From the NCBI RefSeq assembly GCF_003710805.1, contig NZ_RHHB01000011.1, forward strand, positions 1 through 64,000: a DNA stretch of 64,000 nt. Reading direction: 5' to 3'. Shown here piece by piece: positions 1-64,000 of this stretch (the stretch's first letter is position 1; every line of letters begins with the position of its first letter). Origin of the DNA: Agromyces tardus (GTDB lineage: Bacteria > Actinomycetota > Actinomycetes > Actinomycetales > Microbacteriaceae). Under the pieces are notes generated by a model, which searched no databases, was not told the origin of the DNA, and saw only the letters and a list, made by a program, of their open reading frames with translations. A program made the translations under genes and the position numbers.

Positions 1-297
1 CACGCGCCCGCCCACGGCGAGCGCCGCCAGCCGCCCGCCCCGGCTCGCGCCGGCAGGCTGGCGCACCCCGGCGACGCGCCGGGGGACGCGATCCGGCACG
101 GCGGCGTACACGCCGAAGCCGCCCTGCTCCTCCGCCGGGGCGATGAGCAGGTACGGCGCCCAGCGCGGGCCGGCCTGCAGCATCCGCAGCAACGCGAACT
201 CGGCCCCGCCCGGGGCGCTCGTGTGATCGAGGTGGAGGACGCGCACCACGTGGCCGGTCCGTTGCGCGAGCTCGTCGGGCGACGACCCGTGGCTCAC
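1..297 (-). CDS. Glycosyltransferase, N-terminal part (runs off the window)
   Basis: Reading leftward from a GTG at 297, 99 codons stay open to the window edge. The first 50 residues contain a RVLHLDHTSAPGGAEFALLR stretch, the typical beta-strand/loop/helix start of GT4 (GT-B fold) glycosyltransferases, whose glycine-rich loop binds acceptor substrate. The GTG overlaps the stop of the upstream tyrosine phosphatase gene as GTGA, so the two are probably translated together. The catalytic C-terminal domain is outside the window, so donor and acceptor cannot be guessed. The family call rests on the N-terminus and on the glycosyltransferase-rich neighbourhood. Confidence 0.7.
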   Translation of the reverse strand, partial: MSHGSSPDELAQRTGHVVRVLHLDHTSAPGGAEFALLRMLQAGPRWAPYLLIAPAEEQGGFGVYAAVPDRVPRRVAGVRQPAGASRGGRLAALAVGGRV

Positions 298-989
298 GCC
301 TGGCGCCGTCCTCGCCGGCGCTCGGTGCCGTCGCCGGATTCGGACGGAGCGCCGTCGAAGGGGCGGCCCGCAGCATCCTCGACCGCCTCGTCGTATGCGA
401 CGATCTCGGCGGGCGGCATGCCGAAGAGCACCGAGGCGAGGCGGGCGAGGGCGGGGACCTCTTCACTCGCCATCGCCCGGTAGGCCTCGTCGCCCTTGCC
501 CTGCGGGTCGACGATGTCGGTCGGGGTTCCGTTCGCGAGCGCGCGGTTGGCGCCGATCTCGGCGATGCGGGCCCGCAGCTCGGCGACGGAGGCCGGCGGC
601 GGCGACTCGGGCAGCGCGGCGGCGATCGCCCCCGCCTCGCGGATCGTGAAGGTGTTGCGGAGCGCGCCGGGCACGAACCCGAGCACCTTGTCGCGCTGCA
701 CGGCCTCGGCGACGAGCACGAGGTCGGCCGAGCGGATGACGCCCTCGGTGATCTGAGCGGCACGGTGACCGGATGCCTCCGCGCCGAGCGCCTCGGCGAT
801 GGCGCGGGTACGACGACGCATTGGGTTGCCGACGGGCGCGGCCAGCCCGGCGCTCGTCACGTTCAGCTGCGAGGCGAGGGGCTCGGGCAGGTACCACCCG
901 GCCCACGTGCGCAGCAGCGCGGCCCCGAGAGCGGAGCGGTTGAGGTTGCCCGTGCAGACGACGAGCACGGTGAAGGAATCCTGCTGCAT
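294..989 (-). CDS. Low-molecular-weight protein tyrosine phosphatase
   Basis: This 231-aa cytosolic protein carries the P-loop VCTGNLNRSA near its N-terminus, with catalytic Cys12 and Arg18, and a general-acid DP motif at Asp161-Pro162. The second P-loop cysteine common in the family is Asn here. It is longer than the usual 150-190 aa because of a basic C-terminal tail (RRRGRRQA). Such phosphatases dephosphorylate bacterial tyrosine kinases that control polysaccharide chain length, and a BY-kinase lies at 13227-14732. The ATG at 989 is preceded by a GGGGGTGG ribosome-binding site. It is divergent from the glycosyltransferase operon starting at 1065 and overlaps the next gene by 4 bases. Confidence 0.87.
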   Translation of the reverse strand: MQQDSFTVLVVCTGNLNRSALGAALLRTWAGWYLPEPLASQLNVTSAGLAAPVGNPMRRRTRAIAEALGAEASGHRAAQITEGVIRSADLVLVAEAVQRDKVLGFVPGALRNTFTIREAGAIAAALPESPPPASVAELRARIAEIGANRALANGTPTDIVDPQGKGDEAYRAMASEEVPALARLASVLFGMPPAEIVAYDEAVEDAAGRPFDGAPSESGDGTERRRGRRQA

Positions 990-1064
990 GCCACCCCCAA
1001 GGCTCGGCCGGTGACCCCGGCGGCCCCGGATAAGGTTACTTCACGGGAGTCGAGAGGGGGTGCG

Positions 1065-3167
1065 GTGCGCGTACTCAGGGTCTCGCACAGTGCCGTCGTC
1101 GACGAGTGGCGCGGTCGTGAGCGCGCGCTCACCGAGCTGGGCGTCGAGGTCGCGGTCGTGTGCGCCCGGTCGTGGCACGCGGGCGGAGCGCCGGTCGAGC
1201 TCGAGCCGCGCGAGGGCGAGCGGGTCGTCGGCGCCCGCACGTTCGGCCGCCACCCGGCCCTGTTCCTCTACGACCCGCGGCCGCTCTGGCGCGCCCTGGG
1301 CGAGCAGTGGGACGTGCTCGACGTGCACGAGGAGCCGTTCGCGCTCGCCACCGCCGAGGTGCTGCTGCTGCGCGCCCTGCGGCGGTCGCGTCCGCCCGTC
1401 GTGCTCTACACGGCACAGAACCTGCGCAAGCGCTACCCCGTTCCGTTCCGCTGGTTCGAGCGCTCGGCACTCCGCGCCGCGTCGGGCGTGTCGGCGTGCA
1501 ACACCGAGGCCGCGCGCATCGTCGAGGCGAAGGGGTTCGCGGGTCGCGCCCGTGTCATCCCGCTGGGCGTCGACCTGCTGCGGTTCCGGCCGGCGGCGGC
1601 CGTGGCCGCGGGTGACGCAGGGCGAGCGGATGCCGCGGGCCGAGCGGATGCCACGGGGTCGAACGACACCGTCACCGTGGGCTTCCTCGGCCGGCTCGTC
1701 CCCGAGAAGGGCCTCCTCGTGCTGCTCGACGCGCTCGCGCGGGAGCCGCGCCTTCGCCTGCGGATCGGCGGAACCGGGCCGCTCGGTGCCGACCTCCCCT
1801 CCCTCGCGCAGTCCGCGGGCGTCGCCGACCGCGTCGAGCTCCTCGGCGCCATCGACCCCGATGACATCCCCGACTTCCTCCGCTCCCTCGACGTCCTCGC
1901 CGTGCCGTCGCTGCCGACCCCCTCGTGGACCGAGCAGTTCGGCCGTGTCGCAGTCGAGGCGATGGCGTGCGGCGTACCGGTCGTGTCGAGCGACGCGGGT
2001 GCCCTCCCCGACGTCGTGGGCGGCGCCGGGATCGTCGTTCCCGCGGGCGACGTGCCCGCGCTCGCCGACGCCCTCGTCGACGCCGCCGGCCCCCGCGCGG
2101 CCGAGCTCCGGGCGAGCGGTGCCGTGCGTGCCGAGGAGTGCAGCTGGACGGCGGTGGGCCGCGACTACCTCGACCTCTACCGCACGGTGCTGCACGAGGC
2201 ATCCGCCGCCTCACTGCTGCCGACCGAAACGGGCACCGGGCCCGCCGCGGACACCGGGTCCGCCGCGGACGCCGACTCCGAGACCGCCACGACCGGCGAC
2301 CCCATGCCCGCCCGCCCCGTCGAGGTCATCGTGGTCGCGTACGGCTCGCCCGAGCTGCTGCGCCGTGCCCTCGAGCCGGTGCGCGAGCTGCCCGTGACCG
2401 TCGTCGACAACTCGTCGATGCCCGAGATCGCCGCCCTGTGCGCCGAGCTGGGCGTGCGGTACCTCGACCCGGGGCGCAACGGGGGCTTCGCGGCGGGCGT
2501 CAACGCGGGCCTCGCAAACCGGCTCGTGTCCGGCGCCGACGTGCTGCTGCTCAACCCCGACGCGACGATCTCGGCGCACGACATCGGCATGCTCGAGCGG
2601 GCGCTGCGGGCCCGCGACGACCTCGCGAGCGTCGGCCCGGCGCAGGTCGACGAGCAGGGTCGCCCGGCGCGCGTCGACTGGTGGCTGCCCTCGCCGAGCG
2701 GCACCTGGCTCGAGGCGCTCGGGCTCGCCCGGCTGCGGCGCGACCCGTCGTTCGTGATCGGCTCCGTGCTGCTGCTGCGCGCCGAGGCGCTCGCGCAGCT
2801 CGGCGGCTTCGACGAGCGCTTCTTCCTCTACGCCGAGGAGGCCGACTGGGCCTATCGCGCGCACCGGCTCGGCTGGCGGCACGCGGGCGTACCGCAGGCC
2901 CGCGCCATGCACGTCGGCGCAGGCACGGGCGGCGACCCGCGGCGCCGCGAGGCGCACTTCCATGCGTCGCAGGAGCGCTACCTGCGCAAGCACTTCGGTG
3001 CCCTCGGCTGGCAGTGGGCCAGGCTCGGGCAGTGGCTCGGCGCGTCGGCACGTGCCATCCTGCTGCCCGGAGACCGCGGGCAGGCGGCACGTCGTCGCGC
3101 CGCGCTGTACCGGCTCGGCCCGGTGCGCGTCGAGGCCCGCTTCCTGCGAGAGAGAGCGACCACATGA
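1065..3167 (+). CDS. Fused GT4-GT2 glycosyltransferase
   Basis: A 700-aa protein made of two glycosyltransferases. Residues 1 to about 375 are a GT4 (GT-B) enzyme with a FLGRLVPEKG donor-domain strand and an EAMACGVPVV helix. Residues about 376-415 are a low-complexity Ala/Thr/Asp/Gly linker. Residues about 416-700 are a GT2 (GT-A) enzyme of the rhamnosyltransferase type, with VTVVDNSS, a GRNGGFAAGVN motif and LNPDA as the metal/nucleotide site. It probably adds two consecutive sugars on the cytoplasmic face of the membrane. The GTG at 1065 is chosen because GAGAGGGGG lies just upstream and homology begins there; the open frame extends further 5' without coding character. It is the first gene of an overlapping operon. 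Confidence 0.87.
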   Translation: MRVLRVSHSAVVDEWRGRERALTELGVEVAVVCARSWHAGGAPVELEPREGERVVGARTFGRHPALFLYDPRPLWRALGEQWDVLDVHEEPFALATAEVLLLRALRRSRPPVVLYTAQNLRKRYPVPFRWFERSALRAASGVSACNTEAARIVEAKGFAGRARVIPLGVDLLRFRPAAAVAAGDAGRADAAGRADATGSNDTVTVGFLGRLVPEKGLLVLLDALAREPRLRLRIGGTGPLGADLPSLAQSAGVADRVELLGAIDPDDIPDFLRSLDVLAVPSLPTPSWTEQFGRVAVEAMACGVPVVSSDAGALPDVVGGAGIVVPAGDVPALADALVDAAGPRAAELRASGAVRAEECSWTAVGRDYLDLYRTVLHEASAASLLPTETGTGPAADTGSAADADSETATTGDPMPARPVEVIVVAYGSPELLRRALEPVRELPVTVVDNSSMPEIAALCAELGVRYLDPGRNGGFAAGVNAGLANRLVSGADVLLLNPDATISAHDIGMLERALRARDDLASVGPAQVDEQGRPARVDWWLPSPSGTWLEALGLARLRRDPSFVIGSVLLLRAEALAQLGGFDERFFLYAEEADWAYRAHRLGWRHAGVPQARAMHVGAGTGGDPRRREAHFHASQERYLRKHFGALGWQWARLGQWLGASARAILLPGDRGQAARRRAALYRLGPVRVEARFLRERATT

Positions 3168-4375
3168 CCCGCACCGAGCAGGTCCGCATCGTGCAGATCG
3201 TCCCGTTCATCGGGCCGGGCACCGGCGTGGCCGGCGTCGCCTTCAACCTCGAGCGAGAGCTGCTCGCGCTCGGCGCCCGGGTCGAGCGGTTCACGTTCAA
3301 CGACGCCCTGCGCGGCAGGAGCCGGCCCTGGCCGAAGACCCGGCTCCTGGCACGACTCCGCGGCGGTTGGCGCATGGTGTGGTTCAGCACGGTCGGCACG
3401 CGGCGCGCCCGGCAGTTCGTGGCGGCGCGGCCCGAGGCCGTCGTCATCTGCCACAACAACGTCCTGGCCGGCGACGTGTACGTCAACCACGGCCTGCTCC
3501 TCGCGTCGATGCGAGCGCGGGGCCGGTCCTGGTGGGGCCTCTACCGCAATCCCGTCCACGTCTTCGTCTACCTGCGCGATCGGGTGCGGTACCGCGGGCG
3601 CACCCACCGGGCGGTCGTGTGCCTCTCCGAAGCGGATGCCGCGGACCTGCGCGCGACGTACGGCCCCGTCCGGCCGAGGATCGTGGTCATCCCCAACGGC
3701 GTCGACCTCGAGCGGTTCCGGCCGCCGACGCCCGAGGAGCGCCGTGCGGCGCGCAGCGAGCTCGGCCTCGGCACCGAGGAGCGGGTCGCCGTCTTCGTGG
3801 GGCACGAGTTCTCGCGCAAGGGCCTCTCGTTCGCGATCCGGGGCCTGCAGCACGCACCGAGCGTGCTGCTGCTCATCATCGGCGGCAACGACGACATCAT
3901 CGCGGCGGCGAACGCCGAGGCGCAGGAACACGGCGTGGGCGACCGGGTGCTGTTCACCGGGCCGCGCGAGATCCTGACGCCGTTCCTCGCGGCATCCGAC
4001 TTCTTCGTGCTGCCGAGCGCCTACGAGGCGAACGCGCTCGTGGTGCTCGAGGCGCTGGCGAGCGGGCTTCCCGTGATCGCCACCCCGGTGGGCTTCGCCC
4101 CCGAGATCATCGCCGACGGCGAGAACGGGTTCCTCGTCGAGCGCGACGAGCGCCACGTCGGCGAGCGGATGGAGCAGCTCGCGAACCTCGAGGACGCCGA
4201 GTCGGCCGAGTGGAGCCGCAGGGCGCGCGCGACGGCCGAGCGGTACAGCTGGCGCAGTGTCGCCGAGCGGTACCTCGAGCTCGTCGAGGAGCTCCGCGCC
4301 GAACGCGAGCGCGAGTCCGCCGCCGCCGGCGGCTCGCGGGCCGAGTCCCGGGCCGCAGGGCGGTCGACCGGATGA
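3164..4375 (+). CDS. GT4 glycosyltransferase (paralogue A)
   Basis: This 403-aa GT-B enzyme has an N-terminal acceptor domain with FIGPGTGVAGVAFNLERE, a central VIPNGVDLERFRP hinge, and a C-terminal donor domain with FVGHEFSRKG and YEANALVVLEALASGLPV, where the two glutamates are the family's E-x7-E motif. Its start overlaps the stop of the preceding fusion gene as ATGA, implying translational coupling. The next gene is clearly its tandem paralogue, with the same YVNHGLL and YRGRTHRA motifs in the same order. Sugar specificity cannot be read from the sequence. Confidence 0.88.
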   Translation: MTRTEQVRIVQIVPFIGPGTGVAGVAFNLERELLALGARVERFTFNDALRGRSRPWPKTRLLARLRGGWRMVWFSTVGTRRARQFVAARPEAVVICHNNVLAGDVYVNHGLLLASMRARGRSWWGLYRNPVHVFVYLRDRVRYRGRTHRAVVCLSEADAADLRATYGPVRPRIVVIPNGVDLERFRPPTPEERRAARSELGLGTEERVAVFVGHEFSRKGLSFAIRGLQHAPSVLLLIIGGNDDIIAAANAEAQEHGVGDRVLFTGPREILTPFLAASDFFVLPSAYEANALVVLEALASGLPVIATPVGFAPEIIADGENGFLVERDERHVGERMEQLANLEDAESAEWSRRARATAERYSWRSVAERYLELVEELRAERERESAAAGGSRAESRAAGRSTG

Positions 4376-5553
4376 CGCGCATCGTGCAGATCGCGCCGAC
4401 GATCGAGCCGGGCAGCGGCGTGGGCGGCGTCGCCTATGCGCTGGAACGCGAGTTCCTCGCGGCGGGCGTGCAGGTCGAGCGCTTCACCGCGGCCGACGCG
4501 GGGCGCCCGCCCGCGGGCGCGCGACGCTCGGCGCTCGGAACGCACCTCGCCCGGGCCGGCAACGTGCTCTGGTTCACCACGGTGGGCTCGCGCCGGGCGC
4601 GGCGCTTCCTGGCCGAGCGACCCGGCGCGATCTCGATCTGCCACAACGACGTCATGGCGGGCGACGTCTACGTCAACCACGGCCTGCTCCAGGCGGCGAT
4701 GCGCGCCCGCGGCAACTACGCCTGGCGCATGGTGCGCAACCCCGTGCACCTCTTCACCGCCCTGCGCGACCGCATCCGCTACCGCGGCCGCACGCACCGC
4801 GCGATCGTGGCCCTCACGAGCCGGGAGGCGGCGCTGCTCGTCGAGGTCTACGGGCGCGTGCGGGCGCCGATCCACGTCATCCCGAACGGCGTCGACGTCG
4901 ATCGGTTCCGCCCGGGCGAACCGTCCGAGCGGGCGGTCCTCCGCGACGAGCTCGGCATCGCGGAGGACGCGACCGTGGCGATCTTCATCGGGCACGAGTA
5001 CGAGCGCAAGGGACTCTCGATCGCGATCGAGGCGCTGCCGCTCGCGCCGGGCGTCGTGCTCCTCGTCGTCGGCGGCACGCGCGACATGGTGCGCAAGGCG
5101 CGTGCCGATGTCGATCGCGCCGGCCTCGGCGAGCGGGTGGTGTTCGCGGGCGAGCAGTCCGATCCGGTTCCGTTCCTGCACGCTTCCGACGTGCTCGTGC
5201 TGCCGAGCGCGTACGAGGCGAACGCGCTCGTCGTGCTCGAGGCGCTCGCGTGCGGACTGCCGGTGGTGTCCACACCCGTGGGATTCGCGCCCGACCTCGT
5301 GGTCGACGGCGAGACCGGCTTCATCGTCGACCGCTCCGCGGCGTCGGTCGGCGCCCGGCTCGCCGAGCTGGCCGCCCAGCCGCTCGACGCCTGGCGAGAA
5401 CGCTCGCGTCGAGCGGCAGAGCAGCACTCCTGGCGTGAGGTGGGCCGACGCTACCTCGAGCTCGTGCACGCCCTCGAGGCGGAGAACTCCTCGGAGGCCG
5501 CGCGGGCCGCGCGGAAGGCAGGGCGCGACGGCTCGGCGGGCGACGCGCAATGA
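4372..5553 (+). CDS. GT4 glycosyltransferase (paralogue B)
   Basis: A 393-aa GT4 enzyme similar along its whole length to the preceding gene: IEPGSGVGGVAYALERE at the N-terminus, VIPNGVDVDRFRPG at the hinge, FIGHEYERKG, and YEANALVVLEALACGLPV in the donor domain. The ATG overlaps the upstream stop as ATGA. The pair looks like an in-operon duplication. The copies have diverged mainly in the loops after the first strand and at the C-terminus, which fits similar donors with different acceptors. That last point is inference. Confidence 0.88.
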   Translation: MTRIVQIAPTIEPGSGVGGVAYALEREFLAAGVQVERFTAADAGRPPAGARRSALGTHLARAGNVLWFTTVGSRRARRFLAERPGAISICHNDVMAGDVYVNHGLLQAAMRARGNYAWRMVRNPVHLFTALRDRIRYRGRTHRAIVALTSREAALLVEVYGRVRAPIHVIPNGVDVDRFRPGEPSERAVLRDELGIAEDATVAIFIGHEYERKGLSIAIEALPLAPGVVLLVVGGTRDMVRKARADVDRAGLGERVVFAGEQSDPVPFLHASDVLVLPSAYEANALVVLEALACGLPVVSTPVGFAPDLVVDGETGFIVDRSAASVGARLAELAAQPLDAWRERSRRAAEQHSWREVGRRYLELVHALEAENSSEAARAARKAGRDGSAGDAQ

Positions 5554-6593
5554 GCGACCGCCTGCGCATCCTGCACGCCATCCGATCCGACGGATTCTCG
5601 GGCGTCGAGCAGTTCGTGCTGCGGCTCGCGCGCACGCAGGCCGCCGACGGTCACGAGGTCGCCGTCATCGGCGGCGACCCGCCGCGCATGCGCCCCGGGC
5701 TCGACGAGGTGGGGGTCGCCCACACGCCGGCCGCCCGCACGCTCGAGGTCGTTCGCGCGGTGCGCAGGTTCGCCCGTGATGCCGACGTCGTGAACACGCA
5801 CATGACGGCGGCGGATGTCGCCACCGTCGCCGCGCTCGCGACCGTGCGCCGTTCGCGCCGGCCGGCCGTCGTCGCCACCTGCCACTTCGCACGGCAGCGC
5901 GGGCACGTCGGCCCCGTGCCGATCGAGCTGCTCGTGCGGAGGCGGATCGACGCCCAGATCTCGATCAGCGCCGCCGTCGCGGCGGCGATCGGCGGCCCGA
6001 GCACCGTGGTGCACACCGGCATCGAGCCGCGTGACGCGGGCGATCCGGCGGCGCGCGAGCGCACCGTGCTCATGGCCCAGCGCCTGCAGCCCGAGAAGCG
6101 CACCGACGTGGGCATGCGCGCCTTCGCGGCATCCGGTCTCGCACGTGACGGCTGGACGCTCGACGTCGCCGGCATCGGCCCGGAGCGGGAGGGCCTCGAG
6201 CGGCTCGCCGCCGACCTCGGCATCTCGAACTCCGTGCGCTTCAGCGGCTACCGCACCGATCTGCCCGAGCTGCTCGCCCGCGCCGGGATGCTGCTCGCGC
6301 CGTGCCCCGTCGAGGGCCTCGGACTCACCCTGCTCGAGGCGATGGCCACCGGCCTGCCGCCCGTCGCAGCCGACGCGGCCGGGCACGTCGAACTGCTCGC
6401 AGGGCTCGACCCGCGCTGCCGCTTCACGGCCGACGACCCGGAGGCGGGCGGCGCACGCCTGCGCGAGCTCGCGGGGGACCCGACGGGTCGTGCGGCGTTG
6501 GGCGCCGCGGCGCGCGAGCGGCAGCAGCAGCACTTCTCGCTGCGCGCGCAGGCCGACGGCACCGAGGCCGTCTACCGGGAGGCCCTGTCATGA
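5550..6593 (+). CDS. GT4 glycosyltransferase
   Basis: A 347-aa GT4 enzyme. The N-terminal RILHAIRSDGFSGVEQFVLR is the acceptor-side glycine loop, VVHTGIEP is the hinge, and MAQRLQPEKRTDVGMRAF begins the donor domain. EGLGLTLLEAMATGLPPV carries the E-x7-E pair. It is coupled by an ATGA overlap to paralogue B upstream and by another to the next glycosyltransferase, so it belongs to one transcript with them. Expected location is the inner face of the cytoplasmic membrane. It is somewhat shorter than its neighbours because the acceptor domain is compact. Confidence 0.87.
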   Translation: MSDRLRILHAIRSDGFSGVEQFVLRLARTQAADGHEVAVIGGDPPRMRPGLDEVGVAHTPAARTLEVVRAVRRFARDADVVNTHMTAADVATVAALATVRRSRRPAVVATCHFARQRGHVGPVPIELLVRRRIDAQISISAAVAAAIGGPSTVVHTGIEPRDAGDPAARERTVLMAQRLQPEKRTDVGMRAFAASGLARDGWTLDVAGIGPEREGLERLAADLGISNSVRFSGYRTDLPELLARAGMLLAPCPVEGLGLTLLEAMATGLPPVAADAAGHVELLAGLDPRCRFTADDPEAGGARLRELAGDPTGRAALGAAARERQQQHFSLRAQADGTEAVYREALS

Positions 6594-7753
6594 CCGACCT
6601 CGTCGTGCTGTCGCTCGAGCGCTGGGATCGCGTCTGGCGCCGCAACCAGCACCTCATCGCGGGGCTGCTCGGCGCCGACCCCGAGCTGCGCGTGCTGTTC
6701 GTCGAGCCGGCGGCGGACCCGACGCACGACCTCGCCTCCCGCCGCCGCCCGTCGTTCGGCAGCGGACTCACCGAGGTGGGCGAGCCCGCCCCGGGGCGGC
6801 TCTGGACGTTCCGGCCCACGAAGTGGCTCCCGCGGCGGCTCGACGCACGCGCCGACGAGCGGCTCGCCACCGCCGTGATCGGCGCGGCCGAGTCGCTCGG
6901 GATGCGGCATCCGCTGCTCTGGATCAACGACCCCGGCGCGGTCGGGCTCGCCGAACGCACCGGGTGGGCCACCCTCTACGACGTCACCGACGACTGGCTC
7001 GCCGCCGACCGGCCGGCCGCGGAGCGCGACCGCGCAGCGGCCAACGAAGCCCGCCTGCTCGACGTGGCCCGCGAGGTCGTCGTCTGCTCGCCCGAGCTCG
7101 CGCGCCGCAAGGGCGCGACCCGGCCGGTGGTGCTGATCCCGAACGCCGTCGACGCCGAGGCGTACCGCCGCCCCGCGCCGCGCCCCCACGACCTGCCGGC
7201 CGGACGCGTGGCGCTCTACCTCGGCACGGCCCACCCCGACCGCATCGACGTCGAGTTGTGCGAGGCCACGGCCCGTGCGCTCGGCGACGTGGGCACCCTC
7301 GTCATCGTGGGTCCCAACCTGCTCGGTGCCGAGACGACCGAGCGGCTTCGGCGGGCCGGGGCGGTGCTGCTCGGCCCCCGCGCTCGCGACGAGGTGATCG
7401 GGTACCTGCAGCACGCCGACGTGCTCGTGGTGCCGCACGTCGTCACGGCGTTCACCGACAGCCTCGACCCGATCAAGCTCTACGAGTACCAGGCGGTCGG
7501 GCGACCCGTCGTCTCGACGCCGGTGGCCGGGTTCCGGGATGTCGCGGACCCGCGGGTCACGGTCGCCGACCGGTCGGCCTTCCCCGTCGTGGTGCGCGAC
7601 GCGCTGCCCGGGAGTCGCCCGTTCCCGCACGGCGCGGACGGGCCTGCGACCGACTGGAGCGAGCGGGTCGCGGCGATGGGCGAGGTGCTCTCGCGGCTCG
7701 CTCCAGGTGGCGGGGGCAGCAGCGTGCCGCCCTCGACGGATGACGCCGGCTGA
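6590..7753 (+). CDS. Glycosyltransferase, TuaH-like GT4/GT1 group
   Basis: A 387-aa glycosyltransferase that ends the rightward operon. Its N-terminus (LERWDRVWRRNQHLIAGLL) resembles the TuaH/GT1-like group of cell-wall polymer enzymes rather than the usual GT4 start, and LYDVTDDWLA matches the YDxxDDW segment common in that group. The hinge is IPNAVDAEAY and the donor region has LDPIKLYEYQAVGRPVV, where the KxYEY segment replaces the EAMAxGxPV helix. The start overlaps the upstream stop as ATGA. It is convergent with the next gene after a 25-bp gap. Confidence 0.84.
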   Translation: MTDLVVLSLERWDRVWRRNQHLIAGLLGADPELRVLFVEPAADPTHDLASRRRPSFGSGLTEVGEPAPGRLWTFRPTKWLPRRLDARADERLATAVIGAAESLGMRHPLLWINDPGAVGLAERTGWATLYDVTDDWLAADRPAAERDRAAANEARLLDVAREVVVCSPELARRKGATRPVVLIPNAVDAEAYRRPAPRPHDLPAGRVALYLGTAHPDRIDVELCEATARALGDVGTLVIVGPNLLGAETTERLRRAGAVLLGPRARDEVIGYLQHADVLVVPHVVTAFTDSLDPIKLYEYQAVGRPVVSTPVAGFRDVADPRVTVADRSAFPVVVRDALPGSRPFPHGADGPATDWSERVAAMGEVLSRLAPGGGGSSVPPSTDDAG

Positions 7754-7778
7754 GCCGCTCGTCCCCACCGTCGATCGA

Positions 7779-8951
7779 TCAGAGCTCCTCGAGCACCGTC
7801 CGCAGGTTCCGCCACGCCCAGTCCCAGTCGTGGTCGAGCGCGTGCTGTCGCGATGCCGCAGCGCGCCGCGCCCGCTCGGCGGGGTCGTCCGCCAGCGTGG
7901 CGAGCGCGCCGGCCAGCGCCTCGGGGTCGTCGGGCGGCACGAGGATGCCGGCATCGCCGACGACGTCGGGCAAGCCGCCGACCCGGCTCGCCACCACCGG
8001 CAGCCCGGTCGCCATGCCCTCGCCCGCCGTCAGCGGACACGGGTCGGCCCACCTCGAGGGCACCACGAACACGTCGAAGCTCCGCAGCAGCTCCGGCAGG
8101 GCCGGGCGGTCGACGAACGGCTCGAACCGCACCACGCCGCCGCTCTCCCCCGCGAGTCGCCGCAGCTCCCGCTCGTACGCTGAGAGCTCGGCCTCGCGCG
8201 CGAACCCGTGGCTGCCGACGACCAGGTACTCGATGTCATCGCGAGCCAGCAGCGCCGCGGACCGGAGCAGCACGTCGGCGCCCTTCTCGGGGATGACGCG
8301 ACCCACGAACGCGACCCGCAGCCGTCGGGGCTCACCGCCCGCCCGCTGCGTCGCCGTGCCGTGACCGGCGTCGCCGGGCGAGAACTGCTGGCAGTCGACC
8401 CCGTTGCCGACGATGCGCACTCGCTCGGCGATGCTCGAGGGGAGCGAGTCGCGGAGCTGCTCGGCCAGCGACGTGCTGACCGCGACGATCGCGGCGACGC
8501 CGTCGAGCGCCCGGCGCGCCTCCGTGCGGGAGTAGCTGCGCAGCACGTCGTTGTGCGCGTACAGCACGACCCGGTGGGGCGTGTCGCGGAGCATCCGAGG
8601 GAGCACGGGGGCGTTGTGGGCCAGCACGATGGACGGCGCACGCCCTCGGATCGCGTCGGCGACGGGAGCGTAGAACCGCTCGGTTGCGGTGCGTGCCCCG
8701 CCGAGTCGCCCGCGCGCGAGATCGAGGATGCGATCGTTGCGGGTGAGCCACGCCGCGCGCACGTACTCGATCGCCTCGGCGCTCGAGTATCGGGGCTGCA
8801 TCGTCGACCCGTCGAGCACGACGGCGTGGCGCACGGGATCCGCGTCTCGCGACGCCGCCGTGGCCAACCCGTGCACGACCGTCGGGATGGCGGAGCCGGT
8901 GCGCGGCGAGAAATGGTCGCCGGGGGTGATGGTGTGGATGACCGTCCTCAC
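7779..8951 (-). CDS. GT4 glycosyltransferase
   Basis: A 390-aa GT4 enzyme on the minus strand. It shows IVGNGVDCQQFSPGD at the hinge, FVGRVIPEKGADVLLR at the start of the donor domain and CPLTAGEGMATGLPVVASR at the nucleotide-sugar site, where Gly-Glu-Gly replaces the usual Glu-Ala start of the helix. The acceptor domain has HTITPGDHFSPRTGSAIP, a proline-rich version of the glycine loop. It is preceded on the same strand by the exported protein gene at 9045-9629, with a hairpin between them, so it may have its own promoter. Substrates are unknown. Confidence 0.86.
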   Translation of the reverse strand: MRTVIHTITPGDHFSPRTGSAIPTVVHGLATAASRDADPVRHAVVLDGSTMQPRYSSAEAIEYVRAAWLTRNDRILDLARGRLGGARTATERFYAPVADAIRGRAPSIVLAHNAPVLPRMLRDTPHRVVLYAHNDVLRSYSRTEARRALDGVAAIVAVSTSLAEQLRDSLPSSIAERVRIVGNGVDCQQFSPGDAGHGTATQRAGGEPRRLRVAFVGRVIPEKGADVLLRSAALLARDDIEYLVVGSHGFAREAELSAYERELRRLAGESGGVVRFEPFVDRPALPELLRSFDVFVVPSRWADPCPLTAGEGMATGLPVVASRVGGLPDVVGDAGILVPPDDPEALAGALATLADDPAERARRAAASRQHALDHDWDWAWRNLRTVLEEL

Positions 8952-8991
8952 CCGCCCACCATCCGGTTCGGCGGGCGGCGCGGGCGAACGA

Positions 8992-9029
8992 GAAGCGGGG
9001 TGCGCCGCCTGAGCAGCACACCCCGCTTC
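8992..9029 (-). terminator. Hairpin after the exported-protein gene
   Basis: A perfect 11-bp stem, GAAGCGGGGTG pairing with CACCCCGCTTC, lies 16 bp past the stop codon of the exported-protein gene at 9045-9629. There is no clear U-tract on the minus-strand side, so it is either a weak actinobacterial-type terminator or an mRNA-end stabiliser. Confidence 0.55.
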
Positions 9030-9044
9030 ATCGGAGCCGTCGGA

Positions 9045-9629
9045 CTACGCCTGGTAGAACGGCGGGTCGCACGTGGGTGCGCCCTGCGGGAACGGCGTCT
9101 TGCTCGAGCACGGCGGGAACGAGTCGATCACGATGCCGGGGATGACGATCGGCGCGTGGTCGGTGTCGTTGCAGTCGTGACCCCACGGGATCGTCAGCTG
9201 GAGCGTGACGCTCTGGTTGGCGCTGTTGTCGGAGTTCGCGTACACGATCACCTTGACGCAGTCACCCGGCGCGATAGCCGTGCAGTAGTCGGGGTTGATG
9301 CCCACGACGTTGAACGGCAGGCCCGACGACGAGATGCTGATCGACGGCTTGAGGACGATGTCCTTGTTCGTGTTGTTGCAGATGAGCAGCGGAATCGCGA
9401 ACGCCTTGTTCGGGTCGAGTCCGGGAAGGCCGGCGAAGAGCTCGGCACAACCCTGGGCGCTGTTGCCGGGAAGCTTACAAGCCTCGCCGACGGAGACGTC
9501 CGGCGGGTTGCCGGACGCGGCGTAGGCGGGAGCGGGAACGGCGATGGCGATGGCGGGGACAGACCACGCCATGGCCTTCGCGACCGTGCGCCGTGAGACG
9601 CCGGCCTTCGGTTCTTCGAGGTCGCTCAT
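9045..9629 (-). CDS. Tat-type exported protein with eight cysteines
   Basis: A 194-aa protein with a twin-arginine pair (Arg13-Arg14 in SRRTVAKAMAW), a hydrophobic stretch to about residue 36, and an AYA-A cleavage site, so the mature part of roughly 157 residues is predicted to leave the cell. The mature region is beta-rich, has eight cysteines (probably four disulfides) and no transmembrane anchor, LPXTG motif or lipobox. I do not recognise a family. It has its own upstream region, an AGGAGG ribosome-binding site 7 bases before the ATG, and a hairpin after the stop. Being inside a glycopolymer locus suggests a surface role, but that is inference. Confidence 0.75.
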   Translation of the reverse strand: MSDLEEPKAGVSRRTVAKAMAWSVPAIAIAVPAPAYAASGNPPDVSVGEACKLPGNSAQGCAELFAGLPGLDPNKAFAIPLLICNNTNKDIVLKPSISISSSGLPFNVVGINPDYCTAIAPGDCVKVIVYANSDNSANQSVTLQLTIPWGHDCNDTDHAPIVIPGIVIDSFPPCSSKTPFPQGAPTCDPPFYQA

Positions 9630-9981
9630 GGTGGGGATCCTCCTGGATTGCTGTGGTTTGGGCGACCCGAAGCCGGAGCGCTCGGGTCTACGTCTGGTTG
9701 TGTGCCGGGTTTACAGGTACCAGCGCACACTATCGGGTTTTCACAGCCAACTCTAGGTCTTGAAACTTCCTCGTCACATTCGTGGCTACCCCGCTTTCGG
9801 GTGACAACCGTGCGACACGCGGAGGCGATTCCCCGGCGCGACGCCGGTCTCGCGGCATCCGCTCGCACTGTACCCGTTCGGTCCCCAGCCGTGCCGGCCG
9901 ACGGATCGCTAGATTCGGAGGTGCGTCCGGTCCGGTCCACGGCCGGATCACGCCGCGCTCGGTCGGAGGGACCACCCGCAC
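9630..9981. promoter_or_regulatory. Divergent intergenic region (352 bp)
   Basis: This gap separates the exported-protein gene (minus) from the GT4 gene at 9982 (plus) and must hold both promoters. It is less GC-rich around 9715-9790 than the surroundings, which fits promoter DNA. I could not identify a convincing -35/-10 pair, palindrome, riboswitch or small ORF in it. A GGAGG sits 12 bases before the ATG at 9982. Confidence 0.5.
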
Positions 9982-11055
9982 ATGACGCCCCAGCAATCGC
10001 AGAGCCCGCGGCTCACGATCGCGACGATCGCGACCGACACCCCCATGGGCGCCCAGGCCTATCAGGAGCAGGTCGCGCGCCGAGCGGCGTCCGCGCTCGA
10101 GGCCGTCGACGATCGCGGCTGGCGCGTGCGCCGGCTCATCATGCGGTCGATGCGCTCGAAGCTCGACGGCAACCGGCGGCTGCCCCTCGGCCGGATCGCG
10201 ACGGCGTCGGCGGGAGAGCGGCGCGCGCTCGGTCGCCTGCTGTACCGGGGGGACGCAGTGGCGCACCGCATGGCCCTCGAACTCCCTCCGTCGCCGCACG
10301 CCGACGTCATCACGGTGCACGACGTCGTCGCCTGGCGGTTCCCCGACGAGTCCGCACCCGTGCCCGCGGCCATCGAGGAGGCGCGGCGCGCGGCCGCCGT
10401 CATCTGCGTCTCGGAGTTCAGCGCTCGCGAGGCGGTGGAGTTCCTCGGCATCGCGGAGCCGCACGTCATCCACAACGGCGTCGACACGCGCTTCTTCGAC
10501 GCACCACCGCTCGATGCCGCCGAGCGCCGCTCGCTCGGGCTACCGGGCCGGTACGTGCTGCACGCGGGTGGCGCCACGCGGCGAAAGAACCTCGAGGGGC
10601 TGGCCGAGGCGTGGCCGATCGTGCACCGCGAGCGCCCCGACCTGGAACTCGTGCTCGCCGGCCCGACCAACGCCCGACGCACCGCATTGTTCCAGGGCAT
10701 GCCCGGCGTACGTCTCGTCGGCCGGCTCCCCGACGAGGTCATGCCCGGCCTCGTCGCGGGCGCCGAGATCGTCGTCGTGCCCTCCCTCTACGAGGGGTTC
10801 GGCCTGCCCGCCCTCGAGGCGATGGCCGCGAACGTGCCCGTCGTCGCCGCGGCCACGAGCTCGCTGCCGGAAGTCGTGGGCGACGCGGGCATCCTCGTCG
10901 AGCCCACCGGCGCCGGCATCGCGGCCGGCCTGCTCGACGCCACCGACGGCAGCCGACTCGACGAGATGATCGCGGCAGGCCGTGTCCGTGCCGGCGAGTT
11001 CACCTGGGAGCGGTGCGCCGAAGCGCACGCGCGCGTCTGGGCATCGGTGGGCTGA
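9982..11055 (+). CDS. GT4 glycosyltransferase (mannosyltransferase-like)
   Basis: A 357-aa GT4 enzyme of the group that includes O-antigen mannosyltransferases. It shows DVITVHDVVAWRFPDES, ICVSEFSAREAVEFLG, VIHNGVDTRFFDAPP at the hinge, LHAGGATRRKNLEGL at the donor domain, and SLYEGFGLPALEAMAANVPV as the canonical E-x7-E site. It stands alone on the plus strand, flanked by a 352-bp divergent region upstream and a convergent pyruvyl-transferase-like gene downstream. The sugar it uses cannot be fixed from the sequence. Confidence 0.87.
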   Translation: MTPQQSQSPRLTIATIATDTPMGAQAYQEQVARRAASALEAVDDRGWRVRRLIMRSMRSKLDGNRRLPLGRIATASAGERRALGRLLYRGDAVAHRMALELPPSPHADVITVHDVVAWRFPDESAPVPAAIEEARRAAAVICVSEFSAREAVEFLGIAEPHVIHNGVDTRFFDAPPLDAAERRSLGLPGRYVLHAGGATRRKNLEGLAEAWPIVHRERPDLELVLAGPTNARRTALFQGMPGVRLVGRLPDEVMPGLVAGAEIVVVPSLYEGFGLPALEAMAANVPVVAAATSSLPEVVGDAGILVEPTGAGIAAGLLDATDGSRLDEMIAAGRVRAGEFTWERCAEAHARVWASVG

Positions 11056-11091
11056 GCGCAGGGGCGTCGGCGACGTGGCGCGGAACCCGAG

Positions 11092-11997
11092 TCAGCGCCG
11101 TCCCGCGACCACGCCGAACGCGCCGCCCGGGAACCGCGGCAGCGCACCGAGCACGTCGGGGAGACGGGCAAGCGAGCGCTCGAGATCGTCGCTCACGCGC
11201 TCGACGGTCGGCCTCGGCGCGGCCGACGCGGTTGCGAGGAGGTCGCCCAGCGACATCCGCTCGTCGAAGGCAGTGAAGCGGCTCGAACCCGGAGTCAGCA
11301 CCGACTCGTAATCGTGGAACTTGAACGCGCCACCGCTGAGGGGCGGCTCGAGGAGGGTCCAGGTCGCCGGGATCCCGTACGCGTCGGCCGTCACGAGCCC
11401 GTGCAGCGAGGTCGTGACGACCGCGTCGGCTGCGGCGATCTCGCGCACGACCCGGGAGGCCGGCTGGTGGACGTTCACCACGCGCACGCGGACCCCCTCG
11501 GCGCGAGCGAGCGCCAGGAACGGCTCGTGCTGCCGGTGGTGCCCATGGGGGACGAGGGCGACATCCCACTGCACCCTCGGCCGCCCGGCGCGCCGAGCGA
11601 CGAGGATGCCGGGATCGCCGAGCGCCACGTCGGCGGGCGCGCCGATGAGGTCGCGGGTGAGGTGCCCGCGCACGGCCAGCACGTGCGCCCGCGGCAGGGG
11701 ATGCGGCTGCCCGTACATGAGCCCGCTGCCCCAGATGGCGCCGTCGAAGTCGGACGGGAGGAATTCGAGGATGCTGCCGATGCCCGACAGCCGCGCCCGG
11801 CCGGCCACCCGGTGCACGGGGGCGATGCCGTACTCGGGGAGGAGCCACGGGGTGAGGTCGTCGCCGAAGTTCGGATGCCCGTCCCACCACGTCGCCGGAA
11901 CCACGACGCCGCCGCGCCACATCGCCGGACGGGTGCCCGCCGCGGCGAGGCGCCGGAGCTGGCGTGCGCGCCGTCGAAGGGCGTTCGAGTAGGTCAC
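11092..11997 (-). CDS. Polysaccharide pyruvyl-transferase family protein
   Basis: A 301-aa protein with the family signature WDGHPNFGDDLTPWLLPEYG near the start, an IWGSGLMYG strand, a DPGIL segment and TTSLHGLVTADAYGIP near the C-terminus, where the serine/histidine region is conserved. Members transfer pyruvate from phosphoenolpyruvate as a ketal onto a sugar of a surface polysaccharide, giving it negative charge. The translation starts at a GTG that overlaps the stop of the upstream GT4 gene as GTGA, so the two probably act on the same glycan. A second, more distant family member lies at 24473-25627. Confidence 0.86.
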   Translation of the reverse strand: MTYSNALRRRARQLRRLAAAGTRPAMWRGGVVVPATWWDGHPNFGDDLTPWLLPEYGIAPVHRVAGRARLSGIGSILEFLPSDFDGAIWGSGLMYGQPHPLPRAHVLAVRGHLTRDLIGAPADVALGDPGILVARRAGRPRVQWDVALVPHGHHRQHEPFLALARAEGVRVRVVNVHQPASRVVREIAAADAVVTTSLHGLVTADAYGIPATWTLLEPPLSGGAFKFHDYESVLTPGSSRFTAFDERMSLGDLLATASAAPRPTVERVSDDLERSLARLPDVLGALPRFPGGAFGVVAGRR

Positions 11998-13223
11998 CGC
12001 GCGCTCGCTTCCGTGCCGTGGGTCGATCGTTCACGCCCGGCTCGTGCGACTGCGGCGGCGTAGACAGCCTCGTACGCCTCGGCGACCCGCCGCCACGTGA
12101 ACTCCCGCACGTGCTCGCGGCCCGCCGCGACCAGCCGCGACCGCAGGGCGTCATCGGCGACGGCCCGCGCCATCGCGGACCGGAGCGCGGCAGGGTCGAG
12201 CGGGTCGACGAGGATGCCGTCGACGCCGTCGCGCACGAACCCCGGTGCGCCCCCGCGATCGGTCATGACGAGTGGTGCGCCGCTGCGCCAGGCCTCCAGT
12301 GCGACGATCCCGAACGCCTCCAGGCGACTCGGCACCACGACGGCGACCGCGCCCGCCATGGCGTCGGCGACCGCCGCCGGATCGAGCCGCCCCGCGAGCA
12401 CGATCCGATGGCCCGCGTCGCGTTCCGCCGCGAGCGCCTCGAGTCGTTCGCGCTCGGGGCCGTCGCCGACGATGACGAGCCGTACGTCGGGATCGAGGTC
12501 GGAGCCGGCGAACGCGTCGACGAGCAGGTCGAACCCCTTCACGCGGCCCAGCCGGCCGACGGCCAGGAGGTACCGGCCGCTGAATGCGGTACGTGCCGGG
12601 TCGCCGGGGATGGAGAGGTCGACGCCGTTCGGGACCACGTCGCCCCCCGCGAGGCCGAAGTTCGCTCGGAGCTCGTCGAGGACGAACTGCGACGGGGCGG
12701 TCACGTGCCGCGCGACGGCGAGTGACCGCCGCAGGCCGGTGCGCAGCAGCGCGGAACGCTCGAACACCGCGTTGTCGTCGGCGACGGTCTCGCCGTGCGA
12801 GGTCACGACGAGCGGCGTGCGGAACCGGCGATGCACGGCGAGCGCGTAGACGCCGTTCGGGCCGAAGCAGTGCACGTGGATCACGTCGGGCCGGAACGCG
12901 CGGTGCGCACCGACCCAGCTGCGCCACGCCGACGGGAACCGGCGGAGGAAGCGGCCGACGCCCCCGAGCGATCCGGAGGGAAGCGGAGTCGGCAGGTAGC
13001 GCACGCTGATGCCGTCGACCTCGCGCACCACGCTTCCCGTGCCTCGATCCACCGTCCAGACCTCGACCGCGGAGCCCGCCTCGTGCAGCTCCCGCGCGAC
13101 CTGCCGCACGTGCTCCTCGACCCCGCCCACGTGGGGCGCATACGACGAACTCACGAGTGCGACGCGCGGCGTCGGGCGCGCGCGCACCGCGTCGGGGGCC
13201 GCCCCGGGCATCGTCTCGCCCAC
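11994..13223 (-). CDS. GT4 glycosyltransferase (phosphatidylinositol-mannosyltransferase-like)
   Basis: A 409-aa GT4 enzyme with SSSYAPHVGGVEEHVRQVAR at the N-terminus, VVPNGVDLSIPGDPA at the hinge, LAVGRLGRVKGFDLLVDAF at the donor domain and SRLEAFGIVALEAWRSGAP as the E-x7-E site. It follows the tyrosine kinase gene by 3 bp and overlaps the pyruvyl-transferase-like gene by 4 bp, so three genes likely form one operon. The start is ambiguous: a GTG at 13223 or an in-frame ATG at 13211, neither with a strong ribosome-binding site. Confidence 0.87.
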   Translation of the reverse strand: MGETMPGAAPDAVRARPTPRVALVSSSYAPHVGGVEEHVRQVARELHEAGSAVEVWTVDRGTGSVVREVDGISVRYLPTPLPSGSLGGVGRFLRRFPSAWRSWVGAHRAFRPDVIHVHCFGPNGVYALAVHRRFRTPLVVTSHGETVADDNAVFERSALLRTGLRRSLAVARHVTAPSQFVLDELRANFGLAGGDVVPNGVDLSIPGDPARTAFSGRYLLAVGRLGRVKGFDLLVDAFAGSDLDPDVRLVIVGDGPERERLEALAAERDAGHRIVLAGRLDPAAVADAMAGAVAVVVPSRLEAFGIVALEAWRSGAPLVMTDRGGAPGFVRDGVDGILVDPLDPAALRSAMARAVADDALRSRLVAAGREHVREFTWRRVAEAYEAVYAAAVARAGRERSTHGTEASAR

Positions 13224-13226
13224 GCG

Positions 13227-14732
13227 TCAGCCGCGGCGGCCGCGCTGACCCGAGGGCGCCCGGGGCACGAGCTCTGCTTCCTTCGCCGGGTTCTCGACCT
13301 GACCGGCCTCGGGCGTCTCGGTCGCGGGCGTCACCTCGGTGGCGGGCGAGGTGTAGTCGCGCCGGTATTCGTAGGAGTACGTCGCGGCGTCGGCGCCGCG
13401 GATGGGCACCTTGTTCAGGACGATGCCGAGGGCACGGCCGCGGGCCTTGCGCAGCGTGTCGAGGGCCTTGTCGAGCAGGTCGTACGTGGTCTTGCCGAGC
13501 GTGACCACGACGAGTGCGCCGTCGGCCTGGTGTGCGAGCACGGCGCCGTCGGTGACGGGCAGCAGCGGGGGCGCGTCGATGATCACGGTCGCGTACTTGG
13601 TGAGGTCGGAGAGCAGCGAGTGCATGCGCTCGGAGCCCAGCACCTCGCTCGGGTTCGGCGGGACGCTGCCCGCCGCGAGCACGAGGAGGTTGCTCGACTT
13701 CGGCGTGCGCTGAAGCACCTCCGCGAGGGCGGCACGGCCCGCCAGCACGTCGCTCAGCCCGGCACCGCCCGGCAGGCCCATGATGCTCGCGACCATCGAT
13801 CGCCGCAGGTCGCCGTCGACGAGCACGACGGTGGTGCCCGCGGCCGCGAGCGTGAGCGCCAGGTTGCAGGCGATCGTGGACTTGCCGTCGCCCGGGAGCG
13901 GGCTCGTCACCACGATGGTCTTGGGCGGGTGGTCCACGTCCATGAACTGGAGGTTCGTGCGCAGCGAGCGCAGCGCCTCCGAGACCGCGAACGTGCCGTT
14001 CTTGCCGGTGCTGTTCGACGCGGAGGCATCGATGAGCCGGTGCTCGGGATCGAGGCTCGGCACCAGGGGGATCGTGCCCACGACGGCGACGCCCGTCTTC
14101 TGCTCGGCGTCGTCGCCGTTGCGGATGCGGCGGTCGGAGGCGGTGCGGATCATCGCGAAGGCCACGCCGAAGCCGAAGCCGAGCACGCCGCCGACGATGA
14201 GCGCGGTCTGCACGTCGGGGAAGGCGGGGCTCGTGGGCACGGAGGCCGACTCGCGCGAGATGATCGTCACGGGGGCGTTGCCGTCGGCGCTGCCGTCGGC
14301 CTCGATGTCGTCGATGACCGTCTTCATGGAACGGAGCCACGCCTCCGACAGGTCCTTCGCCCCCTGCGCGGTGTTCGCTTCGGCGGAGACGCTGAGGATC
14401 ACCGTGCCCGGGGGGTTGGTCACCTCGACGCGCTGGATCAGCTGCTCGGGGGTGGTCTCGAGTCCGAGATCGTCGATGACGCCCTGCGCGACGTCGGTCC
14501 AACCCGCGATGACGAGGTAGGACTGGACCCGCGATCGGGCGAGGCTGTCGCCGAGCGACTGGGTCCCGACATCCCCCTGGCCGGTGGACTGGACGAGCCC
14601 GCTCGCACTCGCGACGTACACCGGCGTCTGGAGCATCGTCCAGCCGTAGCCTGCGGCCGCGCCGAGCATCGTCATCAGCAGAATTGCGATCCAATGGCGC
14701 CGCAAGCCGCGGAGGTAGTCGCGCAGTTCCAT
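13227..14732 (-). CDS. Wzz/BY-kinase fusion, chain-length regulator
   Basis: A 501-aa membrane protein with a Wzz-type N-terminal part: transmembrane helices at about residues 14-34 and 174-195 enclose an extracytoplasmic domain. The cytosolic kinase follows, with Walker A SPLPGDGKST (277-286), Walker A' VVLVDGDLRR (302-311) and Walker B TVIIDAPP (382-389). A tyrosine cluster at residues 452, 454, 456 and 460 is the expected autophosphorylation tail. Such one-piece tyrosine autokinases control polymer length through cycles of oligomerisation and dephosphorylation; the phosphatase at 294-989 is the likely partner. The tail after the cluster is acidic and proline-rich and may be disordered. Confidence 0.91.
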   Translation of the reverse strand: MELRDYLRGLRRHWIAILLMTMLGAAAGYGWTMLQTPVYVASASGLVQSTGQGDVGTQSLGDSLARSRVQSYLVIAGWTDVAQGVIDDLGLETTPEQLIQRVEVTNPPGTVILSVSAEANTAQGAKDLSEAWLRSMKTVIDDIEADGSADGNAPVTIISRESASVPTSPAFPDVQTALIVGGVLGFGFGVAFAMIRTASDRRIRNGDDAEQKTGVAVVGTIPLVPSLDPEHRLIDASASNSTGKNGTFAVSEALRSLRTNLQFMDVDHPPKTIVVTSPLPGDGKSTIACNLALTLAAAGTTVVLVDGDLRRSMVASIMGLPGGAGLSDVLAGRAALAEVLQRTPKSSNLLVLAAGSVPPNPSEVLGSERMHSLLSDLTKYATVIIDAPPLLPVTDGAVLAHQADGALVVVTLGKTTYDLLDKALDTLRKARGRALGIVLNKVPIRGADAATYSYEYRRDYTSPATEVTPATETPEAGQVENPAKEAELVPRAPSGQRGRRG

Positions 14733-14799
14733 GGAACCTCCGAGTCAGACCGCTGTCCGTCCGCGGCGCGGTGGATCATGAGCGAGTAGGGTCCATGGT

Positions 14800-15951
14800 A
14801 TGACAACCGCCTTCGACGTGCGCACCCTCGGCTCGGTCGTCCGTGTCGAGCTCCATGACTCGGTCGACGAGACCGACCGTGAACGCATCCGGGATCAATG
14901 GGTCGACCTCATCGAAGACGGGGTCGAACCCGACGTCACGATCAGGGGCACGCTCGACCGCTCGTCGCTGCTGGACGACGCGAACCCGGCCGTCTCCGCC
15001 GCGTCTCCCGAGCACCTTGCGGCCACCATCGCCACGGAGGTGACCCTGGCCGGCATCGCGGGCCTCTCCGGTGCAGCGCTCATGCTCCACGCCGGCGGTG
15101 TCGCGCTCGACGACGGCCGCGTCATCGCACTGGTCGGCCCGTCCGGCCGGGGCAAGACCACGGCGACGCAGGCGCTCGCGACCACGCTGGGCTACGTCAC
15201 CGACGAAACGCTCGCGGTCTACCCCGACGGCACGGTCGTGCCCTACCGCAAGCCCCTCTCGATCGGCAAGCACCCCGAGACGAAGACCCCGGTCGCGGCG
15301 TCGCAGCGCGGCCTCCGCGACCTCCCCGACGCCGAGCTGCGGCTCGACGCGATCGTCGTCCTCGATCGCCGCGAAAACGTCGAGACTCCGTACGTCGAGC
15401 TGCTCCCCCTTCGCGACGGCCTGAACGAGATCGTGCCGCAGACCAGCTTCCTCTCGGCGCTCTCCAAGCCGCTGCGCACGCTCGTGACGACCATCCTCGC
15501 CACCGGCGGGGTGCGGCGCGTCGTCTACTCCGAGGCCGACACGCTGGCGGCGCTCGTCGACGACATGCTCTCGGCTGGGTCCATCGAGTCGCCGCAGCTG
15601 GTCGACGTGGGCGTCTCGGTGGGCGACTGCGGATGCGAGGCCAAGCTGAACCCGCTCGGCGCGGGCGAGACCACCACGGAGTCCGACTCGACACCGCTCT
15701 ACCAGCGGAAGGACTACCGCGACGCGCTCAGCGTCGACGATTCCCTGGTGATCCTGAGCCACAACCGGGTCACGGTGCTCGACGGCCTCGGTCCCGTGCT
15801 CTGGTTCGCCGCCGAGGACGTCACCGAGGCGGAGCTGGTCGAGGCCGCGCTCCGCGAGATGCCGGCGCCGCCCGAGCACGTCGATCCTGCTCAGGTGGTC
15901 GCCGCGACCGTGGGCGAGCTCATCGAGGGCGGACTGCTCGTACGCGTCTGA
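14800..15951 (+). CDS. HPr-kinase-like protein with PqqD-like C-terminal domain
   Basis: A 383-aa cytosolic protein. LMLHAGGVAL and the P-loop GPSGRGKT (residues 113-120) followed by YVTDETLAV match the HPr kinase/phosphorylase fold used by HprK-related kinases. Residues about 298-383 form a PqqD-like winged-helix domain: VTVLDGLGPVLWFAAED aligns with IAILDGIAGLIWIEACEG of the stand-alone PqqD-like protein at 23262-23528. A DCGC motif lies between the domains. HprK-related kinases, PqqD-like proteins and nucleotidyltransferases recur together in exopolysaccharide/exosortase or peptide-export loci; the phosphate acceptor is not known. It is divergent from the BY-kinase across 67 bp. Confidence 0.8.
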   Translation: MTTAFDVRTLGSVVRVELHDSVDETDRERIRDQWVDLIEDGVEPDVTIRGTLDRSSLLDDANPAVSAASPEHLAATIATEVTLAGIAGLSGAALMLHAGGVALDDGRVIALVGPSGRGKTTATQALATTLGYVTDETLAVYPDGTVVPYRKPLSIGKHPETKTPVAASQRGLRDLPDAELRLDAIVVLDRRENVETPYVELLPLRDGLNEIVPQTSFLSALSKPLRTLVTTILATGGVRRVVYSEADTLAALVDDMLSAGSIESPQLVDVGVSVGDCGCEAKLNPLGAGETTTESDSTPLYQRKDYRDALSVDDSLVILSHNRVTVLDGLGPVLWFAAEDVTEAELVEAALREMPAPPEHVDPAQVVAATVGELIEGGLLVRV

Positions 15952-16024
15952 TCCCGCTGACGCACGCCCGTTCGTCCAGTCGGGCGCGGCCCTCGTGGAA
16001 CCCGCGCGACCGTGACGGCGGCGC

Positions 16025-17395
16025 TCAGCGCATCGCGCCCGACGGGAGGCGCGACGACGCCTGCGCGGACGGACCGATCCCCTCGTCCGCCGAGCGTTCC
16101 TCGCGCGCCATGGCCCCCAGGCAGATCCCGGCGATGACGAACGGGATCGACACCTGCGCGGCGACCCAGAAGAGGTCGAACTGGGCCTGCACGAGGCGGC
16201 AGAACACCACGGCGACGGCGAGCGTGCCGAAACGGGGGTCGATGTGCCAGAGCACCAGCAGGATGCCGATCCACATCACCACGAACGCCGCGAGCCCCAC
16301 GACCCCGGCGCTCGCGAGCACCTCCAGCTCACCCTGCGGCGGCTGGTAGCCCAGGTTGCCCGGTTGGTACCAGTACCTGAGACCGTGGCCGAAGATGGGC
16401 GCCTCACGCCAGAAGTGGTAGACCTCGCGGAACCAGTCGAGTCGCTGGAACACCGAGTTGTGCTGGTTCTGCGACTGCACCTGCTCGACGACCATCGAGA
16501 TGATGAGCCATCCGGCGGGGATGAGCAGGAGCAGGAGCAGGAGTCGGGAACGGCCGGAGTGGGTGCGTCGGATCACGGCGATGACGACGGCCGCCATGAG
16601 GCCGATGAGCGCCTGACGGGACTGGGAGACGAGCACGCCGGCGATGAGCAGCCAGAAGGCGAAGCGCGACCACGCGCGGGTCCAGCCCACCCAGTCGGGA
16701 TTCAGGTAGGCCACGATCGCCGCGAACGCGAAGACCGTTCCCACGAAGTTCTTGTGCATCGAGATCGGCCACGACGGCGCAGCCGGCCCGAAGTTGCCGG
16801 ACGCGTACTGCAGGGCCGCCTGGCCCAGGGTCAGCACGGCGAGCGCGCACGCGGTGAACACGATCAACGACAACGCCAGCCGGCCGTATCCGGCAGCGCC
16901 GACAGCCCAGCCGACGATGAGCGCGCCCGACACCAGCAGCCACGCGTGCACCCACTCCACCGTGTTCGCGACGTAGGGGTTCACGAGCACCGTGAAGAAC
17001 GTCGCGAACTGGTAGACGAGGTTGAGCATCAGGAGGCTGCGCAGGGGCCGGCTGTAGGGGCGCTGGCCGAGCAGCAGTGCCGTGCCGAACGCGGCGGCGA
17101 GCGCGGCATCCGACACCGACAGGTCGCCACCGCCGATGCCGATCCGCTGGGGGATGAGCAGGCCGGGCATGGCGAACAGCACGATCGCGAGGGGCTTCGA
17201 GCTCGTCAGCGCCGCCGCTACGACGAACGCGGCGATCACGAGCGCCATCATCGGGCCGTTCTGCGCGCCGCGGTCGAGGAGCAGGTAGATCACGGTGACC
17301 GCGCCGAACGCCAAGAGGACCCAGCGCCACGTGCCGGCCCACCAATCGACGATCCTGGGATGCCGGATCGCCCAGCGCTCGCTCGTCGAACTCAT
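16025..17395 (-). CDS. O-antigen polymerase/ligase family membrane protein (Wzy-like)
   Basis: A 456-aa polytopic protein with about ten to twelve hydrophobic segments. It has the O-antigen ligase/polymerase core: a long loop with FQRLDWFREVYHFWREAPIF followed by HGLRYWYQPGN and a downstream membrane segment. It would polymerise lipid-linked repeat units at the outer face of the membrane. The ATG at 17395 is chosen over a longer open frame because AAGGAC lies 6 bases upstream and the extra N-terminus has no coding character. The C-terminal tail is cytosolic and charged. It is divergent from the GT2 gene at 17475. Confidence 0.86.
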   Translation of the reverse strand: MSSTSERWAIRHPRIVDWWAGTWRWVLLAFGAVTVIYLLLDRGAQNGPMMALVIAAFVVAAALTSSKPLAIVLFAMPGLLIPQRIGIGGGDLSVSDAALAAAFGTALLLGQRPYSRPLRSLLMLNLVYQFATFFTVLVNPYVANTVEWVHAWLLVSGALIVGWAVGAAGYGRLALSLIVFTACALAVLTLGQAALQYASGNFGPAAPSWPISMHKNFVGTVFAFAAIVAYLNPDWVGWTRAWSRFAFWLLIAGVLVSQSRQALIGLMAAVVIAVIRRTHSGRSRLLLLLLLIPAGWLIISMVVEQVQSQNQHNSVFQRLDWFREVYHFWREAPIFGHGLRYWYQPGNLGYQPPQGELEVLASAGVVGLAAFVVMWIGILLVLWHIDPRFGTLAVAVVFCRLVQAQFDLFWVAAQVSIPFVIAGICLGAMAREERSADEGIGPSAQASSRLPSGAMR

Positions 17396-17474
17396 GCCCG
17401 GTCCTTCAGTGAGATTCGCTCCAGTATCGCAGGTGCGGGCGGGCGGGCGTACCGGCACCGAACCCGACGCTACG

Positions 17475-18491
17475 ATGACTGGCGTGCCAGAGGATCGAGG
17501 GTCGAGTGCCGGCCGCGCCACGTTCGCCCTCGTCATCCCGACCCACCAGCGTCCGGATCTGGTCGTGCAGGCAGTCGAGAGCGCGCTGCGCCAGAGTCGC
17601 CCGTTCGACCAGGTGATCGTCGTGCCCGACGGTCTCGACGACCCGTCGGTCGCCGCCCTCGCGGGGTACCCGGTCGAGGTGGTCGCGATCGAGAAGGCGG
17701 GCGTGGCTGCGGCACGGAACGCCGGCACCGCGCACGCCCGCACGGACTGGGTGTGCTTCCTCGACGACGACGATCTACTGCATCCCGAGTACCTTGCCCG
17801 CATCGAGGCCGAGACGGCGACGGGTGCGCAGGCGATGAACACCGGGTACTGGAGCTTCGCCGCCGAGGCCGGTCCCGCCGACGAGTTCTCGGCCGGCACG
17901 CTCGACGAGTGCCTCGAAGCCGTCCGCACCGCTCGACCGAGGAAGGACCTCGGCTACCTGCAGATCGAGGGCCGGAGCTTCGACCTGCTGCTCGAGCGGA
18001 TGCGCGGGTCGATGAGCACCACGGCCGTGCGTCGCGATGTCCTGACCCGCGCCGGCGGATTCCCGACCGGGGTGGTCACCGGTCAGGACTGGGTCATGTA
18101 CGTGAATGTCGCGCGACTCACGGAATGGCACCTGGTGCCGGATCGACTGGGTTTCTTCCGTGACCACCCCAGCACGATCACGCGCACGGGATCGCCGCTC
18201 AAGGGCCTCACCGCGCTGCGCGTCATCCGCTCGTTCTGGCGACCGAGCGAGCTCCCGACGCCCGCCCATCGCCCGCTCGACGCCTACCGGCCCTACTACC
18301 GCCACGTGCTCGGGTGGGCGCTCCGGGCATGCTGGCGTGCGCGGGACGTCCGCGCCTACCGCGAGGCGCTCGCCATCTCACGTGAGATCCTGCCTCGCCG
18401 GAGCGACCGCCTGTCTGCCATGGCGCCCCGGTGGGTCCATCGGGCATCCGCGGCGATGCGACGGCGCATGCCGAGGCGTCAGCGAGCCTGA
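17475..18491 (+). CDS. GT2 glycosyltransferase
   Basis: A 338-aa GT-A enzyme with FALVIPTHQRPDLVVQAVES at its start, AARNAGTAHARTDWVCFLDD with a DDDD acidic run as the metal-binding DxD region, and a GQDWVMYVNVA segment corresponding to the catalytic-base region. The C-terminal 80 residues are basic and probably contact the membrane. The ATG at 17475 follows a TACGAT -10-like element closely, so a downstream GTG at 17484 is an alternative. Its 3' end overlaps the convergent GT2 gene by 13 bp. Confidence 0.84.
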   Translation: MTGVPEDRGSSAGRATFALVIPTHQRPDLVVQAVESALRQSRPFDQVIVVPDGLDDPSVAALAGYPVEVVAIEKAGVAAARNAGTAHARTDWVCFLDDDDLLHPEYLARIEAETATGAQAMNTGYWSFAAEAGPADEFSAGTLDECLEAVRTARPRKDLGYLQIEGRSFDLLLERMRGSMSTTAVRRDVLTRAGGFPTGVVTGQDWVMYVNVARLTEWHLVPDRLGFFRDHPSTITRTGSPLKGLTALRVIRSFWRPSELPTPAHRPLDAYRPYYRHVLGWALRACWRARDVRAYREALAISREILPRRSDRLSAMAPRWVHRASAAMRRRMPRRQRA

Positions 18492-19435
18492 GGACGCAGC
18501 CGGGTCCCGGCACGTGACGCCACGGTCCGCGCGAACCCCCGCACGAAGCCCCACGGCGCGATCCGGACCGAGTCGCGCAGGTCGCGGCCGGCAGCACCGA
18601 ACCGTCGCGCCCGCAGATCTCCGAGGATCCGCCCCGTCGAGTTCCCGGCGGTGGATCGGCGCATGCGCCGCAGGTTGCGACGCAGCAGCACGACCTGATC
18701 GTTCCGGCCGGCCGCTGCGGCTGCCGCGATGTTCTGCTTCACCGCACGCTCCGCCGAGCGGTATCGAATCCGCCAGTCGGCGTGCGTCGCGTTGTCACCG
18801 TGGCGCCGGTAGTCGACCACGACGGCCGCCGCGCTCACGAGGGGCGCGTGCCGCAGGAGACGGAGGATGAGTTCGTCGTCCTCCGAGAACGACAGCTCCT
18901 CGTCGAACAGTCCGGCCCGATCGAGGGCGGAACGTCGCACGAGCAGGGCCGTGATGCGCGGGATCGGCGTGGTGCCCCGGAGGAAGTCCGCCTGCGTTGC
19001 GCCGGCGGTGTTCCACCTGCCGAAGACCCGACCCTCGGCGTCGATGTACTGTCCGTTCCCGAACGATCCGGCAGCGTCGGGGTGCCGCTGGAGGGTCTCG
19101 ACGAGTGCGCGCAGACGATCGGACGGCCAGCGGTCGTCGTCGTCGAGGAATGTGATGAATTCGCTCGTCCCCGAGCGGATGGCCGTGTTCCTCGCCGCGG
19201 ACACGCCTCGGGCGGGTTGATGGATCACCACGGCCGAGGGTATCCCCGCGACGAGCCGCTCGAGCTCCGCCGGAGCAGTCGAACCGTCATCGACGAGCAC
19301 CAGTCGCCAGCTCGGGTAATCCTGGCGCATCGCCGACTCGAGCGCCTCCGGAAGGAACGGGCTCACCCGATTCGTGGGTACCACGATGTCCACCGTGCCG
19401 GCCCCGACGGTGCTGCCGCGCGGGTCCGGACTCAC
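18479..19435 (-). CDS. GT2 glycosyltransferase
   Basis: A 318-aa GT2 enzyme: VDIVVPTNRVSPFLPEALES, WRLVLVDDGS, ARGVSAARNTAIRSG, FITFLDDDDRW (DxD region) and FSEDDELILRLLRHA (catalytic-base region). The GTG start overlaps the stop of the next upstream gene as GTGA, which settles the start within a much longer open frame. It is the last gene of a three-gene minus-strand operon (21257 to 18479) of glycosyltransferases. The C-terminal 80 residues are arginine-rich. It resembles the convergent GT2 at 17475 in domain order but is not a close copy. Confidence 0.86.
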   Translation of the reverse strand: MSPDPRGSTVGAGTVDIVVPTNRVSPFLPEALESAMRQDYPSWRLVLVDDGSTAPAELERLVAGIPSAVVIHQPARGVSAARNTAIRSGTSEFITFLDDDDRWPSDRLRALVETLQRHPDAAGSFGNGQYIDAEGRVFGRWNTAGATQADFLRGTTPIPRITALLVRRSALDRAGLFDEELSFSEDDELILRLLRHAPLVSAAAVVVDYRRHGDNATHADWRIRYRSAERAVKQNIAAAAAAGRNDQVVLLRRNLRRMRRSTAGNSTGRILGDLRARRFGAAGRDLRDSVRIAPWGFVRGFARTVASRAGTRLRPQAR

Positions 19436-20283
19436 GGCTGCCGACCCGCAAGTCGGGGGAGTGCGACCACGCGGAAGCGTCCGAACGGGTCCCGCGCGAA
19501 GGGGGCGCCCGCCGCGGTCATCCACGGATGCCGCGAGCGCCGGCGCCAGCGCGCCAGGTCGCGGTCCCAGTCGCGCTTGCCCATGTAGCCGGAGACGATC
19601 CGCTTCTCGGCCATCTGCGCCTCGCTCCGCACCCAGCTCAGGTGCAGGATCGCGTCGGCCGGGCGGATCACCGCATGCACCCGGGCGTCGTACGGGTGCG
19701 CCGGATCCGTGTTCCTCGGGGCGACATCGACTCGGTAGGCATGGGGTGATGCCGGCTGACGCGCCGCTGCGAGCGTCGTGCCCGCTCGAACCGCAACAGG
19801 CCCGGGGTAGGCGGCCTGCGCCGTCCAGAATCGCCCGCAATGCTCGAGGAACCGGCCGCTCGCCGTGCGGGCGTAGATGTCGCGAAGCGGGTAGTCGAGG
19901 GCGTCCGCGGCACGCCGCTCCGCGATGGCCAGATGCCGGAGCAACGTCGCGCCGGATGCAACGACCTCGTCGGTGTCGAGCTGCACCACCCAGTCGGCGC
20001 CCTCCGACGCCGCGTCCAGAGCGGCTTGGCGCTGCTCCGTCTCCCCGCGCACGACCGGTCGTTCGGGGTCCGCATACTCCCCGGGCGCCAGGACCGTCTT
20101 CCCGTCGGGATCCGCAGCCCGGATCCGCCGGAGCGACTCCTCGACGGAGAGCGGGTGGCCGGCCCAGGATCGATGGTGCCGGTCGAACGAGACCACGATG
20201 CGGTCGACCATGCCGTAGTACGACGCGATGCTCTCGCCCGCCCACGCCGGGTCGCCCGCCAGCACATACGCGTGCACCCTCAT
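19432..20283 (-). CDS. Glycosyltransferase (GT2/GT92-like)
   Basis: A 283-aa protein whose N-terminus (MRVHAYVLAGDPAWAGESIA) is that of glycosyltransferases which model a single donor at the surface of a GT-A fold. VVSFDRHHRSW follows, and VVQLDTDEVV contains the DxD metal site. LDYPLRDIYART and LHLSWVRSEAQMAEK match the GT92-like/DUF707-type group of small surface-polymer enzymes. The ATG overlaps the upstream stop as ATGA and its own stop overlaps the next GTG, so it is the middle of a coupled trio. The assignment to a glycosyltransferase is firm, the subfamily less so. Confidence 0.77.
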   Translation of the reverse strand: MRVHAYVLAGDPAWAGESIASYYGMVDRIVVSFDRHHRSWAGHPLSVEESLRRIRAADPDGKTVLAPGEYADPERPVVRGETEQRQAALDAASEGADWVVQLDTDEVVASGATLLRHLAIAERRAADALDYPLRDIYARTASGRFLEHCGRFWTAQAAYPGPVAVRAGTTLAAARQPASPHAYRVDVAPRNTDPAHPYDARVHAVIRPADAILHLSWVRSEAQMAEKRIVSGYMGKRDWDRDLARWRRRSRHPWMTAAGAPFARDPFGRFRVVALPRLAGRQP

Positions 20284-21257
20284 CGCAGGATGGGCCCCTT
20301 CGTGCGACGGAGCCGCGATGCCGCTCCCACACTCGCGATGACGCCGGAGGCCGTGCCGACGAGGTCGATGCTCGCCCGGCGGACGCCACCGACGGCTCCG
20401 CGTGCCTTCGATCGCAGCCCCTGTCGCTTCGGATCGCGAACGGATCGCAACCCCCTGACCACGTCGCGACCGGCGCGCGTGACCATGCCGCCGAGATAGC
20501 GGCGAAGATGCGGATCGTCGAACCCGAGCGTCGTCGCGAGCAGCACCACGTGATTGCGCGCGCCGTAATAGCGGTATCTCGTGTCGAAGCGGCGTCCGCG
20601 TGCATAGGTGCCCGCCACATGACGGACCACGGCAGTCGGGGTGTACACGATCTTCATGCCGGCCCGACGCATCCGGAGGGCGATGTCCGTCTCCTCGCGG
20701 AGGCAGGTGCCGGGATAGAAGTCGCGGATGCCGCCGAGTTCCCGAACAGCGCTCATACGGACCGACATGTTGGCGCCGAGGAGATGGTCGACCTCCACAT
20801 CCCGGCCCGGGTCGGCCGCGAAGTACCCGGTGAGACGGCCGTCGGGCAGGAGCAGTCCGATCTCGCCGATCCCCTCGCGCTCCTCCCCCGGCCGGTCGTT
20901 GAGGGCTCGCCCGCCGACAGCCGCGACGCGCTCGTCCGCGTACGGCAGGAGCAGCCGCTCGAGCCACCGCGGCTCGGCGTACGCGTCATCGTCGATGAAC
21001 GCGACGACGTCTTCGTGGACGTCGGAGACGCCGATCCCGCGCGACGTCGCGGTCGTTCCGATGCCCCGGTCGTTGCGTCGGTATTCGACCCCCGGGAAGG
21101 CCGCCACCACCTCCCGAGTCTGGTCGTCCGGCGAGGCGTCCACGACGATGACGCGCACCGGCGCGACCGTCTGACGCGCGAGGTGCTCGAGGCATTCGCG
21201 CACGTGGTCGGGGCGGCGGTACGTGGCGATCACGACACTCGCAGTCGGCTGCGTCAT
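20280..21257 (-). CDS. GT2 glycosyltransferase (rhamnosyltransferase-like)
   Basis: A 325-aa GT-A enzyme with SVVIATYRRPDHVRECLEHL, RVIVVDASPDD, VAFIDDDAYAEPRWLE (DxD), a LLGANMSVRMSAVRELGG segment and LREETDIALRMRRAG with the catalytic ED pair. These are typical of rhamnosyl- and galactosyl-transferases of the GT2 family. It is first in the three-gene coupled operon, with its stop overlapping the next ATG. The last 60 residues are very basic, as expected for a membrane-surface enzyme. The ABC exporter gene ends 88 bp upstream on the same strand. Confidence 0.86.
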   Translation of the reverse strand: MTQPTASVVIATYRRPDHVRECLEHLARQTVAPVRVIVVDASPDDQTREVVAAFPGVEYRRNDRGIGTTATSRGIGVSDVHEDVVAFIDDDAYAEPRWLERLLLPYADERVAAVGGRALNDRPGEEREGIGEIGLLLPDGRLTGYFAADPGRDVEVDHLLGANMSVRMSAVRELGGIRDFYPGTCLREETDIALRMRRAGMKIVYTPTAVVRHVAGTYARGRRFDTRYRYYGARNHVVLLATTLGFDDPHLRRYLGGMVTRAGRDVVRGLRSVRDPKRQGLRSKARGAVGGVRRASIDLVGTASGVIASVGAASRLRRTKGPILR

Positions 21258-21345
21258 CGCTCCCCCTCTCGTGCGGATGCGCCGTTCGACTCCATTGCCC
21301 AGCCTCCCAAAGTTCCGGATCCGGTGTCCCGATCGGTCACGGCGA

Positions 21346-23157
21346 TCAGTTGAGCTCGCCGAGTTCGACCAGCCGGGCGAACTCCGCGTTCTGCGCCCGC
21401 ACCTCCTCGAACGTGCCCTGCGCGTCGATCTGCCCCTCGGAGAGGAAGATGAGCCTGTCGGCGTGCCGGACCGTGGAGAGCCGGTGGGCCACGATCAGGA
21501 TCGTCAGGCTGCCCTGCAGCCCGGCGAGCGTCGATGCGATCTCGTGCTCGGTCAGGTTGTCGAGGGCTGAGGTGGCCTCGTCGAGCACGAGCACGCTCGG
21601 CCGGCGGTACAGCGCTCGTGCCAGGCCGATCCGCTGGCGCTGACCGCCGGAGAGCCGGACGCCGCGTTCGCCGACCACGGTGTCGAGTCCCTGGGGAAGG
21701 TCGGCGACCAGCGCGTCGAGCTGCGCCATCGTGATGACCTCGCGCACCCGCGCACGATCGACCCCGTCGGCCGGGACGCCGAACGCGATGTTCGCGGTCA
21801 ACGTGTCGTTGAGCAGGAACACGTCCTGCGGAACGACGCCGAGTTCGCCGTACCACGCCGCCAGGTCGTCCTGGATCGCCCGTCCGCCGACCTCGACGGC
21901 GCCGTCGGTCGGGGTGAGCAGGCCGAGGACGAGGTCGAGGAGGGTGCTCTTGCCGGCGCCGCTCGATCCCACGAAGGCGATCGTCGTGTTGTGCGGGATC
22001 CTCAGCGAGACATTCCGCAGCACCAGCTGCTCGGAGTCGGCGTACCGGAAGCTCACGTCGCGCAGTTCGATGTCGCCCTCGAAACGCACGAGGCTGCGTG
22101 GCCGCTCCTCGTGGATGCCGCCCGCGTCCAGTTCGTCGATCGCATCGGAGACGATGTCGAGTCCTGCTCGGCCGGTGCGGATCGTGGCGAGGCTCCCCGA
22201 GATGCGGTTGAGCGTCGGCAGGGCCCGGAGGGATGCCGCCGCGAACACGCCGAGCACCGTGATGGCCTCCGACGGCGACACCGTCGTGAAGAGGATCGCC
22301 GAGATGCCGAGGATCGCGAAGACGAACCCGATCTCGAGCAGGTACCGGGGCGCATCCGCCAGGATTCCCATCTCACGGGAGGCCCGTGCCCGACGGAGCC
22401 GCGCGTCGCGGAACCCGTCGATGAAGGCATTCGAGCTGCCCGTGAGCCTCGCTTCCCGGAATCCGTCGAGTCCGGGGAGGAGGAACTGCCAGGCCGCGAG
22501 GCCCGTGGCCGCGATCTCCTCGCCGATGCGGTACTGCCGTCGGCGCAGGCCCATCTGCACGCCGAAGACGAGGAGGGAGAACAGCGCCACCGCGAAGATC
22601 GTCACCGTGGGCGACGCGATCGCGAGCACGATGCTGATGGCGATGAGGACCAGGGCGTCGGAGGCGATGCTGACGAGACCGAGCAGCACGCTCGACGACT
22701 GGTTCGTGGCGTCGTTGATGTTGCGGTAGATCTCGCTCATCCGCCTGGCCCGATGATCGGCGTACGGCGCGAGTGCGTACCGCCGCGCGAGCTCCGCCGA
22801 CGAGAGCGCCGAGACTCGCGTGGTGCGGCCCAGCAGCCACCACCGGAACGCGAGCGCGCCGAGGCTCTTGACGATGAACACGAGCGCGACGAAGGCCGCC
22901 ACCACGGGGATCAGGACGGATCGATCGGTCGTGCCGACCACGTCGGAGACCCAGGCGAGCACCCCGCTGTCGGTGTTGCCGCCGGTCGCCAGCTGCGTGA
23001 GCGGTACCATCGCTGCGACGCCGAGCGTGTCGAGTGCCGCGAGCACCACGGATGCCGCGACGGTGCCGGCGATCCATCGCTTCGGGTCGACGTGGGCCAT
23101 CCGCAGCATGAGCCGCAACTGAGGGATCAGGCGCCTGCCATCCCCAGCTCGTGCCAT
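21346..23157 (-). CDS. ABC exporter (fused permease-ATPase, PglK/MsbA-like)
   Basis: A 603-aa half-transporter: six predicted membrane helices in residues about 20-330, then a nucleotide-binding domain with Walker A GSSGAGKST, signature RLSGGQRQRIGLARAL, Walker B VLVLDEATSALD and switch HRLSTVRHADR. It would work as a homodimer exporting a lipid-linked glycan or a peptide. The ATG at 23157 has GGAGGA 6 bases upstream, so the longer open frame is discarded. It follows the nucleotidyltransferase-PqqD gene pair on the same strand by 104 bp. No MATE-type flippase is in view, so it is the best candidate for polymer-unit export; the PqqD neighbour also leaves peptide export open. Confidence 0.88.
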   Translation of the reverse strand: MARAGDGRRLIPQLRLMLRMAHVDPKRWIAGTVAASVVLAALDTLGVAAMVPLTQLATGGNTDSGVLAWVSDVVGTTDRSVLIPVVAAFVALVFIVKSLGALAFRWWLLGRTTRVSALSSAELARRYALAPYADHRARRMSEIYRNINDATNQSSSVLLGLVSIASDALVLIAISIVLAIASPTVTIFAVALFSLLVFGVQMGLRRRQYRIGEEIAATGLAAWQFLLPGLDGFREARLTGSSNAFIDGFRDARLRRARASREMGILADAPRYLLEIGFVFAILGISAILFTTVSPSEAITVLGVFAAASLRALPTLNRISGSLATIRTGRAGLDIVSDAIDELDAGGIHEERPRSLVRFEGDIELRDVSFRYADSEQLVLRNVSLRIPHNTTIAFVGSSGAGKSTLLDLVLGLLTPTDGAVEVGGRAIQDDLAAWYGELGVVPQDVFLLNDTLTANIAFGVPADGVDRARVREVITMAQLDALVADLPQGLDTVVGERGVRLSGGQRQRIGLARALYRRPSVLVLDEATSALDNLTEHEIASTLAGLQGSLTILIVAHRLSTVRHADRLIFLSEGQIDAQGTFEEVRAQNAEFARLVELGELN

Positions 23158-23261
23158 CGTGGTCCTCCACCCAGTCCGCCCGGTGCCTCGAGTGGGCGGG
23201 CCTCCCGGAATCATAACTGCGGGACGGGGAGCGCCGACGCCGAGGCGGCAGGGCGGTGGCG

Positions 23262-23528
23262 TCAGCCCTCGCCGGCGACGAGCAGCCGCCGCCGCACGAG
23301 GTCGTCGACGAACGACTCGACGTGGGCGCGGATCGACTGCGGCTCCGCACCGGTCGCGGTCGCGATGCGCTCCACGAGCGTGCCGGCCGGGCCTTCGCAG
23401 GCTTCGATCCAGATCAGCCCCGCGATGCCGTCGAGGATCGCGATGGGCCCGTCGGGAAGGATCGCCGCATACAGCACGTCCTCGTGCTCGAGGACGCCGA
23501 CCCACTCCCCCGGCCGATACCCACCCAT
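23262..23528 (-). CDS. PqqD-like winged-helix protein
   Basis: An 88-aa protein with the PqqD/RRE-type layout: a small beta start (YRPGEWVGVLEHEDVLYAAI), AILDGIAGLIWIEACEG, then a helical part ending VESFVDDLVRRRLLVAGEG. PqqD-like domains bind leader peptides in RiPP pathways, but the same fold is found in HPr-kinase-linked exopolysaccharide loci with unknown partners. The ATG shares one base with the upstream stop (TGATG), so it is co-translated with the nucleotidyltransferase. It resembles the C-terminal domain of the HPr-kinase-like protein at 14800-15951. No precursor peptide gene was recognised nearby. Confidence 0.77.
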   Translation of the reverse strand: MGGYRPGEWVGVLEHEDVLYAAILPDGPIAILDGIAGLIWIEACEGPAGTLVERIATATGAEPQSIRAHVESFVDDLVRRRLLVAGEG

Positions 23529-24409
23529 CAGCGCACCACTCTCCGGGGGCCCACCCGCCGGATCGCCGAGCGAACCGCCTCGACGACCGCGAAGACGGGT
23601 CGGCGCAGGAACTCGACCACGATGTCGCCGCGCGTCGGCGTGCGCCCGAGACGATGCGCGAGGTGATCGACGTTCACGAGCGGGGCGCGCATCACGATGC
23701 GGAGCGCGGCCCGTGTGTCCGGCGCGGCGCGAATACGCGCCCACCACTCCGCCGCGCGCGAACCGCCCCCGGAGACGACCTTCCAGAGCCGGTACTCCCG
23801 ATCGTTCCGGTATCGCTCCAATCCGCCCGCGGCGGCTGCGAAGGCCACGTCGGCGTGGAGCCGGCCGACCAGCTGGAGCATCTCGTCCCGTCGAGCGTCG
23901 TCGGCGTCGTGCCACACGGTCACGACGTCGACGCGGGCGCCTTTCGCCGAGCGTGCCGCGTTGAGCACGAGCAGCACCGCCTGTGCGGTGACGCTCGGGA
24001 CGTCGCATCCGACCCCCGCGATCTCGATGCGGTGCCGATCGGCCCAGAACACGTCGAACGCGCCGTCGGGATCGAGCCGGATTCCCGGGAAGTACCGGTG
24101 GATGTCGATGTAGCCCCATGCCGGGTGCAGGTACGTCTGCGCGTGGCCGAACGGCGATCCGTGCTCGAACGTGCTGTAGAGCTGCCAGCCGTGCGCGCGG
24201 AGCGCGCGGTCGAGCACGACGACACCCGACGGTCGCACCAGCACGTCGACATCGCTTCCCGAGTAGGCGCCGGGGCGGAGCGACGGATCGACCGACGCGC
24301 CCTTGATGTGCAGGAGGTCGACGCCGACCTGGTCGGCCACGCGCTGCACCGCCGCGTGCCCGAATCGCAGGCGCACCGGAAGCGGCACGCTCACCTGGGA
24401 TTCGTCCAC
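23528..24409 (-). CDS. Nucleotidyltransferase family protein
   Basis: A 293-aa protein with an HIKGASV motif and a GSDVDVLV site near the N-terminus, as in the NTP_transf_5-like nucleotidyltransferases that accompany PqqD and HprK-like proteins in surface-polymer loci. The first acidic pair and Asp of SDVD would bind metal. QTYLHPAWGYIDIHRYFPG and the long helical C-terminus fit the same family. The start is uncertain: the frame is open to a GTG at 24436, but a TACAGT -10-like hexamer overlaps that codon, while the GTG at 24409 has GGGGGAAG about 6 bases upstream and is preferred. The substrate is unknown. Confidence 0.77.
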   Translation of the reverse strand: MDESQVSVPLPVRLRFGHAAVQRVADQVGVDLLHIKGASVDPSLRPGAYSGSDVDVLVRPSGVVVLDRALRAHGWQLYSTFEHGSPFGHAQTYLHPAWGYIDIHRYFPGIRLDPDGAFDVFWADRHRIEIAGVGCDVPSVTAQAVLLVLNAARSAKGARVDVVTVWHDADDARRDEMLQLVGRLHADVAFAAAAGGLERYRNDREYRLWKVVSGGGSRAAEWWARIRAAPDTRAALRIVMRAPLVNVDHLAHRLGRTPTRGDIVVEFLRRPVFAVVEAVRSAIRRVGPRRVVR

Positions 24410-24472
24410 GCCTGCTTCCCCCACCTCACCTGACACTGTAGCGACGCCGGAGGTGCGTGAGGACGTGCCCCG

Positions 24473-25627
24473 TCAGAGGTTCGCCGTGAGGTACGCCAGG
24501 GCCCGCGAGCGCTCGGCATCCAGCACCCGGTTCACCGAGGCCCAATCCGGAGCGAAGACCCGCTCATCGACGGCGGTGGAGGACGCCGAGGTGAGGTGGT
24601 GCTCGAGCCCGAAGATCCCGAGGAGCGTGTCGAAGCGGCTCGCGCCACGGCTCGCGTTGGCGTAGACGACGAACGGGCGGTTGAAGAGGATCGAGAACAC
24701 GCAGCCGTGGAAGGAGTCGGTCGCGACGAAGTCCGCCGACGCGAAGCACGCGAGCCACTGCTCGATCGACGGCAGGTCGTAGGCGGACCGGTTCTGCGCG
24801 TACTCGCGATACGACGGCGACGGCCCACCCGTCGGAAGCAGTTCGAGCGACGGCACCCCCAGGCGCTCGGCGAGCTCGCGCTCGGTTCGTTCGAGGTGGT
24901 CGTTCGCGTCGAGTCGGTAGACGAGGAGGCGCCCGGTGGCGGGGGCCGGCGCAACCCCGGCGCGCGCGGCGAGCTGCCGGTAGTGATCGGCCGGCAGCAG
25001 CATCGTGGGGTCGACATGCTGCTCGGCATGGACGCCGAACTCGTCGCGGCAGATGCGCACTCCCGCGGCCTCCCGGACCGAGACGGCGTCGAACTTCCGG
25101 ATGAGTTCGGCGACCCGCGCCCGGTCGCCGTCACGGTACTCCGCGATGTCGTCGACGCCGAACGATGCGGCGAACGACATCCGACGAGGCCGGTCTCCGT
25201 CGAGGTCGTCGACCACGTCGAGGAACTGCGCCGGGAGATCCGCATAGGACGCTCGCCACACCTGGTCGCTGCCGACCACGAACGTGCGGAACCGACGCGC
25301 CAGCAGGGCCCTGCCGCGGCGAGTGTACGCGCGCTCGACGAACGACCCACCCGTGATGTGCCGTGCGATGAAGGCGCGCTGGGACGCGGTCGCCTCCCGC
25401 GCAGAGCGCCAGCGCCAGTCGAACCGAGCCGGCAGCGACATCCGGATGCCCCTGCGGACGTCCCACAGGCGCCGCCGCAGCCGCCGCTGGAGGGGGAGCG
25501 GCTTCGAGGTGTCCGTCACCGGCAGGCAACCTAGGTCGCGCACGACCCGCTGCAGGGCGTACGCCTGCAGGATGCCGCCGTAGTTCGAGTGGAGCGGCAG
25601 CGTCTTGATCAGTACCCGGCGTGACAC
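24473..25627 (-). CDS. Polysaccharide pyruvyl-transferase family protein (EpsI/WcaK-like)
   Basis: A 384-aa protein with HSNYGGILQAYALQRVV at the start, FVVGSDQVWRASYAD, FAASFGVDDIAEY and FVATDSFHGCVFSILFNRPF near the C-terminus. These are the hallmark segments of the pyruvyl-transferase superfamily found in exopolysaccharide loci. It would add pyruvate to a sugar of the polymer or of its lipid-linked precursor. It is divergent from the FrhB-like gene at 25680 across 52 bp; the two families are very often adjacent in surface-polymer loci, which suggests joint action. Confidence 0.88.
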   Translation of the reverse strand: MSRRVLIKTLPLHSNYGGILQAYALQRVVRDLGCLPVTDTSKPLPLQRRLRRRLWDVRRGIRMSLPARFDWRWRSAREATASQRAFIARHITGGSFVERAYTRRGRALLARRFRTFVVGSDQVWRASYADLPAQFLDVVDDLDGDRPRRMSFAASFGVDDIAEYRDGDRARVAELIRKFDAVSVREAAGVRICRDEFGVHAEQHVDPTMLLPADHYRQLAARAGVAPAPATGRLLVYRLDANDHLERTERELAERLGVPSLELLPTGGPSPSYREYAQNRSAYDLPSIEQWLACFASADFVATDSFHGCVFSILFNRPFVVYANASRGASRFDTLLGIFGLEHHLTSASSTAVDERVFAPDWASVNRVLDAERSRALAYLTANL

Positions 25628-25679
25628 GGGATGACGCTATCAGGGGTGTGGACCGCCCGGAGATGCGACGGAGGACGGC

Positions 25680-27077
25680 ATGACGCACGGAATCGAGCAG
25701 GTCGTGCAACGCGGGATGTGCGTCGGCTGCGGCGCGTGCGCGGTCCGCACCTCGGGGGCCATTCCGGTGACCATCGGGCGCTTCGGCGTCTACGAGGCTC
25801 GCCTCGACGGCGTCGATCCGGCGGTCGTGCGCGACGCCAGCCGGGTCTGCCCCTTCTCCGACGACGCACGCAACGAGGACGACCTCGCACGGGAACTGTT
25901 CCCGGGCCTGCCGACCGACGACCGGATCGGCGCCCACCTCGATGTCTTCGCCGGACGGCGGACATCGGAGAACGAGCTCGTCGCCAGCAGTTCCGGCGGG
26001 CTGACGTCCCTCATGCTGACCGAACTGCTCCGCGGGGGCGTCGTGGACGGCGTGCTCCATGTCGGACGTTCGGCGTCGGGAGACCAGCTCTTCACGTACG
26101 AGATCTCCACGACGAGCGAGGACGTCGAACGGTCGCGGAAGTCGATGTACTCGGCCACGACGCTGGCCGACGTCGTCGCCGAGATCCGGGGTGACGGAAG
26201 GACGTACGCGGTCGTCGGCCTGCCGTGCTTCATCAAGGCGCTCCGGCTCCTCGCCCACGAGATGCCCGGACTGGGCGAGCAGCTGCGCGTGTACGTCGGC
26301 CTGGTGTGCGGCCACCTGAAGAGCTCCTTCTTCGCCGAGTCGCTCGCGTGGCAGGCAGGCGTGCCGCCGCACGAACTCGGGCGCATCGACTTCCGGGTGA
26401 AGAACCCGGAACGCTCGTCGGGCGATTACGACTACGAGGTCGCAGCACGCGATGGAGCCGAGCCGCGCGTTCGACGCACGAGTTCGACCATCGACGGCCC
26501 GTGGGAGTACGGCGCGTTCCAGCCCGAGGCCTGCAACTTCTGCGACGACGTCTTCGCCGAGAGCGCCGACGTGGTGTTCGCGGACGCGTGGTTGCCGCAG
26601 TACAAGGCCGACTGGCGCGGCATGAACGCGGTGGTCGTGCGAGACGAGCGCCTGCGTGAACTGTTGCTCGCGGCCCGACGACGCGGTGAGATCCACCTCG
26701 AGGCGCTCTCGGTCGATGAAGCGGCCCGTTCCCAGGCCGGTGGCCTCCGTCACCGGCGCACGGGGCTGGCAGTGCGACTCGCCGACGACATGCGGCGGGG
26801 TCTCAGCGTGCCGACGAAGCGCGTGGCCCCCGACCTGCGCGTCGTGACGAGGCGACGCGCCGCGGTCATCCGGCAGCGTCGCAGGATGTCGCAGCTCTCC
26901 CTCGAGACGTTCGCGATCGCGAGGCAAGCGGGAGACTTCGAGCTCTATGCGGCGCCGATGCGGCGCGCCATCCAGCGGTACCGGCTGTTCGAGGCGGCAT
27001 CGCTCGGACTGCGCCCGTTCGCGCGTGCGCTGCGTCGGCGGATCCTTCCCGCCCGGCGCCGGCCGGCGGACCAGTGA
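25680..27077 (+). CDS. FrhB-like (coenzyme F420 hydrogenase beta-type) iron-sulfur protein
   Basis: A 465-aa protein with an N-terminal ferredoxin-like cluster motif, MCVGCGAC (Cys14, Cys17, Cys20) plus Cys57-Pro, followed by the FrhB domain: SSSGGLTSLMLTELL, VVGLPCFIKALRLL, YVGLVCGHLKSSFFAESLAW and EACNFCDDVFAESADVVFAD, which add conserved cysteines for a second cluster. In polymer loci this family is paired with pyruvyl-transferase-like proteins and may reduce a sugar or a pyruvyl/acyl group with flavin; the reaction is not established. F420 use is known for archaeal and actinobacterial relatives but cannot be inferred from motifs alone. The gene marks the right end of the glycopolymer locus. 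Confidence 0.83.
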   Translation: MTHGIEQVVQRGMCVGCGACAVRTSGAIPVTIGRFGVYEARLDGVDPAVVRDASRVCPFSDDARNEDDLARELFPGLPTDDRIGAHLDVFAGRRTSENELVASSSGGLTSLMLTELLRGGVVDGVLHVGRSASGDQLFTYEISTTSEDVERSRKSMYSATTLADVVAEIRGDGRTYAVVGLPCFIKALRLLAHEMPGLGEQLRVYVGLVCGHLKSSFFAESLAWQAGVPPHELGRIDFRVKNPERSSGDYDYEVAARDGAEPRVRRTSSTIDGPWEYGAFQPEACNFCDDVFAESADVVFADAWLPQYKADWRGMNAVVVRDERLRELLLAARRRGEIHLEALSVDEAARSQAGGLRHRRTGLAVRLADDMRRGLSVPTKRVAPDLRVVTRRRAAVIRQRRRMSQLSLETFAIARQAGDFELYAAPMRRAIQRYRLFEAASLGLRPFARALRRRILPARRRPADQ

Positions 27078-27117
27078 CGCGCTCCGCGGCACGCCCCCTC
27101 CGGAGCGATGAGAACGC

Positions 27118-27231
27118 CTAGGCCGGTCGCCCCGACGACCGCCACAGCGCGGCCGCCGCGAGCGACGTCCACCCGATGAAGACCGCGACGCCAGGGACCG
27201 ACCCGCTCGGCTGCGGCATCCGCTCGCTCAA
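27118..27231 (-). CDS. Possible 37-aa membrane-spanning peptide after dcd
   Basis: A TTG at 27231 overlaps the dcd stop as TTGA, and the frame runs 37 codons to a TAG. The product has one hydrophobic stretch ([16 protein letters not shown]) flanked by polar residues, which is compatible with a single-pass small membrane protein. An ATG at 27219 in the same frame is an alternative start. There is no ribosome-binding site evidence beyond coupling, so it could be chance. Confidence 0.3.
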
Positions 27232-27833
27232 CGCCCGGCGGAGCCGGCCTCGGTCACACCGACGTCGGTGCGGTGGAAGTTCTGGAAGGAACGCGACGCC
27301 GTGGGGCCGCGCTGGCCCTGGTAGCGGTTCGCGTACTCGGCGGAGCCGTAGGGGCGCTCGCTCGGCGACGACAGGCGGAAGAAGCACATCTGCCCGATCT
27401 TCATGCCGGGCCAGAGCTTGATCGGCAGGGTCGCGACGTTGCTCAGCTCGAGGGTCACGTGGCCCGTGAAGCCGGGGTCGATGAAGCCCGCGGTCGAGTG
27501 GGTGAGCAGGCCGAGCCGCCCGAGCGAGCTCTTGCCCTCGAGCCGCGCGGCGATGTCGTCGGGCAGCGTGACGGCCTCGTAGGTCGACGCGAGCACGAAC
27601 TCGCCCGGGTGCAGGATGAACGCCTCGTCGGGCCGCACCTCGATGAGGTGGGTGAGCTCGGGCTGGTCCTCGGCGGGATCGATGAAGGGGTACTTGTGGT
27701 TGTCGAACAGCCGGAAGTAGCGGTCGAGGCGCACGTCGATCGACGACGGCTGGATCATCGCCGGATCGTAGGGCTCCAGCCCGATGCGCTGCTGGTCGAG
27801 TTCGGCCCTGATGTCGCGATCCGAGAGAAGCAC
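27228..27833 (-). CDS. dcd: dCTP deaminase
   Basis: A 201-aa trimeric cytosolic enzyme that deaminates dCTP to dUTP in thymidylate supply. It shows [12 protein letters not shown] at the start, [32 protein letters not shown] with the conserved Arg, and [20 protein letters not shown], where the glutamate is the catalytic base. Actinobacterial members are often bifunctional and also hydrolyse dUTP to dUMP, and the length is close to theirs. The C-terminal [14 protein letters not shown] segment is the flexible lid over the triphosphate. The ATG at 27833 is the first codon of the homology. Confidence 0.95.
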
Positions 27834-27880
27834 GGTGCCAGCTTAGTGACGGCGCCGGGAGCGTGAAGGGGCCCGCGGGG

Positions 27881-28447
27881 TCAGCGGTGGTGCCGCAGCG
27901 CCTCCGTCGCCCCGGCCACCGCCCACCCGATGCCGACCGCGACATCCGCCACCAGGCCGTAGATTCGGTAGCCGTCGATCGCGTCGAACTGCTCCATGGA
28001 GAGCAGGAGCTGCAGCATCGTCGCTGCAAGCAGTACCGCCATGACGCCGAACACGACGCGGGTGAGCGGATGCAGCCGCCTGCCGGCGATCGCGATGAGG
28101 GCCAGCCCGGCCGCTTCGAGCGGGTTGAGCAGCGGGGGCACGGTCGCGAGGATCACGAGGTCGAACACCCCCGGCACGACGAGTGAGACGAGCAGGAGCA
28201 CGTAGCCGAGCCGGGCGGCCCGGCCGAACGCCCTCCAGATGCCCGGCAGCAGCGCGAGGAGGCCGGCCGCGATGAGGACGCTCGACAGTCCCTCCATCAT
28301 GGCGCCCCAGAACAACGGGTCGCGGCCGAGGAATCGCCGATCCAGGTTGAACGACGTGGGCCCGTGCAGCGACGTGAACAGCGGCCACAGCGCCGCCATG
28401 ACGACCCCGCCCGCCACCACGAGCCACCACGGCCACCGCCTCGTCAT
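27881..28447 (-). CDS. Polytopic membrane protein, unknown function
   Basis: A 188-aa protein with about six hydrophobic segments, including WPWWLVVAGGVVMAALWPL at the N-terminus and VADVAVGIGWAVAGATEAL at the C-terminus. The size and segment pattern fit small integral membrane proteins of Actinobacteria with no assigned role. The start at 28447 is chosen because the residues upstream in the same frame are basic and polar and run into the tRNA promoter region. It lies just upstream of dcd on the same strand (47-bp gap), and may be co-transcribed. Confidence 0.7.
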   Translation of the reverse strand: MTRRWPWWLVVAGGVVMAALWPLFTSLHGPTSFNLDRRFLGRDPLFWGAMMEGLSSVLIAAGLLALLPGIWRAFGRAARLGYVLLLVSLVVPGVFDLVILATVPPLLNPLEAAGLALIAIAGRRLHPLTRVVFGVMAVLLAATMLQLLLSMEQFDAIDGYRIYGLVADVAVGIGWAVAGATEALRHHR

Positions 28448-28557
28448 GGCTCCCCCAACGCTCGGCCGGGTCGCCCGGCGCGGGTGTCGAGCACCGCAGC
28501 CCGCCTTGCTAAGCTGGGCTGGTCGCACCCGGGTTCTCAGGGCTCCGGATGCCGCAC

Positions 28558-28628
28558 GCGGATGTAGTTCAATGGTAGAACTTCAGCTTCCCAAGCTGAT
28601 AGCGCGGGTTCGATTCCCGTCATCCGCT
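28558..28628 (+). tRNA. tRNA-Gly (anticodon CCC)
   Basis: A 71-nt cloverleaf without encoded CCA. Acceptor GCGGATG pairs with CATCCGC; D-arm GTTC/GAAC; anticodon stem TCAGC/GCTGA around the loop TTCCCAA, giving anticodon CCC; T-arm GCGGG/CCCGT around TTCGATT; discriminator base T, as in tRNA-Gly. The 3' half is the attachment site of the island that follows. Confidence 0.95.
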
Positions 28629-28633
28629 CTTCG
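28579..28633 (+). repeat. attL-type direct repeat (tRNA-Gly 3' end)
   Basis: A 55-bp segment covering the anticodon arm to 5 bp past the tRNA gene is repeated at 36411-36465 with one mismatch (C at 28590, T at 36422). A duplicated tRNA 3' end is the usual footprint of site-specific integration by a tyrosine recombinase. Confidence 0.9.
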
Positions 28634-28844
28634 GAAATACCCTGACCAAGTGCATTTTCTACGGTCCCCAAGACGCCGCCACTCAGCCGTGAGTTCGGAT
28701 TTCCTGAGGAACCCATTCAGGGCACCCCCGACAGACCACGTTCGGCCTTGTGATCAGGGATTCATCGCCGCCCGTGGCCGCGGTTTCGACTGCTAACCGC
28801 TCTCGTAGTCACAAATTCGGCCGTGGCCTCACCTCCGGGCGGCA
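28634..28844. other. Island left end, no gene recognised
   Basis: About 210 bp between the tRNA-side repeat and the first small ORF. Both strands are broken by stops, and I see no integrase remnant, hairpin or promoter that stands out. This is where the integrase gene of a tRNA-integrated element is often found. Confidence 0.5.
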
Positions 28845-29030
28845 TCATGAGACACGAGCGTTGCTCCAGAAAGCGTCGAGGCGTGCCTTCCGCAGTTGCT
28901 CGACCTGCTCGGGCAAGCAGAACTCACGCACGAGAAGCGCAACAACGCCATCCGGGCGATCTGATCGGACACGGGGCAGAGCCGGGATCTCGGTGTCGAC
29001 GTCATCGTCGTGACGGCGCCTGTTCGTCAT
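28845..29030 (-). CDS. Hypothetical 61-aa protein
   Basis: An open frame starting at an ATG at 29030, with a highly charged first half (MTNRRRHDDDVDTEIP) and an amphipathic second half (VREFCLPEQVEQLRKARLDA). I do not recognise a family and the ribosome-binding site is weak (GAGA). It lies downstream of the decayed permease and may itself be a remnant of a longer gene. Confidence 0.3.
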   Translation of the reverse strand: MTNRRRHDDDVDTEIPALPRVRSDRPDGVVALLVREFCLPEQVEQLRKARLDAFWSNARVS

Positions 29031-29064
29031 ACGGTCTCTGCCACGCACGAACTCTTGGTGGAGG

Positions 29065-29912
29065 TCAAAGCGACTCGACTGGGTGCGGTCCGCACTGAAC
29101 GGTGCGAAACACGAATGTGAACAGGGCGAGCATGAACGCGGAGGAGCTCGGCAGCGCCCTAGAAGTATCCCGAGCCGTGTCCTTGTACTCGGGGGCAAAG
29201 GAAGCGCAGATCTCGGTCCCATAGGTGACCCAGGACGTGAAGTAGTAGACGACCACGACAGTCATCCAGCCGCCCTCGACATGCCGTATCAGGCGCGAGG
29301 CATTCTAGAGGCCGCCGTTCAGCACGTAGGGACCGAAGGCGGCGACGATGAGTCCGCCGACCACGATCACGCCGAGCCACTTGTTGACGGTGGCGCCGAG
29401 CTTGGCGCCCCGTCGGTTGAGCATCCACGCCAGGATGATCGCTGCGATCGCGATCAGGTGCGCAACGCCGAGGTCGTTGTTCAGCACGTGAACTGTGGAT
29501 GTGGCATCGGGAAGGAACGAGGTCTGAAGGAGGAAGCCGAGTCCGACGGCAGTCACTGAAAGTGAGAGCGACCATCCCATCCAGTAGCCGAATGACGCGA
29601 TCGCGCCAGCCGGAATGAAGTACTTGCGCCAGCCTTCGATGGCGTACCGGGCAACGCCGCCGGACTTTCTCGGGAACATCGCTGCGAGTTCCCCGAAGAT
29701 GACGTTCTGCAGTACCGACACGATCGTCGCGACGACCCAGATCGCAATGGCGGTCCAAGCTCCGACTGCACCGATCAGGTACCCGTACGTCACGAAGACG
29801 CCGTTCGGGATCACCAGGGCGAGGGCGAAGCCGTCTTTCCAAGCCAGCGTCTTTCGAAGTGCTGGCCACCGTCTGTGGGCGGGTCGGCGTGAAGTTCAGT
29901 GGCGGACGACAT
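29065..29912 (-). pseudogene. Decayed APC-family amino acid/amine permease
   Basis: Three pieces of one permease can be joined. A start at 29912 gives MSSATELHADPPTDGGQHF, then a one-base frameshift near 29850 leads into LRKTLAWKDGFALALVIPNG, the first membrane helix of APC permeases. That frame runs through several helices to a TAG at 29305-29307 after YVLNGGL. In the same frame beyond it, SWVTYGTEICASFAPEYKDT continues the permease core before the sequence loses similarity and stops at 29065. The C-terminal half is missing. The intact permease at 32357 in the same island is from a related but clearly different subgroup. Confidence 0.8.
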
Positions 29913-29975
29913 ATGAGTTCTCAGACAAGCCTGCGGTGAGGCGACCTCGACCAGCGCTCGCGCTGCCGTTAGCGC

Positions 29976-30554
29976 TCAGGCCGCGCTGGTCCCGAGAACT
30001 GGCCGGAGGCTTGTCCAGACCTGGACGAGCGCCGCGCGTAGCTCTTCGGGGTCGACTCCCGCCATGTACTGCAGGACCAGCCCATCGAGCGCGGCGAACG
30101 TCGAGCGGGCGAGCGCGTCGACGTCGCCGTCGACGCCGTAGTGGCGGAGGCTCTCGATGACGACCTCGTGGTACCGGGTGTACAGCTTGGCGACCGGCGC
30201 ACGGAAGAGCTCGTTGCGCCGTGCCTCCAGGATCATCTCGTACTGGAATGCCTGCAGCTGAGGGCGACGTGAGACCGCGTCGAGCAGCGTGTCGGCGAAG
30301 ACCTGTTCGGAGGCGAGGTCGAGCAGCCCGCTGCTCTCGATGGACTGCTCCACTGCCCACTCCAAGGCGGCCGCGAGCAGCGCCTCGCGGGTACCGAAAT
30401 GGTGTGCGATCAGCGAGTTGTTGACGCCGGCACGGTCGGCGATGGCGCGGAAGGTCAGCCCGCGGAGACCACGCTCGGCGACCACGTCGACGGTCGTCGA
30501 GATCAGCAGGTCCCGCCCCTCGCCGTATGCCACCCTGCGCGCCACGGTGACCAT
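29976..30554 (-). CDS. TetR-family repressor
   Basis: A 192-aa regulator. The N-terminal helix-turn-helix is TFRAIADRAGVNNSLIAHHF, followed by GTREALLAAAL, and the C-terminal part is the all-helical ligand-binding/dimerisation domain. It is divergent from the cupin/amine-oxidase/permease operon with a strong palindrome in the shared promoter region, so it most likely represses that operon and itself until an amine or its product binds. The ATG at 30554 is at the start of the homology, 25 bp from the palindrome. Confidence 0.88.
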   Translation of the reverse strand: MVTVARRVAYGEGRDLLISTTVDVVAERGLRGLTFRAIADRAGVNNSLIAHHFGTREALLAAALEWAVEQSIESSGLLDLASEQVFADTLLDAVSRRPQLQAFQYEMILEARRNELFRAPVAKLYTRYHEVVIESLRHYGVDGDVDALARSTFAALDGLVLQYMAGVDPEELRAALVQVWTSLRPVLGTSAA

Positions 30555-30579
30555 GATACCCGCGCGAAATCGACTCTTG

Positions 30580-30612
30580 CGGAATAACTAAGCATTTGCT
30601 TAGATTACTCCG
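30580..30612. promoter_or_regulatory. Operator palindrome between TetR gene and amine operon
   Basis: The core CTAAGCATTTGCTTAG (30588-30603) is a perfect inverted repeat, and the symmetry extends outward imperfectly (CGGAATAA against CGGAGTAAT) to about 33 bp. It lies between divergent starts and is the expected binding site of the TetR protein at 29976-30554. Confidence 0.82.
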
Positions 30613-30653
30613 CGACGCAGTCCATGCGCCGCGATCTGTCAAGGAGGACACCG

Positions 30654-30995
30654 ATGGCGACCGATCACTTCACGATTGCCGGCACGCTCGACCGCGCTGC
30701 CGCCGAGCCCTTCGAGGTCGGGACGGTCCAATGGATCCGTCGCCCAGGCGAAGGTGGCCGCGACGACCTGTCGGCGGGGTACTGGTTCATCTCGCCCGAC
30801 GAGACGCCCGGGCCGCTGGAGGTGACGGGCCACGCCGACGAGACCGTCCACATCCTGGAGGGCCGCGTACGGATCGAACCCCGGAACGGCGATGCGCTCG
30901 AGCTGCGAGCCGGCGACTCCGCGTCGATCAACAAGGGCGTCACCGCCACCTGGACGGTGCTCGAGCCGACCGTCGAGTTCTTCGTCTACTCCTGA
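30654..30995 (+). CDS. Cupin-domain protein (cupin_3/DUF861-like)
   Basis: A 113-aa single-domain cupin with FEVGTVQWIRR, ETVHILEGRVRIE (cupin motif 1, with His and Glu) and LRAGDSASINKGVTATWTVL (motif 2). Such proteins are often enzymes on ureido or amino compounds or sensors near amine oxidases, but the metal site is incomplete here: motif 1 retains H and E, and motif 2 has Asn/Lys where the last His is usual. The ATG is preceded by a perfect AAGGAGG ribosome-binding site. It is the first gene after the TetR operator, with the amine oxidase 15 bp downstream. Confidence 0.85.
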   Translation: MATDHFTIAGTLDRAAAEPFEVGTVQWIRRPGEGGRDDLSAGYWFISPDETPGPLEVTGHADETVHILEGRVRIEPRNGDALELRAGDSASINKGVTATWTVLEPTVEFFVYS

Positions 30996-31010
30996 GCCGC
31001 GGTGATCGAC

Positions 31011-32315
31011 ATGAGCAACGACTTCGACGTCATCGTCATCGGCGCCGGCTTCGCCGGACTGACCGCAGCCCGCGAGCTCGCACACGCCGGCCGCCGGGTC
31101 GCCGTCCTGGAGGCGCGCGACCGCATCGGCGGACGCACCTGGCTCGCGGCCCGGATGGGCCTCGAACTCGAGCTCGGCGGGACCTGGGTGCACTGGACTC
31201 AACCGCATGTCTGGGCTGAACTCCACCGTTACGGCATCGGGCTGGCACCGAGCCCGGTGCCGCAGCATGCGTATTGGTGGGATGGCACCCGGGCGATGGC
31301 CGGCAACCCCGACGAGCTCCTGGAACGGCTCGACCGACCGAACGAGCTGCTCACCGCTCGCTCACGTGAGGTGTTCCCACAGCCCTTCGCGCCACTCGAC
31401 TCCGAGCTGCTCTCGAGATTCGACGGCGTCTCGCTGCTGGACGAGATCAGCGTCCTCCCGATCTCCGCAGAGGAGCGTTCGCTCCTCGAGTCCTTCTGGA
31501 CGCTCAACTTCAACGGACGGCTGGACGACGCCGCATTCACACAGGCACTGCGCTGGGTCGCCCTCACCAATGGAGACTGGAAGGTCAACTTCGAGGCCTG
31601 CGCGACCTACAAGGTTCAGGGGGGCACCCGACGACTCGCCGAGGCGATCCTCAACGACACCGACGCCGAGTTCCGTTTCAGCGCCGACGTCCGAGCCATC
31701 GCGCAGACGGGCGACCATGTTCAGGTCACCACTGCGGACGGTCGCCGGCTCACCGCCTCCGACGTCGTCCTCGCGATCCCCCTGCAAACGCTGCCCCGCA
31801 TCGACTTCACGCCGGAGCTCCCCGAGGCTGCGAGCAAGGCCGCCGACCGAGGTCAGCTCGGACTCGGCACGAAGGTGTGGTTCACGATCGAGGGCGAGTA
31901 CCCCGCGTTCGTCGCACTCGGCGCCGCCGACTGGCCACTCAACTTCTTCCAGTCCGAGTACGTGAAGGACGGGCGTACCTTCGTCATCGGGTTCGGGCCC
32001 GACGCGAACGCCATCGACCCGAACGATGCCGGAGCCGTCCAGGAGGTCCTCAACCGACTCGTCCCCGACGCGACCGTCGTCGACACCGCCGCGCACGACT
32101 GGGTCGGCGACGAGTTCGCCCAGGAGACGTGGCCGATGCACCGCACCGGCTATCTCACCGAATCCCTGCCCACCCTGCAGCGGCCGTTCGGCCGCGTGCT
32201 CCTCGCCGGATCCGACATCGCGAACGGCTGGGGCGGCTTCATCGACGGCGCGATCGAGAGCGGTATGACCGCCGCCCGCGTCATCCTGACCAGTCCCCAG
32301 GCCGTCGCGGCCTGA
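31011..32315 (+). CDS. Flavin monoamine oxidase family protein
   Basis: A 434-aa FAD enzyme. The dinucleotide-binding motif VIVIGAGFAGLTAARELA is followed by VAVLEARDRIGGRTW, LELGGTWVHWTQPHVW, and, at the C-terminus, VLLAGSDIANGWGGFIDGAIESG, which completes the FAD site. It would oxidise a primary amine or amino acid to an aldehyde, ammonia and hydrogen peroxide. It sits between the cupin and an APC permease, which together suggest import and oxidation of an amine such as a polyamine. The ATG at 31011 is chosen; an in-frame GTG at 31002 is possible. The cysteine that anchors FAD in animal enzymes is not conserved, as usual in bacteria. Confidence 0.89.
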   Translation: MSNDFDVIVIGAGFAGLTAARELAHAGRRVAVLEARDRIGGRTWLAARMGLELELGGTWVHWTQPHVWAELHRYGIGLAPSPVPQHAYWWDGTRAMAGNPDELLERLDRPNELLTARSREVFPQPFAPLDSELLSRFDGVSLLDEISVLPISAEERSLLESFWTLNFNGRLDDAAFTQALRWVALTNGDWKVNFEACATYKVQGGTRRLAEAILNDTDAEFRFSADVRAIAQTGDHVQVTTADGRRLTASDVVLAIPLQTLPRIDFTPELPEAASKAADRGQLGLGTKVWFTIEGEYPAFVALGAADWPLNFFQSEYVKDGRTFVIGFGPDANAIDPNDAGAVQEVLNRLVPDATVVDTAAHDWVGDEFAQETWPMHRTGYLTESLPTLQRPFGRVLLAGSDIANGWGGFIDGAIESGMTAARVILTSPQAVAA

Positions 32316-32356
32316 CCCGCAGCACCACCCACCCCACGAGATCAAGGACGATCCCC

Positions 32357-33829
32357 ATGTCTGTCAACGAAGCGACCCCGCTGCCCGCCGTCGCGGCGGA
32401 ATCCCGCCCAGGGCACTCCACCGCACTGCGCGAAGGCGCCGTCGGCGTCCTCGGCATCCTCTTCTTCGTGCTGTCCGCGCAAGCGCCCCTTACCGGCATC
32501 GCCGGCGCACTCCCGCTCACGATCTTCCTCGGCAACGGTGCAGGCGCCCCCGGCGCGTACCTCGTCATCGGGGTCATCATCGTGATCTTCGCGATCGGCT
32601 TCATCGCGATGAGTCGCCGCGTCGACGCCAAGGGCGCGTTCTACGCCTACGTCACCGCCGGTCTCGGCCGTCGGACCGGCACCGGGTCCGCATGGCTGGC
32701 ACTCGTCGCCTACGCCACGGTGCAAGCCGCCATGTACGGCCTCTACGGCGCCAGCGTGAGCGGCCTGTTCGCCGCGATCGGCCTCACGATACCGTGGTGG
32801 ATCCCCGTGGTCGTCACGATCGCCGTCGTGCAACTGCTCGGCTCGCTGAACATCGAGCTCGGCGCGCGCGTCCTCGCCATACTGGTCGGCCTGGAGGTCG
32901 CGATCCTGCTCGCGTTCGCGTTCGGCACGCTCTTCACCGGCGGCGGCCCGAGCGGAAGCATCGACTTTGCGGCGAGCTTCTCGCCGGCCGCGATCATGTC
33001 CGGTGCGCCCGGTGTCGCCCTGATGTTCGCGGTGGCGTCCATGTTCGGCTTCGAGTCGACGGCGATCTACTCCGGCGAGGCAAAGGATCCCAAGCGCACG
33101 GTCGCCCGGGCCACCTACCTCTCCGTGGCGGTGATCTCGATCTTCTTCTCGTTCGTGTCCTGGATGTTCATCTCCTTCTACGGCGCGGATGACGCGGTGG
33201 CCGCCGCGGAAGAGGCCGTCACGTCGGGCGACTCGACCGGGTTCGTGTTCCAGGCACTCGAGGGCATCCTCGGCGGCTGGTCTGGTCTCGTGGCGAGCAT
33301 CCTCCTCGTGACGTCGCTCTTCGCCGGCATCCTCGCCTTCCACAACGGCATCAACCGCTACCTCCACGCGCTCGGCAGCCAGCGCTCGCTGCCCACCCAG
33401 CTCGCGCGCACCAACCGCCACAAGGCTCCGCACGCAGCGGCCTGGGTTCAGTCGATCATCGCGCTGCTGCTCGTCGCACCGTTCGCCATCTTCAATCTCG
33501 ACCCCATCCTCACGCTGTTCTCGTGGTTCAGCGGACTCGCCGTCGCCGCCCTGGTGGCCCTGTACGTGCTCTGCTCCGTCGCGGTCGTCGTCTACGCGAT
33601 CCGTGAACGCGCGTCGGGCTTCTGGCAGATGAGGATCGCACCCGCCCTGGCCGCCGTGCTGCTGCTCGGCGTGCTCGCCCTGGTGATCTCGAACTTCACC
33701 TCGCTCATCGGCGGCGACATCGTGACCGCCGTGATCCTCCTGACCATCGTCCCGATCGCCTTCCTGATCGGGTTCATCACCGAACGACGCCCCGGAGAGC
33801 TGCTCGCCGCCGACTCTGGTCGCGAGTGA
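32357..33829 (+). CDS. APC-superfamily amine/amino acid permease
   Basis: A 490-aa membrane protein with about twelve hydrophobic segments: GVLGILFFVLSAQAPLTGIA in helix 1, YLVIGVIIVIFAIGFIAMSR, FGFESTAIYSGEAKDPKRTV (the conserved helix 6 to loop signature) and LFAGILAFHNGINRYLHALG. It would take up an amine by proton or substrate exchange. The ATG at 32357 follows AAGGACG by a few bases. As the third gene of the TetR-controlled operon it probably supplies the substrate of the amine oxidase. Confidence 0.9.
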   Translation: MSVNEATPLPAVAAESRPGHSTALREGAVGVLGILFFVLSAQAPLTGIAGALPLTIFLGNGAGAPGAYLVIGVIIVIFAIGFIAMSRRVDAKGAFYAYVTAGLGRRTGTGSAWLALVAYATVQAAMYGLYGASVSGLFAAIGLTIPWWIPVVVTIAVVQLLGSLNIELGARVLAILVGLEVAILLAFAFGTLFTGGGPSGSIDFAASFSPAAIMSGAPGVALMFAVASMFGFESTAIYSGEAKDPKRTVARATYLSVAVISIFFSFVSWMFISFYGADDAVAAAEEAVTSGDSTGFVFQALEGILGGWSGLVASILLVTSLFAGILAFHNGINRYLHALGSQRSLPTQLARTNRHKAPHAAAWVQSIIALLLVAPFAIFNLDPILTLFSWFSGLAVAALVALYVLCSVAVVVYAIRERASGFWQMRIAPALAAVLLLGVLALVISNFTSLIGGDIVTAVILLTIVPIAFLIGFITERRPGELLAADSGRE

Positions 33830-34188
33830 CGTATGTGCTGCTTGTGGTCGCACCAGTGAGCGTGTTGGTGGCAGCGCCCATCTACCTGATGGCAAGTCAT
33901 CGAATGCCGCGATGGGCGATACTTCTCCTCTTCCTCGTTCCAGCAGGCGTGACATACCGCTTGGGGGGACTTGCAGAGGCGACCCTGCCGAGGAACATCC
34001 AGGTCCCGGTCGTCATTTCCTGGTCCGCCCTATCGATCGCACTCTTCGCCGGTGCTCTCACGGTTCTGTACGACCGGCCTGGATCGCGATCGTTGCTTCT
34101 CGTGGCACTCCTCGTCTGCCTAGGTGCTGCGGGGTGGCTGTTGATGTTCTGGATGAGCGCGTCAGCACATCAGCCCTCGCCCTCGTAG
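33826..34188 (+). CDS. Small polytopic membrane protein
   Basis: A 120-aa protein starting at a GTG that overlaps the permease stop as GTGA, so it is likely translated with it. Three or four hydrophobic segments are visible (VLLVVAPVSVLVAAPIYLM, WAILLLFLVPAGV, ISWSALSIALFAGALTVLY, SLLLVALLVCLGAAGWLLMF). No family is recognised. It could be an accessory subunit of the transporter or an unrelated small membrane protein. Confidence 0.62.
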   Translation: MTYVLLVVAPVSVLVAAPIYLMASHRMPRWAILLLFLVPAGVTYRLGGLAEATLPRNIQVPVVISWSALSIALFAGALTVLYDRPGSRSLLLVALLVCLGAAGWLLMFWMSASAHQPSPS

Positions 34189-34443
34189 GCACACTGGCCC
34201 CGTGGGCGACTGCTTCATGAGCAACGGTCTTGCAGATGAGCCACTCGCTAGCCTGCCAGCACGACGACCGAGTCCGGCCCCGCAGTCGTTTACTCGTTGA
34301 CGTGATCGCGCCCGCTCGGGGATCCCTCAGCGACGATCGGTCAAGTGAGGGCGCGATCCGGTCGGTTCAACGGGCGGTACGCTGCCATCCACAGCTCCTC
34401 GCGTGCCCGATACGAGCTGACTGAGCGAGAGGGACTGAACGGC

Positions 34444-34680
34444 ATGCCGACGACCGCCATGTTCTTCCTTGCGTTCTCGTGGTCGATGGCCGGGATGGGA
34501 TCGCTCGCCATCCGCGCTTGGCTGGTCGAGCGTCTCAGGATCATCAACGGCGGCGTCGAATCCTCGCGCCTCCGGGTCGGCAAGCGCATCGCCGGTGTCC
34601 TCATCCTCTTCATGCTCGGTACTGCAGCGTTCTGGCTGATCATGGCGCTCGTCGGTCTCGCGACGAATGGTCCTTCATGA
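34444..34680 (+). CDS. Small membrane protein with two predicted helices
   Basis: A 78-aa protein from an ATG at 34444 preceded by GAGAGGGA. Hydrophobic segments are MFFLAFSWSMAGMGSLAI and IAGVLILFMLGTAAFWLIMA, separated by a basic loop. The frame is open further upstream to 34345, but that part is basic and has no coding look. Its stop overlaps the next ATG as ATGA, so the two small membrane proteins form a pair. No family is recognised. Confidence 0.6.
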   Translation: MPTTAMFFLAFSWSMAGMGSLAIRAWLVERLRIINGGVESSRLRVGKRIAGVLILFMLGTAAFWLIMALVGLATNGPS

Positions 34681-34931
34681 TCGGTCTGATGCGCCGCTGG
34701 CTCGACTGGTCCGACACGTGGAACCCCTGGGGTCCGACCGGTGCCGTTGGCGCAACGTTCAATGTCTTCGCGGCTGGAGCACTGATCCTGATGTCCCTCG
34801 GGAACAGTCTGATGCCGTGGCCCGTCCACCTGGTCTTCTGGCTCGCGTTCGTCGGGCTTGCTGTCCGTGCGTGGTGGAACCTGATTCACTCGTGGCGGTA
34901 TCCGACCTTTCCGGAGGAGTCGGAGGGCTGA
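34677..34931 (+). CDS. Small membrane protein, partner of the preceding gene
   Basis: An 84-aa protein coupled by an ATGA overlap to the gene upstream. It has a tryptophan-rich start (MRRWLDWSDTWNPWG) and two hydrophobic segments (GATFNVFAAGALILMSLGN and VHLVFWLAFVGLAVRAWW), ending in an acidic tail. No family is recognised. The pair could act together at the membrane, but nothing shows what it does. Confidence 0.6.
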   Translation: MIGLMRRWLDWSDTWNPWGPTGAVGATFNVFAAGALILMSLGNSLMPWPVHLVFWLAFVGLAVRAWWNLIHSWRYPTFPEESEG

Positions 34932-35133
34932 GGCCAGCCGTAGTCCTCTGGCATCGCCAATCGGTTCTGGACGTCCGATAGCCGGTCCGCGTTCGCGTTG
35001 GAGATCGCCCCGCCCGCCGCGCTCTATCCGGCCGGTGGATGAATGTCCGGACAGCCCGTCCGATCAAGTGCCCGGTGAGCGGACCTCATCTGCGACTTCG
35101 GCCCGACCTGCCCCGAGTTCCTCGGGTAGCCAA

Positions 35134-35159
35134 TTGATGTAATATGTAGTCACTTGATG
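35134..35159 (+). promoter_or_regulatory. AT-rich segment with two TTGATG repeats
   Basis: TTGATG occurs at 35134-35139 and 35154-35159, 20 bp apart, around the AT-rich stretch TAATATGTAGT, just upstream of the winged-helix MNT gene. It is the likely promoter or operator of the TA-like pair, possibly bound by the fused winged helix. The 200 bp further upstream hold no recognisable gene. Confidence 0.45.
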
Positions 35160-35182
35160 CGGATGCGAGTCAGGGGGCGACC

Positions 35183-35854
35183 GTGGATCTGAGCCATCCC
35201 GAGTATGTGGTCCTCGGCGAGAACCGCGCCAGAATCCTGCATCGCCTTGCCGTGCTCGCTGAGCCTGCGTCGGGGCGGCGCATCCACGAACTCAGCGGGG
35301 TGCGAGCGCTTCGCAGCACGCAACGGATACTTGACGAGTTGGTCGCCTTGGGTCTGGTCGACATGCAGAAGGTCGGCCCTTCGAATGCATACACGCTGAA
35401 CCGTGGCCACGTCCTCTGGGGTCCGATCGAGGAGATCCTGGCCACTCGCGCCGTTGTGCAATCCGCTGTCGAGGAGGCCGTCAGGGAGGTGACGGCCGGC
35501 GTCGTCGTCAGCGCCGCGATCTACGGGTCCATGGCACGCGGTGAGGCCGGGCCGGAATCTGACGTCGATGTCCTCGTCGTCTGGGAGGAGGCGACCGCCG
35601 TGGACCAGCGTGATGCGGTGCTCGAGGCGCTTGATGAACGGGTTCGTCGGCTGACCGGCAATCGAGTCCAGGTCTTGGCCGTCACGGGCGCGGAGCTCGC
35701 CCGCCTCGTCGAACACGAGGATCCACTCGTCGCCTCTATCCGAAGGGATGGTCAGATCGTGACCGGAGTCGAGATCCGAACCCTCCTCGCTGCGAACACG
35801 ACGGTTCCTGGGCGCCCGGAGAGGGCGGCGGACGGACACGGGGAGGGGACCTGA
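35183..35854 (+). CDS. MNT-type nucleotidyltransferase with N-terminal winged helix (antitoxin-like)
   Basis: A 223-aa protein. Residues about 10-75 look like a winged helix-turn-helix (ILHRLAVLAEP...RSTQRILDELVALGLV). Residues about 105-190 are a minimal nucleotidyltransferase with IYGSMARGEAGPESDVDVLV, that is GS-x10-D-x-D with Gly115-Ser116, Asp127 and Asp129 as the triphosphate/metal site. MNT proteins of the HEPN/MNT toxin-antitoxin type neutralise the HEPN RNase by adding AMP to it. The winged helix suggests it also represses its own operon, which is unusual. The start is a GTG after AGGGGGCG. Its stop shares one base with the next ATG (TGATG). Confidence 0.77.
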   Translation: MDLSHPEYVVLGENRARILHRLAVLAEPASGRRIHELSGVRALRSTQRILDELVALGLVDMQKVGPSNAYTLNRGHVLWGPIEEILATRAVVQSAVEEAVREVTAGVVVSAAIYGSMARGEAGPESDVDVLVVWEEATAVDQRDAVLEALDERVRRLTGNRVQVLAVTGAELARLVEHEDPLVASIRRDGQIVTGVEIRTLLAANTTVPGRPERAADGHGEGT

Positions 35855-36273
35855 TGCCCCCGCGCACACGGAAGATGATCCGCACCGAGGTCCGCACCCG
35901 TGCCCAGCACGCCCACGCGTTCCTGACCGCTGCCGACCTCGTCATCGATCTTGGCCACGACGCCGGCATCGACGACCTCGGCAACACCATCGGCTCACTC
36001 GCGGTCCTCGCCGGGATCGCCGCTGGCGACGCGATCTGTGGCGCTGTCCTCGGTGAACGCGCCGCCGGACAGGATCACGGCGATGCAGTCGCGATGCTGC
36101 GCCGCACCGAACCGGGTAAGCGTCTTGCCCCGCACCTCGCGCGGCTGATCGACTCGAAGACCGAGACGCAGTACTCCCCGCTGCTACTCACCGAAGCACG
36201 CGCAGCAGACCTGCTCAAGGCCGCACGGCGACTCGTAGACGGGATGGACGACGTTCTCCGCACACTCAGCTGA
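35854..36273 (+). CDS. HEPN-like protein (toxin-like partner of MNT)
   Basis: A 139-aa all-helical protein with AVLAGIAAGDAICGAVLG and AGQDHGDAVAMLRR followed by LTEARAADLLKAARRLVDGM, the pattern of HEPN domains. The classical R-x4-6-H RNase motif is not obvious in its usual C-terminal place; only RTRAQH near the N-terminus fits the spacing, so nuclease activity is uncertain. It is translationally coupled to the MNT gene and lies next to the right repeat of the island. A strong GGGGAGGGG ribosome-binding site precedes its ATG. It may be a toxin, or a non-catalytic HEPN partner of the nucleotidyltransferase. Confidence 0.7.
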   Translation: MPPRTRKMIRTEVRTRAQHAHAFLTAADLVIDLGHDAGIDDLGNTIGSLAVLAGIAAGDAICGAVLGERAAGQDHGDAVAMLRRTEPGKRLAPHLARLIDSKTETQYSPLLLTEARAADLLKAARRLVDGMDDVLRTLS

Positions 36274-36410
36274 CCGAGACCACCGCTCTCGGATCTTGTG
36301 GTCACCTAATGGTCACAAAATCGAGATCACCTCGGCTCACTCGAGTTCACACTCCCCGTTGTTTCCGGGGCTGGTGAGCCCGAGTGAAGGCGAGTGAATC
36401 ACTACTGGAC

Positions 36411-36465
36411 AACTTCAGCTTTCCAAGCTGATAGCGCGGGTTCGATTCCCGTCATCCGCTCTTCG
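36411..36465 (+). repeat. attR-type direct repeat (partial tRNA-Gly)
   Basis: The 3' part of tRNA-Gly from the anticodon stem on, lacking the 5' half, so it is not a functional tRNA. It matches 28579-28633 except at 36422, where T replaces the first anticodon base C. It marks the right end of the island. The adjoining sequence to 36722 contains no gene; the only other item is the hemoglobin promoter region at its right end. Confidence 0.9.
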
Positions 36466-36722
36466 ATAAAGCCCCGGTCAGGTTGCCTTGGCGCCACTGC
36501 TCCGACCCGCGCCGCGCCCGTCGGCGAGCCCCTGATCGAACGACTTGTCACCGCGCTCGACTGCAGCGCTGAGGCACGACCCCGGCGGGTCGACGTCGCC
36601 GTCGAGCGGCCGCCGTCGCGGGGCCCGAGGTCGCTCTTGTGCGCCCCCCGAACGGGGGTGAAACGTGAGGTTTGTACAGCATTCGCCGGGTGGGGGTCGG
36701 GTCTGCTAGTAAGGGGAGCCAA

Positions 36723-37157
36723 GTGTCCCAAAGCGATTGGATGAACCTGATGAGTCCCAGCGGCGACCAGCAGTCGGATGTGCTCGAGCAGAGCGACTAC
36801 CAGGCCGTGGGGGGCGCGCCGGCGATCACCGCGGTGGTCGGCAGGTTCTACGAGCTGGTGGTGGCCGACGACCGGCTCGCGGGCTACTTCGAGGGCGTCG
36901 AGATGGTTCGGCTCAAGCGTCACCAGGTGGCGCTGGTCTCGCAGGTCATGGGCGGCCCGGTCGAGTACTCGGGGCGCGACCTGCGCGCGGCGCACGAGGG
37001 CATGGGCATCTCGGCCGACGATTTCGCCGTCGTCGTGGATCACCTGGTGACGGCGCTGACCGAGGCCGGCGTGCCGTCCGAGATCATCGGCCGGGTGGGC
37101 GCCGCGCTCGGCGGCACCGAGGCCGACATCGTCGAGGTGCCCTCGACGGGAGCCTGA
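36723..37157 (+). CDS. glbN: Group I truncated hemoglobin
   Basis: A 144-aa heme protein with GGAPAITAVVGRFYELVV (B10 Tyr43), KRHQ, MGGPVEYSGRDLRAAHEGM (proximal F8 His91) and a C-terminal GVPSEII segment. Group I globins of this kind scavenge nitric oxide or carry oxygen in Actinobacteria. The GTG at 36723 is chosen because AGGGGAG sits a few bases upstream; ATG codons at 36741 and 36750 are weaker candidates. It precedes the flavohemoglobin-like gene by 4 bp, so both belong to one operon, consistent with NO detoxification. Confidence 0.87.
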   Translation: MSQSDWMNLMSPSGDQQSDVLEQSDYQAVGGAPAITAVVGRFYELVVADDRLAGYFEGVEMVRLKRHQVALVSQVMGGPVEYSGRDLRAAHEGMGISADDFAVVVDHLVTALTEAGVPSEIIGRVGAALGGTEADIVEVPSTGA

Positions 37158-37161
37158 CTCG

Positions 37162-38370
37162 GTGAACACCACCGCTCTCAAGGAGACCTGGGCCGCGGCC
37201 GAATCCCTCGGCGACGAGGTTCCGCTCTACTTCTACTCGCACCTCTTCCTCACCCACCCCGAGCTGCGGAGCATGTTCCCGGTCTCGATGGCGACCCAGC
37301 GCGACCGACTCGTCGGCGCGCTGGGCCGCATCGTGTCGAGAGTCGATCAGCTCGACGAGGTCACCGCGTTCATCCAGCAGCTCGGCAGGGACCACCGGCG
37401 CTTCGAGGTGATCGCAGAGCACTACGACGCGGTCGGTGTCTCACTGCTCGCCACGCTGAAGCACTTCCTCGGCGAGGGCTGGACCGAGGAGCTCGCGGCC
37501 GATTGGGCTGCGGCGTACGGAGTGATCGCCACCGTCATGGTGCAGGCCGCCGAGGAGTCCGAGCGGACGAGCCCGGCGTCGTGGGCGGGGCAGGTGCTCG
37601 CGATCGAACGGCGAAGCCTCGACATCGCGGTCATCCAGGTCCGGCCCGACCCGGCGCTGCCCTTCGAGCCGGGCCAGGCGATGGCGGTCGAGTCTCCGTT
37701 GCGGCCGCGTCTCTGGCGCTACCTCAGCCCGGCGAACGCGCCGCGTTCCGACGGCACGCTCGAGTTCCACGTGCAGCTGGTCCCCGGCGGGCTCTGGAGC
37801 GGCGCGATGGTGCGTCTGCTCTCCGTCGGAGAGACGCTCCGTCTGGGCGCCCCGATCGGGCAGGAACTCACCCTCGGCCAGCACGAGCGCGAACGCGACC
37901 TGCTCATGGTCGCGGGCGGCGCCGGCCTGGCACCGCTCCGCGCGCATCTGGAGCGCATCGACCAGCACTGGCAGTCGACCGGCACCGCCCCCACGGTGCA
38001 TCTGTTCCACGGGGCACGCGTGCCCTGGAACCTCTACGAGGGCAAGCTGCTCCGCGACCTCGCCTCGCGCCCGTGGTTCACCTACACCCCGGTGATCTCC
38101 GGGGACCCGAGCTTCCCGGGTCGCAAGGGCCTCGTCGGTGACGTCGCCGCCGCCGACGCCGCCCGGCCCGGTCTGCTCGCGCTCGTGTGCGGTTCGCCCG
38201 ACATGGTGCGGCACACGGTGTCGCGTCTGCGCGACGCCGGCATGCCGTCGACCGACATCCGCTTCGAGCAGTTCGCCACGCTCGACGAAGACAGCCACGC
38301 ACAGCATCACCACACACAGAACCCGCAGCCGGCCCCGGCTGCCGTAGAGCGAGTGGGGACCCGCGTATGA
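37162..38370 (+). CDS. Flavohemoglobin-like protein (globin plus ferredoxin-NAD reductase)
   Basis: A 402-aa protein. Residues 1 to about 140 are a globin domain (B10 Tyr25 in FYSHLF, proximal His78 in LGRDHRRFEVIAEHYDAVG). Residues about 145-250 bind FAD (FEPGQAMAVE and WRYLSPAN, the RxYS region) and the rest binds NAD(P)H (VAGGAGLAPLRAHL and LVCGSPDMVRHT). Flavohemoglobins oxidise nitric oxide to nitrate. The histidine-rich tail (HAQHHHTQN) is unusual. It starts at a GTG after GGGAG and its stop overlaps the DivIVA-like gene by 4 bp. Confidence 0.88.
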   Translation: MNTTALKETWAAAESLGDEVPLYFYSHLFLTHPELRSMFPVSMATQRDRLVGALGRIVSRVDQLDEVTAFIQQLGRDHRRFEVIAEHYDAVGVSLLATLKHFLGEGWTEELAADWAAAYGVIATVMVQAAEESERTSPASWAGQVLAIERRSLDIAVIQVRPDPALPFEPGQAMAVESPLRPRLWRYLSPANAPRSDGTLEFHVQLVPGGLWSGAMVRLLSVGETLRLGAPIGQELTLGQHERERDLLMVAGGAGLAPLRAHLERIDQHWQSTGTAPTVHLFHGARVPWNLYEGKLLRDLASRPWFTYTPVISGDPSFPGRKGLVGDVAAADAARPGLLALVCGSPDMVRHTVSRLRDAGMPSTDIRFEQFATLDEDSHAQHHHTQNPQPAPAAVERVGTRV

Positions 38371-39191
38371 CGACCGTTCGGCCCGACGACGACAGCCTGC
38401 CCGTAGCTCCGCCCGCGGTGGAGCATGAGGGGGCCCTTGCCGGCGCGGTGAGCCGCCTCCCCGAGGTGAGCGACGTGACCTTCGCCATCAGGCACATCGG
38501 CGGCGGGTACGACCGGGCCGAAGTCGATGCGTTCCTGGATGAGCTGTCCGCGACCGTGAGCGAGGTACGTGCCGCCCTCGACAGCGGCCGCCAGGAGCTG
38601 GCGAGCCTGCGCGCCGAGAACGCCAGGCTCCGCGCGGCCAGCGGCGCGGACCTCGAGCAGGAGATCGCCGCCGGAGCCGTCGGCTTGCTCTCGCAGGCGC
38701 AGCTGATCGCCGACCGGGCGGTGGCCGACGCCGAGCAGTACGCACGCGAGATGGTGCTGGCCGCGCGAGAGCAGTACCGCGAGGTGCTCGAGCGCGCCGA
38801 GCGCAGCGCAGGACACGTGGCAGCGGCGCTGGCGACCACGCCCGAGGCTCCGAGCCTTCCCGAGATCGAGTACGTGCGCACGTACGCCAAGGTGGCCCAG
38901 ATCCAGCTGCGGTCGGTGCTCGACGCCCTGACCGAGCAGGTCGATCGGCTCGGCAACCTGCCCCAGCAGGACGCTGAACCCGCCGAGTCCCCGGCTCCGC
39001 CCGAGCCCGTCGAGGAGCCGGTCGGCGAGCCTGACTGGGCACGGCCGACCGCCGCGCGCAGGTCCTACGTCGAGCCCGACACGTTCACGATGCCGGCATC
39101 GTTCTCCGACTCGGATTCGACCTCCGAGCCGGATTCGACCGCGACGGGCGCTGACGCGTTCCCCGAGTCGCGAGCGGCAACTCGCCACTGA
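38367..39191 (+). CDS. DivIVA-domain protein
   Basis: A 274-aa protein with an N-terminal DivIVA motif (GGGYDRAEVDAFLDEL, residues 45-60), a coiled coil to about residue 110 (VRAALDSGRQELASLRAENA), a middle helical part and a Ser/Asp/Thr-rich tail that is probably disordered. DivIVA-type proteins bind curved membrane and organise polar growth or septum in Actinobacteria. It is tied to two hemoglobin genes by an ATGA overlap, an unexpected context. It is not the essential wag31-type homologue by its context. Confidence 0.86.
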   Translation: MTTVRPDDDSLPVAPPAVEHEGALAGAVSRLPEVSDVTFAIRHIGGGYDRAEVDAFLDELSATVSEVRAALDSGRQELASLRAENARLRAASGADLEQEIAAGAVGLLSQAQLIADRAVADAEQYAREMVLAAREQYREVLERAERSAGHVAAALATTPEAPSLPEIEYVRTYAKVAQIQLRSVLDALTEQVDRLGNLPQQDAEPAESPAPPEPVEEPVGEPDWARPTAARRSYVEPDTFTMPASFSDSDSTSEPDSTATGADAFPESRAATRH

Positions 39192-39225
39192 GTCGTCGGC
39201 GGGTCATCGAGACGCCGACGGCCCG

Positions 39226-41895
39226 TCATCCCTCCTGGGGCATCTCGGACGCTTCCGATCCCCCACGGGCATCCCCCGGTGAGGGAAGCGTCACCACGCC
39301 GGCAGCCCCGTCGACAGTGACCTCGGCGCCCGTCGCGACGACCTCGGTCGCGCGCGGCACCCCCACGACTGCCGGGATGCCGTACTCGCGCGCGACGACG
39401 GCCCCGTGGCTGTTGGCACCGCCCATCTCCATCACGAGACCGCCGGCGGTGAGGAACAGCGGAGTCCATCCCGGGTCGGTGGACGGTGCCACCAGGATCT
39501 CGCCCGGCTCCAGGCGGGCGCCGACCGGGTCGAGGACGACGCGCGCCGGTGCCGTGACGGTCCCGGCCGACGCGGGCGTCCCTCGAAGCGCTCCCGGCTG
39601 GATCGTCGCCGACACCGAGCCGACGGCCTCGGGTTCCGTGCCGTCGGACAGCAGGAGCCTCGGCACGTGCCGACGGCGCAGCTCGGCGTCGTACCGGTCC
39701 CGTCGTTCGTCGATCGCGGTGCGCAGGTCGTCTCCCGCGGCGGCACGCTTCGTCTCGTCGAAGTCGAGGAAGAAGACGTCCTCGGGCTCCGCGATCCGGC
39801 CGGATGCCGCCAGCTCGCGCCCGATCTGGAGCATCACCACGCGCGCCCGGCCCATCGCGGTCACGATGAGGAACTTCGGCATCTCGCGCATCCCGACCAG
39901 CGCCCGAGCCCGGCGCAGGCAGAACCGAACGGCGGCGGCACGAAGGAGCCCTCGGCGGCGGGCGCGGCGGACCAGCGTGCGCACCATGGCCGTGGCGTCG
40001 CGCGCGCCGTCCGCGAAGTGCCGATCGGGCGTTTCCGCGTCCGCCTCCAGGCGGAGGTACCCGGAGAGCACGCCGAACAGGTGCGCGGGGTCTTCGGCCC
40101 ACCGCGGCATCCCGAGATCGATCTCGGCGACGGCGCGGTGACCGTATCGGCTCAGGAATTCGGCCACGCCGAGTTGCAGCACCTCGGGCAGGGTGCCGGC
40201 GCGGTAGCCGTCCGCGAGGTCGCGCGCGGTCTCCGTGCCCAGCGCCGACACGGAGGCGGCGTCGCCCCGCGCGCGCACGGCGAAGCGCCACAATTCGAGG
40301 TTCATCTCGGTGGTCACGTTGTCGGGCGCGCTGCGGAGCACGGTCTGCAGGTCGCCCGGCCGGGTCGAGCCGCGCAGCAGGCGCCCGGCGAGCCCGAGCA
40401 TGGCGAAGCCGACCGCCGCGCCCGGGATGCTGCGTGGTGCGAGCGGCATCGCGCGGAAGAGCAGCTCGACGACGGCGTCGACCCGGCTCGGGATGTCGCC
40501 GCCCGCCCGAAAGTCGCCCCTGCGGACCTCATCCGCGAGCCGCCGCACCCGGCGCTGCGCGGCTGCCGGGCTGACGAGCGCCTGCCCGACGAGGAACGGC
40601 AACCGGACCCGGGCGGCGAGGTGCAGCGCGGGCCGGACGAAGCGGCGCCGTGACCCCGGCCGCACGGAGAACCGCGAGTCGGTGAACAGTCCGCGGAGCA
40701 CGACGGCGGAGCGCGCCTCCATCACGTCGAGGACCCTCGGCATGATCTCGCGGCCCACGGCCGATCGCACGATCGGCGTCGCGTCCAGGAAGATCCGGCC
40801 GCCGGCGAACGCGAACCCGTCGGGCCCGCCGGGGATGCGCTTCGGTCGACGGCCGATGAGGTCCAGGAATCCCGAGCCGATCACCCGGAAGACCGCGATG
40901 CCCATCGGCGTGATCGGACGGTGCAGGCCCTGGGCGAGGGTGATGCAGAAGTAGACGCGCGTGTCGTCGGCGGGCAGCGGCGCGCTGCGCGCCGGGACCG
41001 GATACAGCGTGGTGATCGGCCGGGTCTGCGTCAGCCACAGGCGCCCGTCGGGGTCGATGGCCCATTCGATGTCCTGCGGACTGCCGAACGCGCGCTCCAC
41101 TCGGTCGCCGAGCGACGCCAGCGCTCGCACCTGCGCGTCCGTCACACTGGGAGCCCGATCGCCGGCCGGGCCGCCCTGCCGCCGGTCGAGGATCCGCCCC
41201 GTCACGGTGTCCACGACGAAGTGGTCGGGATCCACGGCGCCGGACACCACCGCCTCGCCGAGGCCCCGCGCGGCGTCGAGCACGGCCTGGCGGCGCCGGC
41301 CCGTCACCGGATCGGCCGTGAACAGCACGCCGGCCGACGCGGCATCCACCATGCGCTGCACGACCACGGCCAGCGCGAGCCCGGAACCGTCGATGCCCTG
41401 CGCGGCGCGATAGGCGACCGCCCGGTCGGTCCAGAGCGACGCCCAGCAGCGATGCACCGCGTCGAGCACCGCGTCGATGCCGGCGACGTCGAGGTAGGTG
41501 TCCTGCTGGCCCGCGAAGCTCGCGCCGGGCAGGTCCTCCGCGGTGGCCGACGACCGCACCGCGACCAGCCCCTCGGCACCGGAATCCAGACGAGCGTAGG
41601 CGTCTCGCACCGCGTCGGCCACCGCTTCCGGGAACGGAGCACCGAGCACGGTCGCGCGCGCGGCCGACGCATCCATGCCCGTTCCCGACTCGACGGCAGT
41701 ACCGCGCACGGCCCGTCGGTACGCCTCCGTGGTGACGCAGAAGCCGGGTGGCACGTCGAAGCCAGCACGGATCAGCTCGCCGAGATTCGCGGCCTTGCCG
41801 CCGACCGCAGCGACCCGGTCGGCCGACACGTCCGCGAGATCGAGGACGAGGGCGTCGTCGCCGTCGCCAGGGGTTGCTCGACTGGGTGCGACCAT
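39226..41895 (-). CDS. PEP synthase-like enzyme (rifampin phosphotransferase-like)
   Basis: An 889-aa protein with an N-terminal pyruvate-phosphate-dikinase ATP-grasp domain (VGGKAANLGELIRAGFDVPP, AVRSSATAEDLPGASFAGQQ, VQRMVDAASAGVLFT), a large helical middle domain, and a C-terminal swivelling domain with ANSHGAVVAREYGIPAVVG, whose histidine (about residue 831) carries the phosphate. It lacks the PEP/pyruvate TIM-barrel domain of true PEP synthase. That architecture and length match rifampin phosphotransferases, which transfer the beta phosphate of ATP to rifamycins, but many homologues act on unknown substrates. The ATG has AAGGACGG upstream. It is convergent with the DivIVA gene. Confidence 0.82.
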   Translation of the reverse strand: MVAPSRATPGDGDDALVLDLADVSADRVAAVGGKAANLGELIRAGFDVPPGFCVTTEAYRRAVRGTAVESGTGMDASAARATVLGAPFPEAVADAVRDAYARLDSGAEGLVAVRSSATAEDLPGASFAGQQDTYLDVAGIDAVLDAVHRCWASLWTDRAVAYRAAQGIDGSGLALAVVVQRMVDAASAGVLFTADPVTGRRRQAVLDAARGLGEAVVSGAVDPDHFVVDTVTGRILDRRQGGPAGDRAPSVTDAQVRALASLGDRVERAFGSPQDIEWAIDPDGRLWLTQTRPITTLYPVPARSAPLPADDTRVYFCITLAQGLHRPITPMGIAVFRVIGSGFLDLIGRRPKRIPGGPDGFAFAGGRIFLDATPIVRSAVGREIMPRVLDVMEARSAVVLRGLFTDSRFSVRPGSRRRFVRPALHLAARVRLPFLVGQALVSPAAAQRRVRRLADEVRRGDFRAGGDIPSRVDAVVELLFRAMPLAPRSIPGAAVGFAMLGLAGRLLRGSTRPGDLQTVLRSAPDNVTTEMNLELWRFAVRARGDAASVSALGTETARDLADGYRAGTLPEVLQLGVAEFLSRYGHRAVAEIDLGMPRWAEDPAHLFGVLSGYLRLEADAETPDRHFADGARDATAMVRTLVRRARRRGLLRAAAVRFCLRRARALVGMREMPKFLIVTAMGRARVVMLQIGRELAASGRIAEPEDVFFLDFDETKRAAAGDDLRTAIDERRDRYDAELRRRHVPRLLLSDGTEPEAVGSVSATIQPGALRGTPASAGTVTAPARVVLDPVGARLEPGEILVAPSTDPGWTPLFLTAGGLVMEMGGANSHGAVVAREYGIPAVVGVPRATEVVATGAEVTVDGAAGVVTLPSPGDARGGSEASEMPQEG

Positions 41896-42169
41896 CTGCC
41901 GTCCTTCACACCAGGCACGTGCACAGCTGTGGTTTCACGGTCCCACCCCGCGGAGCCGGCCGCAAGGCCCGCACGCGACGCCGCCGATCCGCCCGAGGGC
42001 CGGCTCGAGGTGCACAGCCCGGGGGCCGGCCCGAGGGGCCGGCACCGCTGACCGTCGCTGGCACCTCCATGCGATTGCTGCCACACTGTCGTCCGCCACC
42101 ATGTGCGCTGAGCGATGCCCGGCTGTGCGTCCGGATGCGCAGCGGGGGTCACCGGAAGGGCTGGACCAC

Positions 42170-42196
42170 ATGTCGAGAATCGGTTGCGGATCATGA
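42170..42196 (+). CDS. Possible 8-aa leader peptide before the SulP gene
   Basis: An ATG at 42170 with GGAAGGG nine bases upstream opens an 8-codon frame (MSRIGCGS) whose stop overlaps the SulP start as ATGA. The SulP start itself has only a weak ribosome-binding site. Cysteine-containing leader ORFs are known to control sulfur genes in other Actinobacteria; with a single Cys codon this is only a candidate. Confidence 0.35.
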   Translation: MSRIGCGS

Positions 42197-43917
42197 GCCG
42201 GCGGTACGGCGCCGGACTGGTCCCGATCCTGGGGTGGATCCGTTCGTACGACCGACGCTGGCTGCGCGGCGACCTCATCGCCGGCGTGACGGTCGCGGCG
42301 CTGATCGTGCCGAAGAACCTGGGGTATGCCGGCATCGCCGGAGTCCCGCTGCAGAACGGACTCTATGCCGCCGCGGCGGGCGCCATCCTCTACGGGATCT
42401 TCGGTACCAGCCGTCAGATCTCGATGGGACCGAGCTCGGGTCTGGCCGCCGTGGCCGCCAGCGCGGTGCTCGTCACAGGCCTCACCGACCAAGGGGACGT
42501 CGCGTCGTTCGTGGCGGGCATCACCCTGGCCTCGGGGGTCCTCTTCCTGATCCTCTTCGTGCTCAGGATGGGCTGGATCGCGCGGTTCCTCTCTCGTGCC
42601 GTCGTCACCGGGTTCCTGTTCGGGGCGGCCATCGACGTCGTCATCTCCGAGCTCCCGAAGCTCACCGGCACCACGGCCGAGGGCACCAATTCGTTCCAGG
42701 AGCTGTGGTCGTGGTTCGGGACGCTCGGGGAGCGGCACCAGGCGACCGTGATCGTCGGCGTCGTGTCGCTCGTCGTCGTCTTCGGGGTCCGGCGCATCGC
42801 GCCTCGGGTGCCCGGCGCGCTGGTGCTGGTCGTCGGCGGGCTGCTCGCCTCCTGGCTGCTGGATCTCGGTGAGCGCGGCGTGGCTCTCGTCGGGGACGTG
42901 CCGCGGGGCCTGCCGTCGTTCGTGGTTCCCGACGTCGGCCTGATGTGGGAGAACGCCGGGACCGTGGCGATCGCGGCGATCGCGCTGGTCCTGATCGGCT
43001 TCTCGCAGACCGCGGGCGACGCCCGGACCTTCGCGGCCAGGCACCGCTACCAGGTCGACATCGATCAGGAGTCAGTCGCCCAGGGGCTGGCGAACGCCGG
43101 CGCCGGGTTGTTCCAGGGCATGCCGGTCTCGACCAGCCTGTCGGCGAGCTCGCTCAACGACCACTCCGGCGCCCGCACCGGACTGGCGTCGCTCACGTCC
43201 GGAGCCACGGTGCTGCTGACCCTCTTGGTCCTGGCCCCGCTGTTCTCCTCCCTGCCCAAGCCGGTGCTGGCTGCCCTCATCATCGAGGCCGTGGTCATGG
43301 GCATGATCGACATTCCCGAGATGCGTCGCCTCGCCCGCGTTCAGCCGTTCGACTTCTGGGTGGCGATCGCCGCGATCGTCGGCACCCTGGCCTTCGGAGT
43401 ACTGGCGGGCGTCGTGATCGGCATCGGCCTGTCACTCCTCTGGCTCATCGGAGTCGCCACCCATCCCTACATCGCGACGCTCGCGCGAAAGCCCGGCACG
43501 CAGGTCTTCCGGGACGTGAGCGAGTATCCGGGTGATGAACGGATCCCCGGCGTCGTCGTGATCCGAATGGACGGGGGCCTGTTCTTCGCCACCTCCGATG
43601 CACTCGAAGACCGGCTCCGCGGGATCATCCATTCGACCCCGGACCTGACCGGTGTCGTGTTGGACTGTGCGGGCATCAACTTCATCGATTCCCAGGGCTC
43701 GGCGAAGATGAACGACGTCGTCAGCCTCGCACGGGACTCCGGGGTCACCCTTCGCCTCGCCCGGTTGAAGGCGGCCGTCAGGGCCACGCTCGCGCGAGAC
43801 GGCGTCCTCGAGCGCATCGGCGCCGGCAATATCCACGGCAACGTCGACACAGCGGTGCAGGCGCAACTCGAGACGTCGGCTCCGCCCTCGAGCGGCAGTC
43901 GATCCGAGGACGACTGA
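42193..43917 (+). CDS. SulP-family anion transporter with STAS domain
   Basis: A 574-aa inner-membrane protein with about ten to twelve hydrophobic helices, AGVTVAALIVPKNLGYAGIA, GTSRQISMGPSSGLAAVAAS and NAGAGLFQGMPVSTSLSASS, which are the SulP signatures, then a C-terminal STAS domain (VVLDCAGINFIDSQGSAKMN) that regulates transport. Substrates of bacterial SulP proteins include sulfate, bicarbonate and dicarboxylates; this one cannot be fixed. The ATG at 42193 is placed where homology begins. It is divergent from the PEP-synthase-like gene across about 300 bp that hold no other recognisable gene. Confidence 0.9.
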   Translation: MSRRYGAGLVPILGWIRSYDRRWLRGDLIAGVTVAALIVPKNLGYAGIAGVPLQNGLYAAAAGAILYGIFGTSRQISMGPSSGLAAVAASAVLVTGLTDQGDVASFVAGITLASGVLFLILFVLRMGWIARFLSRAVVTGFLFGAAIDVVISELPKLTGTTAEGTNSFQELWSWFGTLGERHQATVIVGVVSLVVVFGVRRIAPRVPGALVLVVGGLLASWLLDLGERGVALVGDVPRGLPSFVVPDVGLMWENAGTVAIAAIALVLIGFSQTAGDARTFAARHRYQVDIDQESVAQGLANAGAGLFQGMPVSTSLSASSLNDHSGARTGLASLTSGATVLLTLLVLAPLFSSLPKPVLAALIIEAVVMGMIDIPEMRRLARVQPFDFWVAIAAIVGTLAFGVLAGVVIGIGLSLLWLIGVATHPYIATLARKPGTQVFRDVSEYPGDERIPGVVVIRMDGGLFFATSDALEDRLRGIIHSTPDLTGVVLDCAGINFIDSQGSAKMNDVVSLARDSGVTLRLARLKAAVRATLARDGVLERIGAGNIHGNVDTAVQAQLETSAPPSSGSRSEDD

Positions 43918-43933
43918 GCCCACCGCCGACCGC

Positions 43934-43951
43934 CCGCCGAATCGCCGGCGG
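43934..43951. terminator. Hairpin between convergent genes
   Basis: CCGCCG and CGGCGG pair around a 6-base loop, 16 bp after the SulP stop and in the 61-bp gap before the convergent gene's stop. There is no T-tract, so it is a weak bidirectional terminator candidate. Confidence 0.4.
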
Positions 43952-43978
43952 TTCGACGAGCGGGGACCGCCCGAACGG

Positions 43979-44719
43979 TCAATGCATGTTGTCGTTGCCG
44001 GTGACGTGGGTGGCGTAGCCCGAGCATCCCGCGTCCTGCCAGCGGTAGGCGGCACCGGTGCCCGCGTCGCCGTACATGGCGAGCCACCAGCCCTCCCGGC
44101 CGTCGTCGACCACGGCGAAGCCCTTCTCGGCCATGCACGACGCGATCGCCTCGTCGAACGAGGCCCGCTCCTCGGCCTCGGTCGGCGCGTTCGGGTCGGG
44201 CTCGGGCAGGGGCGCGGAGAGGGGGGTGCCGGCCGCACGGGCAACCGCCATCGCGTGCTCGCCCGCCCCGAGGCATCCGCGCCGCTGCCAATCGGAGTCC
44301 GGCACGGACCAGTCCTCGCGCGCCTCGCCGTAGAAGGCGTTCAGCCACATCAGGGACTGCTCGAAGCTCAGCCCTCGCGGCTGCGCGTCCTGGTTGAGCC
44401 ACGGCGCGGCAGGGAGGTACTCGACGCCCTGTTGGGCCATGCAGTCGGCGATGACCTGCTCCCGGCCCATGTACTCCGTGCGCTCCTCCGTCGTCACGAG
44501 CTGGGAGCCGGACGCCTCGAGCGTCAGGGACTCGACGGTCGAGGCCGCTTCAGCATCGCCGGCGACGGTCTCGCCGGCGGCCCCGGCGGCCGTGACCTCG
44601 GCGCGCGGCGGCTCGAAGAGCGAGATCCCGAACGTGCCCGCGACGGTGAGCGCGACCGCGGCGGCGCACACCGCGATGCCGCCCATCGCGAGCGGAGCAG
44701 CCAGCCGCCTGACGTTCAT
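43979..44719 (-). CDS. Membrane-anchored or exported protein with internal repeat
   Basis: A 246-aa protein with one N-terminal hydrophobic segment (about residues 10-32) and an extracytoplasmic remainder. The exported part seems to be built from two related units: VIADCMAQQGVEYLP then DWQRRGCLGAGEH, and AIASCMAEKGFAVVD then RWQDAGCSGYATH, each with two cysteines that could form a disulfide. There is no lipobox. It overlaps the upstream gene by 4 bp and is last in the PadR operon. No named family is recognised. Confidence 0.66.
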   Translation of the reverse strand: MNVRRLAAPLAMGGIAVCAAAVALTVAGTFGISLFEPPRAEVTAAGAAGETVAGDAEAASTVESLTLEASGSQLVTTEERTEYMGREQVIADCMAQQGVEYLPAAPWLNQDAQPRGLSFEQSLMWLNAFYGEAREDWSVPDSDWQRRGCLGAGEHAMAVARAAGTPLSAPLPEPDPNAPTEAEERASFDEAIASCMAEKGFAVVDDGREGWWLAMYGDAGTGAAYRWQDAGCSGYATHVTGNDNMH

Positions 44720-45456
44720 GACGACGCCTCATCCGACTCGGCAGCGGTCTTCGGTGCGGCCCACCACACGGCGATCGAGAGGAAGAAGAGCACGGCGGCG
44801 CCCGTCGCGACGCGGTTCAGCACCACCATCTGCGCGGTCGAGGTCGAGAAGAACGCCGTGAAGGTCACGCTCGTCTCCATGAGCGCGTAGGTGCCGAAGC
44901 GCACGAGCAGGTACGCCGCGACCGCGAGCACCAGCCCGGCGAATGCGCGCCGGCGTGCGACGACGAGCAGCCACGACCCCACGAGCGCCAGCACGAGGCC
45001 CACGATCGAGAGCTCCGCGACATCCGCCGCACCGTGCCAGTCGCCGATGAGCACGCTGCGCGCGATGCGCCAGACGATGAATCCGCCCCAGGCGACGAGC
45101 GCGAGCGCCGCGAGGTGGGCGAGCGCCGGCATCGCGAGCGGGAACGTTCCTCTCGGCGCGCCGAGCCCGACGCGACGCAACCGCGCGCCACGCCAGGCGA
45201 GGTCGGCCGGGATGCCGCGGATCGCCCTCCCGAGGATCGATGCCGTCGCTCCGGCGCCCGAATGCTCGCGTTCCTCGAAGAGGTCGGAGGCGAGTTCGGC
45301 GCGGCGTTCGGCGGCGACGTCCTCGGGAAGGTCGGCGGTGTACCACCGGCACCAGGCGAGTACTGCGCCGTCCACCCGCCCGGCCGCCCGGTGTCGAAGG
45401 CGAGCGGATGCCTCGAGCTCAGCCGCGCCGTCGGGGCCGAGCGTGACCGCACTCAT
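44716..45456 (-). CDS. Membrane protein of a PadR-linked operon
   Basis: A 246-aa protein with a soluble N-terminus (LAWCRWYTADLPEDVAAERR, ELASDLFEEREHS), resembling the N-terminal part of PadR-linked membrane proteins in Actinobacteria, then about four hydrophobic helices (MPALAHLAALALVAWGGFIV, IVGLVLALVGSWLLVV, FAGLVLAVAAYLLVRFG, ATGAAVLFFLSIAVWWA). The ATG at 45456 overlaps the PadR stop as ATGA. It probably senses or maintains envelope state with its exported partner. The function is unknown. Confidence 0.7.
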   Translation of the reverse strand: MSAVTLGPDGAAELEASARLRHRAAGRVDGAVLAWCRWYTADLPEDVAAERRAELASDLFEEREHSGAGATASILGRAIRGIPADLAWRGARLRRVGLGAPRGTFPLAMPALAHLAALALVAWGGFIVWRIARSVLIGDWHGAADVAELSIVGLVLALVGSWLLVVARRRAFAGLVLAVAAYLLVRFGTYALMETSVTFTAFFSTSTAQMVVLNRVATGAAVLFFLSIAVWWAAPKTAAESDEASS

Positions 45457-45806
45457 GCGAACGCCGTTCTCGGGTTCGGTGCGAGCGCGGTGCGCTGCTC
45501 GGTCTCCGCCCGATAGGCGACCACCCCCGCCCCGGTCACCCGGTAGAGCCGCCGCCGAGGACGCCCCTCTTCCGCAGCGATGCCCGGGTCCTCCCATTCG
45601 GATTCGACGAGGCCGCGTTCGGCGAGGCGGCCGAGCGCCTTGTAGAGGGTGCCATGCGCGGTCAGCGCGGTGGCTCCGGCGCGGTCGGCGAGGCGCTTCG
45701 CGAGCGCGAAGCCGTAGAAGTCGCCGTCGTCGGCCTGGAGCTCGATGCCGGCGCCGAGGATGTCGACCTCGAGGCCGACCAGCCGGCCTTCACGTCTCCG
45801 TGGCAT
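45453..45806 (-). CDS. PadR-family transcriptional regulator
   Basis: A 117-aa winged-helix protein: VDILGAGIELQADDGDFYGFALAKRLADRAG contains the first helices, TAHGTLYKALGRLAERGLVES is the recognition helix, and the rest is the wing and dimer arm (RPRRRLYRVTGAGVVAY). The ATG at 45806 is chosen over a longer open frame because the upstream residues overlap the repeats below. It likely represses its own operon (three genes, 45806 to 43979) through the direct repeats at 45816-45873, and possibly the divergent gene at 45935. Confidence 0.87.
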   Translation of the reverse strand: MPRRREGRLVGLEVDILGAGIELQADDGDFYGFALAKRLADRAGATALTAHGTLYKALGRLAERGLVESEWEDPGIAAEEGRPRRRLYRVTGAGVVAYRAETEQRTALAPNPRTAFA

Positions 45807-45815
45807 GCACCCAGC

Positions 45816-45873
45816 ATAGGAAGATATGGCGCAGAAGTATAGGAAGATATCCGAGCGGGCTATAGGAAGATAC
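45816..45873. promoter_or_regulatory. Three 23-bp-spaced direct repeats (PadR operator candidate)
   Basis: ATAGGAAGATAT at 45816-45827 and 45839-45850 and ATAGGAAGATAC at 45862-45873 occur at an exact 23-bp period between padR (minus) and the exported-protein gene (plus). The array reaches to within about 10 bp of the padR ATG and about 60 bp of the other start, so it covers both promoter regions. Confidence 0.8.
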
Positions 45874-45934
45874 CTGCCCATATGCTAGCGTCCACCTCGA
45901 GTCGCCCCATCGGGCGGCTCGGAAGGGGAACGAC

Positions 45935-47140
45935 ATGCACACCAAGAGGGTGGTGTTCCGAGCGATCGCCGGGGTGGCGTTGACGGCGACGCTCGCAGGG
46001 GGATCGGCGATGGCGGCGGGGGCCGCCGACGCGGGCGGAGGGAACCGGGTCGCCGAGCGGTCCGTGGCGGCGGCAGACGACGGCGCACCGGGCCGCGGCG
46101 CCGGACCGGAGGCATCCGCGGCAGCCGGTGGAGTCGGCGTCGGCGAGGCGAACGCGACGCCCGCTGCCACGGCGGGCGAGCCGGGAGCCGGCCCGGGGGC
46201 CGGCCCGGCGACCTCCCAGGCGCACAAGGACGACCACGCCTGGCAGGCGGGCCCGGTGCACTGCGAGGACTGGCAGCTCACCATGGAGTACCGCGAGCGG
46301 CCCGACCGATCGACATCCGACACCCTCGGGTTCGACGTGGTCTTCACGAACGCGTGGTCGCAGCCGTGCTCGTTCGCCGGGTGGCCGGGTCTGGTCGCGG
46401 AGGGCGCCGACGACGAGACGCTCGCCTGGACGCTCGCGTCCGGATCGACGAGCACGCTCGTGGTCCTGCCGCCGAACGGCGGGCAGGCCGTCGCCGAAGG
46501 CACGGCCGAGCTCCCGTCGGTGTCGGGTTGCCCCGCGGCGACATCCGACCACCTGCGGGCCTACATCTCCTCCGACGGAGCCGGCGGCGGAATCGTCGAC
46601 GATGCGCAGCTCCCCGTCTGCACGGACGGAACGTGGACGCTCTGGCTCGGACCCCTGATGGCCGTGCACGGCGCACCGGGCGACGTCGAGGGCGAGGTCA
46701 CCCCTCCCGAGGAACCGGAGCCGCTGCCTGCGAAATGCCAGGACGAGCAGCTGACGCTCGAGTTCGTCGACCGGCCGGACCTGTCGGTCGACGGGGCATC
46801 CGGATTCGAGCTCGTGTTCACCAACGCGTCGGACACCGCGTGCTCGATCTGGGGATGGCCCGGCCTCATCGTGGAGTCGGCCGACGGCACGCGGATCGGC
46901 TCGTCGTGGACCGTCGGCGACATGGGCGACCCGTTCGTGCTCGCGAACGGCGACACCGCCATCGTGCTTGGCACGGCGCCCGACCCTGCAGCCTGGGGCT
47001 GCGAGGCGGTGACGGCGGACCACCTGCGGGCGTACGTCACGTCGGACGGCGCGGGCCCGGGAGTGGTCGGCGCCGCGCCGATCCCGGTCTGCGTCGACGG
47101 GTCGACGGTGCTCGAGATCGGGCCGTTCACCGCCGCCTGA
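45935..47140 (+). CDS. Secreted protein with two DUF4232-like domains
   Basis: A 401-aa protein with a Sec-type signal peptide (KRVVFRAIAGVALTATLAGG, cleavage near AMA-AG), an Ala/Gly/Pro-rich linker to about residue 100, and two similar beta-rich units of roughly 135 aa. The units share ERPDRSTSDTLGFDVVFTNA / DRPDLSVDGASGFELVFTNA, then WPGLVAEGAD / WPGLIVESAD, then DHLRAYISSDGAGGG / DHLRAYVTSDGAGPG, with conserved cysteine pairs. These features fit the DUF4232 family of actinobacterial secreted proteins. The ribosome-binding site is GGAAGGGG. It is divergent from padR. Confidence 0.77.
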   Translation: MHTKRVVFRAIAGVALTATLAGGSAMAAGAADAGGGNRVAERSVAAADDGAPGRGAGPEASAAAGGVGVGEANATPAATAGEPGAGPGAGPATSQAHKDDHAWQAGPVHCEDWQLTMEYRERPDRSTSDTLGFDVVFTNAWSQPCSFAGWPGLVAEGADDETLAWTLASGSTSTLVVLPPNGGQAVAEGTAELPSVSGCPAATSDHLRAYISSDGAGGGIVDDAQLPVCTDGTWTLWLGPLMAVHGAPGDVEGEVTPPEEPEPLPAKCQDEQLTLEFVDRPDLSVDGASGFELVFTNASDTACSIWGWPGLIVESADGTRIGSSWTVGDMGDPFVLANGDTAIVLGTAPDPAAWGCEAVTADHLRAYVTSDGAGPGVVGAAPIPVCVDGSTVLEIGPFTAA

Positions 47141-47143
47141 GGT

Positions 47144-47254
47144 TCAGTGGCCCAGCGTGGAGACGGCGGCGTCGAGTTCGCTCGCGGCGCCGTCTCCGCG
47201 TTCCGACCACGACACGCGCAGGGTCGGGAGCGCACACCGGAGTTCCGGGCTCAC
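47144..47254 (-). CDS. Possible 36-aa peptide or gene remnant after SDR gene
   Basis: A GTG at 47254 overlaps the SDR stop as GTGA and opens 36 codons (VSPELRCALPTLRVSWSERG...). The start resembles the N-terminus of some acetyltransferases, so it may be a truncated gene, but it is too short to assign and could be chance. Confidence 0.28.
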   Translation of the reverse strand: MSPELRCALPTLRVSWSERGDGAASELDAAVSTLGH

Positions 47255-48219
47255 GGCAGCTGGGCGGCCCGCTGGGCGACGCGCTCCGGATGCCGTTCCT
47301 CGATCCAGCCGAAGAGCTCCTCCTGGTGGTCGAGATCGAAGGTGGGCTCGGCAGCGAGCGTCGGCCGCCCGAGCTCGACGTAGCCGCCGTGCAGGGTGGG
47401 GTGACGGTCGCCCAGGAGCAGGTCGATCGCGTGCCGGGCCGAGGTGCGCGGCGTCGCCGCCCTCGGCAGCACGGCCATGGCCGGCATGACGTGCTCCCAC
47501 GTCCAGTGCATGTACCCGGGCAGGGTTCGGCCGAGGCCGGTTCCCGGCACGAGGCCGGGGTCGTAGGTGTTGAGCCGGCGACCGGATGCCGCGGCGCGGC
47601 GCGCCCACGCGTGCGCGAGCGTGACGAGCGCCAGCTTGCTGTCGGCATAGGCGCGCCCGCCGGCGTGGCGGGTGGCGCCGGAGTCCGTGCGATCGACGCT
47701 CGCGAGCGTCTCTGGCGGTGCGTACCGAGGCGACGGGATGAGCCCGAAGGACTGAGCTCGTCCTCGGTGCGTGCTCGACCCCATGAGCACCAGGTGGGCG
47801 CGCCGGGCGAGGATGGGGAGCAGCCCGCGTACGAGCACGTGCTGGGCCACGACGTTCACGGCGAAGGTCTGCTCGATGCCGTTCGCGCTCGTACCGCGGC
47901 GGTCGGCGAACTGGGCGCCGGCGTTGAGCATCGCCGCCGACGGTGCGGCGATCGCGCCGTCGGCGATCCGGACCCGGAGCTCCTCGATCGCCGCATCCAC
48001 CGACCCGAGGTCGGCGAGATCGATCGGGATGCCGATCGCCTCCCGGCCGGCCCCGCGCGCCCGGCGCACCGCCGCATCGAGCGCGTGCGGATCGCGGGCG
48101 AGCAGCACCAGCCGGGGGCTCGCGGGATGGGCGATCAGGTGGTCGAGCATCGCCGCCCCGATGCCCCTCGTCGGACCGGTCAGGATGACGGTGGGAGGAA
48201 TGATGTCATGATCTGTCAT
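47251..48219 (-). CDS. Short-chain dehydrogenase/reductase
   Basis: A 322-aa Rossmann enzyme with TGPTRGIG as cofactor loop, an MLNAGAQF segment (NAG motif), LMGSST for the catalytic serine and AYADSK with the catalytic Tyr and Lys. The long variable C-terminal part suggests a subgroup of SDR enzymes acting on large or hydrophobic substrates. The ATG at 48219 is chosen because further upstream the frame runs into the TetR operator. It is divergent from the TetR gene at 48276, which probably controls it; its substrate is unknown. Confidence 0.87.
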   Translation of the reverse strand: MTDHDIIPPTVILTGPTRGIGAAMLDHLIAHPASPRLVLLARDPHALDAAVRRARGAGREAIGIPIDLADLGSVDAAIEELRVRIADGAIAAPSAAMLNAGAQFADRRGTSANGIEQTFAVNVVAQHVLVRGLLPILARRAHLVLMGSSTHRGRAQSFGLIPSPRYAPPETLASVDRTDSGATRHAGGRAYADSKLALVTLAHAWARRAAASGRRLNTYDPGLVPGTGLGRTLPGYMHWTWEHVMPAMAVLPRAATPRTSARHAIDLLLGDRHPTLHGGYVELGRPTLAAEPTFDLDHQEELFGWIEERHPERVAQRAAQLP

Positions 48220-48238
48220 AGCGGTCAGTATGCGTGAT

Positions 48239-48251
48239 GTCAGTTTCTGAC
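48239..48251. promoter_or_regulatory. Inverted repeat, TetR operator candidate
   Basis: GTCAG-TTT-CTGAC is a perfect palindrome in the gap between the SDR gene and the TetR gene. It lies 20 bp from the SDR ATG and 25 bp from the TetR ATG, where a repressor would block both. Confidence 0.7.
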
Positions 48252-48275
48252 GCAAGGGTTCGCTACGCTGGTGCC

Positions 48276-48857
48276 ATGCCCCGATGGCCGGCCGATTCCC
48301 GCGCGCGACTCGCGAGCGCGGCGCTGGAGCTGTTCACGGAGCGCGGCTACTCGGCCGTGACCGTCGACGACATCGCCGAGCGAGCGGGCGTGACCGCGCG
48401 CACCTTCTTCCGGCAGTTCCGCGACAAGGAGGAGGTGCTGTTCTCCGACGACGACCTGCTCCTCCCCACGCTGCTGCTGGCCATCGCCGAGCCGACGGGC
48501 CCGGTCGACGCCGGCACGCTCATGGAGCGCGCCCTCGGTGCGCTCGCCGAACGCATGGAGCCGGCCCGGGACTCCTTGCGACGGCGCCAGGAGATCATCG
48601 ATTCGGATGTCGCCCTCACGGGCCGCGAACTGGCGAAGCAGGCGCGTTGGCAGCAGGAGATCAGCGTCGGCCTCGTCGAGCGCGGCTTCGACCCGGGCGA
48701 CGCGGGATTGCTCGCGGCGATCGGCTTCGCGCTGTTCCGCCGCGAACTGCACGCCTGGCTCGCCGACCCGTCAGCCGATGCGCCGTCGCTGTCGGAGCGG
48801 CTCCGCACCGCGCTCCCGGCGGTGCGGACCGTGCTCGACTCCTCGACGGACCGCTGA
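48276..48857 (+). CDS. TetR-family regulator
   Basis: A 193-aa regulator with VDDIAERAGVTARTFFRQF as the helix-turn-helix and FRDKEEVLFSDDDLLLPTL after it, followed by the helical ligand domain. The ATG at 48276 is preferred because an upstream ATG at 48237 would overlap the inverted repeat and add residues without helix-turn-helix character. It is divergent from the SDR gene. The arsenic cluster starts just downstream on the opposite strand but seems unrelated. Confidence 0.87.
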   Translation: MPRWPADSRARLASAALELFTERGYSAVTVDDIAERAGVTARTFFRQFRDKEEVLFSDDDLLLPTLLLAIAEPTGPVDAGTLMERALGALAERMEPARDSLRRRQEIIDSDVALTGRELAKQARWQQEISVGLVERGFDPGDAGLLAAIGFALFRRELHAWLADPSADAPSLSERLRTALPAVRTVLDSSTDR

Positions 48858-48878
48858 CCTCCCGATGCGGGCGACCCG

Positions 48879-50645
48879 TCAGCCCGCGGCGCGCAGCGAC
48901 GGGTCGCACAGCGCGGTGAGGCGTTCGACTCCGACGGGTTCCTCGGCGAGCATCGGCACGATCGCGACGCGCGCGGCGAGCTCGCGCACCCGATCGATCT
49001 GCTCGACCTCGTTGCGGGCGCGCCGGCGCAGGAACGGCGACTCGGGCCCCGCGGCCGCGACCGAGCTGTTGACCACCCACGCCCACGGCTCGATGCCGGC
49101 GCGCCGGAGATCGGCGGCGAGTTCCTCGGCCTCGAGCACCGGGGTCGCCTCGGCGAGCGTGACGAGCACCACCTTGGTGTGAGCGGCATCCTGCAGTCGC
49201 ATGAGCGGGGTCACCAACCCGATGCCGTCGCCCATCTGACGCCGGATCTCGCGGTGGTAGGAGCCGGCCGCGTCGAGCAGCAGGAGCGTATGTCCGGTCG
49301 GTGCGGTGTCGATCACGACGAAGGAGCGGCGGGCTTCGTGGATCGCGCGCGAGAACTCGTGGAACACGGCCACCTCGTCGTTGCAGGGCGACATGAGGTC
49401 CTCGGCGAGCGCGGCCCGCGCTTCGTCGTCGAGGCCCGGGCCCTTGGTCGCCATCACACGGTCGCGGTAGGCCCGCACCGCGGCGTCGGGATCGATGCGC
49501 GAGACCGTCAGGCGCGCGACGGTGCCGCCATCGAGTGCCTGCGTGAGATGCGCCGCAGGGTCGGTCGTGGTGAGCAGCACCCGATGACCGCGTTCGGCCA
49601 GGCGCAGCGCCACCGCCGCCGCGATGGTGGTCTTGCCGACGCCGCCCTTGCCCATGCACAGCACGAGTCCGCGCCCGTCGCGTTCGATCGCATCGACCAG
49701 AGCCGACAGCGGGGCGGGCACGAGGGCGACCTCGGGCGCAGCGGCATCCGGCGGCGACACGGCGGTCGCGGGAGCGAAGAGTCGTCGCAGCGCGTCGACG
49801 CCGACGATGTCGTCGGGCTCGAGGTCGATGAGGTCGCGAGGCAGCGCGGCGATGCGCGACGGCATGGCGGCGATCGCGGCCGCCTCGCGTGCGCGCACCG
49901 CGGCGGCGAGCGGCTCGTCGCCGGCCGCGGCGGGGAGCACCCCGTTGACCACGACGCATCCGCCCGACATGCCGATCTCGCTCAACTCGGCGTAGGTGCG
50001 CTCGAGCTCGACGAGCGACGAGCGCTGGGCCCGGGTGACGAGCACGAGCCTCGTGCGGGCGGGGTCGGTGAGCGCCTGCACGGCGTTCGCGTAGACGGCC
50101 TTGTGCCGTTCGAGCCCTGAGAGGGGGCCGAGGCAGGATGCGTCGCCGCCGGCCGTGAGGAACTCGCTCCACGAGCCGGGCAGCTGCAGCAGCCGGATGG
50201 TGTGCCCGGTCGGTGCGGTGTCGAACAGGACGTGGTCGTATTCGCCGTACGTCGCGTCATCCGTCAGCAGCTCGGTGAACTCGTCGAACGACGCGATCTC
50301 GGTGGTGCACGAGCCCGAGAGGCTCTCGCGCACCCCGTCGAGCTCGGCGGCCGGCAGCGTCCCGCGGAGCGGCCCGATGATGCGTTCGCGGTACGCGTCG
50401 GCCGCGGCCTCGGGGTCGATCTCCAGGGCCGACAGTCCCGGGACGGACGGGATCGGGGTGACGGCGTTGCCGATCGTGAGGCCGAAGACCTGGCCGAGGT
50501 TGGAGGCGGGGTCCGTGCTCACGAGCAGCACGCGCTCGCCTGCCTCGACGAGCCGCACCGCGCTCGCGCACGCCACCGACGTCTTGCCGACCCCGCCCTT
50601 GCCCGTGAAGAAGAGGAACCGCGGCAGTTCGTCGAGGAACTTCAT
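48879..50645 (-). CDS. arsA: Arsenical pump-driving ATPase ArsA
   Basis: A 588-aa protein with two homologous halves, each with a P-loop (FTGKGGVGKTSVA, residues 14-26, and MGKGGVGKTTIA, about residues 328-339) and a DTAPTGHT switch. The three As(III)-binding cysteines of the family are in place: SGSCTTEIASFDEF, GGDASCLGPL and MSPCNDEVAVFHEF. ArsA normally powers the ArsB or Acr3 efflux pump, but no pump gene lies nearby in the window. It is downstream of arsO on the same strand (152-bp gap), suggesting one operon under the divergent arsR. Confidence 0.93.
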   Translation of the reverse strand: MKFLDELPRFLFFTGKGGVGKTSVACASAVRLVEAGERVLLVSTDPASNLGQVFGLTIGNAVTPIPSVPGLSALEIDPEAAADAYRERIIGPLRGTLPAAELDGVRESLSGSCTTEIASFDEFTELLTDDATYGEYDHVLFDTAPTGHTIRLLQLPGSWSEFLTAGGDASCLGPLSGLERHKAVYANAVQALTDPARTRLVLVTRAQRSSLVELERTYAELSEIGMSGGCVVVNGVLPAAAGDEPLAAAVRAREAAAIAAMPSRIAALPRDLIDLEPDDIVGVDALRRLFAPATAVSPPDAAAPEVALVPAPLSALVDAIERDGRGLVLCMGKGGVGKTTIAAAVALRLAERGHRVLLTTTDPAAHLTQALDGGTVARLTVSRIDPDAAVRAYRDRVMATKGPGLDDEARAALAEDLMSPCNDEVAVFHEFSRAIHEARRSFVVIDTAPTGHTLLLLDAAGSYHREIRRQMGDGIGLVTPLMRLQDAAHTKVVLVTLAEATPVLEAEELAADLRRAGIEPWAWVVNSSVAAAGPESPFLRRRARNEVEQIDRVRELAARVAIVPMLAEEPVGVERLTALCDPSLRAAG

Positions 50646-50797
50646 GGAGGGTCTCCGTCATCGAATCGGGTGCACGCGCACGGGCGCACGGGCGCAGGAC
50701 GATCATCGCGCCGACGCGCGCGGTGCGCCGGTCCTTTGGTCATCCCGGTCTGCGTCGGTGATCCCGCTCCGTGTCGCTCGGTTCGACGCCCGCGCGC

Positions 50798-52159
50798 TCA
50801 GCCGCAGCAGCCGGAACGGGATGCCGCAGCCGGTTCGGTCGCGCAGGATGCCGCGGCGGCACCGTCCGCCGGCAGGCTCGACGAGCACACCCCGGTCGCC
50901 GGGAGCACGAGCTCGACGTTGCGAGCGGCCGCCTCGTCGCCGGCGATCCACGCGGTGATCGATCGGACCTGCTCGTAGCCGGTGGCCAGGAGGAACGTCG
51001 GCGCACGGCCATAGCTCTTCATTCCGGCGAGGAAGAAGCCCGGCTCGGGGTGCTCGAGCTGGGCGAAGCCGTGCGGCTCGACCGTGCCGCACGTGTGCAC
51101 GTTCGGGTCGATGAGCGGCGCGAGGCGCTTGGGCGCCTCGACGATCTCGTCGAGCTCGAGGCGGATCTCGCGGAGCATGTCGAGGTTCGGGCGGAACCCC
51201 GTCGCGTTCACGACGAGGTCGGTCTCGTGCTCGACGAGGTCGTCGCCTCGGAGTCCGTAGAGGCGCACGCCGGCGTCGGTGCGGCCGAGCCGCACGGTCT
51301 CGAACCGGTCGACGACCTCGATCCGGCCGGCGCGCACGAGGGCGTCGACGCGGCGGCCGATGTCCGCGCGGGCGGCGAGCGCGTCGTCGTCGGAGGTGGT
51401 GACCCGCACGGCGCTCGCGTTGCGGATCAGCCACGTGATGCGCGTGCCCGGCTCCTGCTCGGCGAGCTGGGCGAGGGCGAGCAGGGTGTTCGCGGCGGAG
51501 TGCCCGGCACCGACCACGGTCGTGTGGCGGCCGGCGAATCGGAAGCGCTCGCGACCGAGCACGTCGGGCAGGGCGTGGCTGACCCGGTCGGCGACCTCGG
51601 CGAGCCCGAGCGGGTCGAGGCCCGAGGAGGCGAGGCTGTTCGGCTGCTCGTACGTTCCCGATGCGTCGATCACGGCGCGCGCCGTGGACTCCGCGACGCC
51701 GTCGTCGGAGCGGGTGCGGAGCAGGAACGGCGTCGAGGCCCGGTTCGCGGTGCGCGTGCGATCCATGCCCTGGCGCGTGATCGCCTCGACGGTCACGCCC
51801 GTGCGGATGCGCGCGGCGATCGGCTCGAGCGCTGCGAGCGGCTCGAGGTACTGCTCGACGAGCTGGGTGCCGGTCGGCAGCGCGTCGGGCGACGGGAGCT
51901 CCCACCCCGTCGCTTCGAGCAGTCGACGCGAGGCCGGGTCGACGACGTGCTTCCACGGCGAGAAGAGCCGGGTATGACCCCATCGGCGGATGCTGCTCGC
52001 CACCTCGTCGCCCGCCTCGTAGATCACGAAGTCGATCCCCCGCTCGACGAGGTTCGCGGCTGCGGCGAGCCCGATCGGGCCGGCGCCGATGATCGCCACG
52101 GGCAGGGTGTCGAGCCGGCGGTCGCGCAGGCTCCGGACGGTCAGGTCGATCAGGGTCAT
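50798..52159 (-). CDS. arsO: Flavin-dependent monooxygenase of the arsenic operon (ArsO-like)
   Basis: A 453-aa FAD/NAD(P)H enzyme: VAIIGAGPIGLAAAANLVER (FAD), TTVVGAGHSAANTLLALAQL (NADPH), DASGTYEQPNSL, and DLVVNATGFRPNLDML near the C-terminus. The last 25 residues carry cysteines (AASCATEPAAASRSGCCG), a tail that could bind As(III). The arsR gene is divergent with operators between them, and arsA follows, so it is placed in an arsenic operon; ArsO proteins are named for this context and their reaction is not settled. The ATG at 52159 has AGGAG ten bases upstream. Confidence 0.87.
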   Translation of the reverse strand: MTLIDLTVRSLRDRRLDTLPVAIIGAGPIGLAAAANLVERGIDFVIYEAGDEVASSIRRWGHTRLFSPWKHVVDPASRRLLEATGWELPSPDALPTGTQLVEQYLEPLAALEPIAARIRTGVTVEAITRQGMDRTRTANRASTPFLLRTRSDDGVAESTARAVIDASGTYEQPNSLASSGLDPLGLAEVADRVSHALPDVLGRERFRFAGRHTTVVGAGHSAANTLLALAQLAEQEPGTRITWLIRNASAVRVTTSDDDALAARADIGRRVDALVRAGRIEVVDRFETVRLGRTDAGVRLYGLRGDDLVEHETDLVVNATGFRPNLDMLREIRLELDEIVEAPKRLAPLIDPNVHTCGTVEPHGFAQLEHPEPGFFLAGMKSYGRAPTFLLATGYEQVRSITAWIAGDEAAARNVELVLPATGVCSSSLPADGAAAASCATEPAAASRSGCCG

Positions 52160-52177
52160 GGTCGCCGCACTCCTCGG

Positions 52178-52197
52178 ATATCGATGAACTTCGATAT
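52178..52197. promoter_or_regulatory. ArsR operator 1
   Basis: ATATCGA and TCGATAT flank a 6-bp spacer, a perfect inverted repeat typical of ArsR-type binding sites, between arsO and arsR. Confidence 0.85.
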
Positions 52198-52213
52198 AGA
52201 GTGTGCGCACTCC

Positions 52214-52231
52214 ATCGACGTTTGTCAATAT
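52214..52231. promoter_or_regulatory. ArsR operator 2 (imperfect)
   Basis: ATCGA, a 6-bp spacer and TCAATAT repeat the layout of operator 1 with one mismatch in the right half. It lies immediately before the arsR ribosome-binding region, so it would autoregulate arsR. Confidence 0.62.
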
Positions 52232-52249
52232 ACGGGGTAGGATGGGCTC

Positions 52250-52612
52250 ATGACCGTGACCCTCCTGCCGATGGCCGACCCGCAGGATGCGGCATGCTGC
52301 ACGCCGCTGACCCGCGAGACGATCGACGCCGATCGCGCCGAGGAGCTGTCGCGCAAGCTCAAGGCGCTGGCCGACCCGACGCGGCTCCGGCTCGTGTCGA
52401 TCGTGGCGGCATCCGATGGCGAAGAGGCGTGCGTGTGCGACCTCATCGAGCCCGTCGGCCTCAGCCAGCCGACCGTCTCCCACCACCTCAAGATCCTCAT
52501 GGAGGCCGGTTTCCTCACCCGCAGCAAGCGCGGAACGTGGGCCTACTACAAGCTCGTCCCCGGCGCGCTCGGCCAGCTCTCGCAGCTGCTCGACGTCACC
52601 GCATCGCGGTGA
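52250..52612 (+). CDS. arsR: ArsR-family arsenic-responsive repressor
   Basis: A 120-aa winged-helix repressor with LSQPTVSHHLKILMEAGFL as recognition region. Cys16-Cys17 at the N-terminus and Cys61/Cys63 in EACVCDLIE give an As(III) site of the Corynebacterium type, where an N-terminal Cys pair and one Cys in the DNA-binding region bind the metalloid. It is divergent from arsO-arsA, with two inverted repeats between. The ATG at 52250 has AGGATGGG upstream. Confidence 0.93.
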   Translation: MTVTLLPMADPQDAACCTPLTRETIDADRAEELSRKLKALADPTRLRLVSIVAASDGEEACVCDLIEPVGLSQPTVSHHLKILMEAGFLTRSKRGTWAYYKLVPGALGQLSQLLDVTASR

Positions 52613-52667
52613 CCTCGCGGTCGCCTCGTTCGTCGGCCTGCCCCACCACCGCGAGGGAGTGCCACGA

Positions 52668-53054
52668 GTGATCACCGAAGCCGCCCGGCAATTCCTGGCC
52701 GAACGCCACCTCGCGACGCTCTCGACGCTCGACCGGTCGGGCCGGATCCACTCGGTTCCCGTCGGGATCACCTACCTCGACGGCATCGTGCGCATCATCG
52801 GGAGCCGCGGGTCGCAGAAGTTCCTGAACGCCGCGCGGAGCGGGCGCGCGAGCGTGAACACGGTCGACGGCGCGCGGTGGATCAGCTTCGAGGGTCCGGT
52901 TCGCCTGCTCACCGACCCCGAGTCCGTCGCGCTCGCCGTCGAGCTCTACGCCGCCCGGTACCGGCAACCGCGCCCCAATCCGCAGCGAGCCGTGCTCGAA
53001 CTGACCATCGAGCGGGTGCTGGGCTCGGCGGGCATGCGACCGGATCCCAGCTGA
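52668..53054 (+). CDS. PPOX-class (pyridoxamine-5'-phosphate-oxidase-like) F420/flavin protein
   Basis: A 128-aa split-barrel protein with [56 protein letters not shown] and [14 protein letters not shown], the pattern of the small PPOX family whose actinobacterial members bind F420, FMN or heme. The GTG at 52668 is chosen since GAGGGAG lies eight bases upstream. It follows arsR by 55 bp in the same direction but is not an arsenic gene by homology. Confidence 0.78.
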
Positions 53055-53139
53055 TCGCTCGGAAGCTGCGCGGTTCATCCGAGATGAGTGCGGCTCACGT
53101 ACCCTCGAGGGGAAGGTCATCGAGAGACGAAGGAGTCCG

Positions 53140-53496
53140 ATGTCGACGGAGCAGCGCATCTTCGGCATGAGCTTCGCGAGGATCCATCCCCTCTACGTGC
53201 AGAAGGCGGAGCGGAAGGGACGGAGCGAGGACGAGGTGGACGAGGTCATCCGCTGGCTCACCGGATACGACGAGGCCGGCCTGGAGCGCGCCATCGACAC
53301 CGGAGTCGATCTGCGGACCTTCTTCGCGCAGGCCCCGGCGATGAACCCCAACGCCTCGTCGATCACGGGCGTGATCTGCGGCGTACGGGTGGAGGAGATC
53401 GAGGATCCGCTCATGCAGCAGATCCGCTACATGGACAAGCTCGTCGACGAGCTGGCGCGCGGGAAGCAGATGTCCGCGATCCTGCGGGGATCCTGA
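53140..53496 (+). CDS. DUF2200 family protein
   Basis: A 118-aa protein with [56 protein letters not shown] and [21 protein letters not shown], the conserved segments of the DUF2200 family. It is soluble and presumably enzymatic, but no function is known. The ATG is preceded by AAGGAG. It stands alone between the PPOX gene and the convergent RpiR gene. Confidence 0.85.
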
Positions 53497-53520
53497 GCGG
53501 CGGCCCCCGCGCGGCCGCGG

Positions 53521-54393
53521 TCAGTACAGGTCGAGCTCGTGCCCGGCCCGCTCGACCTCGCGCATCCGGGCGGATGCCGCCTCGCCGAGCCGCTCGGAGC
53601 ACTCCGCGATCACCGCTTCCACGAGCGCGAGCACCGGGGTCATCGCGTCGAACGCCGACGGCGAGTCGGTCTCGCTCGGAAGCACGACGTCGGCGTCGCT
53701 CGAGATGGGCGAGAGCCAGGCATCCGTGAAGAGCACCAGTGAAGCGCGCCGAGCCTTCGCCGTCGCGGCCAGCCGTCGCGTGGTCTCCTCGTAGCGCCGG
53801 TAGTCGAACACGACGACGACATCGCCCCGGTGCAGGCCGGCGACTGCCTCGGCCCGCCCGGCATCGTTGTCGGGCAGCGAAGACACCCCGGGCCGGAGCA
53901 GCTGCAGGTGCTGCGCCAGGAACCGCGCGAGCAGCCCGCTGAATCGTCCGCCCGCGACGAGCACTCGGCTGCGCTGCGTGCACAGCAGCTCGACGGCGCG
54001 GTCGAACTCCCCCGGGGCCAGGCCCGCGAAGGTGCGGTCGAGGGTGTCCCTCGTGATCGAGGCGGCGCGCGCCAGCCCGGATGCCGCGTCGGCGTCGGGC
54101 TCCGCGTGACGACGGTCGTACAGCTCGATCGGCGAGGCCGACCGCTCGTCGAGATCGTCGCGGAGCGCCTGCTGGAAGTCGGGGAACCCGCGGTAGCCCA
54201 GCCGGTTGGCGAACCGGAGCACCGTGGGTCCGCTCACCCCGGCACGGGCCGCGAGCTTGGCCACGGTCTCGAAGCCCGCGGACGGATACGACGACAGGAG
54301 CACGCGGGCGACCTTGCGCTCGGCTGGACTGCAGTCCGCCATGCCGCGCCGGATCGCCTCCGCCATCGGCATGGCTGCCTCACGCTCGCCCAT
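53521..54393 (-). CDS. RpiR/MurR-family transcriptional regulator
   Basis: A 290-aa protein with an N-terminal RpiR helix-turn-helix (SAGFETVAKLAARAGVSGPT, VLRFANRLGYRGFPDFQQAL) and a C-terminal SIS domain (VLVAGGRFSGLLARFLAQHL, DVVVVFDYRRYEETT, SETDSPSAFDAMTPVLAL) that normally senses a phosphosugar. The ATG at 54393 has AAGGAGG upstream. It is the last gene of an operon with an amino-acid-type ABC importer and an M20 peptidase, so it may sense a sugar-peptide or a related signal. It probably controls that operon. Confidence 0.88.
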   Translation of the reverse strand: MGEREAAMPMAEAIRRGMADCSPAERKVARVLLSSYPSAGFETVAKLAARAGVSGPTVLRFANRLGYRGFPDFQQALRDDLDERSASPIELYDRRHAEPDADAASGLARAASITRDTLDRTFAGLAPGEFDRAVELLCTQRSRVLVAGGRFSGLLARFLAQHLQLLRPGVSSLPDNDAGRAEAVAGLHRGDVVVVFDYRRYEETTRRLAATAKARRASLVLFTDAWLSPISSDADVVLPSETDSPSAFDAMTPVLALVEAVIAECSERLGEAASARMREVERAGHELDLY

Positions 54394-54413
54394 CAGCGCC
54401 TCCTTCGCACTGC

Positions 54414-55646
54414 TCACCGTACCGACTCGCCCTCCGCCACCGCGACGACGAGGCCGGCGAGCAGCGCGATCCGCTCCGGCACGCTCGCGAGGTCGAGCCA
54501 TTCGTCGACCCCGTGGTCGCCGCCGCCGACCGGTCCGAGCCCGTCGAGGGTGGGCACCCCGAGCGCCGCCACGAAGTTCGCGTCGGACGCGCCGCCGGTC
54601 GCCGCGACGTCGAACGAGAGCGCGAGCCGCGAGCCGACCCGCCGGGCGAGCGCCGCGAGGCCGTCGGTCGCGGCGCGCTCGAGCGGCGGGCACACGTCGA
54701 GCCGGGTGACCGCGATGCGGGCCCCGTCGACGAACGGATGCCGCGCACGCTCGTCGATCGCGTCGAGCGCGCCGACCAGCTCGGCCAGGCCGGCCGCGCG
54801 CACCTCGACGTGCAGCTCCGCCGACTCGGGCACGATGTTGGCCCGCGAGCCGGATGCCACGCGGCCGACGTTCACCGTGAGCCCCGGCGCGCTGCCCGAC
54901 AGGGCCTGCACGTCGAGCAGCAGCCGCGCCGCCTCGACCGCGGCGTTGATGCCGCGCTCGGGTTCGACTCCGGAGTGGGCCGCGCGGCCGCGGATCGCGA
55001 CGAGCACGTCGGCCACGCCCTTGCGGGCGCCGACGAGGTCGCCGTTCTCCCGCGCGCACTCGAGGCACAGCGCAGCATCCGCCCCTCGTGCCACGTCGGC
55101 GAGGATCTCGCGGCTCGCGGGCGAACCCACCTCCTCGTCGGGCGTGAGCACGAGCACGAGTTCGCCGTAGCCGGTGTAGCCGACCTCGCCGAGCACCCTC
55201 GCGGCGGCGATCCCCGAGGCGATGCCCGCCACGTCGTCGCACACGCCGGGCCCGTAGGCGACGCCGTCGGCGATGCGGAACGGGCGCTCGGACGCGGTGC
55301 CCGGCGCGAACACGGTGTCCATGTGCGCGAACATCACCACGCGGGCCGTGCCGGCGCCCCGTCGGCGGGCGACGACCACGGGGCCGTACCGCCGGCCGTC
55401 CCGATCGGGGGTCGGCACCGTCTGGACCTCGAAGCCGTCCTCTGCGAGCGCGGCGACCGCCCACGCGGCCACGCGCTCGACGCCGTCGGGGTCGTGCGAT
55501 CCGGAGTCGATGCCGACGAGGTGCGCGAGGTCGTCGCGGTACCGGGCGTCGACGGCGTGCGCGGCGCGGCGCAGCTCGTCGGCGGTCGGGGCGACACCGG
55601 GTGGCGCGGATGCGGCGGGCTGGGGTTCGACGAACGTCGCCCCCAC
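54414..55646 (-). CDS. M20-family metallopeptidase (carboxypeptidase G2/ArgE-like)
   Basis: A 410-aa dinuclear zinc hydrolase with FAHMDTVFAPG (His, Asp), GPGVCDDVAG (bridging Asp), TPDEEVGS (the Glu-Glu base/ligand), a dimerisation domain in the middle (GRAAHSGVEPERGINAA) and GGGDHGVDEW (last His). It would hydrolyse an acyl, glutamyl or peptide bond in the cytosol. The GTG at 55646 lies one base after the ATPase stop. Its place in the ABC operon suggests it processes the imported compound. Confidence 0.88.
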   Translation of the reverse strand: MGATFVEPQPAASAPPGVAPTADELRRAAHAVDARYRDDLAHLVGIDSGSHDPDGVERVAAWAVAALAEDGFEVQTVPTPDRDGRRYGPVVVARRRGAGTARVVMFAHMDTVFAPGTASERPFRIADGVAYGPGVCDDVAGIASGIAAARVLGEVGYTGYGELVLVLTPDEEVGSPASREILADVARGADAALCLECARENGDLVGARKGVADVLVAIRGRAAHSGVEPERGINAAVEAARLLLDVQALSGSAPGLTVNVGRVASGSRANIVPESAELHVEVRAAGLAELVGALDAIDERARHPFVDGARIAVTRLDVCPPLERAATDGLAALARRVGSRLALSFDVAATGGASDANFVAALGVPTLDGLGPVGGGDHGVDEWLDLASVPERIALLAGLVVAVAEGESVR

Positions 55647-55647
55647 G

Positions 55648-56454
55648 TCAGAGCACCTTCGAGAGGAACGAGCGCGTGCGTTCCTCGCGCGGGTCCCCGA
55701 GCACCTGGGCGGGGTCGCCCGCCTCGACGACGACGCCCCCGTCCATGAACACGGCCACGTCGCCGACCTCGCGCGCGAAGCCGATCTCGTGCGTCACGAC
55801 GATCATGGTCATGCCCGATTCGGCGAGCCGGCGCATGACGTCGAGCACGTCGCCGACGAGTTCGGGGTCGAGGGCCGAGGTGGGCTCGTCGAAGAGCATC
55901 ACCTCGGGCTCCATCGCGAGGGCCCGCGCGATCGCGACGCGCTGCTGCTGGCCGCCCGAGAGCTGCGCCGGGTACGTGGCCGCCTTCTCGGCGAGGCCCA
56001 CCTGCCCGAGGAGGGCCATCGCCTGCTCCCTCGTCTGCGACCGCGAGCGGCCGGCCACCTGCACCGGCGCCTCCATGACGTTCTCGAGCGCCGTCATGTG
56101 CGGGAACAGGTTGAAGCGCTGGAACACCATGCCCACCTTGCGGCGCTGCGCGGCGACCTCCTTCTCGCGAAGCTCGTAGAGCTTGCCGTCCTTCTCGCGA
56201 TAGCCCACGGTCTCGCCGGCGACGCGGATCATGCCCGCGTCGATCTGCTCGAGGTGGTTGATGCAGCGCAGGAACGTGGACTTGCCCGATCCCGACGGGC
56301 CGAGCAGGCAGACGACCTGGCCTCGCTCGACCGACATCGTGATGCCCTTCAGCACCTCGAGACTGCCGAAGCGCTTGTGCACCTCGACGGCCTCGACCAT
56401 CGGGCGGTCGGAGGTCGCGGCGAGCGGCGTCACCTGGGGGATGGTGGCGGTCAT
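55648..56454 (-). CDS. Polar amino acid-type ABC importer, ATP-binding protein
   Basis: A 268-aa ATPase with Walker [10 protein letters not shown] (residues 52-60), Q-loop [10 protein letters not shown], signature [15 protein letters not shown], Walker [15 protein letters not shown] and the switch [12 protein letters not shown]. It resembles the GlnQ/HisP group. The ATG at 56454 overlaps the permease stop as ATGA. It energises uptake by the adjacent permease. Confidence 0.91.
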
Positions 56455-57464
56455 GACGCCGACTCCTTCTTCGAGGCGCGCTCGGTGCGCGTGGGGCGCG
56501 TGGCGCGGGAGGGCAGCGCGATGCTCTGCGTGAACGTGGACACCCGCGATCCGAGCGTGGGTCGGATCGCGCTGAAGCCGCGGCCGTACCGGCGCTCGAG
56601 CCACATCTGGGGGATCGAGAGGATCGACGTGAGGGCGAGGTACCAGATCGCGGCGACGATGAGCAAAGGGATGATCTTGTAGTTCTGCGTGTACGCCTCG
56701 CGGATGTTCGACATGAGGTCGTCACCGGCGACGATCGCCACGAGCGAGGTGCTCTTCAGCATCGTGATCGTCTCGTTGCCCATCGGTGGGATGATCACCC
56801 GCATGGCCTGGGGCAGCACGATGCGGCGCAGCGTCTTCGCGGGCGACATCCCGAGCGAGTGGGCCGCCTCGGTCTGGCCGGGGTCGACCGACTGGATGCC
56901 GGCGCGCACGATCTCGGCGGCGTAGGCCATCTCGTTGAGGCCGAGCGCGAGCAGCGCGGCCACGGTCGCGGGGATCAGGTCGCTCGTCGTGAACGACCAG
57001 AACTCGATCGAGGTGAACGGGATGCCGACCACGATCTTCGGGATGAATGCGCCGATGAAGCCCCAGAAGATGAGCTGCAGCAGGAGCGGCGTGCCGCGGA
57101 ACACCCAGATGAACAGCATCGCGGCGACGGAGAGCACCGGGTTCGGCGAGAGGCGCATGACCGCGACGAGGATGCCGCCGAAGACGCCCATGATCATCGA
57201 CGCGACCGTGAGCCAGATCGTGATGAGCACGCCGTTGAGGGTGAGCGGCTTGAAGAGGTACTCGCCGACGGTCTCGAGGTCGAGGTTGGGGTTCTGCAGG
57301 ATCGAGGACAGCGATCCGATCCCGATCACCAGGACGACGATGGCGGCGATCCAGCGGCCGGGGTGGCGCACGGGAACGGCCTCGATGGGGCCGGGGCGGG
57401 CGGCGCCCGAGGAGCCCTGGGGTCCCTCGGACGCCGCCGTGGCTGACGGCTGCGTTGCGGTCAT
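56451..57464 (-). CDS. Polar amino acid-type ABC importer, permease
   Basis: A 337-aa membrane protein: an N-terminal polar tail, a first helix ([18 protein letters not shown]), the HisM/GlnP permease core with five or so helices, and the EAA loop ([20 protein letters not shown]) that contacts the ATPase. The C-terminal tail is long and basic. It is likely a homodimeric permease, as only one permease gene is present. The ATG at 57464 starts the conserved region after a polar leader. Confidence 0.9.
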
Positions 57465-57508
57465 GGGTGGTGCTTCCGTTTCGGTGTTGCGTTCGGTGCC
57501 GGTGACGG

Positions 57509-58474
57509 TCACTCGGCGGCGGCGCCGTTGATGGTGGCCTCGTCGATGCCGATGCCGGTGACGCCGTACTGGTCGAGGATCGCCTCGTAGGTGCCGTCGT
57601 CGATGAGGGACTGCAGCGCGGCCTGGATGGCCTTGGCGAACTCCTCGTTCTCCTTGAGCACGCCGATGCCGTTGAGGGTGGCGTCGTAGCCGTTCGGAGC
57701 CTCGGGGTCCTCGACGACCTCGAAGGTGCCGCCGTCGTTCGTGGTCTTCGCGACGTAGCCGGCGCTCGGCTTGGTGAGCAGCGACGCCACGGCCTTGCCG
57801 CTCGTGATGGCCAGCTGCGCGTCGGCGTCGGACGGGAACTCCGACAGCTTGATCGCGCCGAGGCCCTCGGCCTCGCACTCGCCCTGCCAGACGTCGTTCA
57901 CGAGGTCGACCTGGCTGGTCGCGGCCTGCACCGCGACATCCTTGCCGCAGAGGTCGAGGTAGCTCTCGATGCCCTCGGGGTTGCCTGCCGAGGTGAGGAT
58001 GCCGGTGCCCGACGCCGAGTAGTCGACGAACGTGAGCACCTCCATGCGCTCGACGCTCGAGGTCATCGCGGTGATGGTGGCGTCGAAGTTGCCGGCCTGC
58101 AGCGCCGGGATGATGCCGTCGAACGCCTGCTGCTCGAACTCGAAGTCGATGCCGAGCTTCGCGCCGATGGCGTGGCCGAGGTCGACGTCGACGCCGGTGA
58201 GCTCGTCGGAGCCCTCCTCCTTGAACATCTCGAACGGCGCGTAGGGGGCGTCGGTGGCGACCTTGACCGAGCCGGCCTCGGCGAGGTCGGCGGGCAGCAG
58301 CTCGGCGGCGGCCTCGTCGACGGTGATCTCGATGCCGGCGATGGTCACCGGCTCGGATGCCGCGGCGGCGTCGCCGCCCGCCGAGCCGGCGGTGCTGCAG
58401 CCGGCGAGGAGGACGACGCTCGACAGCCCTGCGGCGAGGAGCGTGATTCGGTGGAGCGGAGTGGGAGCAGTCAT
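57509..58474 (-). CDS. Extracellular amino acid-type solute-binding lipoprotein
   Basis: A 321-aa lipoprotein with a signal peptide ending in LLAGC (Cys26), then SBP_bac_3 features: VKVATDAPYAPFEMF, LTGVDVDLGHAIGAKLGI, IPALQAGNFDATITAMTSS and the C-terminal VLKENEEFAKAIQAALQSL. It captures the substrate at the cell surface for the permease/ATPase. AAGGACC precedes the ATG. A near-palindrome lies 50 bp upstream of it. The ligand could be an amino acid, a peptide or a conjugate cleaved by the M20 enzyme. Confidence 0.9.
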   Translation of the reverse strand: MTAPTPLHRITLLAAGLSSVVLLAGCSTAGSAGGDAAAASEPVTIAGIEITVDEAAAELLPADLAEAGSVKVATDAPYAPFEMFKEEGSDELTGVDVDLGHAIGAKLGIDFEFEQQAFDGIIPALQAGNFDATITAMTSSVERMEVLTFVDYSASGTGILTSAGNPEGIESYLDLCGKDVAVQAATSQVDLVNDVWQGECEAEGLGAIKLSEFPSDADAQLAITSGKAVASLLTKPSAGYVAKTTNDGGTFEVVEDPEAPNGYDATLNGIGVLKENEEFAKAIQAALQSLIDDGTYEAILDQYGVTGIGIDEATINGAAAE

Positions 58475-58523
58475 GGTGAGGGTCCTTCGGATCGCTGCGG
58501 TGGGATCGGGGTGGAACCGAGTA

Positions 58524-58539
58524 TGTAACATTTGTTCCA
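58524..58539. promoter_or_regulatory. Near-palindrome before the importer operon (RpiR operator candidate)
   Basis: TGTAACA-TT-TGTTCCA has one mismatch between its halves, with the perfect core AACATTTGTT. It sits in the AT-rich upstream region of the solute-binding gene. The rest of the gap to 58696 holds no recognisable gene. Confidence 0.5.
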
Positions 58540-58696
58540 GAATTGCCAGCATTTAATCAATCCGTAACGCATGCGACGTGTTCGGCACGGGCACGGGGAG
58601 CATCCTCGCACGGGTGGGCCAAGCCGCCCGCATCCCCGAACCCGGGCGGCACCCTCGCGCGACGGGCGGCGCCGGCGCCCCCGGCGCCGCGCCGGA

Positions 58697-59785
58697 TCAC
58701 CCCGCGAGCGGGGGCAGGTAGCCCGCCTCGACCGTTCGGAGGAAGTCCCAGGTGTCGAGTTCGGGTGCGTCGACGTGCATGCGCCAGCTCCAGTACGTCC
58801 ACGCGACGGCCGGCTCGAAGGCCGCCAGGTGGGCGGTCGCGATGGTGCGGTTGTAGGTCCGGCGCTCGTCGTCCGGCATCCCCGCGAGGGCCGCCTGCTT
58901 CGTGTCGAGGCACCACTCGCCCACGAGCACGGGGAAGTGCTGCGACGCCTCGGCGAGGGTGTCGCCGAAGGTCCGGGCGATGTACTCGAGGTAGCCGTCG
59001 AGGTCGCGCTGGCCGGCCATCATGACGTACATGTGGGTGTCGACGGCGAAGTTCTCGAACTCCCCCGAATCGAGCATGCCGAACCACTCCCGCATGCGGA
59101 ACCCGTCGTGGAACACGACGCGCGCCCCGGGGGCGACGGCGCGGATGCGGCGGTAGGCGTCGCGGTAGAAGCCCGCCAGGAACTCGGTCGGAACACCCTC
59201 GGAGCCCGCTGCCCGCGCCGGATCGACCGCCGGGTAGCGCTTCGGCACGTCGAGCAGCGCCCAGAGGTCCGGGGAGATCGGCTCGTTCAGCACCTCGATG
59301 CCCCACAGCTCCGGCCGTGCGCCGTATCGCGCGGCGAGGCGCTCGAGCACGGTGAGGGCGAACTCGACGTGCTCGGGCTCCTGATGGAATCGGCACACCC
59401 CGCACACGCCGCCGTTGTCGAACCCGTTCTGGCTCTCAGGCACCGTGTGGAGGTCGAGCAGGATCCGCATGCCGTACCGGGCCGCCCAGCCGAACGCGCG
59501 GTCGAGGTAGTCCACGCAGCCGAGGAACGGCGGCACGTCGCCGAACACGAAGTAGGGGACGGGCAACCGGAGCAGCCGCACGCCGCGGGCGGCGAGGTAC
59601 GCGAAGTCGCGGCCGGTCACCCAGCTGTCGCGGTGCACCGTGAAGCGCTCCCGGCGGCTGACGTCGTCGAGCCCGTGCGTGAGGTACCACTCGTCCTCCG
59701 CGTCGGTGCCGGTGAAGAGCTCGGGCGCCATCCACTTCTCGAGGACGAGCCAGTTGCCGAGGTTCACGCCGATCATCTGGGTCAT
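58697..59785 (-). CDS. GH5-like glycosidase (exo-beta-glucanase type)
   Basis: A 362-aa (beta/alpha)8 hydrolase without signal peptide. IGVNLGNWLVLEKWM at the start, RLLRLPVPYFVFGD, GIEVLNEPIS (acid/base Glu) and FPVLVGEWCLD (nucleophile Glu) match exo-1,3-beta-glucanase-type GH5 enzymes. WTYWSWRMH completes the active site. As it is cytosolic it would act on small imported glucosides. The ATG at 59785 overlaps the mscS stop as ATGA, so it is co-translated with an MscS channel, an odd pair; both follow one of the two shared promoter boxes of the LAL regulator. Confidence 0.87.
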   Translation of the reverse strand: MTQMIGVNLGNWLVLEKWMAPELFTGTDAEDEWYLTHGLDDVSRRERFTVHRDSWVTGRDFAYLAARGVRLLRLPVPYFVFGDVPPFLGCVDYLDRAFGWAARYGMRILLDLHTVPESQNGFDNGGVCGVCRFHQEPEHVEFALTVLERLAARYGARPELWGIEVLNEPISPDLWALLDVPKRYPAVDPARAAGSEGVPTEFLAGFYRDAYRRIRAVAPGARVVFHDGFRMREWFGMLDSGEFENFAVDTHMYVMMAGQRDLDGYLEYIARTFGDTLAEASQHFPVLVGEWCLDTKQAALAGMPDDERRTYNRTIATAHLAAFEPAVAWTYWSWRMHVDAPELDTWDFLRTVEAGYLPPLAG

Positions 59786-60843
59786 GTCGGTCCCTTCTGC
59801 GACATCGGATGGGGCTGGGCCTGCTCGAGGCGGGCGCGCGGCAGCACGTCCTCCTGCTGCGCGGTGAGGAACGCGGCCAGCGCCTCGCGCACCTCGAACT
59901 TGAGCTCCTCCACCGCGTCGCTCGCGGCGCTGAACTGCGCGAGCAGCACGATGCCGTCGGGCACGGTGTCGCCCACGCGGAGCTCGACCACCCGCCCGTC
60001 CCACAGCGGCGACGCCGACAGCACCCGCGTGAGCTCGTCGCGCACCGCGGCGACCGGCACGCGCCACGCTGCGGTGATGCGCACCTCGCCGATCGCGGTG
60101 TTGCCCGAGTGCGACCAGTTCTCGAACGGCGTCGTGGTGAAGTAGGTGCACGGCAGGATCAGCCGGGTCTCGTTCCAGATCTGCACGACGATGTACGTCA
60201 GGGTGATCTCCTCGATCCGCCCCTGGCGCCCCTCGACCACGACGATGTCCCCGACGCGGATGCCGTCGGTGAACGCGATCTGGATGCCGGCGAAGATGTT
60301 GGCGAGGCTCGTCTGGGCGGCGAGGCCCGCGATGATCGAGAGGATGCCGGCGGAGGCGAGCACCGTCACGCCGACGGCCCGCACGCTCGGGAAGGTCCAC
60401 AGCGTCGCCCCCACCGCGAGCGTCGCCACGGCCGCGATCGCCACGCGCTGGATGAGCGCGATCTTCGTGCGCAGGTGCCGCGAACGCTCGTCGCGCAGGC
60501 CGGTGTCGGGATGCTTCGCGAGTGCCGCCTTCGCGGCCGTGCGGATCAGCACGATGGCGAGCCATGCGACGGCCCAGATCTGCGCGATGGACAGGAGGTG
60601 CGCGAGTCCCGATGCCCACCGCCGGTCGATCTCCGCGACCCACGGCTCGATCGCCGACAGCACGATCACGGCAACGACGGGCGATTGCCAGAGCCGCCCC
60701 GAGAGCACCGTCACGTTCCAGCGGCGGGCGACGCGGCGCAGCACCATGACGACGACGACGCCGGCGGCGAACGCGGCCGCGACCACGACGAGGGCCGCCA
60801 CGAACAATTCGGATGCCGTGGCCCCGCTCAGGTCGATCGTCAT
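59782..60843 (-). CDS. Small-conductance mechanosensitive channel (MscS family)
   Basis: A 353-aa membrane protein. Three hydrophobic segments lie in the first 120 residues, then the pore helix (ILSIIAGLAAQTSLANIFAG) and the beta domain (IQIAFTDGIRVGDIVVVEGR, GRIEEITLTYIVVQIW, ILPCTYFTTTPFENWS) that define MscS. It opens under hypo-osmotic shock to release solutes. The ATG at 60843 begins the homology; the longer open frame upstream is a shadow of the LAL gene. The promoter box at 60906-60931 lies 88 bp upstream. Confidence 0.88.
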   Translation of the reverse strand: MTIDLSGATASELFVAALVVVAAAFAAGVVVVMVLRRVARRWNVTVLSGRLWQSPVVAVIVLSAIEPWVAEIDRRWASGLAHLLSIAQIWAVAWLAIVLIRTAAKAALAKHPDTGLRDERSRHLRTKIALIQRVAIAAVATLAVGATLWTFPSVRAVGVTVLASAGILSIIAGLAAQTSLANIFAGIQIAFTDGIRVGDIVVVEGRQGRIEEITLTYIVVQIWNETRLILPCTYFTTTPFENWSHSGNTAIGEVRITAAWRVPVAAVRDELTRVLSASPLWDGRVVELRVGDTVPDGIVLLAQFSAASDAVEELKFEVREALAAFLTAQQEDVLPRARLEQAQPHPMSQKGPT

Positions 60844-60905
60844 CGTGATCCGTCGCTTCCGGTCAGCACGAGGGCTCGTCCTCGACGGTAGGCACGTCGA
60901 TCGCC

Positions 60906-60931
60906 CGCGTGAATCACGCGAACGCGTAGTC
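60906..60931 (-). promoter_or_regulatory. Shared promoter box 1 (upstream of mscS-GH5)
   Basis: Read on the minus strand, this segment begins GACTACGCGTTCGCGTGATT and matches box 2 (63775) at 19 of 20 positions. A perfect 15-bp palindrome, CGCGTGA-A-TCACGCG (60906-60920), is contained in it. A CCTACCGT (-10-like TACCGT) follows at the same offset as in box 2. The start of mscS is 88 bp further on. Confidence 0.77.
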
Positions 60932-60932
60932 C

Positions 60933-63716
60933 TCAGTTCTGGTCGGACGCCGCCTGCAGGCCGAGATCGCGATGGGGATGCCGCTCGGCCTCGCGTTCGG
61001 CGAGGGCGAGGTGGAGGCGACTGCGCGAGGCGATCCCGAGCTTCCGGAACGCCTTGCGCAGGTGGTAGTCGACGGTGCTCGCGCTGAGGTGCAGCCGCGT
61101 GGCGATGTCGGCGTTCGAGAGGCCCTCGCTCGCGAGACGCGCGACCGCGGCCTCCTGCGACGACAGTTCGTCGTGGCGCCTGTCGACGGCGGCGTGGCCA
61201 CGTCCGAGGGCGGCGATCTCGGCTCGCGCGCGCTCCGCGAATCCGCGCGCACCCATCGCGGTGAATGCCGCGAGCGACTCCTCCAGCACCACCCGGGCCT
61301 CGGCGCGTCGGCGCTGGCGGCGGAGCCATTCGCCGTGCAGGAGCTGCGCCCGGGCCACCTCGGCGCCGAGGCCGGTCCGGCGCAGGTGCTCGACGGACTC
61401 CCGGTGCAGCCGCTCGGCGTCGGTCGGATCCGTCGCGAGCAGCGCGGCGGCCCGCGCCTCGACACCGCGTGCCCAGTCGGTGCCGGCGGCCCGGGTCGAC
61501 ACGGCGAGCCGCTCGAACGCGTCCGCTGCGGTGCGTCGCTCGCCGGTGCGCACCGCGGCCTCGACCAGTTCGACCAGCCCCCACGTCGCGTACACGATCG
61601 CCACAGGATAACGGGCGGCGGAGTCGGCATGCCGCACCGCCTCGTCGTAGCGTGCGTTCGCGACGGCGTGGAGCGCGCGTGCCCAGTGGACGAGCGGGAA
61701 GCCCATCCCCTCGCCGCGGGCGGCGCAGTCGGCGAGCGCCCGGGCGAACAACTGCTCGCCGTCGGGTGCCCCCGCCCATGCCGCCACCGCCACGATCCCG
61801 TACGGCGCGGGAGGGATGGCGATGCTGTTCCAGATCTCGACGGCCTCGTCCGCGAGGTCGCGCGCTCCGGCCCCGTCGCCGCGGAGCAGCACGAGGGCGA
61901 CCTCCGTCGTCAGTGACGCTGCGAGCGCCGTGAGCGCGCCCGCCGCTCGCGCGATGGTGGCGCCCTCGGCGACGAACTCGCCCCATCGACGTTCGTCCCA
62001 GGCGATCGCGGCCAGGCGCCCGGCGACCCACAGCCATCGGGCGCGATCGCCGGGGTCGTCGGAATCCGAGAGCCGCCGGAGATGCCCCGTGAGCAGGGGG
62101 AGGCTCGATCGGGGACGCTCGAGGGCCATCGCGAGGATCACCTCGAACAGCTGGTCGATGACCCGGTCCGCCCCCTCCGGTGCACCGGGGGCGGATGCGG
62201 CCCGCACCGCGACCTCGCGGATGCCGTCGCCGTGCTCGCCCGGTGCGGCGACCGTCGCCGCGGACAGCGCCTCGAGGTAGGCCTCGCGCGACGCCGGAGG
62301 ATCCGTGTCCGCAAGCACCTCCGCCGCGGCGAGGAAGAACGCGACGGACCGCTCACTGCGCTCGAGGGTGAGCAGGAGCCGACCGCGGACCAGGTCGATC
62401 CGGGCTCGGGTGTCGGGGTCGGCCGCGTGGTCGTGGGCCGCCTCCAGGACCCGCAGGGCCCGCGGCTGGTCGCCGGCGAGCTCGAGCGCACCGGCCGCCG
62501 CCAACGCGCAGCGGGCGCGCGTCTCGGGGGCTTCCGCGAGCTCGGCGGCGCGCTCGTAGAACGCTGCCGCCGCGAGGAAGCCGCCCCGCGCCCCCGCTCG
62601 GCTCGCGGCATGCTCGAGCGACGCGGCCACCGCTTCCGACGGCCCGAAGGTGCCGAGCGCCCGGTGCCAGGCCCTGCGATCGGGGTCGCGCTGGCGGTCG
62701 GTCGCCTCGGCGAGCGCCGCGTGCACCCGCCGACGCAGCTCGGGGTCCGCATCCTGGTAGACGCCCGAGCGCACGAGCGGATGCTCGAACGTGATCCGAC
62801 CGCCCACCCGCACCAGTCCGGCCGCCTCGGCCGGGACGAGGTCGTCGAGCGCGACGCCGAGCCGCGACGCTGCGCGCGCGACCAGTCTCGGATCGCCGGT
62901 GGGGTCGGCCGCGGCGAGCAGCAGGAGCAACGACGTGCGCTCGGGCAGGTGGGCGCTGCGGCTCGCGAACGCGCCCTCCAGGCGGTTGAGGACGGGCAGC
63001 GAGGGGTCGGCGACGCGCGTCGGGACGCCCGCTTCGATCTGCGCACTCGCCCTCGCGGACTCGCGGATCAGCAGCGGGTTGCCGTGGGCTTCCTCGAGGA
63101 CGCGAGCCGCGATCGCGCCGTCGAGCGGGCGCGGCACGACGGAGCGCAGGAACGCCTCCGCGGCGGCGTCGTCGAGCCCCGAGACGAGGAGCAGCGGCGT
63201 GGCATCGAGGTGGGCGACGTCGACCCCGAGTCGCTTGGCGAAGAGCATGGCCACCGGCAGGTGCTCCACGCGGCGGGCGACGAACCCCAGTGCCTGCACG
63301 GTCGACCCGTCGAGCCAGTGCACGTCGTCGACGGCGCAGAGCAGCGGCTGGTCGCGCGAGGCCTCGGCGAACAGGCCGAGCAGCGCGAGCCCCACGAGGT
63401 ACGGCCGCGGCGGCGGGTCGTCGGCGAGGCCGAGGGCCACGCGAAGGGCACGCGCCTGGGGCTCAGGAAGCCGATCGGAGTGGTCGGGCAGTGCGCCGAA
63501 CAGCTGTTGGAGGCCCGCGAAGGGCAGCTCCCGCTCGGCCTGGACGCCGATTCCGGTCACCGTGCGGAACCCGTCGGCCGAGCGGATCGCGTGGTCGAGC
63601 AATGCCGTCTTGCCGATGCCGGGCTCGCCCTCGATCACGAGGGCCGTTCCGCGGCCGGCGCGGGCGACGTCGAGCACCCTGTCGAGCGCTGCCAGCTCGC
63701 GTGCCCGACCGAACAT
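60933..63716 (-). CDS. LAL-type LuxR regulator
   Basis: A 927-aa STAND ATPase regulator. Walker A is GEPGIGKT (residues 30-37), Walker B is LLCAVDDVHWLDG, and LALGLADDPPPRPY and a long helical TPR-like middle follow. The C-terminal helix-turn-helix is LSSQEAAVARLASEGLSNAD...STVDYHLRKAFRKLGI. LAL regulators (MalT-like) activate transcription upon binding an inducer and ATP. The ATG at 63716 is chosen with GGGGGG about nine bases upstream; the nearby GTG at 63725 lacks spacing. It is flanked on both sides by copies of the same promoter box, each facing a different gene. Confidence 0.89.
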   Translation of the reverse strand: MFGRARELAALDRVLDVARAGRGTALVIEGEPGIGKTALLDHAIRSADGFRTVTGIGVQAERELPFAGLQQLFGALPDHSDRLPEPQARALRVALGLADDPPPRPYLVGLALLGLFAEASRDQPLLCAVDDVHWLDGSTVQALGFVARRVEHLPVAMLFAKRLGVDVAHLDATPLLLVSGLDDAAAEAFLRSVVPRPLDGAIAARVLEEAHGNPLLIRESARASAQIEAGVPTRVADPSLPVLNRLEGAFASRSAHLPERTSLLLLLAAADPTGDPRLVARAASRLGVALDDLVPAEAAGLVRVGGRITFEHPLVRSGVYQDADPELRRRVHAALAEATDRQRDPDRRAWHRALGTFGPSEAVAASLEHAASRAGARGGFLAAAAFYERAAELAEAPETRARCALAAAGALELAGDQPRALRVLEAAHDHAADPDTRARIDLVRGRLLLTLERSERSVAFFLAAAEVLADTDPPASREAYLEALSAATVAAPGEHGDGIREVAVRAASAPGAPEGADRVIDQLFEVILAMALERPRSSLPLLTGHLRRLSDSDDPGDRARWLWVAGRLAAIAWDERRWGEFVAEGATIARAAGALTALAASLTTEVALVLLRGDGAGARDLADEAVEIWNSIAIPPAPYGIVAVAAWAGAPDGEQLFARALADCAARGEGMGFPLVHWARALHAVANARYDEAVRHADSAARYPVAIVYATWGLVELVEAAVRTGERRTAADAFERLAVSTRAAGTDWARGVEARAAALLATDPTDAERLHRESVEHLRRTGLGAEVARAQLLHGEWLRRQRRRAEARVVLEESLAAFTAMGARGFAERARAEIAALGRGHAAVDRRHDELSSQEAAVARLASEGLSNADIATRLHLSASTVDYHLRKAFRKLGIASRSRLHLALAEREAERHPHRDLGLQAASDQN

Positions 63717-63774
63717 GCGCGACACCCCCCGGAGCCGAGAGACCGAGTCCCACGCGCGCGGCCCCTCGGGCAAA

Positions 63775-63800
63775 GACTACGCGTTCTCGTGATTTGCCGG
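63775..63800 (+). promoter_or_regulatory. Shared promoter box 2 (upstream of alpha/beta hydrolase gene)
   Basis: Begins GACTACGCGTTCTCGTGATT on the plus strand, 87 bp before the ATG at 63862, followed at offset 39 by CCTAGCGT (-10-like TAGCGT). It matches box 1 in sequence and in distance to the start codon, so the two are probably controlled by the same activator, most simply the LAL protein between them. Confidence 0.77.
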
Positions 63801-63861
63801 TGTGATCCGGCACCTAGCGTGGGCCCCGACATGACCGAGTCGCCCGGGAGGTGATCGCCCG

Positions 63862-64000
63862 ATGCCGATGTGGCTGCCTGACATCCTCGGCTCTCCGTTC
63901 GAACGGCTGGAACTGGAGCTCGCGCCCGATGTCGAGGGCCCGGTGAGCGCGACGCTCGTCAGGCGCACGAGGGACGAGGTCATCGACGGACCGGGTGTGT
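63862..64000 (+). CDS. Alpha/beta-hydrolase-like protein, N-terminus (runs off the window)
   Basis: An ATG at 63862 with a strong GGGAGGTGATC ribosome-binding site opens a frame to the window end. The 46 visible residues (WLPDILGSPFERLELELAPD, GPVSATLVRRTRDEVIDG) match the start of a family of actinobacterial alpha/beta hydrolases in which VSATLVRRR precedes the first strand. The nucleophile and other motifs are outside the window, so this is a family guess. It is divergent from the LAL regulator and follows shared promoter box 2. Confidence 0.58.
   Translation, partial: MPMWLPDILGSPFERLELELAPDVEGPVSATLVRRTRDEVIDGPGV

Follow-up and report, generated by a model that had tools for sequence, protein, structure and literature searches.

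From the gene set, the signal motif, its register and the co-occurrence observed here, we conclude that the 64-kb stretch of DNA analysed (the window) encodes, with a probability of roughly 0.7, an RRE-guided modification system for secreted proteins, acting on a serine of Tat-exported surface proteins. The set comprises an HprK-like P-loop kinase of 383 amino acids with a C-terminal PqqD/RRE domain (14800-15951, + strand), a free PqqD-like RRE protein of 88 amino acids (23262-23528, - strand) and a nucleotidyltransferase of the NTP_transf_5 kind (23528-24409, - strand, starting at 24409 or 24436), all three called as genes at these coordinates by codon usage. The predicted substrate is a Tat-type secreted protein of 194 amino acids (9045-9629, - strand), recognized by codon usage and a signal profile.

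The kinase-like protein with a PqqD-like tail proposed in the preliminary description was confirmed. H97, the P-loop G-x-G-K and D-E-T at 135-137 are invariant in 14 homologues, and the predicted structure (mean pLDDT 87.2) has the PEPCK/HprK fold, with PEPCK aligning to the model at Z 14.8 (rmsd 4.3, 246 aligned) and Foldseek placing the Mycoplasma pneumoniae HPr kinase 1knx at rank 41 (E 1e-4). Its modelled fold and its P-loop place the protein among the HprK/PEPCK-fold kinases. The tail (15652-15948, + strand) matched a PqqD profile built in this analysis (3e-10) and is modelled, at residues 300-382, as strands and three helices; positions 278-370 of the kinase-family profile matched LppB, the RRE of the LPP system (9x8z, E 0.0027). 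NCBIfam and Pfam offered no usable family name for the kinase, giving weak matches only, mostly to the P-loop. The NCBIfam HPr-rel-A system (TIGR04352/TIGR04353) likewise combines an HprK-related kinase with a PqqD-related protein, but the window kinase scored far below the curated cut-off for HprK-related kinase A (TIGR04352; 21.5 against 200 bits), the PqqD of locus L042 reached 18.1 of 35 bits, and the free PqqD of the window had no NCBIfam match.

The free PqqD exceeded the Pfam PqqD cut-off (26.7 against 23.4 bits) and resembles the kinase tail, as had been noted before (25% over 63 amino acids, E 1e-4). A profile from 26 free PqqD proteins matched TbiB1 (1.7e-11), LppB (9.6e-10) and PbaB1 (2.9e-9). 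Such a protein was present in 27 of 56 kinase neighbourhoods; the genome-wide search for the free PqqD alone covered the genome of the window. The nucleotidyltransferase scored below the Pfam NTP_transf_5 cut-off (26.6 against 31.2 bits), which two relatives from other loci passed, but all of 21 homologues retain its DxD and a third Asp, and its model (pLDDT 90.9) has a nucleotidyltransferase fold (MenT1, Z 15.6, 3.0 A, 171 aligned), so that the earlier assignment stands. No solved structure was related to it by sequence at E up to 1.

The gene of the predicted substrate lies 5 kb from the kinase, outside 14800-24409, and is the sole signal match in its genome (E <= 0.01; 107 of 107 candidates scored). 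A search for RR..[WY]xxP..AxA in six frames of the 64 kb gave three matches, of which two are antisense to called genes and only that at 9519-9593 (- strand, RR to AYA) falls within one. By its sequence this signal has the properties of a Tat signal, namely an RR motif, a moderately hydrophobic stretch and AxA. Relative to the cleavage site, predicted from the AxA rule alone, it carries W-x-x-P-x-I at -16/-13/-11 and Ser at +2. W-S-V-P (9555-9566, - strand, -16 to -13) is the predicted RRE-binding motif and Ser39 (9513-9515, - strand, +2 after AYA) the predicted phospho-acceptor. The preliminary description had seen no precursor; this is correct within 14800-24409, whereas the locus as a whole has a likely Tat-type precursor in this protein.

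The motif recurs in relatives. In 119 signals, for which W and RR were required when rows were picked, Pro stands at W+3 in all 119, Ile, Val or Leu at +5 in 95% and Pro at +12 in 98%; RR at -9/-8 was found in 97 and 99%, R[R/K] having been required. Thr never occurs at +17, and Ser does in 93%, a value that is partly selected because the profile that first located the signals, built from proteins beside the kinase, includes the Ser column. Among generic signal peptides, Ser was found at +2 in 7 of 61. The mature parts behind the 119 signals, 87-513 residues long, are mostly unrelated (79 clusters, 60 of them singletons). The register equals that of the LppA and PbaA leaders: in the leaders of LPP and of paeninodin, the published RRE-binding motif is [Y/W]xxP at -16/-15, with Y-16, P-13, V-11 and Ser+3 in LppA and W-15 in PbaA, and the RRE complexes of both have been solved (PMC13381572). 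The LPP kinase phosphorylates core Ser3, and LppK needs Ser, accepting neither Thr nor Tyr (PMC13381572). A second kinase clade, without the tail and with a separate PqqD, was read in 15 neighbourhoods from 19 genomes with a weaker kinase (E 3e-22 to 6e-12; all but G510, G638, G646 and G654), plus G183 of the order as the sixteenth. A Tat-WxxP protein lay nearby in 15 of these 16 loci; Ser+17 was kept in nine of the 15, five had Ser only at +19, and L183 has Thr+17.

Kinase and signal are distributed together, although in the large searches only some of the candidates from the first look were scored (kinase 6-13, signal 25-50). Within the family, the signal profile matched all 12 genomes that have the kinase and 2 of the 138 without it (both present in 12, the kinase alone in 0, the signal alone in 2, neither in 136; Fisher p 5e-16); the corresponding figures for the order are 53 of 60 and 5 of 237 (n=297; 53, 7, 5 and 232; p 8e-45). 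Counted by genus, 21 had both, 3 the kinase only, none the signal only and 70 neither (p 4e-18). The single-protein kinase search gave matches in 70 of 150 family genomes, 12 of them at E < 1e-30 including that of the window, and a kinase profile (E <= 1e-8) returned the same 12; a contig scan with a general P-loop pattern gave at least eight loci. The nucleotidyltransferase of the same clade (E < 1e-60) occurs in exactly these 12 of 150, and in six further genomes all nucleotidyltransferases are distant ones (E 1e-21 to 1e-31). In the genus of the window, kinase and signal occur together only in the window genome; six others have neither. Among the seven kinase-only genomes of the order, G171 and G183 encode a variant signal protein at a distance of two genes from the kinase. 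With all candidates scored, five genomes of one family that carry the kinase (G254, G268, G309, G335, G390) had no signal protein at E 0.001; G254 gave one match at E 0.0025. The signal was found without such a kinase in five genomes of the order, in G085 and marginally G062 of the family, and putatively in the class genome G658; G085, G222 and G249 keep the Ser. Independent occurrence was looked for and not found among the kinase, the nucleotidyltransferase and the substrate, in line with the earlier proposal that the families belong together; the exporter also named in that proposal does occur independently.

This co-occurrence would also be compatible with a Tat proofreading chaperone, in which RRE-type binding to the export signal delays export while the kinase acts elsewhere or merely uses ATP. 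Such a role would, however, predict neither a conserved Ser past the signal, never Thr, nor the nucleotidyltransferase in the same genomes, and we regard it as unlikely.

The targets are not confined to the kinase locus. The family and order searches gave 348 signal matches at E <= 1e-4, and genomes of the family contain between 1 and 42 copies each, the 42 being scattered in G073. A signal protein lay within only 23 of 56 kinase stretches; in the single-copy genomes (G060, G096 and that of the window) its gene is 2.6-5.2 kb from the kinase. In five genomes of family f18 (L111, L113, L116, L117, L118) the 20 kb around the kinase contain no target, and the targets lie elsewhere in the genome; a shared polysaccharide island is therefore insufficient as the cause. 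Co-inheritance on surface-polysaccharide islands, with a kinase that regulates polymer synthesis and has no biochemical tie to the signal proteins, would fit two frequent kinase neighbours, each of which lies close to it in 28 of 56 loci: a Wzz/BY-kinase fusion (window 13227-14732, - strand) and a low-molecular-weight protein-tyrosine phosphatase (294-989, - strand), the latter fused to the kinase in L047/L108 and L110. Given the scattered and unlinked targets, the match in register to RRE leaders and the fusion of an RRE domain to the kinase, we consider this explanation very unlikely.

The free PqqD and the nucleotidyltransferase lie, as first described, directly upstream of an MsbA/PglK-like ABC exporter (21346-23157, - strand; identified by profiles), possibly a polymer flippase. 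We rejected the exporter as a core partner and place it outside the conserved actinobacterial set, because full-length relatives occurred in just 3 of 69 neighbourhoods, those of the window, L123 and L124; in L054 and L181, proteins of exporter size matched in part, over 270 and 236 columns. The gene order nucleotidyltransferase-PqqD-ABC does resemble LPP and lasso clusters, and L054 has the appearance of a genuine lasso cluster, as would be expected if the product were a small, ABC-exported, LPP- or lasso-like phosphorylated peptide and the Tat proteins mere neighbours. Yet a small precursor sought at 23158-24472 did not materialize: all ORFs there overlap genes in other frames, and the two of seven listed that contain [W/Y]xxP have it at a chance-like position, neither being leader-like. 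The signal proteins, moreover, follow the kinase genome-wide. With the rarity of the exporter, this makes a small-peptide product highly improbable. The suggestion that the set phosphorylates or nucleotidylates a carrier or peptide tied to export was thus right in direction, but its tie to this exporter found no support.

For the RRE-guided modification of secreted proteins, we infer the following course. The PqqD/RRE domains of the kinase tail and the free PqqD would bind W-x-x-P-x-[I/V] in the Tat-type signal, and the kinase, held by its own RRE, would phosphorylate, perhaps polyphosphorylate, the conserved Ser after the cleavage site in the cytoplasm. The nucleotidyltransferase, aided by the free PqqD, would then place a second group on the phospho-Ser. 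In analogy to PsmN, which adds hexoses to phospho-Ser (PMC9266682), this would most likely be a hexose, or else a nucleotidyl or sugar-phosphate group. LppN, the nucleotidyltransferase counterpart in LPP, showed no activity in the published heterologous system (PMC13381572), which speaks against this step. Export would follow the Tat route, with cleavage by signal peptidase I, and the modified, surface-exposed N-terminus would probably be linked to the surface polysaccharide that the locus itself produces.

LPP are the closest known relatives (PMC13381572). They share the HprK-like kinase, separate RRE and nucleotidyltransferase; [Y/W]xxP about 16 residues before the leader cut, a cut that is predicted in the window; a Ser close after it, here at predicted +2 in 93% of the 119 signals; and leader removal by a signal-peptidase-like enzyme, as presumed here, capsule loci, and a conserved N-terminus with a variable C-terminus. 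LPP precursors have 35-200 amino acids and number one to three per cluster, which the window precursor (194 amino acids, one copy) fits, whereas family-wide the size of the mature parts and the number of scattered copies do not. Further differences are that LPP are said to be confined to Bacillota and the present system occurs in Actinomycetes; that the signals here are Tat-type with RR, 'twin-arginine' and 'tat' being absent from the main text of PMC13381572; that the RRE is fused to the kinase; and that LPP have a SipW-like peptidase and an MsbA-like exporter, while here an exporter adjoins the nucleotidyltransferase-PqqD pair in the window and is not conserved. The 22 window proteins that were scanned included no SipW-like signal peptidase; a cluster named LepB-like on the basis of its sequence occurs in 9 of 51 loci, and its copies from L042 and L044 were scored as bacterial signal peptidase I. 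The phosphorylated lasso peptides paeninodin and pseudomycoidin (PMC9266682) share the HprK-like Ser kinase, WxxP leader, RRE and a nucleotidyltransferase (PsmN) that adds hexose to phospho-Ser; here, in contrast, the Ser is on the N-terminal side and the targets are protein-sized. The Pfam scan of 22 window proteins found neither a macrolactam cyclase nor a B2 peptidase.

Among the open-access papers searched we found none joining HprK, PqqD and nucleotidyltransferase; nothing joining HPr kinase, exopolysaccharide and PqqD, or HPr kinase, twin-arginine signal peptide, actinobacteria and exopolysaccharide; and nothing related by title for twin-arginine with RiPP recognition element or with PqqD, kinase and exopolysaccharide. 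Queries on HprK-related, HPr-rel-A and NTP_transf_5 yielded the LPP paper alone (PMC13381572).

The enzymes are thus known, but the target class is new, the phylum different and the targets scattered, possibly as in a protein-sorting system. In PEP-CTERM/exosortase sorting, one machine in a polysaccharide locus likewise serves many scattered substrates with a short signal; here the signal is N-terminal, and a kinase and RRE stand in place of a transpeptidase. We tentatively suggest, as an idea with perhaps more against it than for it, a system by which Actinomycetes sort proteins and attach them to the surface: the RRE would read a motif within the Tat signal, the kinase and nucleotidyltransferase would build a glycosyl-phosphate on the N-terminal Ser while the folded protein is still inside the cell, and this group would become the covalent link to the surface polysaccharide. 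If true, it would be the N-terminal counterpart of sortase/exosortase anchoring, for dozens of unrelated proteins per cell. RRE-guided modification has so far been known for small peptides; with an RRE motif inside the export signal of many unrelated proteins, a natural-product enzyme set seemingly became a general surface-protein tagging system. The finding would allow a direct test of why paeninodins and LPP sit in capsule loci, would suggest a role for NTP_transf_5 and PqqD-tailed HprK-like proteins outside lasso clusters, and would name one predicted target residue for each of some 350 secreted proteins of the sampled family and order genomes.

The preliminary description had tied a kinase, a PqqD-like protein and a nucleotidyltransferase to an ABC exporter, and all three were recovered as genes in their places. 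The kinase gene lies at 14800-15951 (+); the gene finder places the others on the reverse strand, transcribed in the order nucleotidyltransferase (23528-24409), PqqD-like protein (23262-23528) and ABC exporter (21346-23157). Since glycosyltransferases, two pyruvyltransferases, a Wzz/BY-kinase and an O-antigen-ligase-like protein surround these enzyme genes, the product of the locus is very likely a surface polysaccharide. One pyruvyltransferase gene (-) adjoins a divergent gene for an FrhB/FdhB-type protein (+) at 24473-27077. The sequence of the kinase is weakly related to HprK, and structure prediction assigns it a PEPCK/HprK fold (pLDDT 87.2). Fourteen kinase homologues share an invariant His ahead of the P-loop, the G-x-G-K of the P-loop and a subsequent Asp-Glu-Thr. 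The window's kinase ends in a PqqD-like winged helix of 90 residues. A 527-aa kinase in another stretch (L035, 9015-10598) has a long C-terminal extension resembling, by eye, a second PqqD-like domain. The nucleotidyltransferase has a Pol-beta-type fold and keeps the metal-binding aspartates; its structural relatives are MenT1 and ANT(2''), with the ribitol-phosphate transferase FKRP more distant (Z 9.1).

Secreted proteins with an unusual twin-arginine signal, approximately SRRTVxxGAAWSxPxIA...PxAAAS, recur near kinases of this bacterial family, as surveyed in the stretches around 14 kinases from 12 genomes, including that of the window. The Tat route takes proteins that are already folded and modified. 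In the window, the predicted substrate with this Tat-type signal is encoded at 9045-9629 (-), 5 kb from the kinase. It is the sole match to the signal in its genome at E <= 0.01. A six-frame search of the 64 kb for RR..[WY]xxP..AxA gave three matches, of which this alone falls within a called gene. The preliminary description saw no precursor; this candidate lies outside the region that it covered. Clustering the mature parts of 119 signal-bearing proteins at E 1e-5 gave 79 groups, 60 with a single member. A Pfam search gave no match for the window's own signal protein; among nine mature parts, two contained RCC1 propellers (one together with Ig-like repeats), two had below-threshold matches (TIG and a glycine-rich domain) and five had no match. 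One genome (G073; stretches L039 and L136-L144) encodes 42 proteins with the Tat-WxxP signal, many of them grouped on one contig.

A 40-residue signal profile, built from 19 proteins encoded next to kinases, was used to search genomes irrespective of the kinase. Among 24 chosen genomes, the signal occurred in all 12 that have the kinase (1, 1, 1, 2, 3, 3, 6, 10, 15, 19, 27 and 42 copies, counted at E <= 0.01), and the 12 without it gave two marginal matches (7e-4 and 0.007). In the larger searches, scoring extended to only 6-15 candidates per genome for the enzymes and to 25-50 for the signal. Of 150 genomes of the family, 12 had both, none the kinase only, two the signal only (G085 strongly, G062 at 8.8e-5) and 136 neither; the nucleotidyltransferase of this clade occurred in the same 12. 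The corresponding numbers for 297 genomes of the order were 53, 7, 5 and 232, or 21, 3, 0 and 70 by genus, and the window's genus contributed one genome with both and six with neither. In Fisher tests the association had p 5e-16 in the family, 8e-45 in the order and 4e-18 by genus. Among 296 genomes of the class, a sample that shares genomes with that of the order, the signal accompanied all 13 kinases at E < 1e-60 and occurred alone in G160 and G658, and a further 19 genomes, none matching the signal profile, had a weaker kinase. Some results count against the reading proposed below. Scoring all candidates in five kinase genomes of one family yielded no convincing signal protein (best E 0.0025). 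Signal proteins without the kinase are found in six to eight genomes, some keeping the Ser, and a renewed kinase search of seven signal-only genomes, with up to 93 candidates scored, returned P-loop noise alone. In G085, G160, G222, G236, G249, G367 and G658 (the last judged by the first search alone), such proteins could be orphan targets, reflect recent loss or serve another kinase. Of 56 loci, 23 have a signal protein within the stretch (at most 20 kb) that holds the kinase.

A profile that stops six residues after the Trp (W+6) matched 129 times; keeping distinct rows with R[R/K]...W reduced these to 120, and removal of one (E 0.25) left 119 signals from 68 stretches. Counted from the W, Pro was present at +3 in all, Ile, Val or Leu at +5 in 95% and Pro at +12 in 98%. 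Ser occupied +17 in 93% and Thr in none, a frequency that retains some selection for Ser because the stretches were located with a longer profile; outside the stretches used to build that profile, 90 of 96 signals had Ser+17. Each of the eight signals among the 119 that lack it has a Ser no more than two residues away from this position. With cleavage after AxA, as predicted, the signals have W at -16, P at -13, I/V at -11 and Ser at +2. Of 61 generic signal peptides, taken from the same stretches by a simple pattern, 7 have Ser at +2.

Weaker kinases represent a second form, which is without the tail and adjoins a separate PqqD gene. They were sampled in 17 stretches from 16 genomes, and the kinase was re-found in all but L191. 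A Tat-type WxxP protein was encoded nearby in 15 of these 16 loci, within two genes in 14 and four genes away in L183; none was found near the kinase of L179, whose stretch is near a contig end. Of the 15, nine had Ser at W+17 and five had it solely at +19; in L183, Thr was at +17. Where the twin arginines were seen, they preceded the W by 10-14 residues, versus 7 in the first form, whereas the spacing between W and the cut was about equal in both; the W is therefore positioned relative to the cut and the Ser, not to the Tat motif. Such a placement is as would be expected if a bound RRE presented the Ser to the kinase.

A Wzz/BY-kinase neighboured the kinase in 28 loci of a set of 56, as did a tyrosine phosphatase in 28; two loci of this set (L047 and L108) are apparently one contig, and a few are of the second form or the lasso kind. 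The phosphatase (LMWPTP) is fused to the kinase in L110 and in L047 of Demequina activiva (9377-10831), and in both loci three or more Tat-WxxP proteins follow in a row downstream. We also noted, among 51 loci, what we take from the sequence to be a DoxX/MauE-like membrane protein (11), a LepB-like signal peptidase (9) and an LCP-like protein (7). A TatA gene (Pfam) lies near the kinase of L038 (16760-17062), and TatC-like genes, recognized by eye, are next to it in L034 and L038. The locus L054 of a Gemmatimonas MAG (5645-13530) resembles a phosphorylated lasso cluster, presumably encoding PqqD, peptidase-like, synthetase-like, kinase, nucleotidyltransferase-like and ABC exporter proteins.

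The enzymes themselves belong to a known type. In LPP peptides of Bacillota, the RRE LppB binds YxxP at -16, and the HprK-like LppK adds one to four phosphates to core Ser3 but accepts neither Thr nor Tyr; the leader is cut off by a signal-peptidase-like enzyme, which the RRE assists (PMC13381572). The deposited complexes 9x8z (E 9.6e-10) and 9x90 (E 2.9e-9) are among the best solved relatives, by sequence, of the free PqqD family. The nucleotidyltransferase PsmN is reported to attach one or two hexoses to pseudomycoidin at its phospho-Ser, although a host enzyme may add the hexose after nucleotidylation (PMC9266682). Taken together, these findings would be most simply explained if such reactions, each step of which we infer, acted on the N-terminus of proteins that then exit by the Tat route. 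Our search of open-access literature did not find this target class, the dual export and recognition signal, the scattered substrates or an occurrence in Actinomycetes. The preliminary observation is confirmed, and its interpretation, a modified carrier or peptide tied to polymer export, stands in part. The frequent proximity of Wzz/BY-kinase and tyrosine phosphatase genes to the kinase leads us to guess that the modifying group might link the protein to the surface polysaccharide. There is a real chance that the system is a protein-sorting system.
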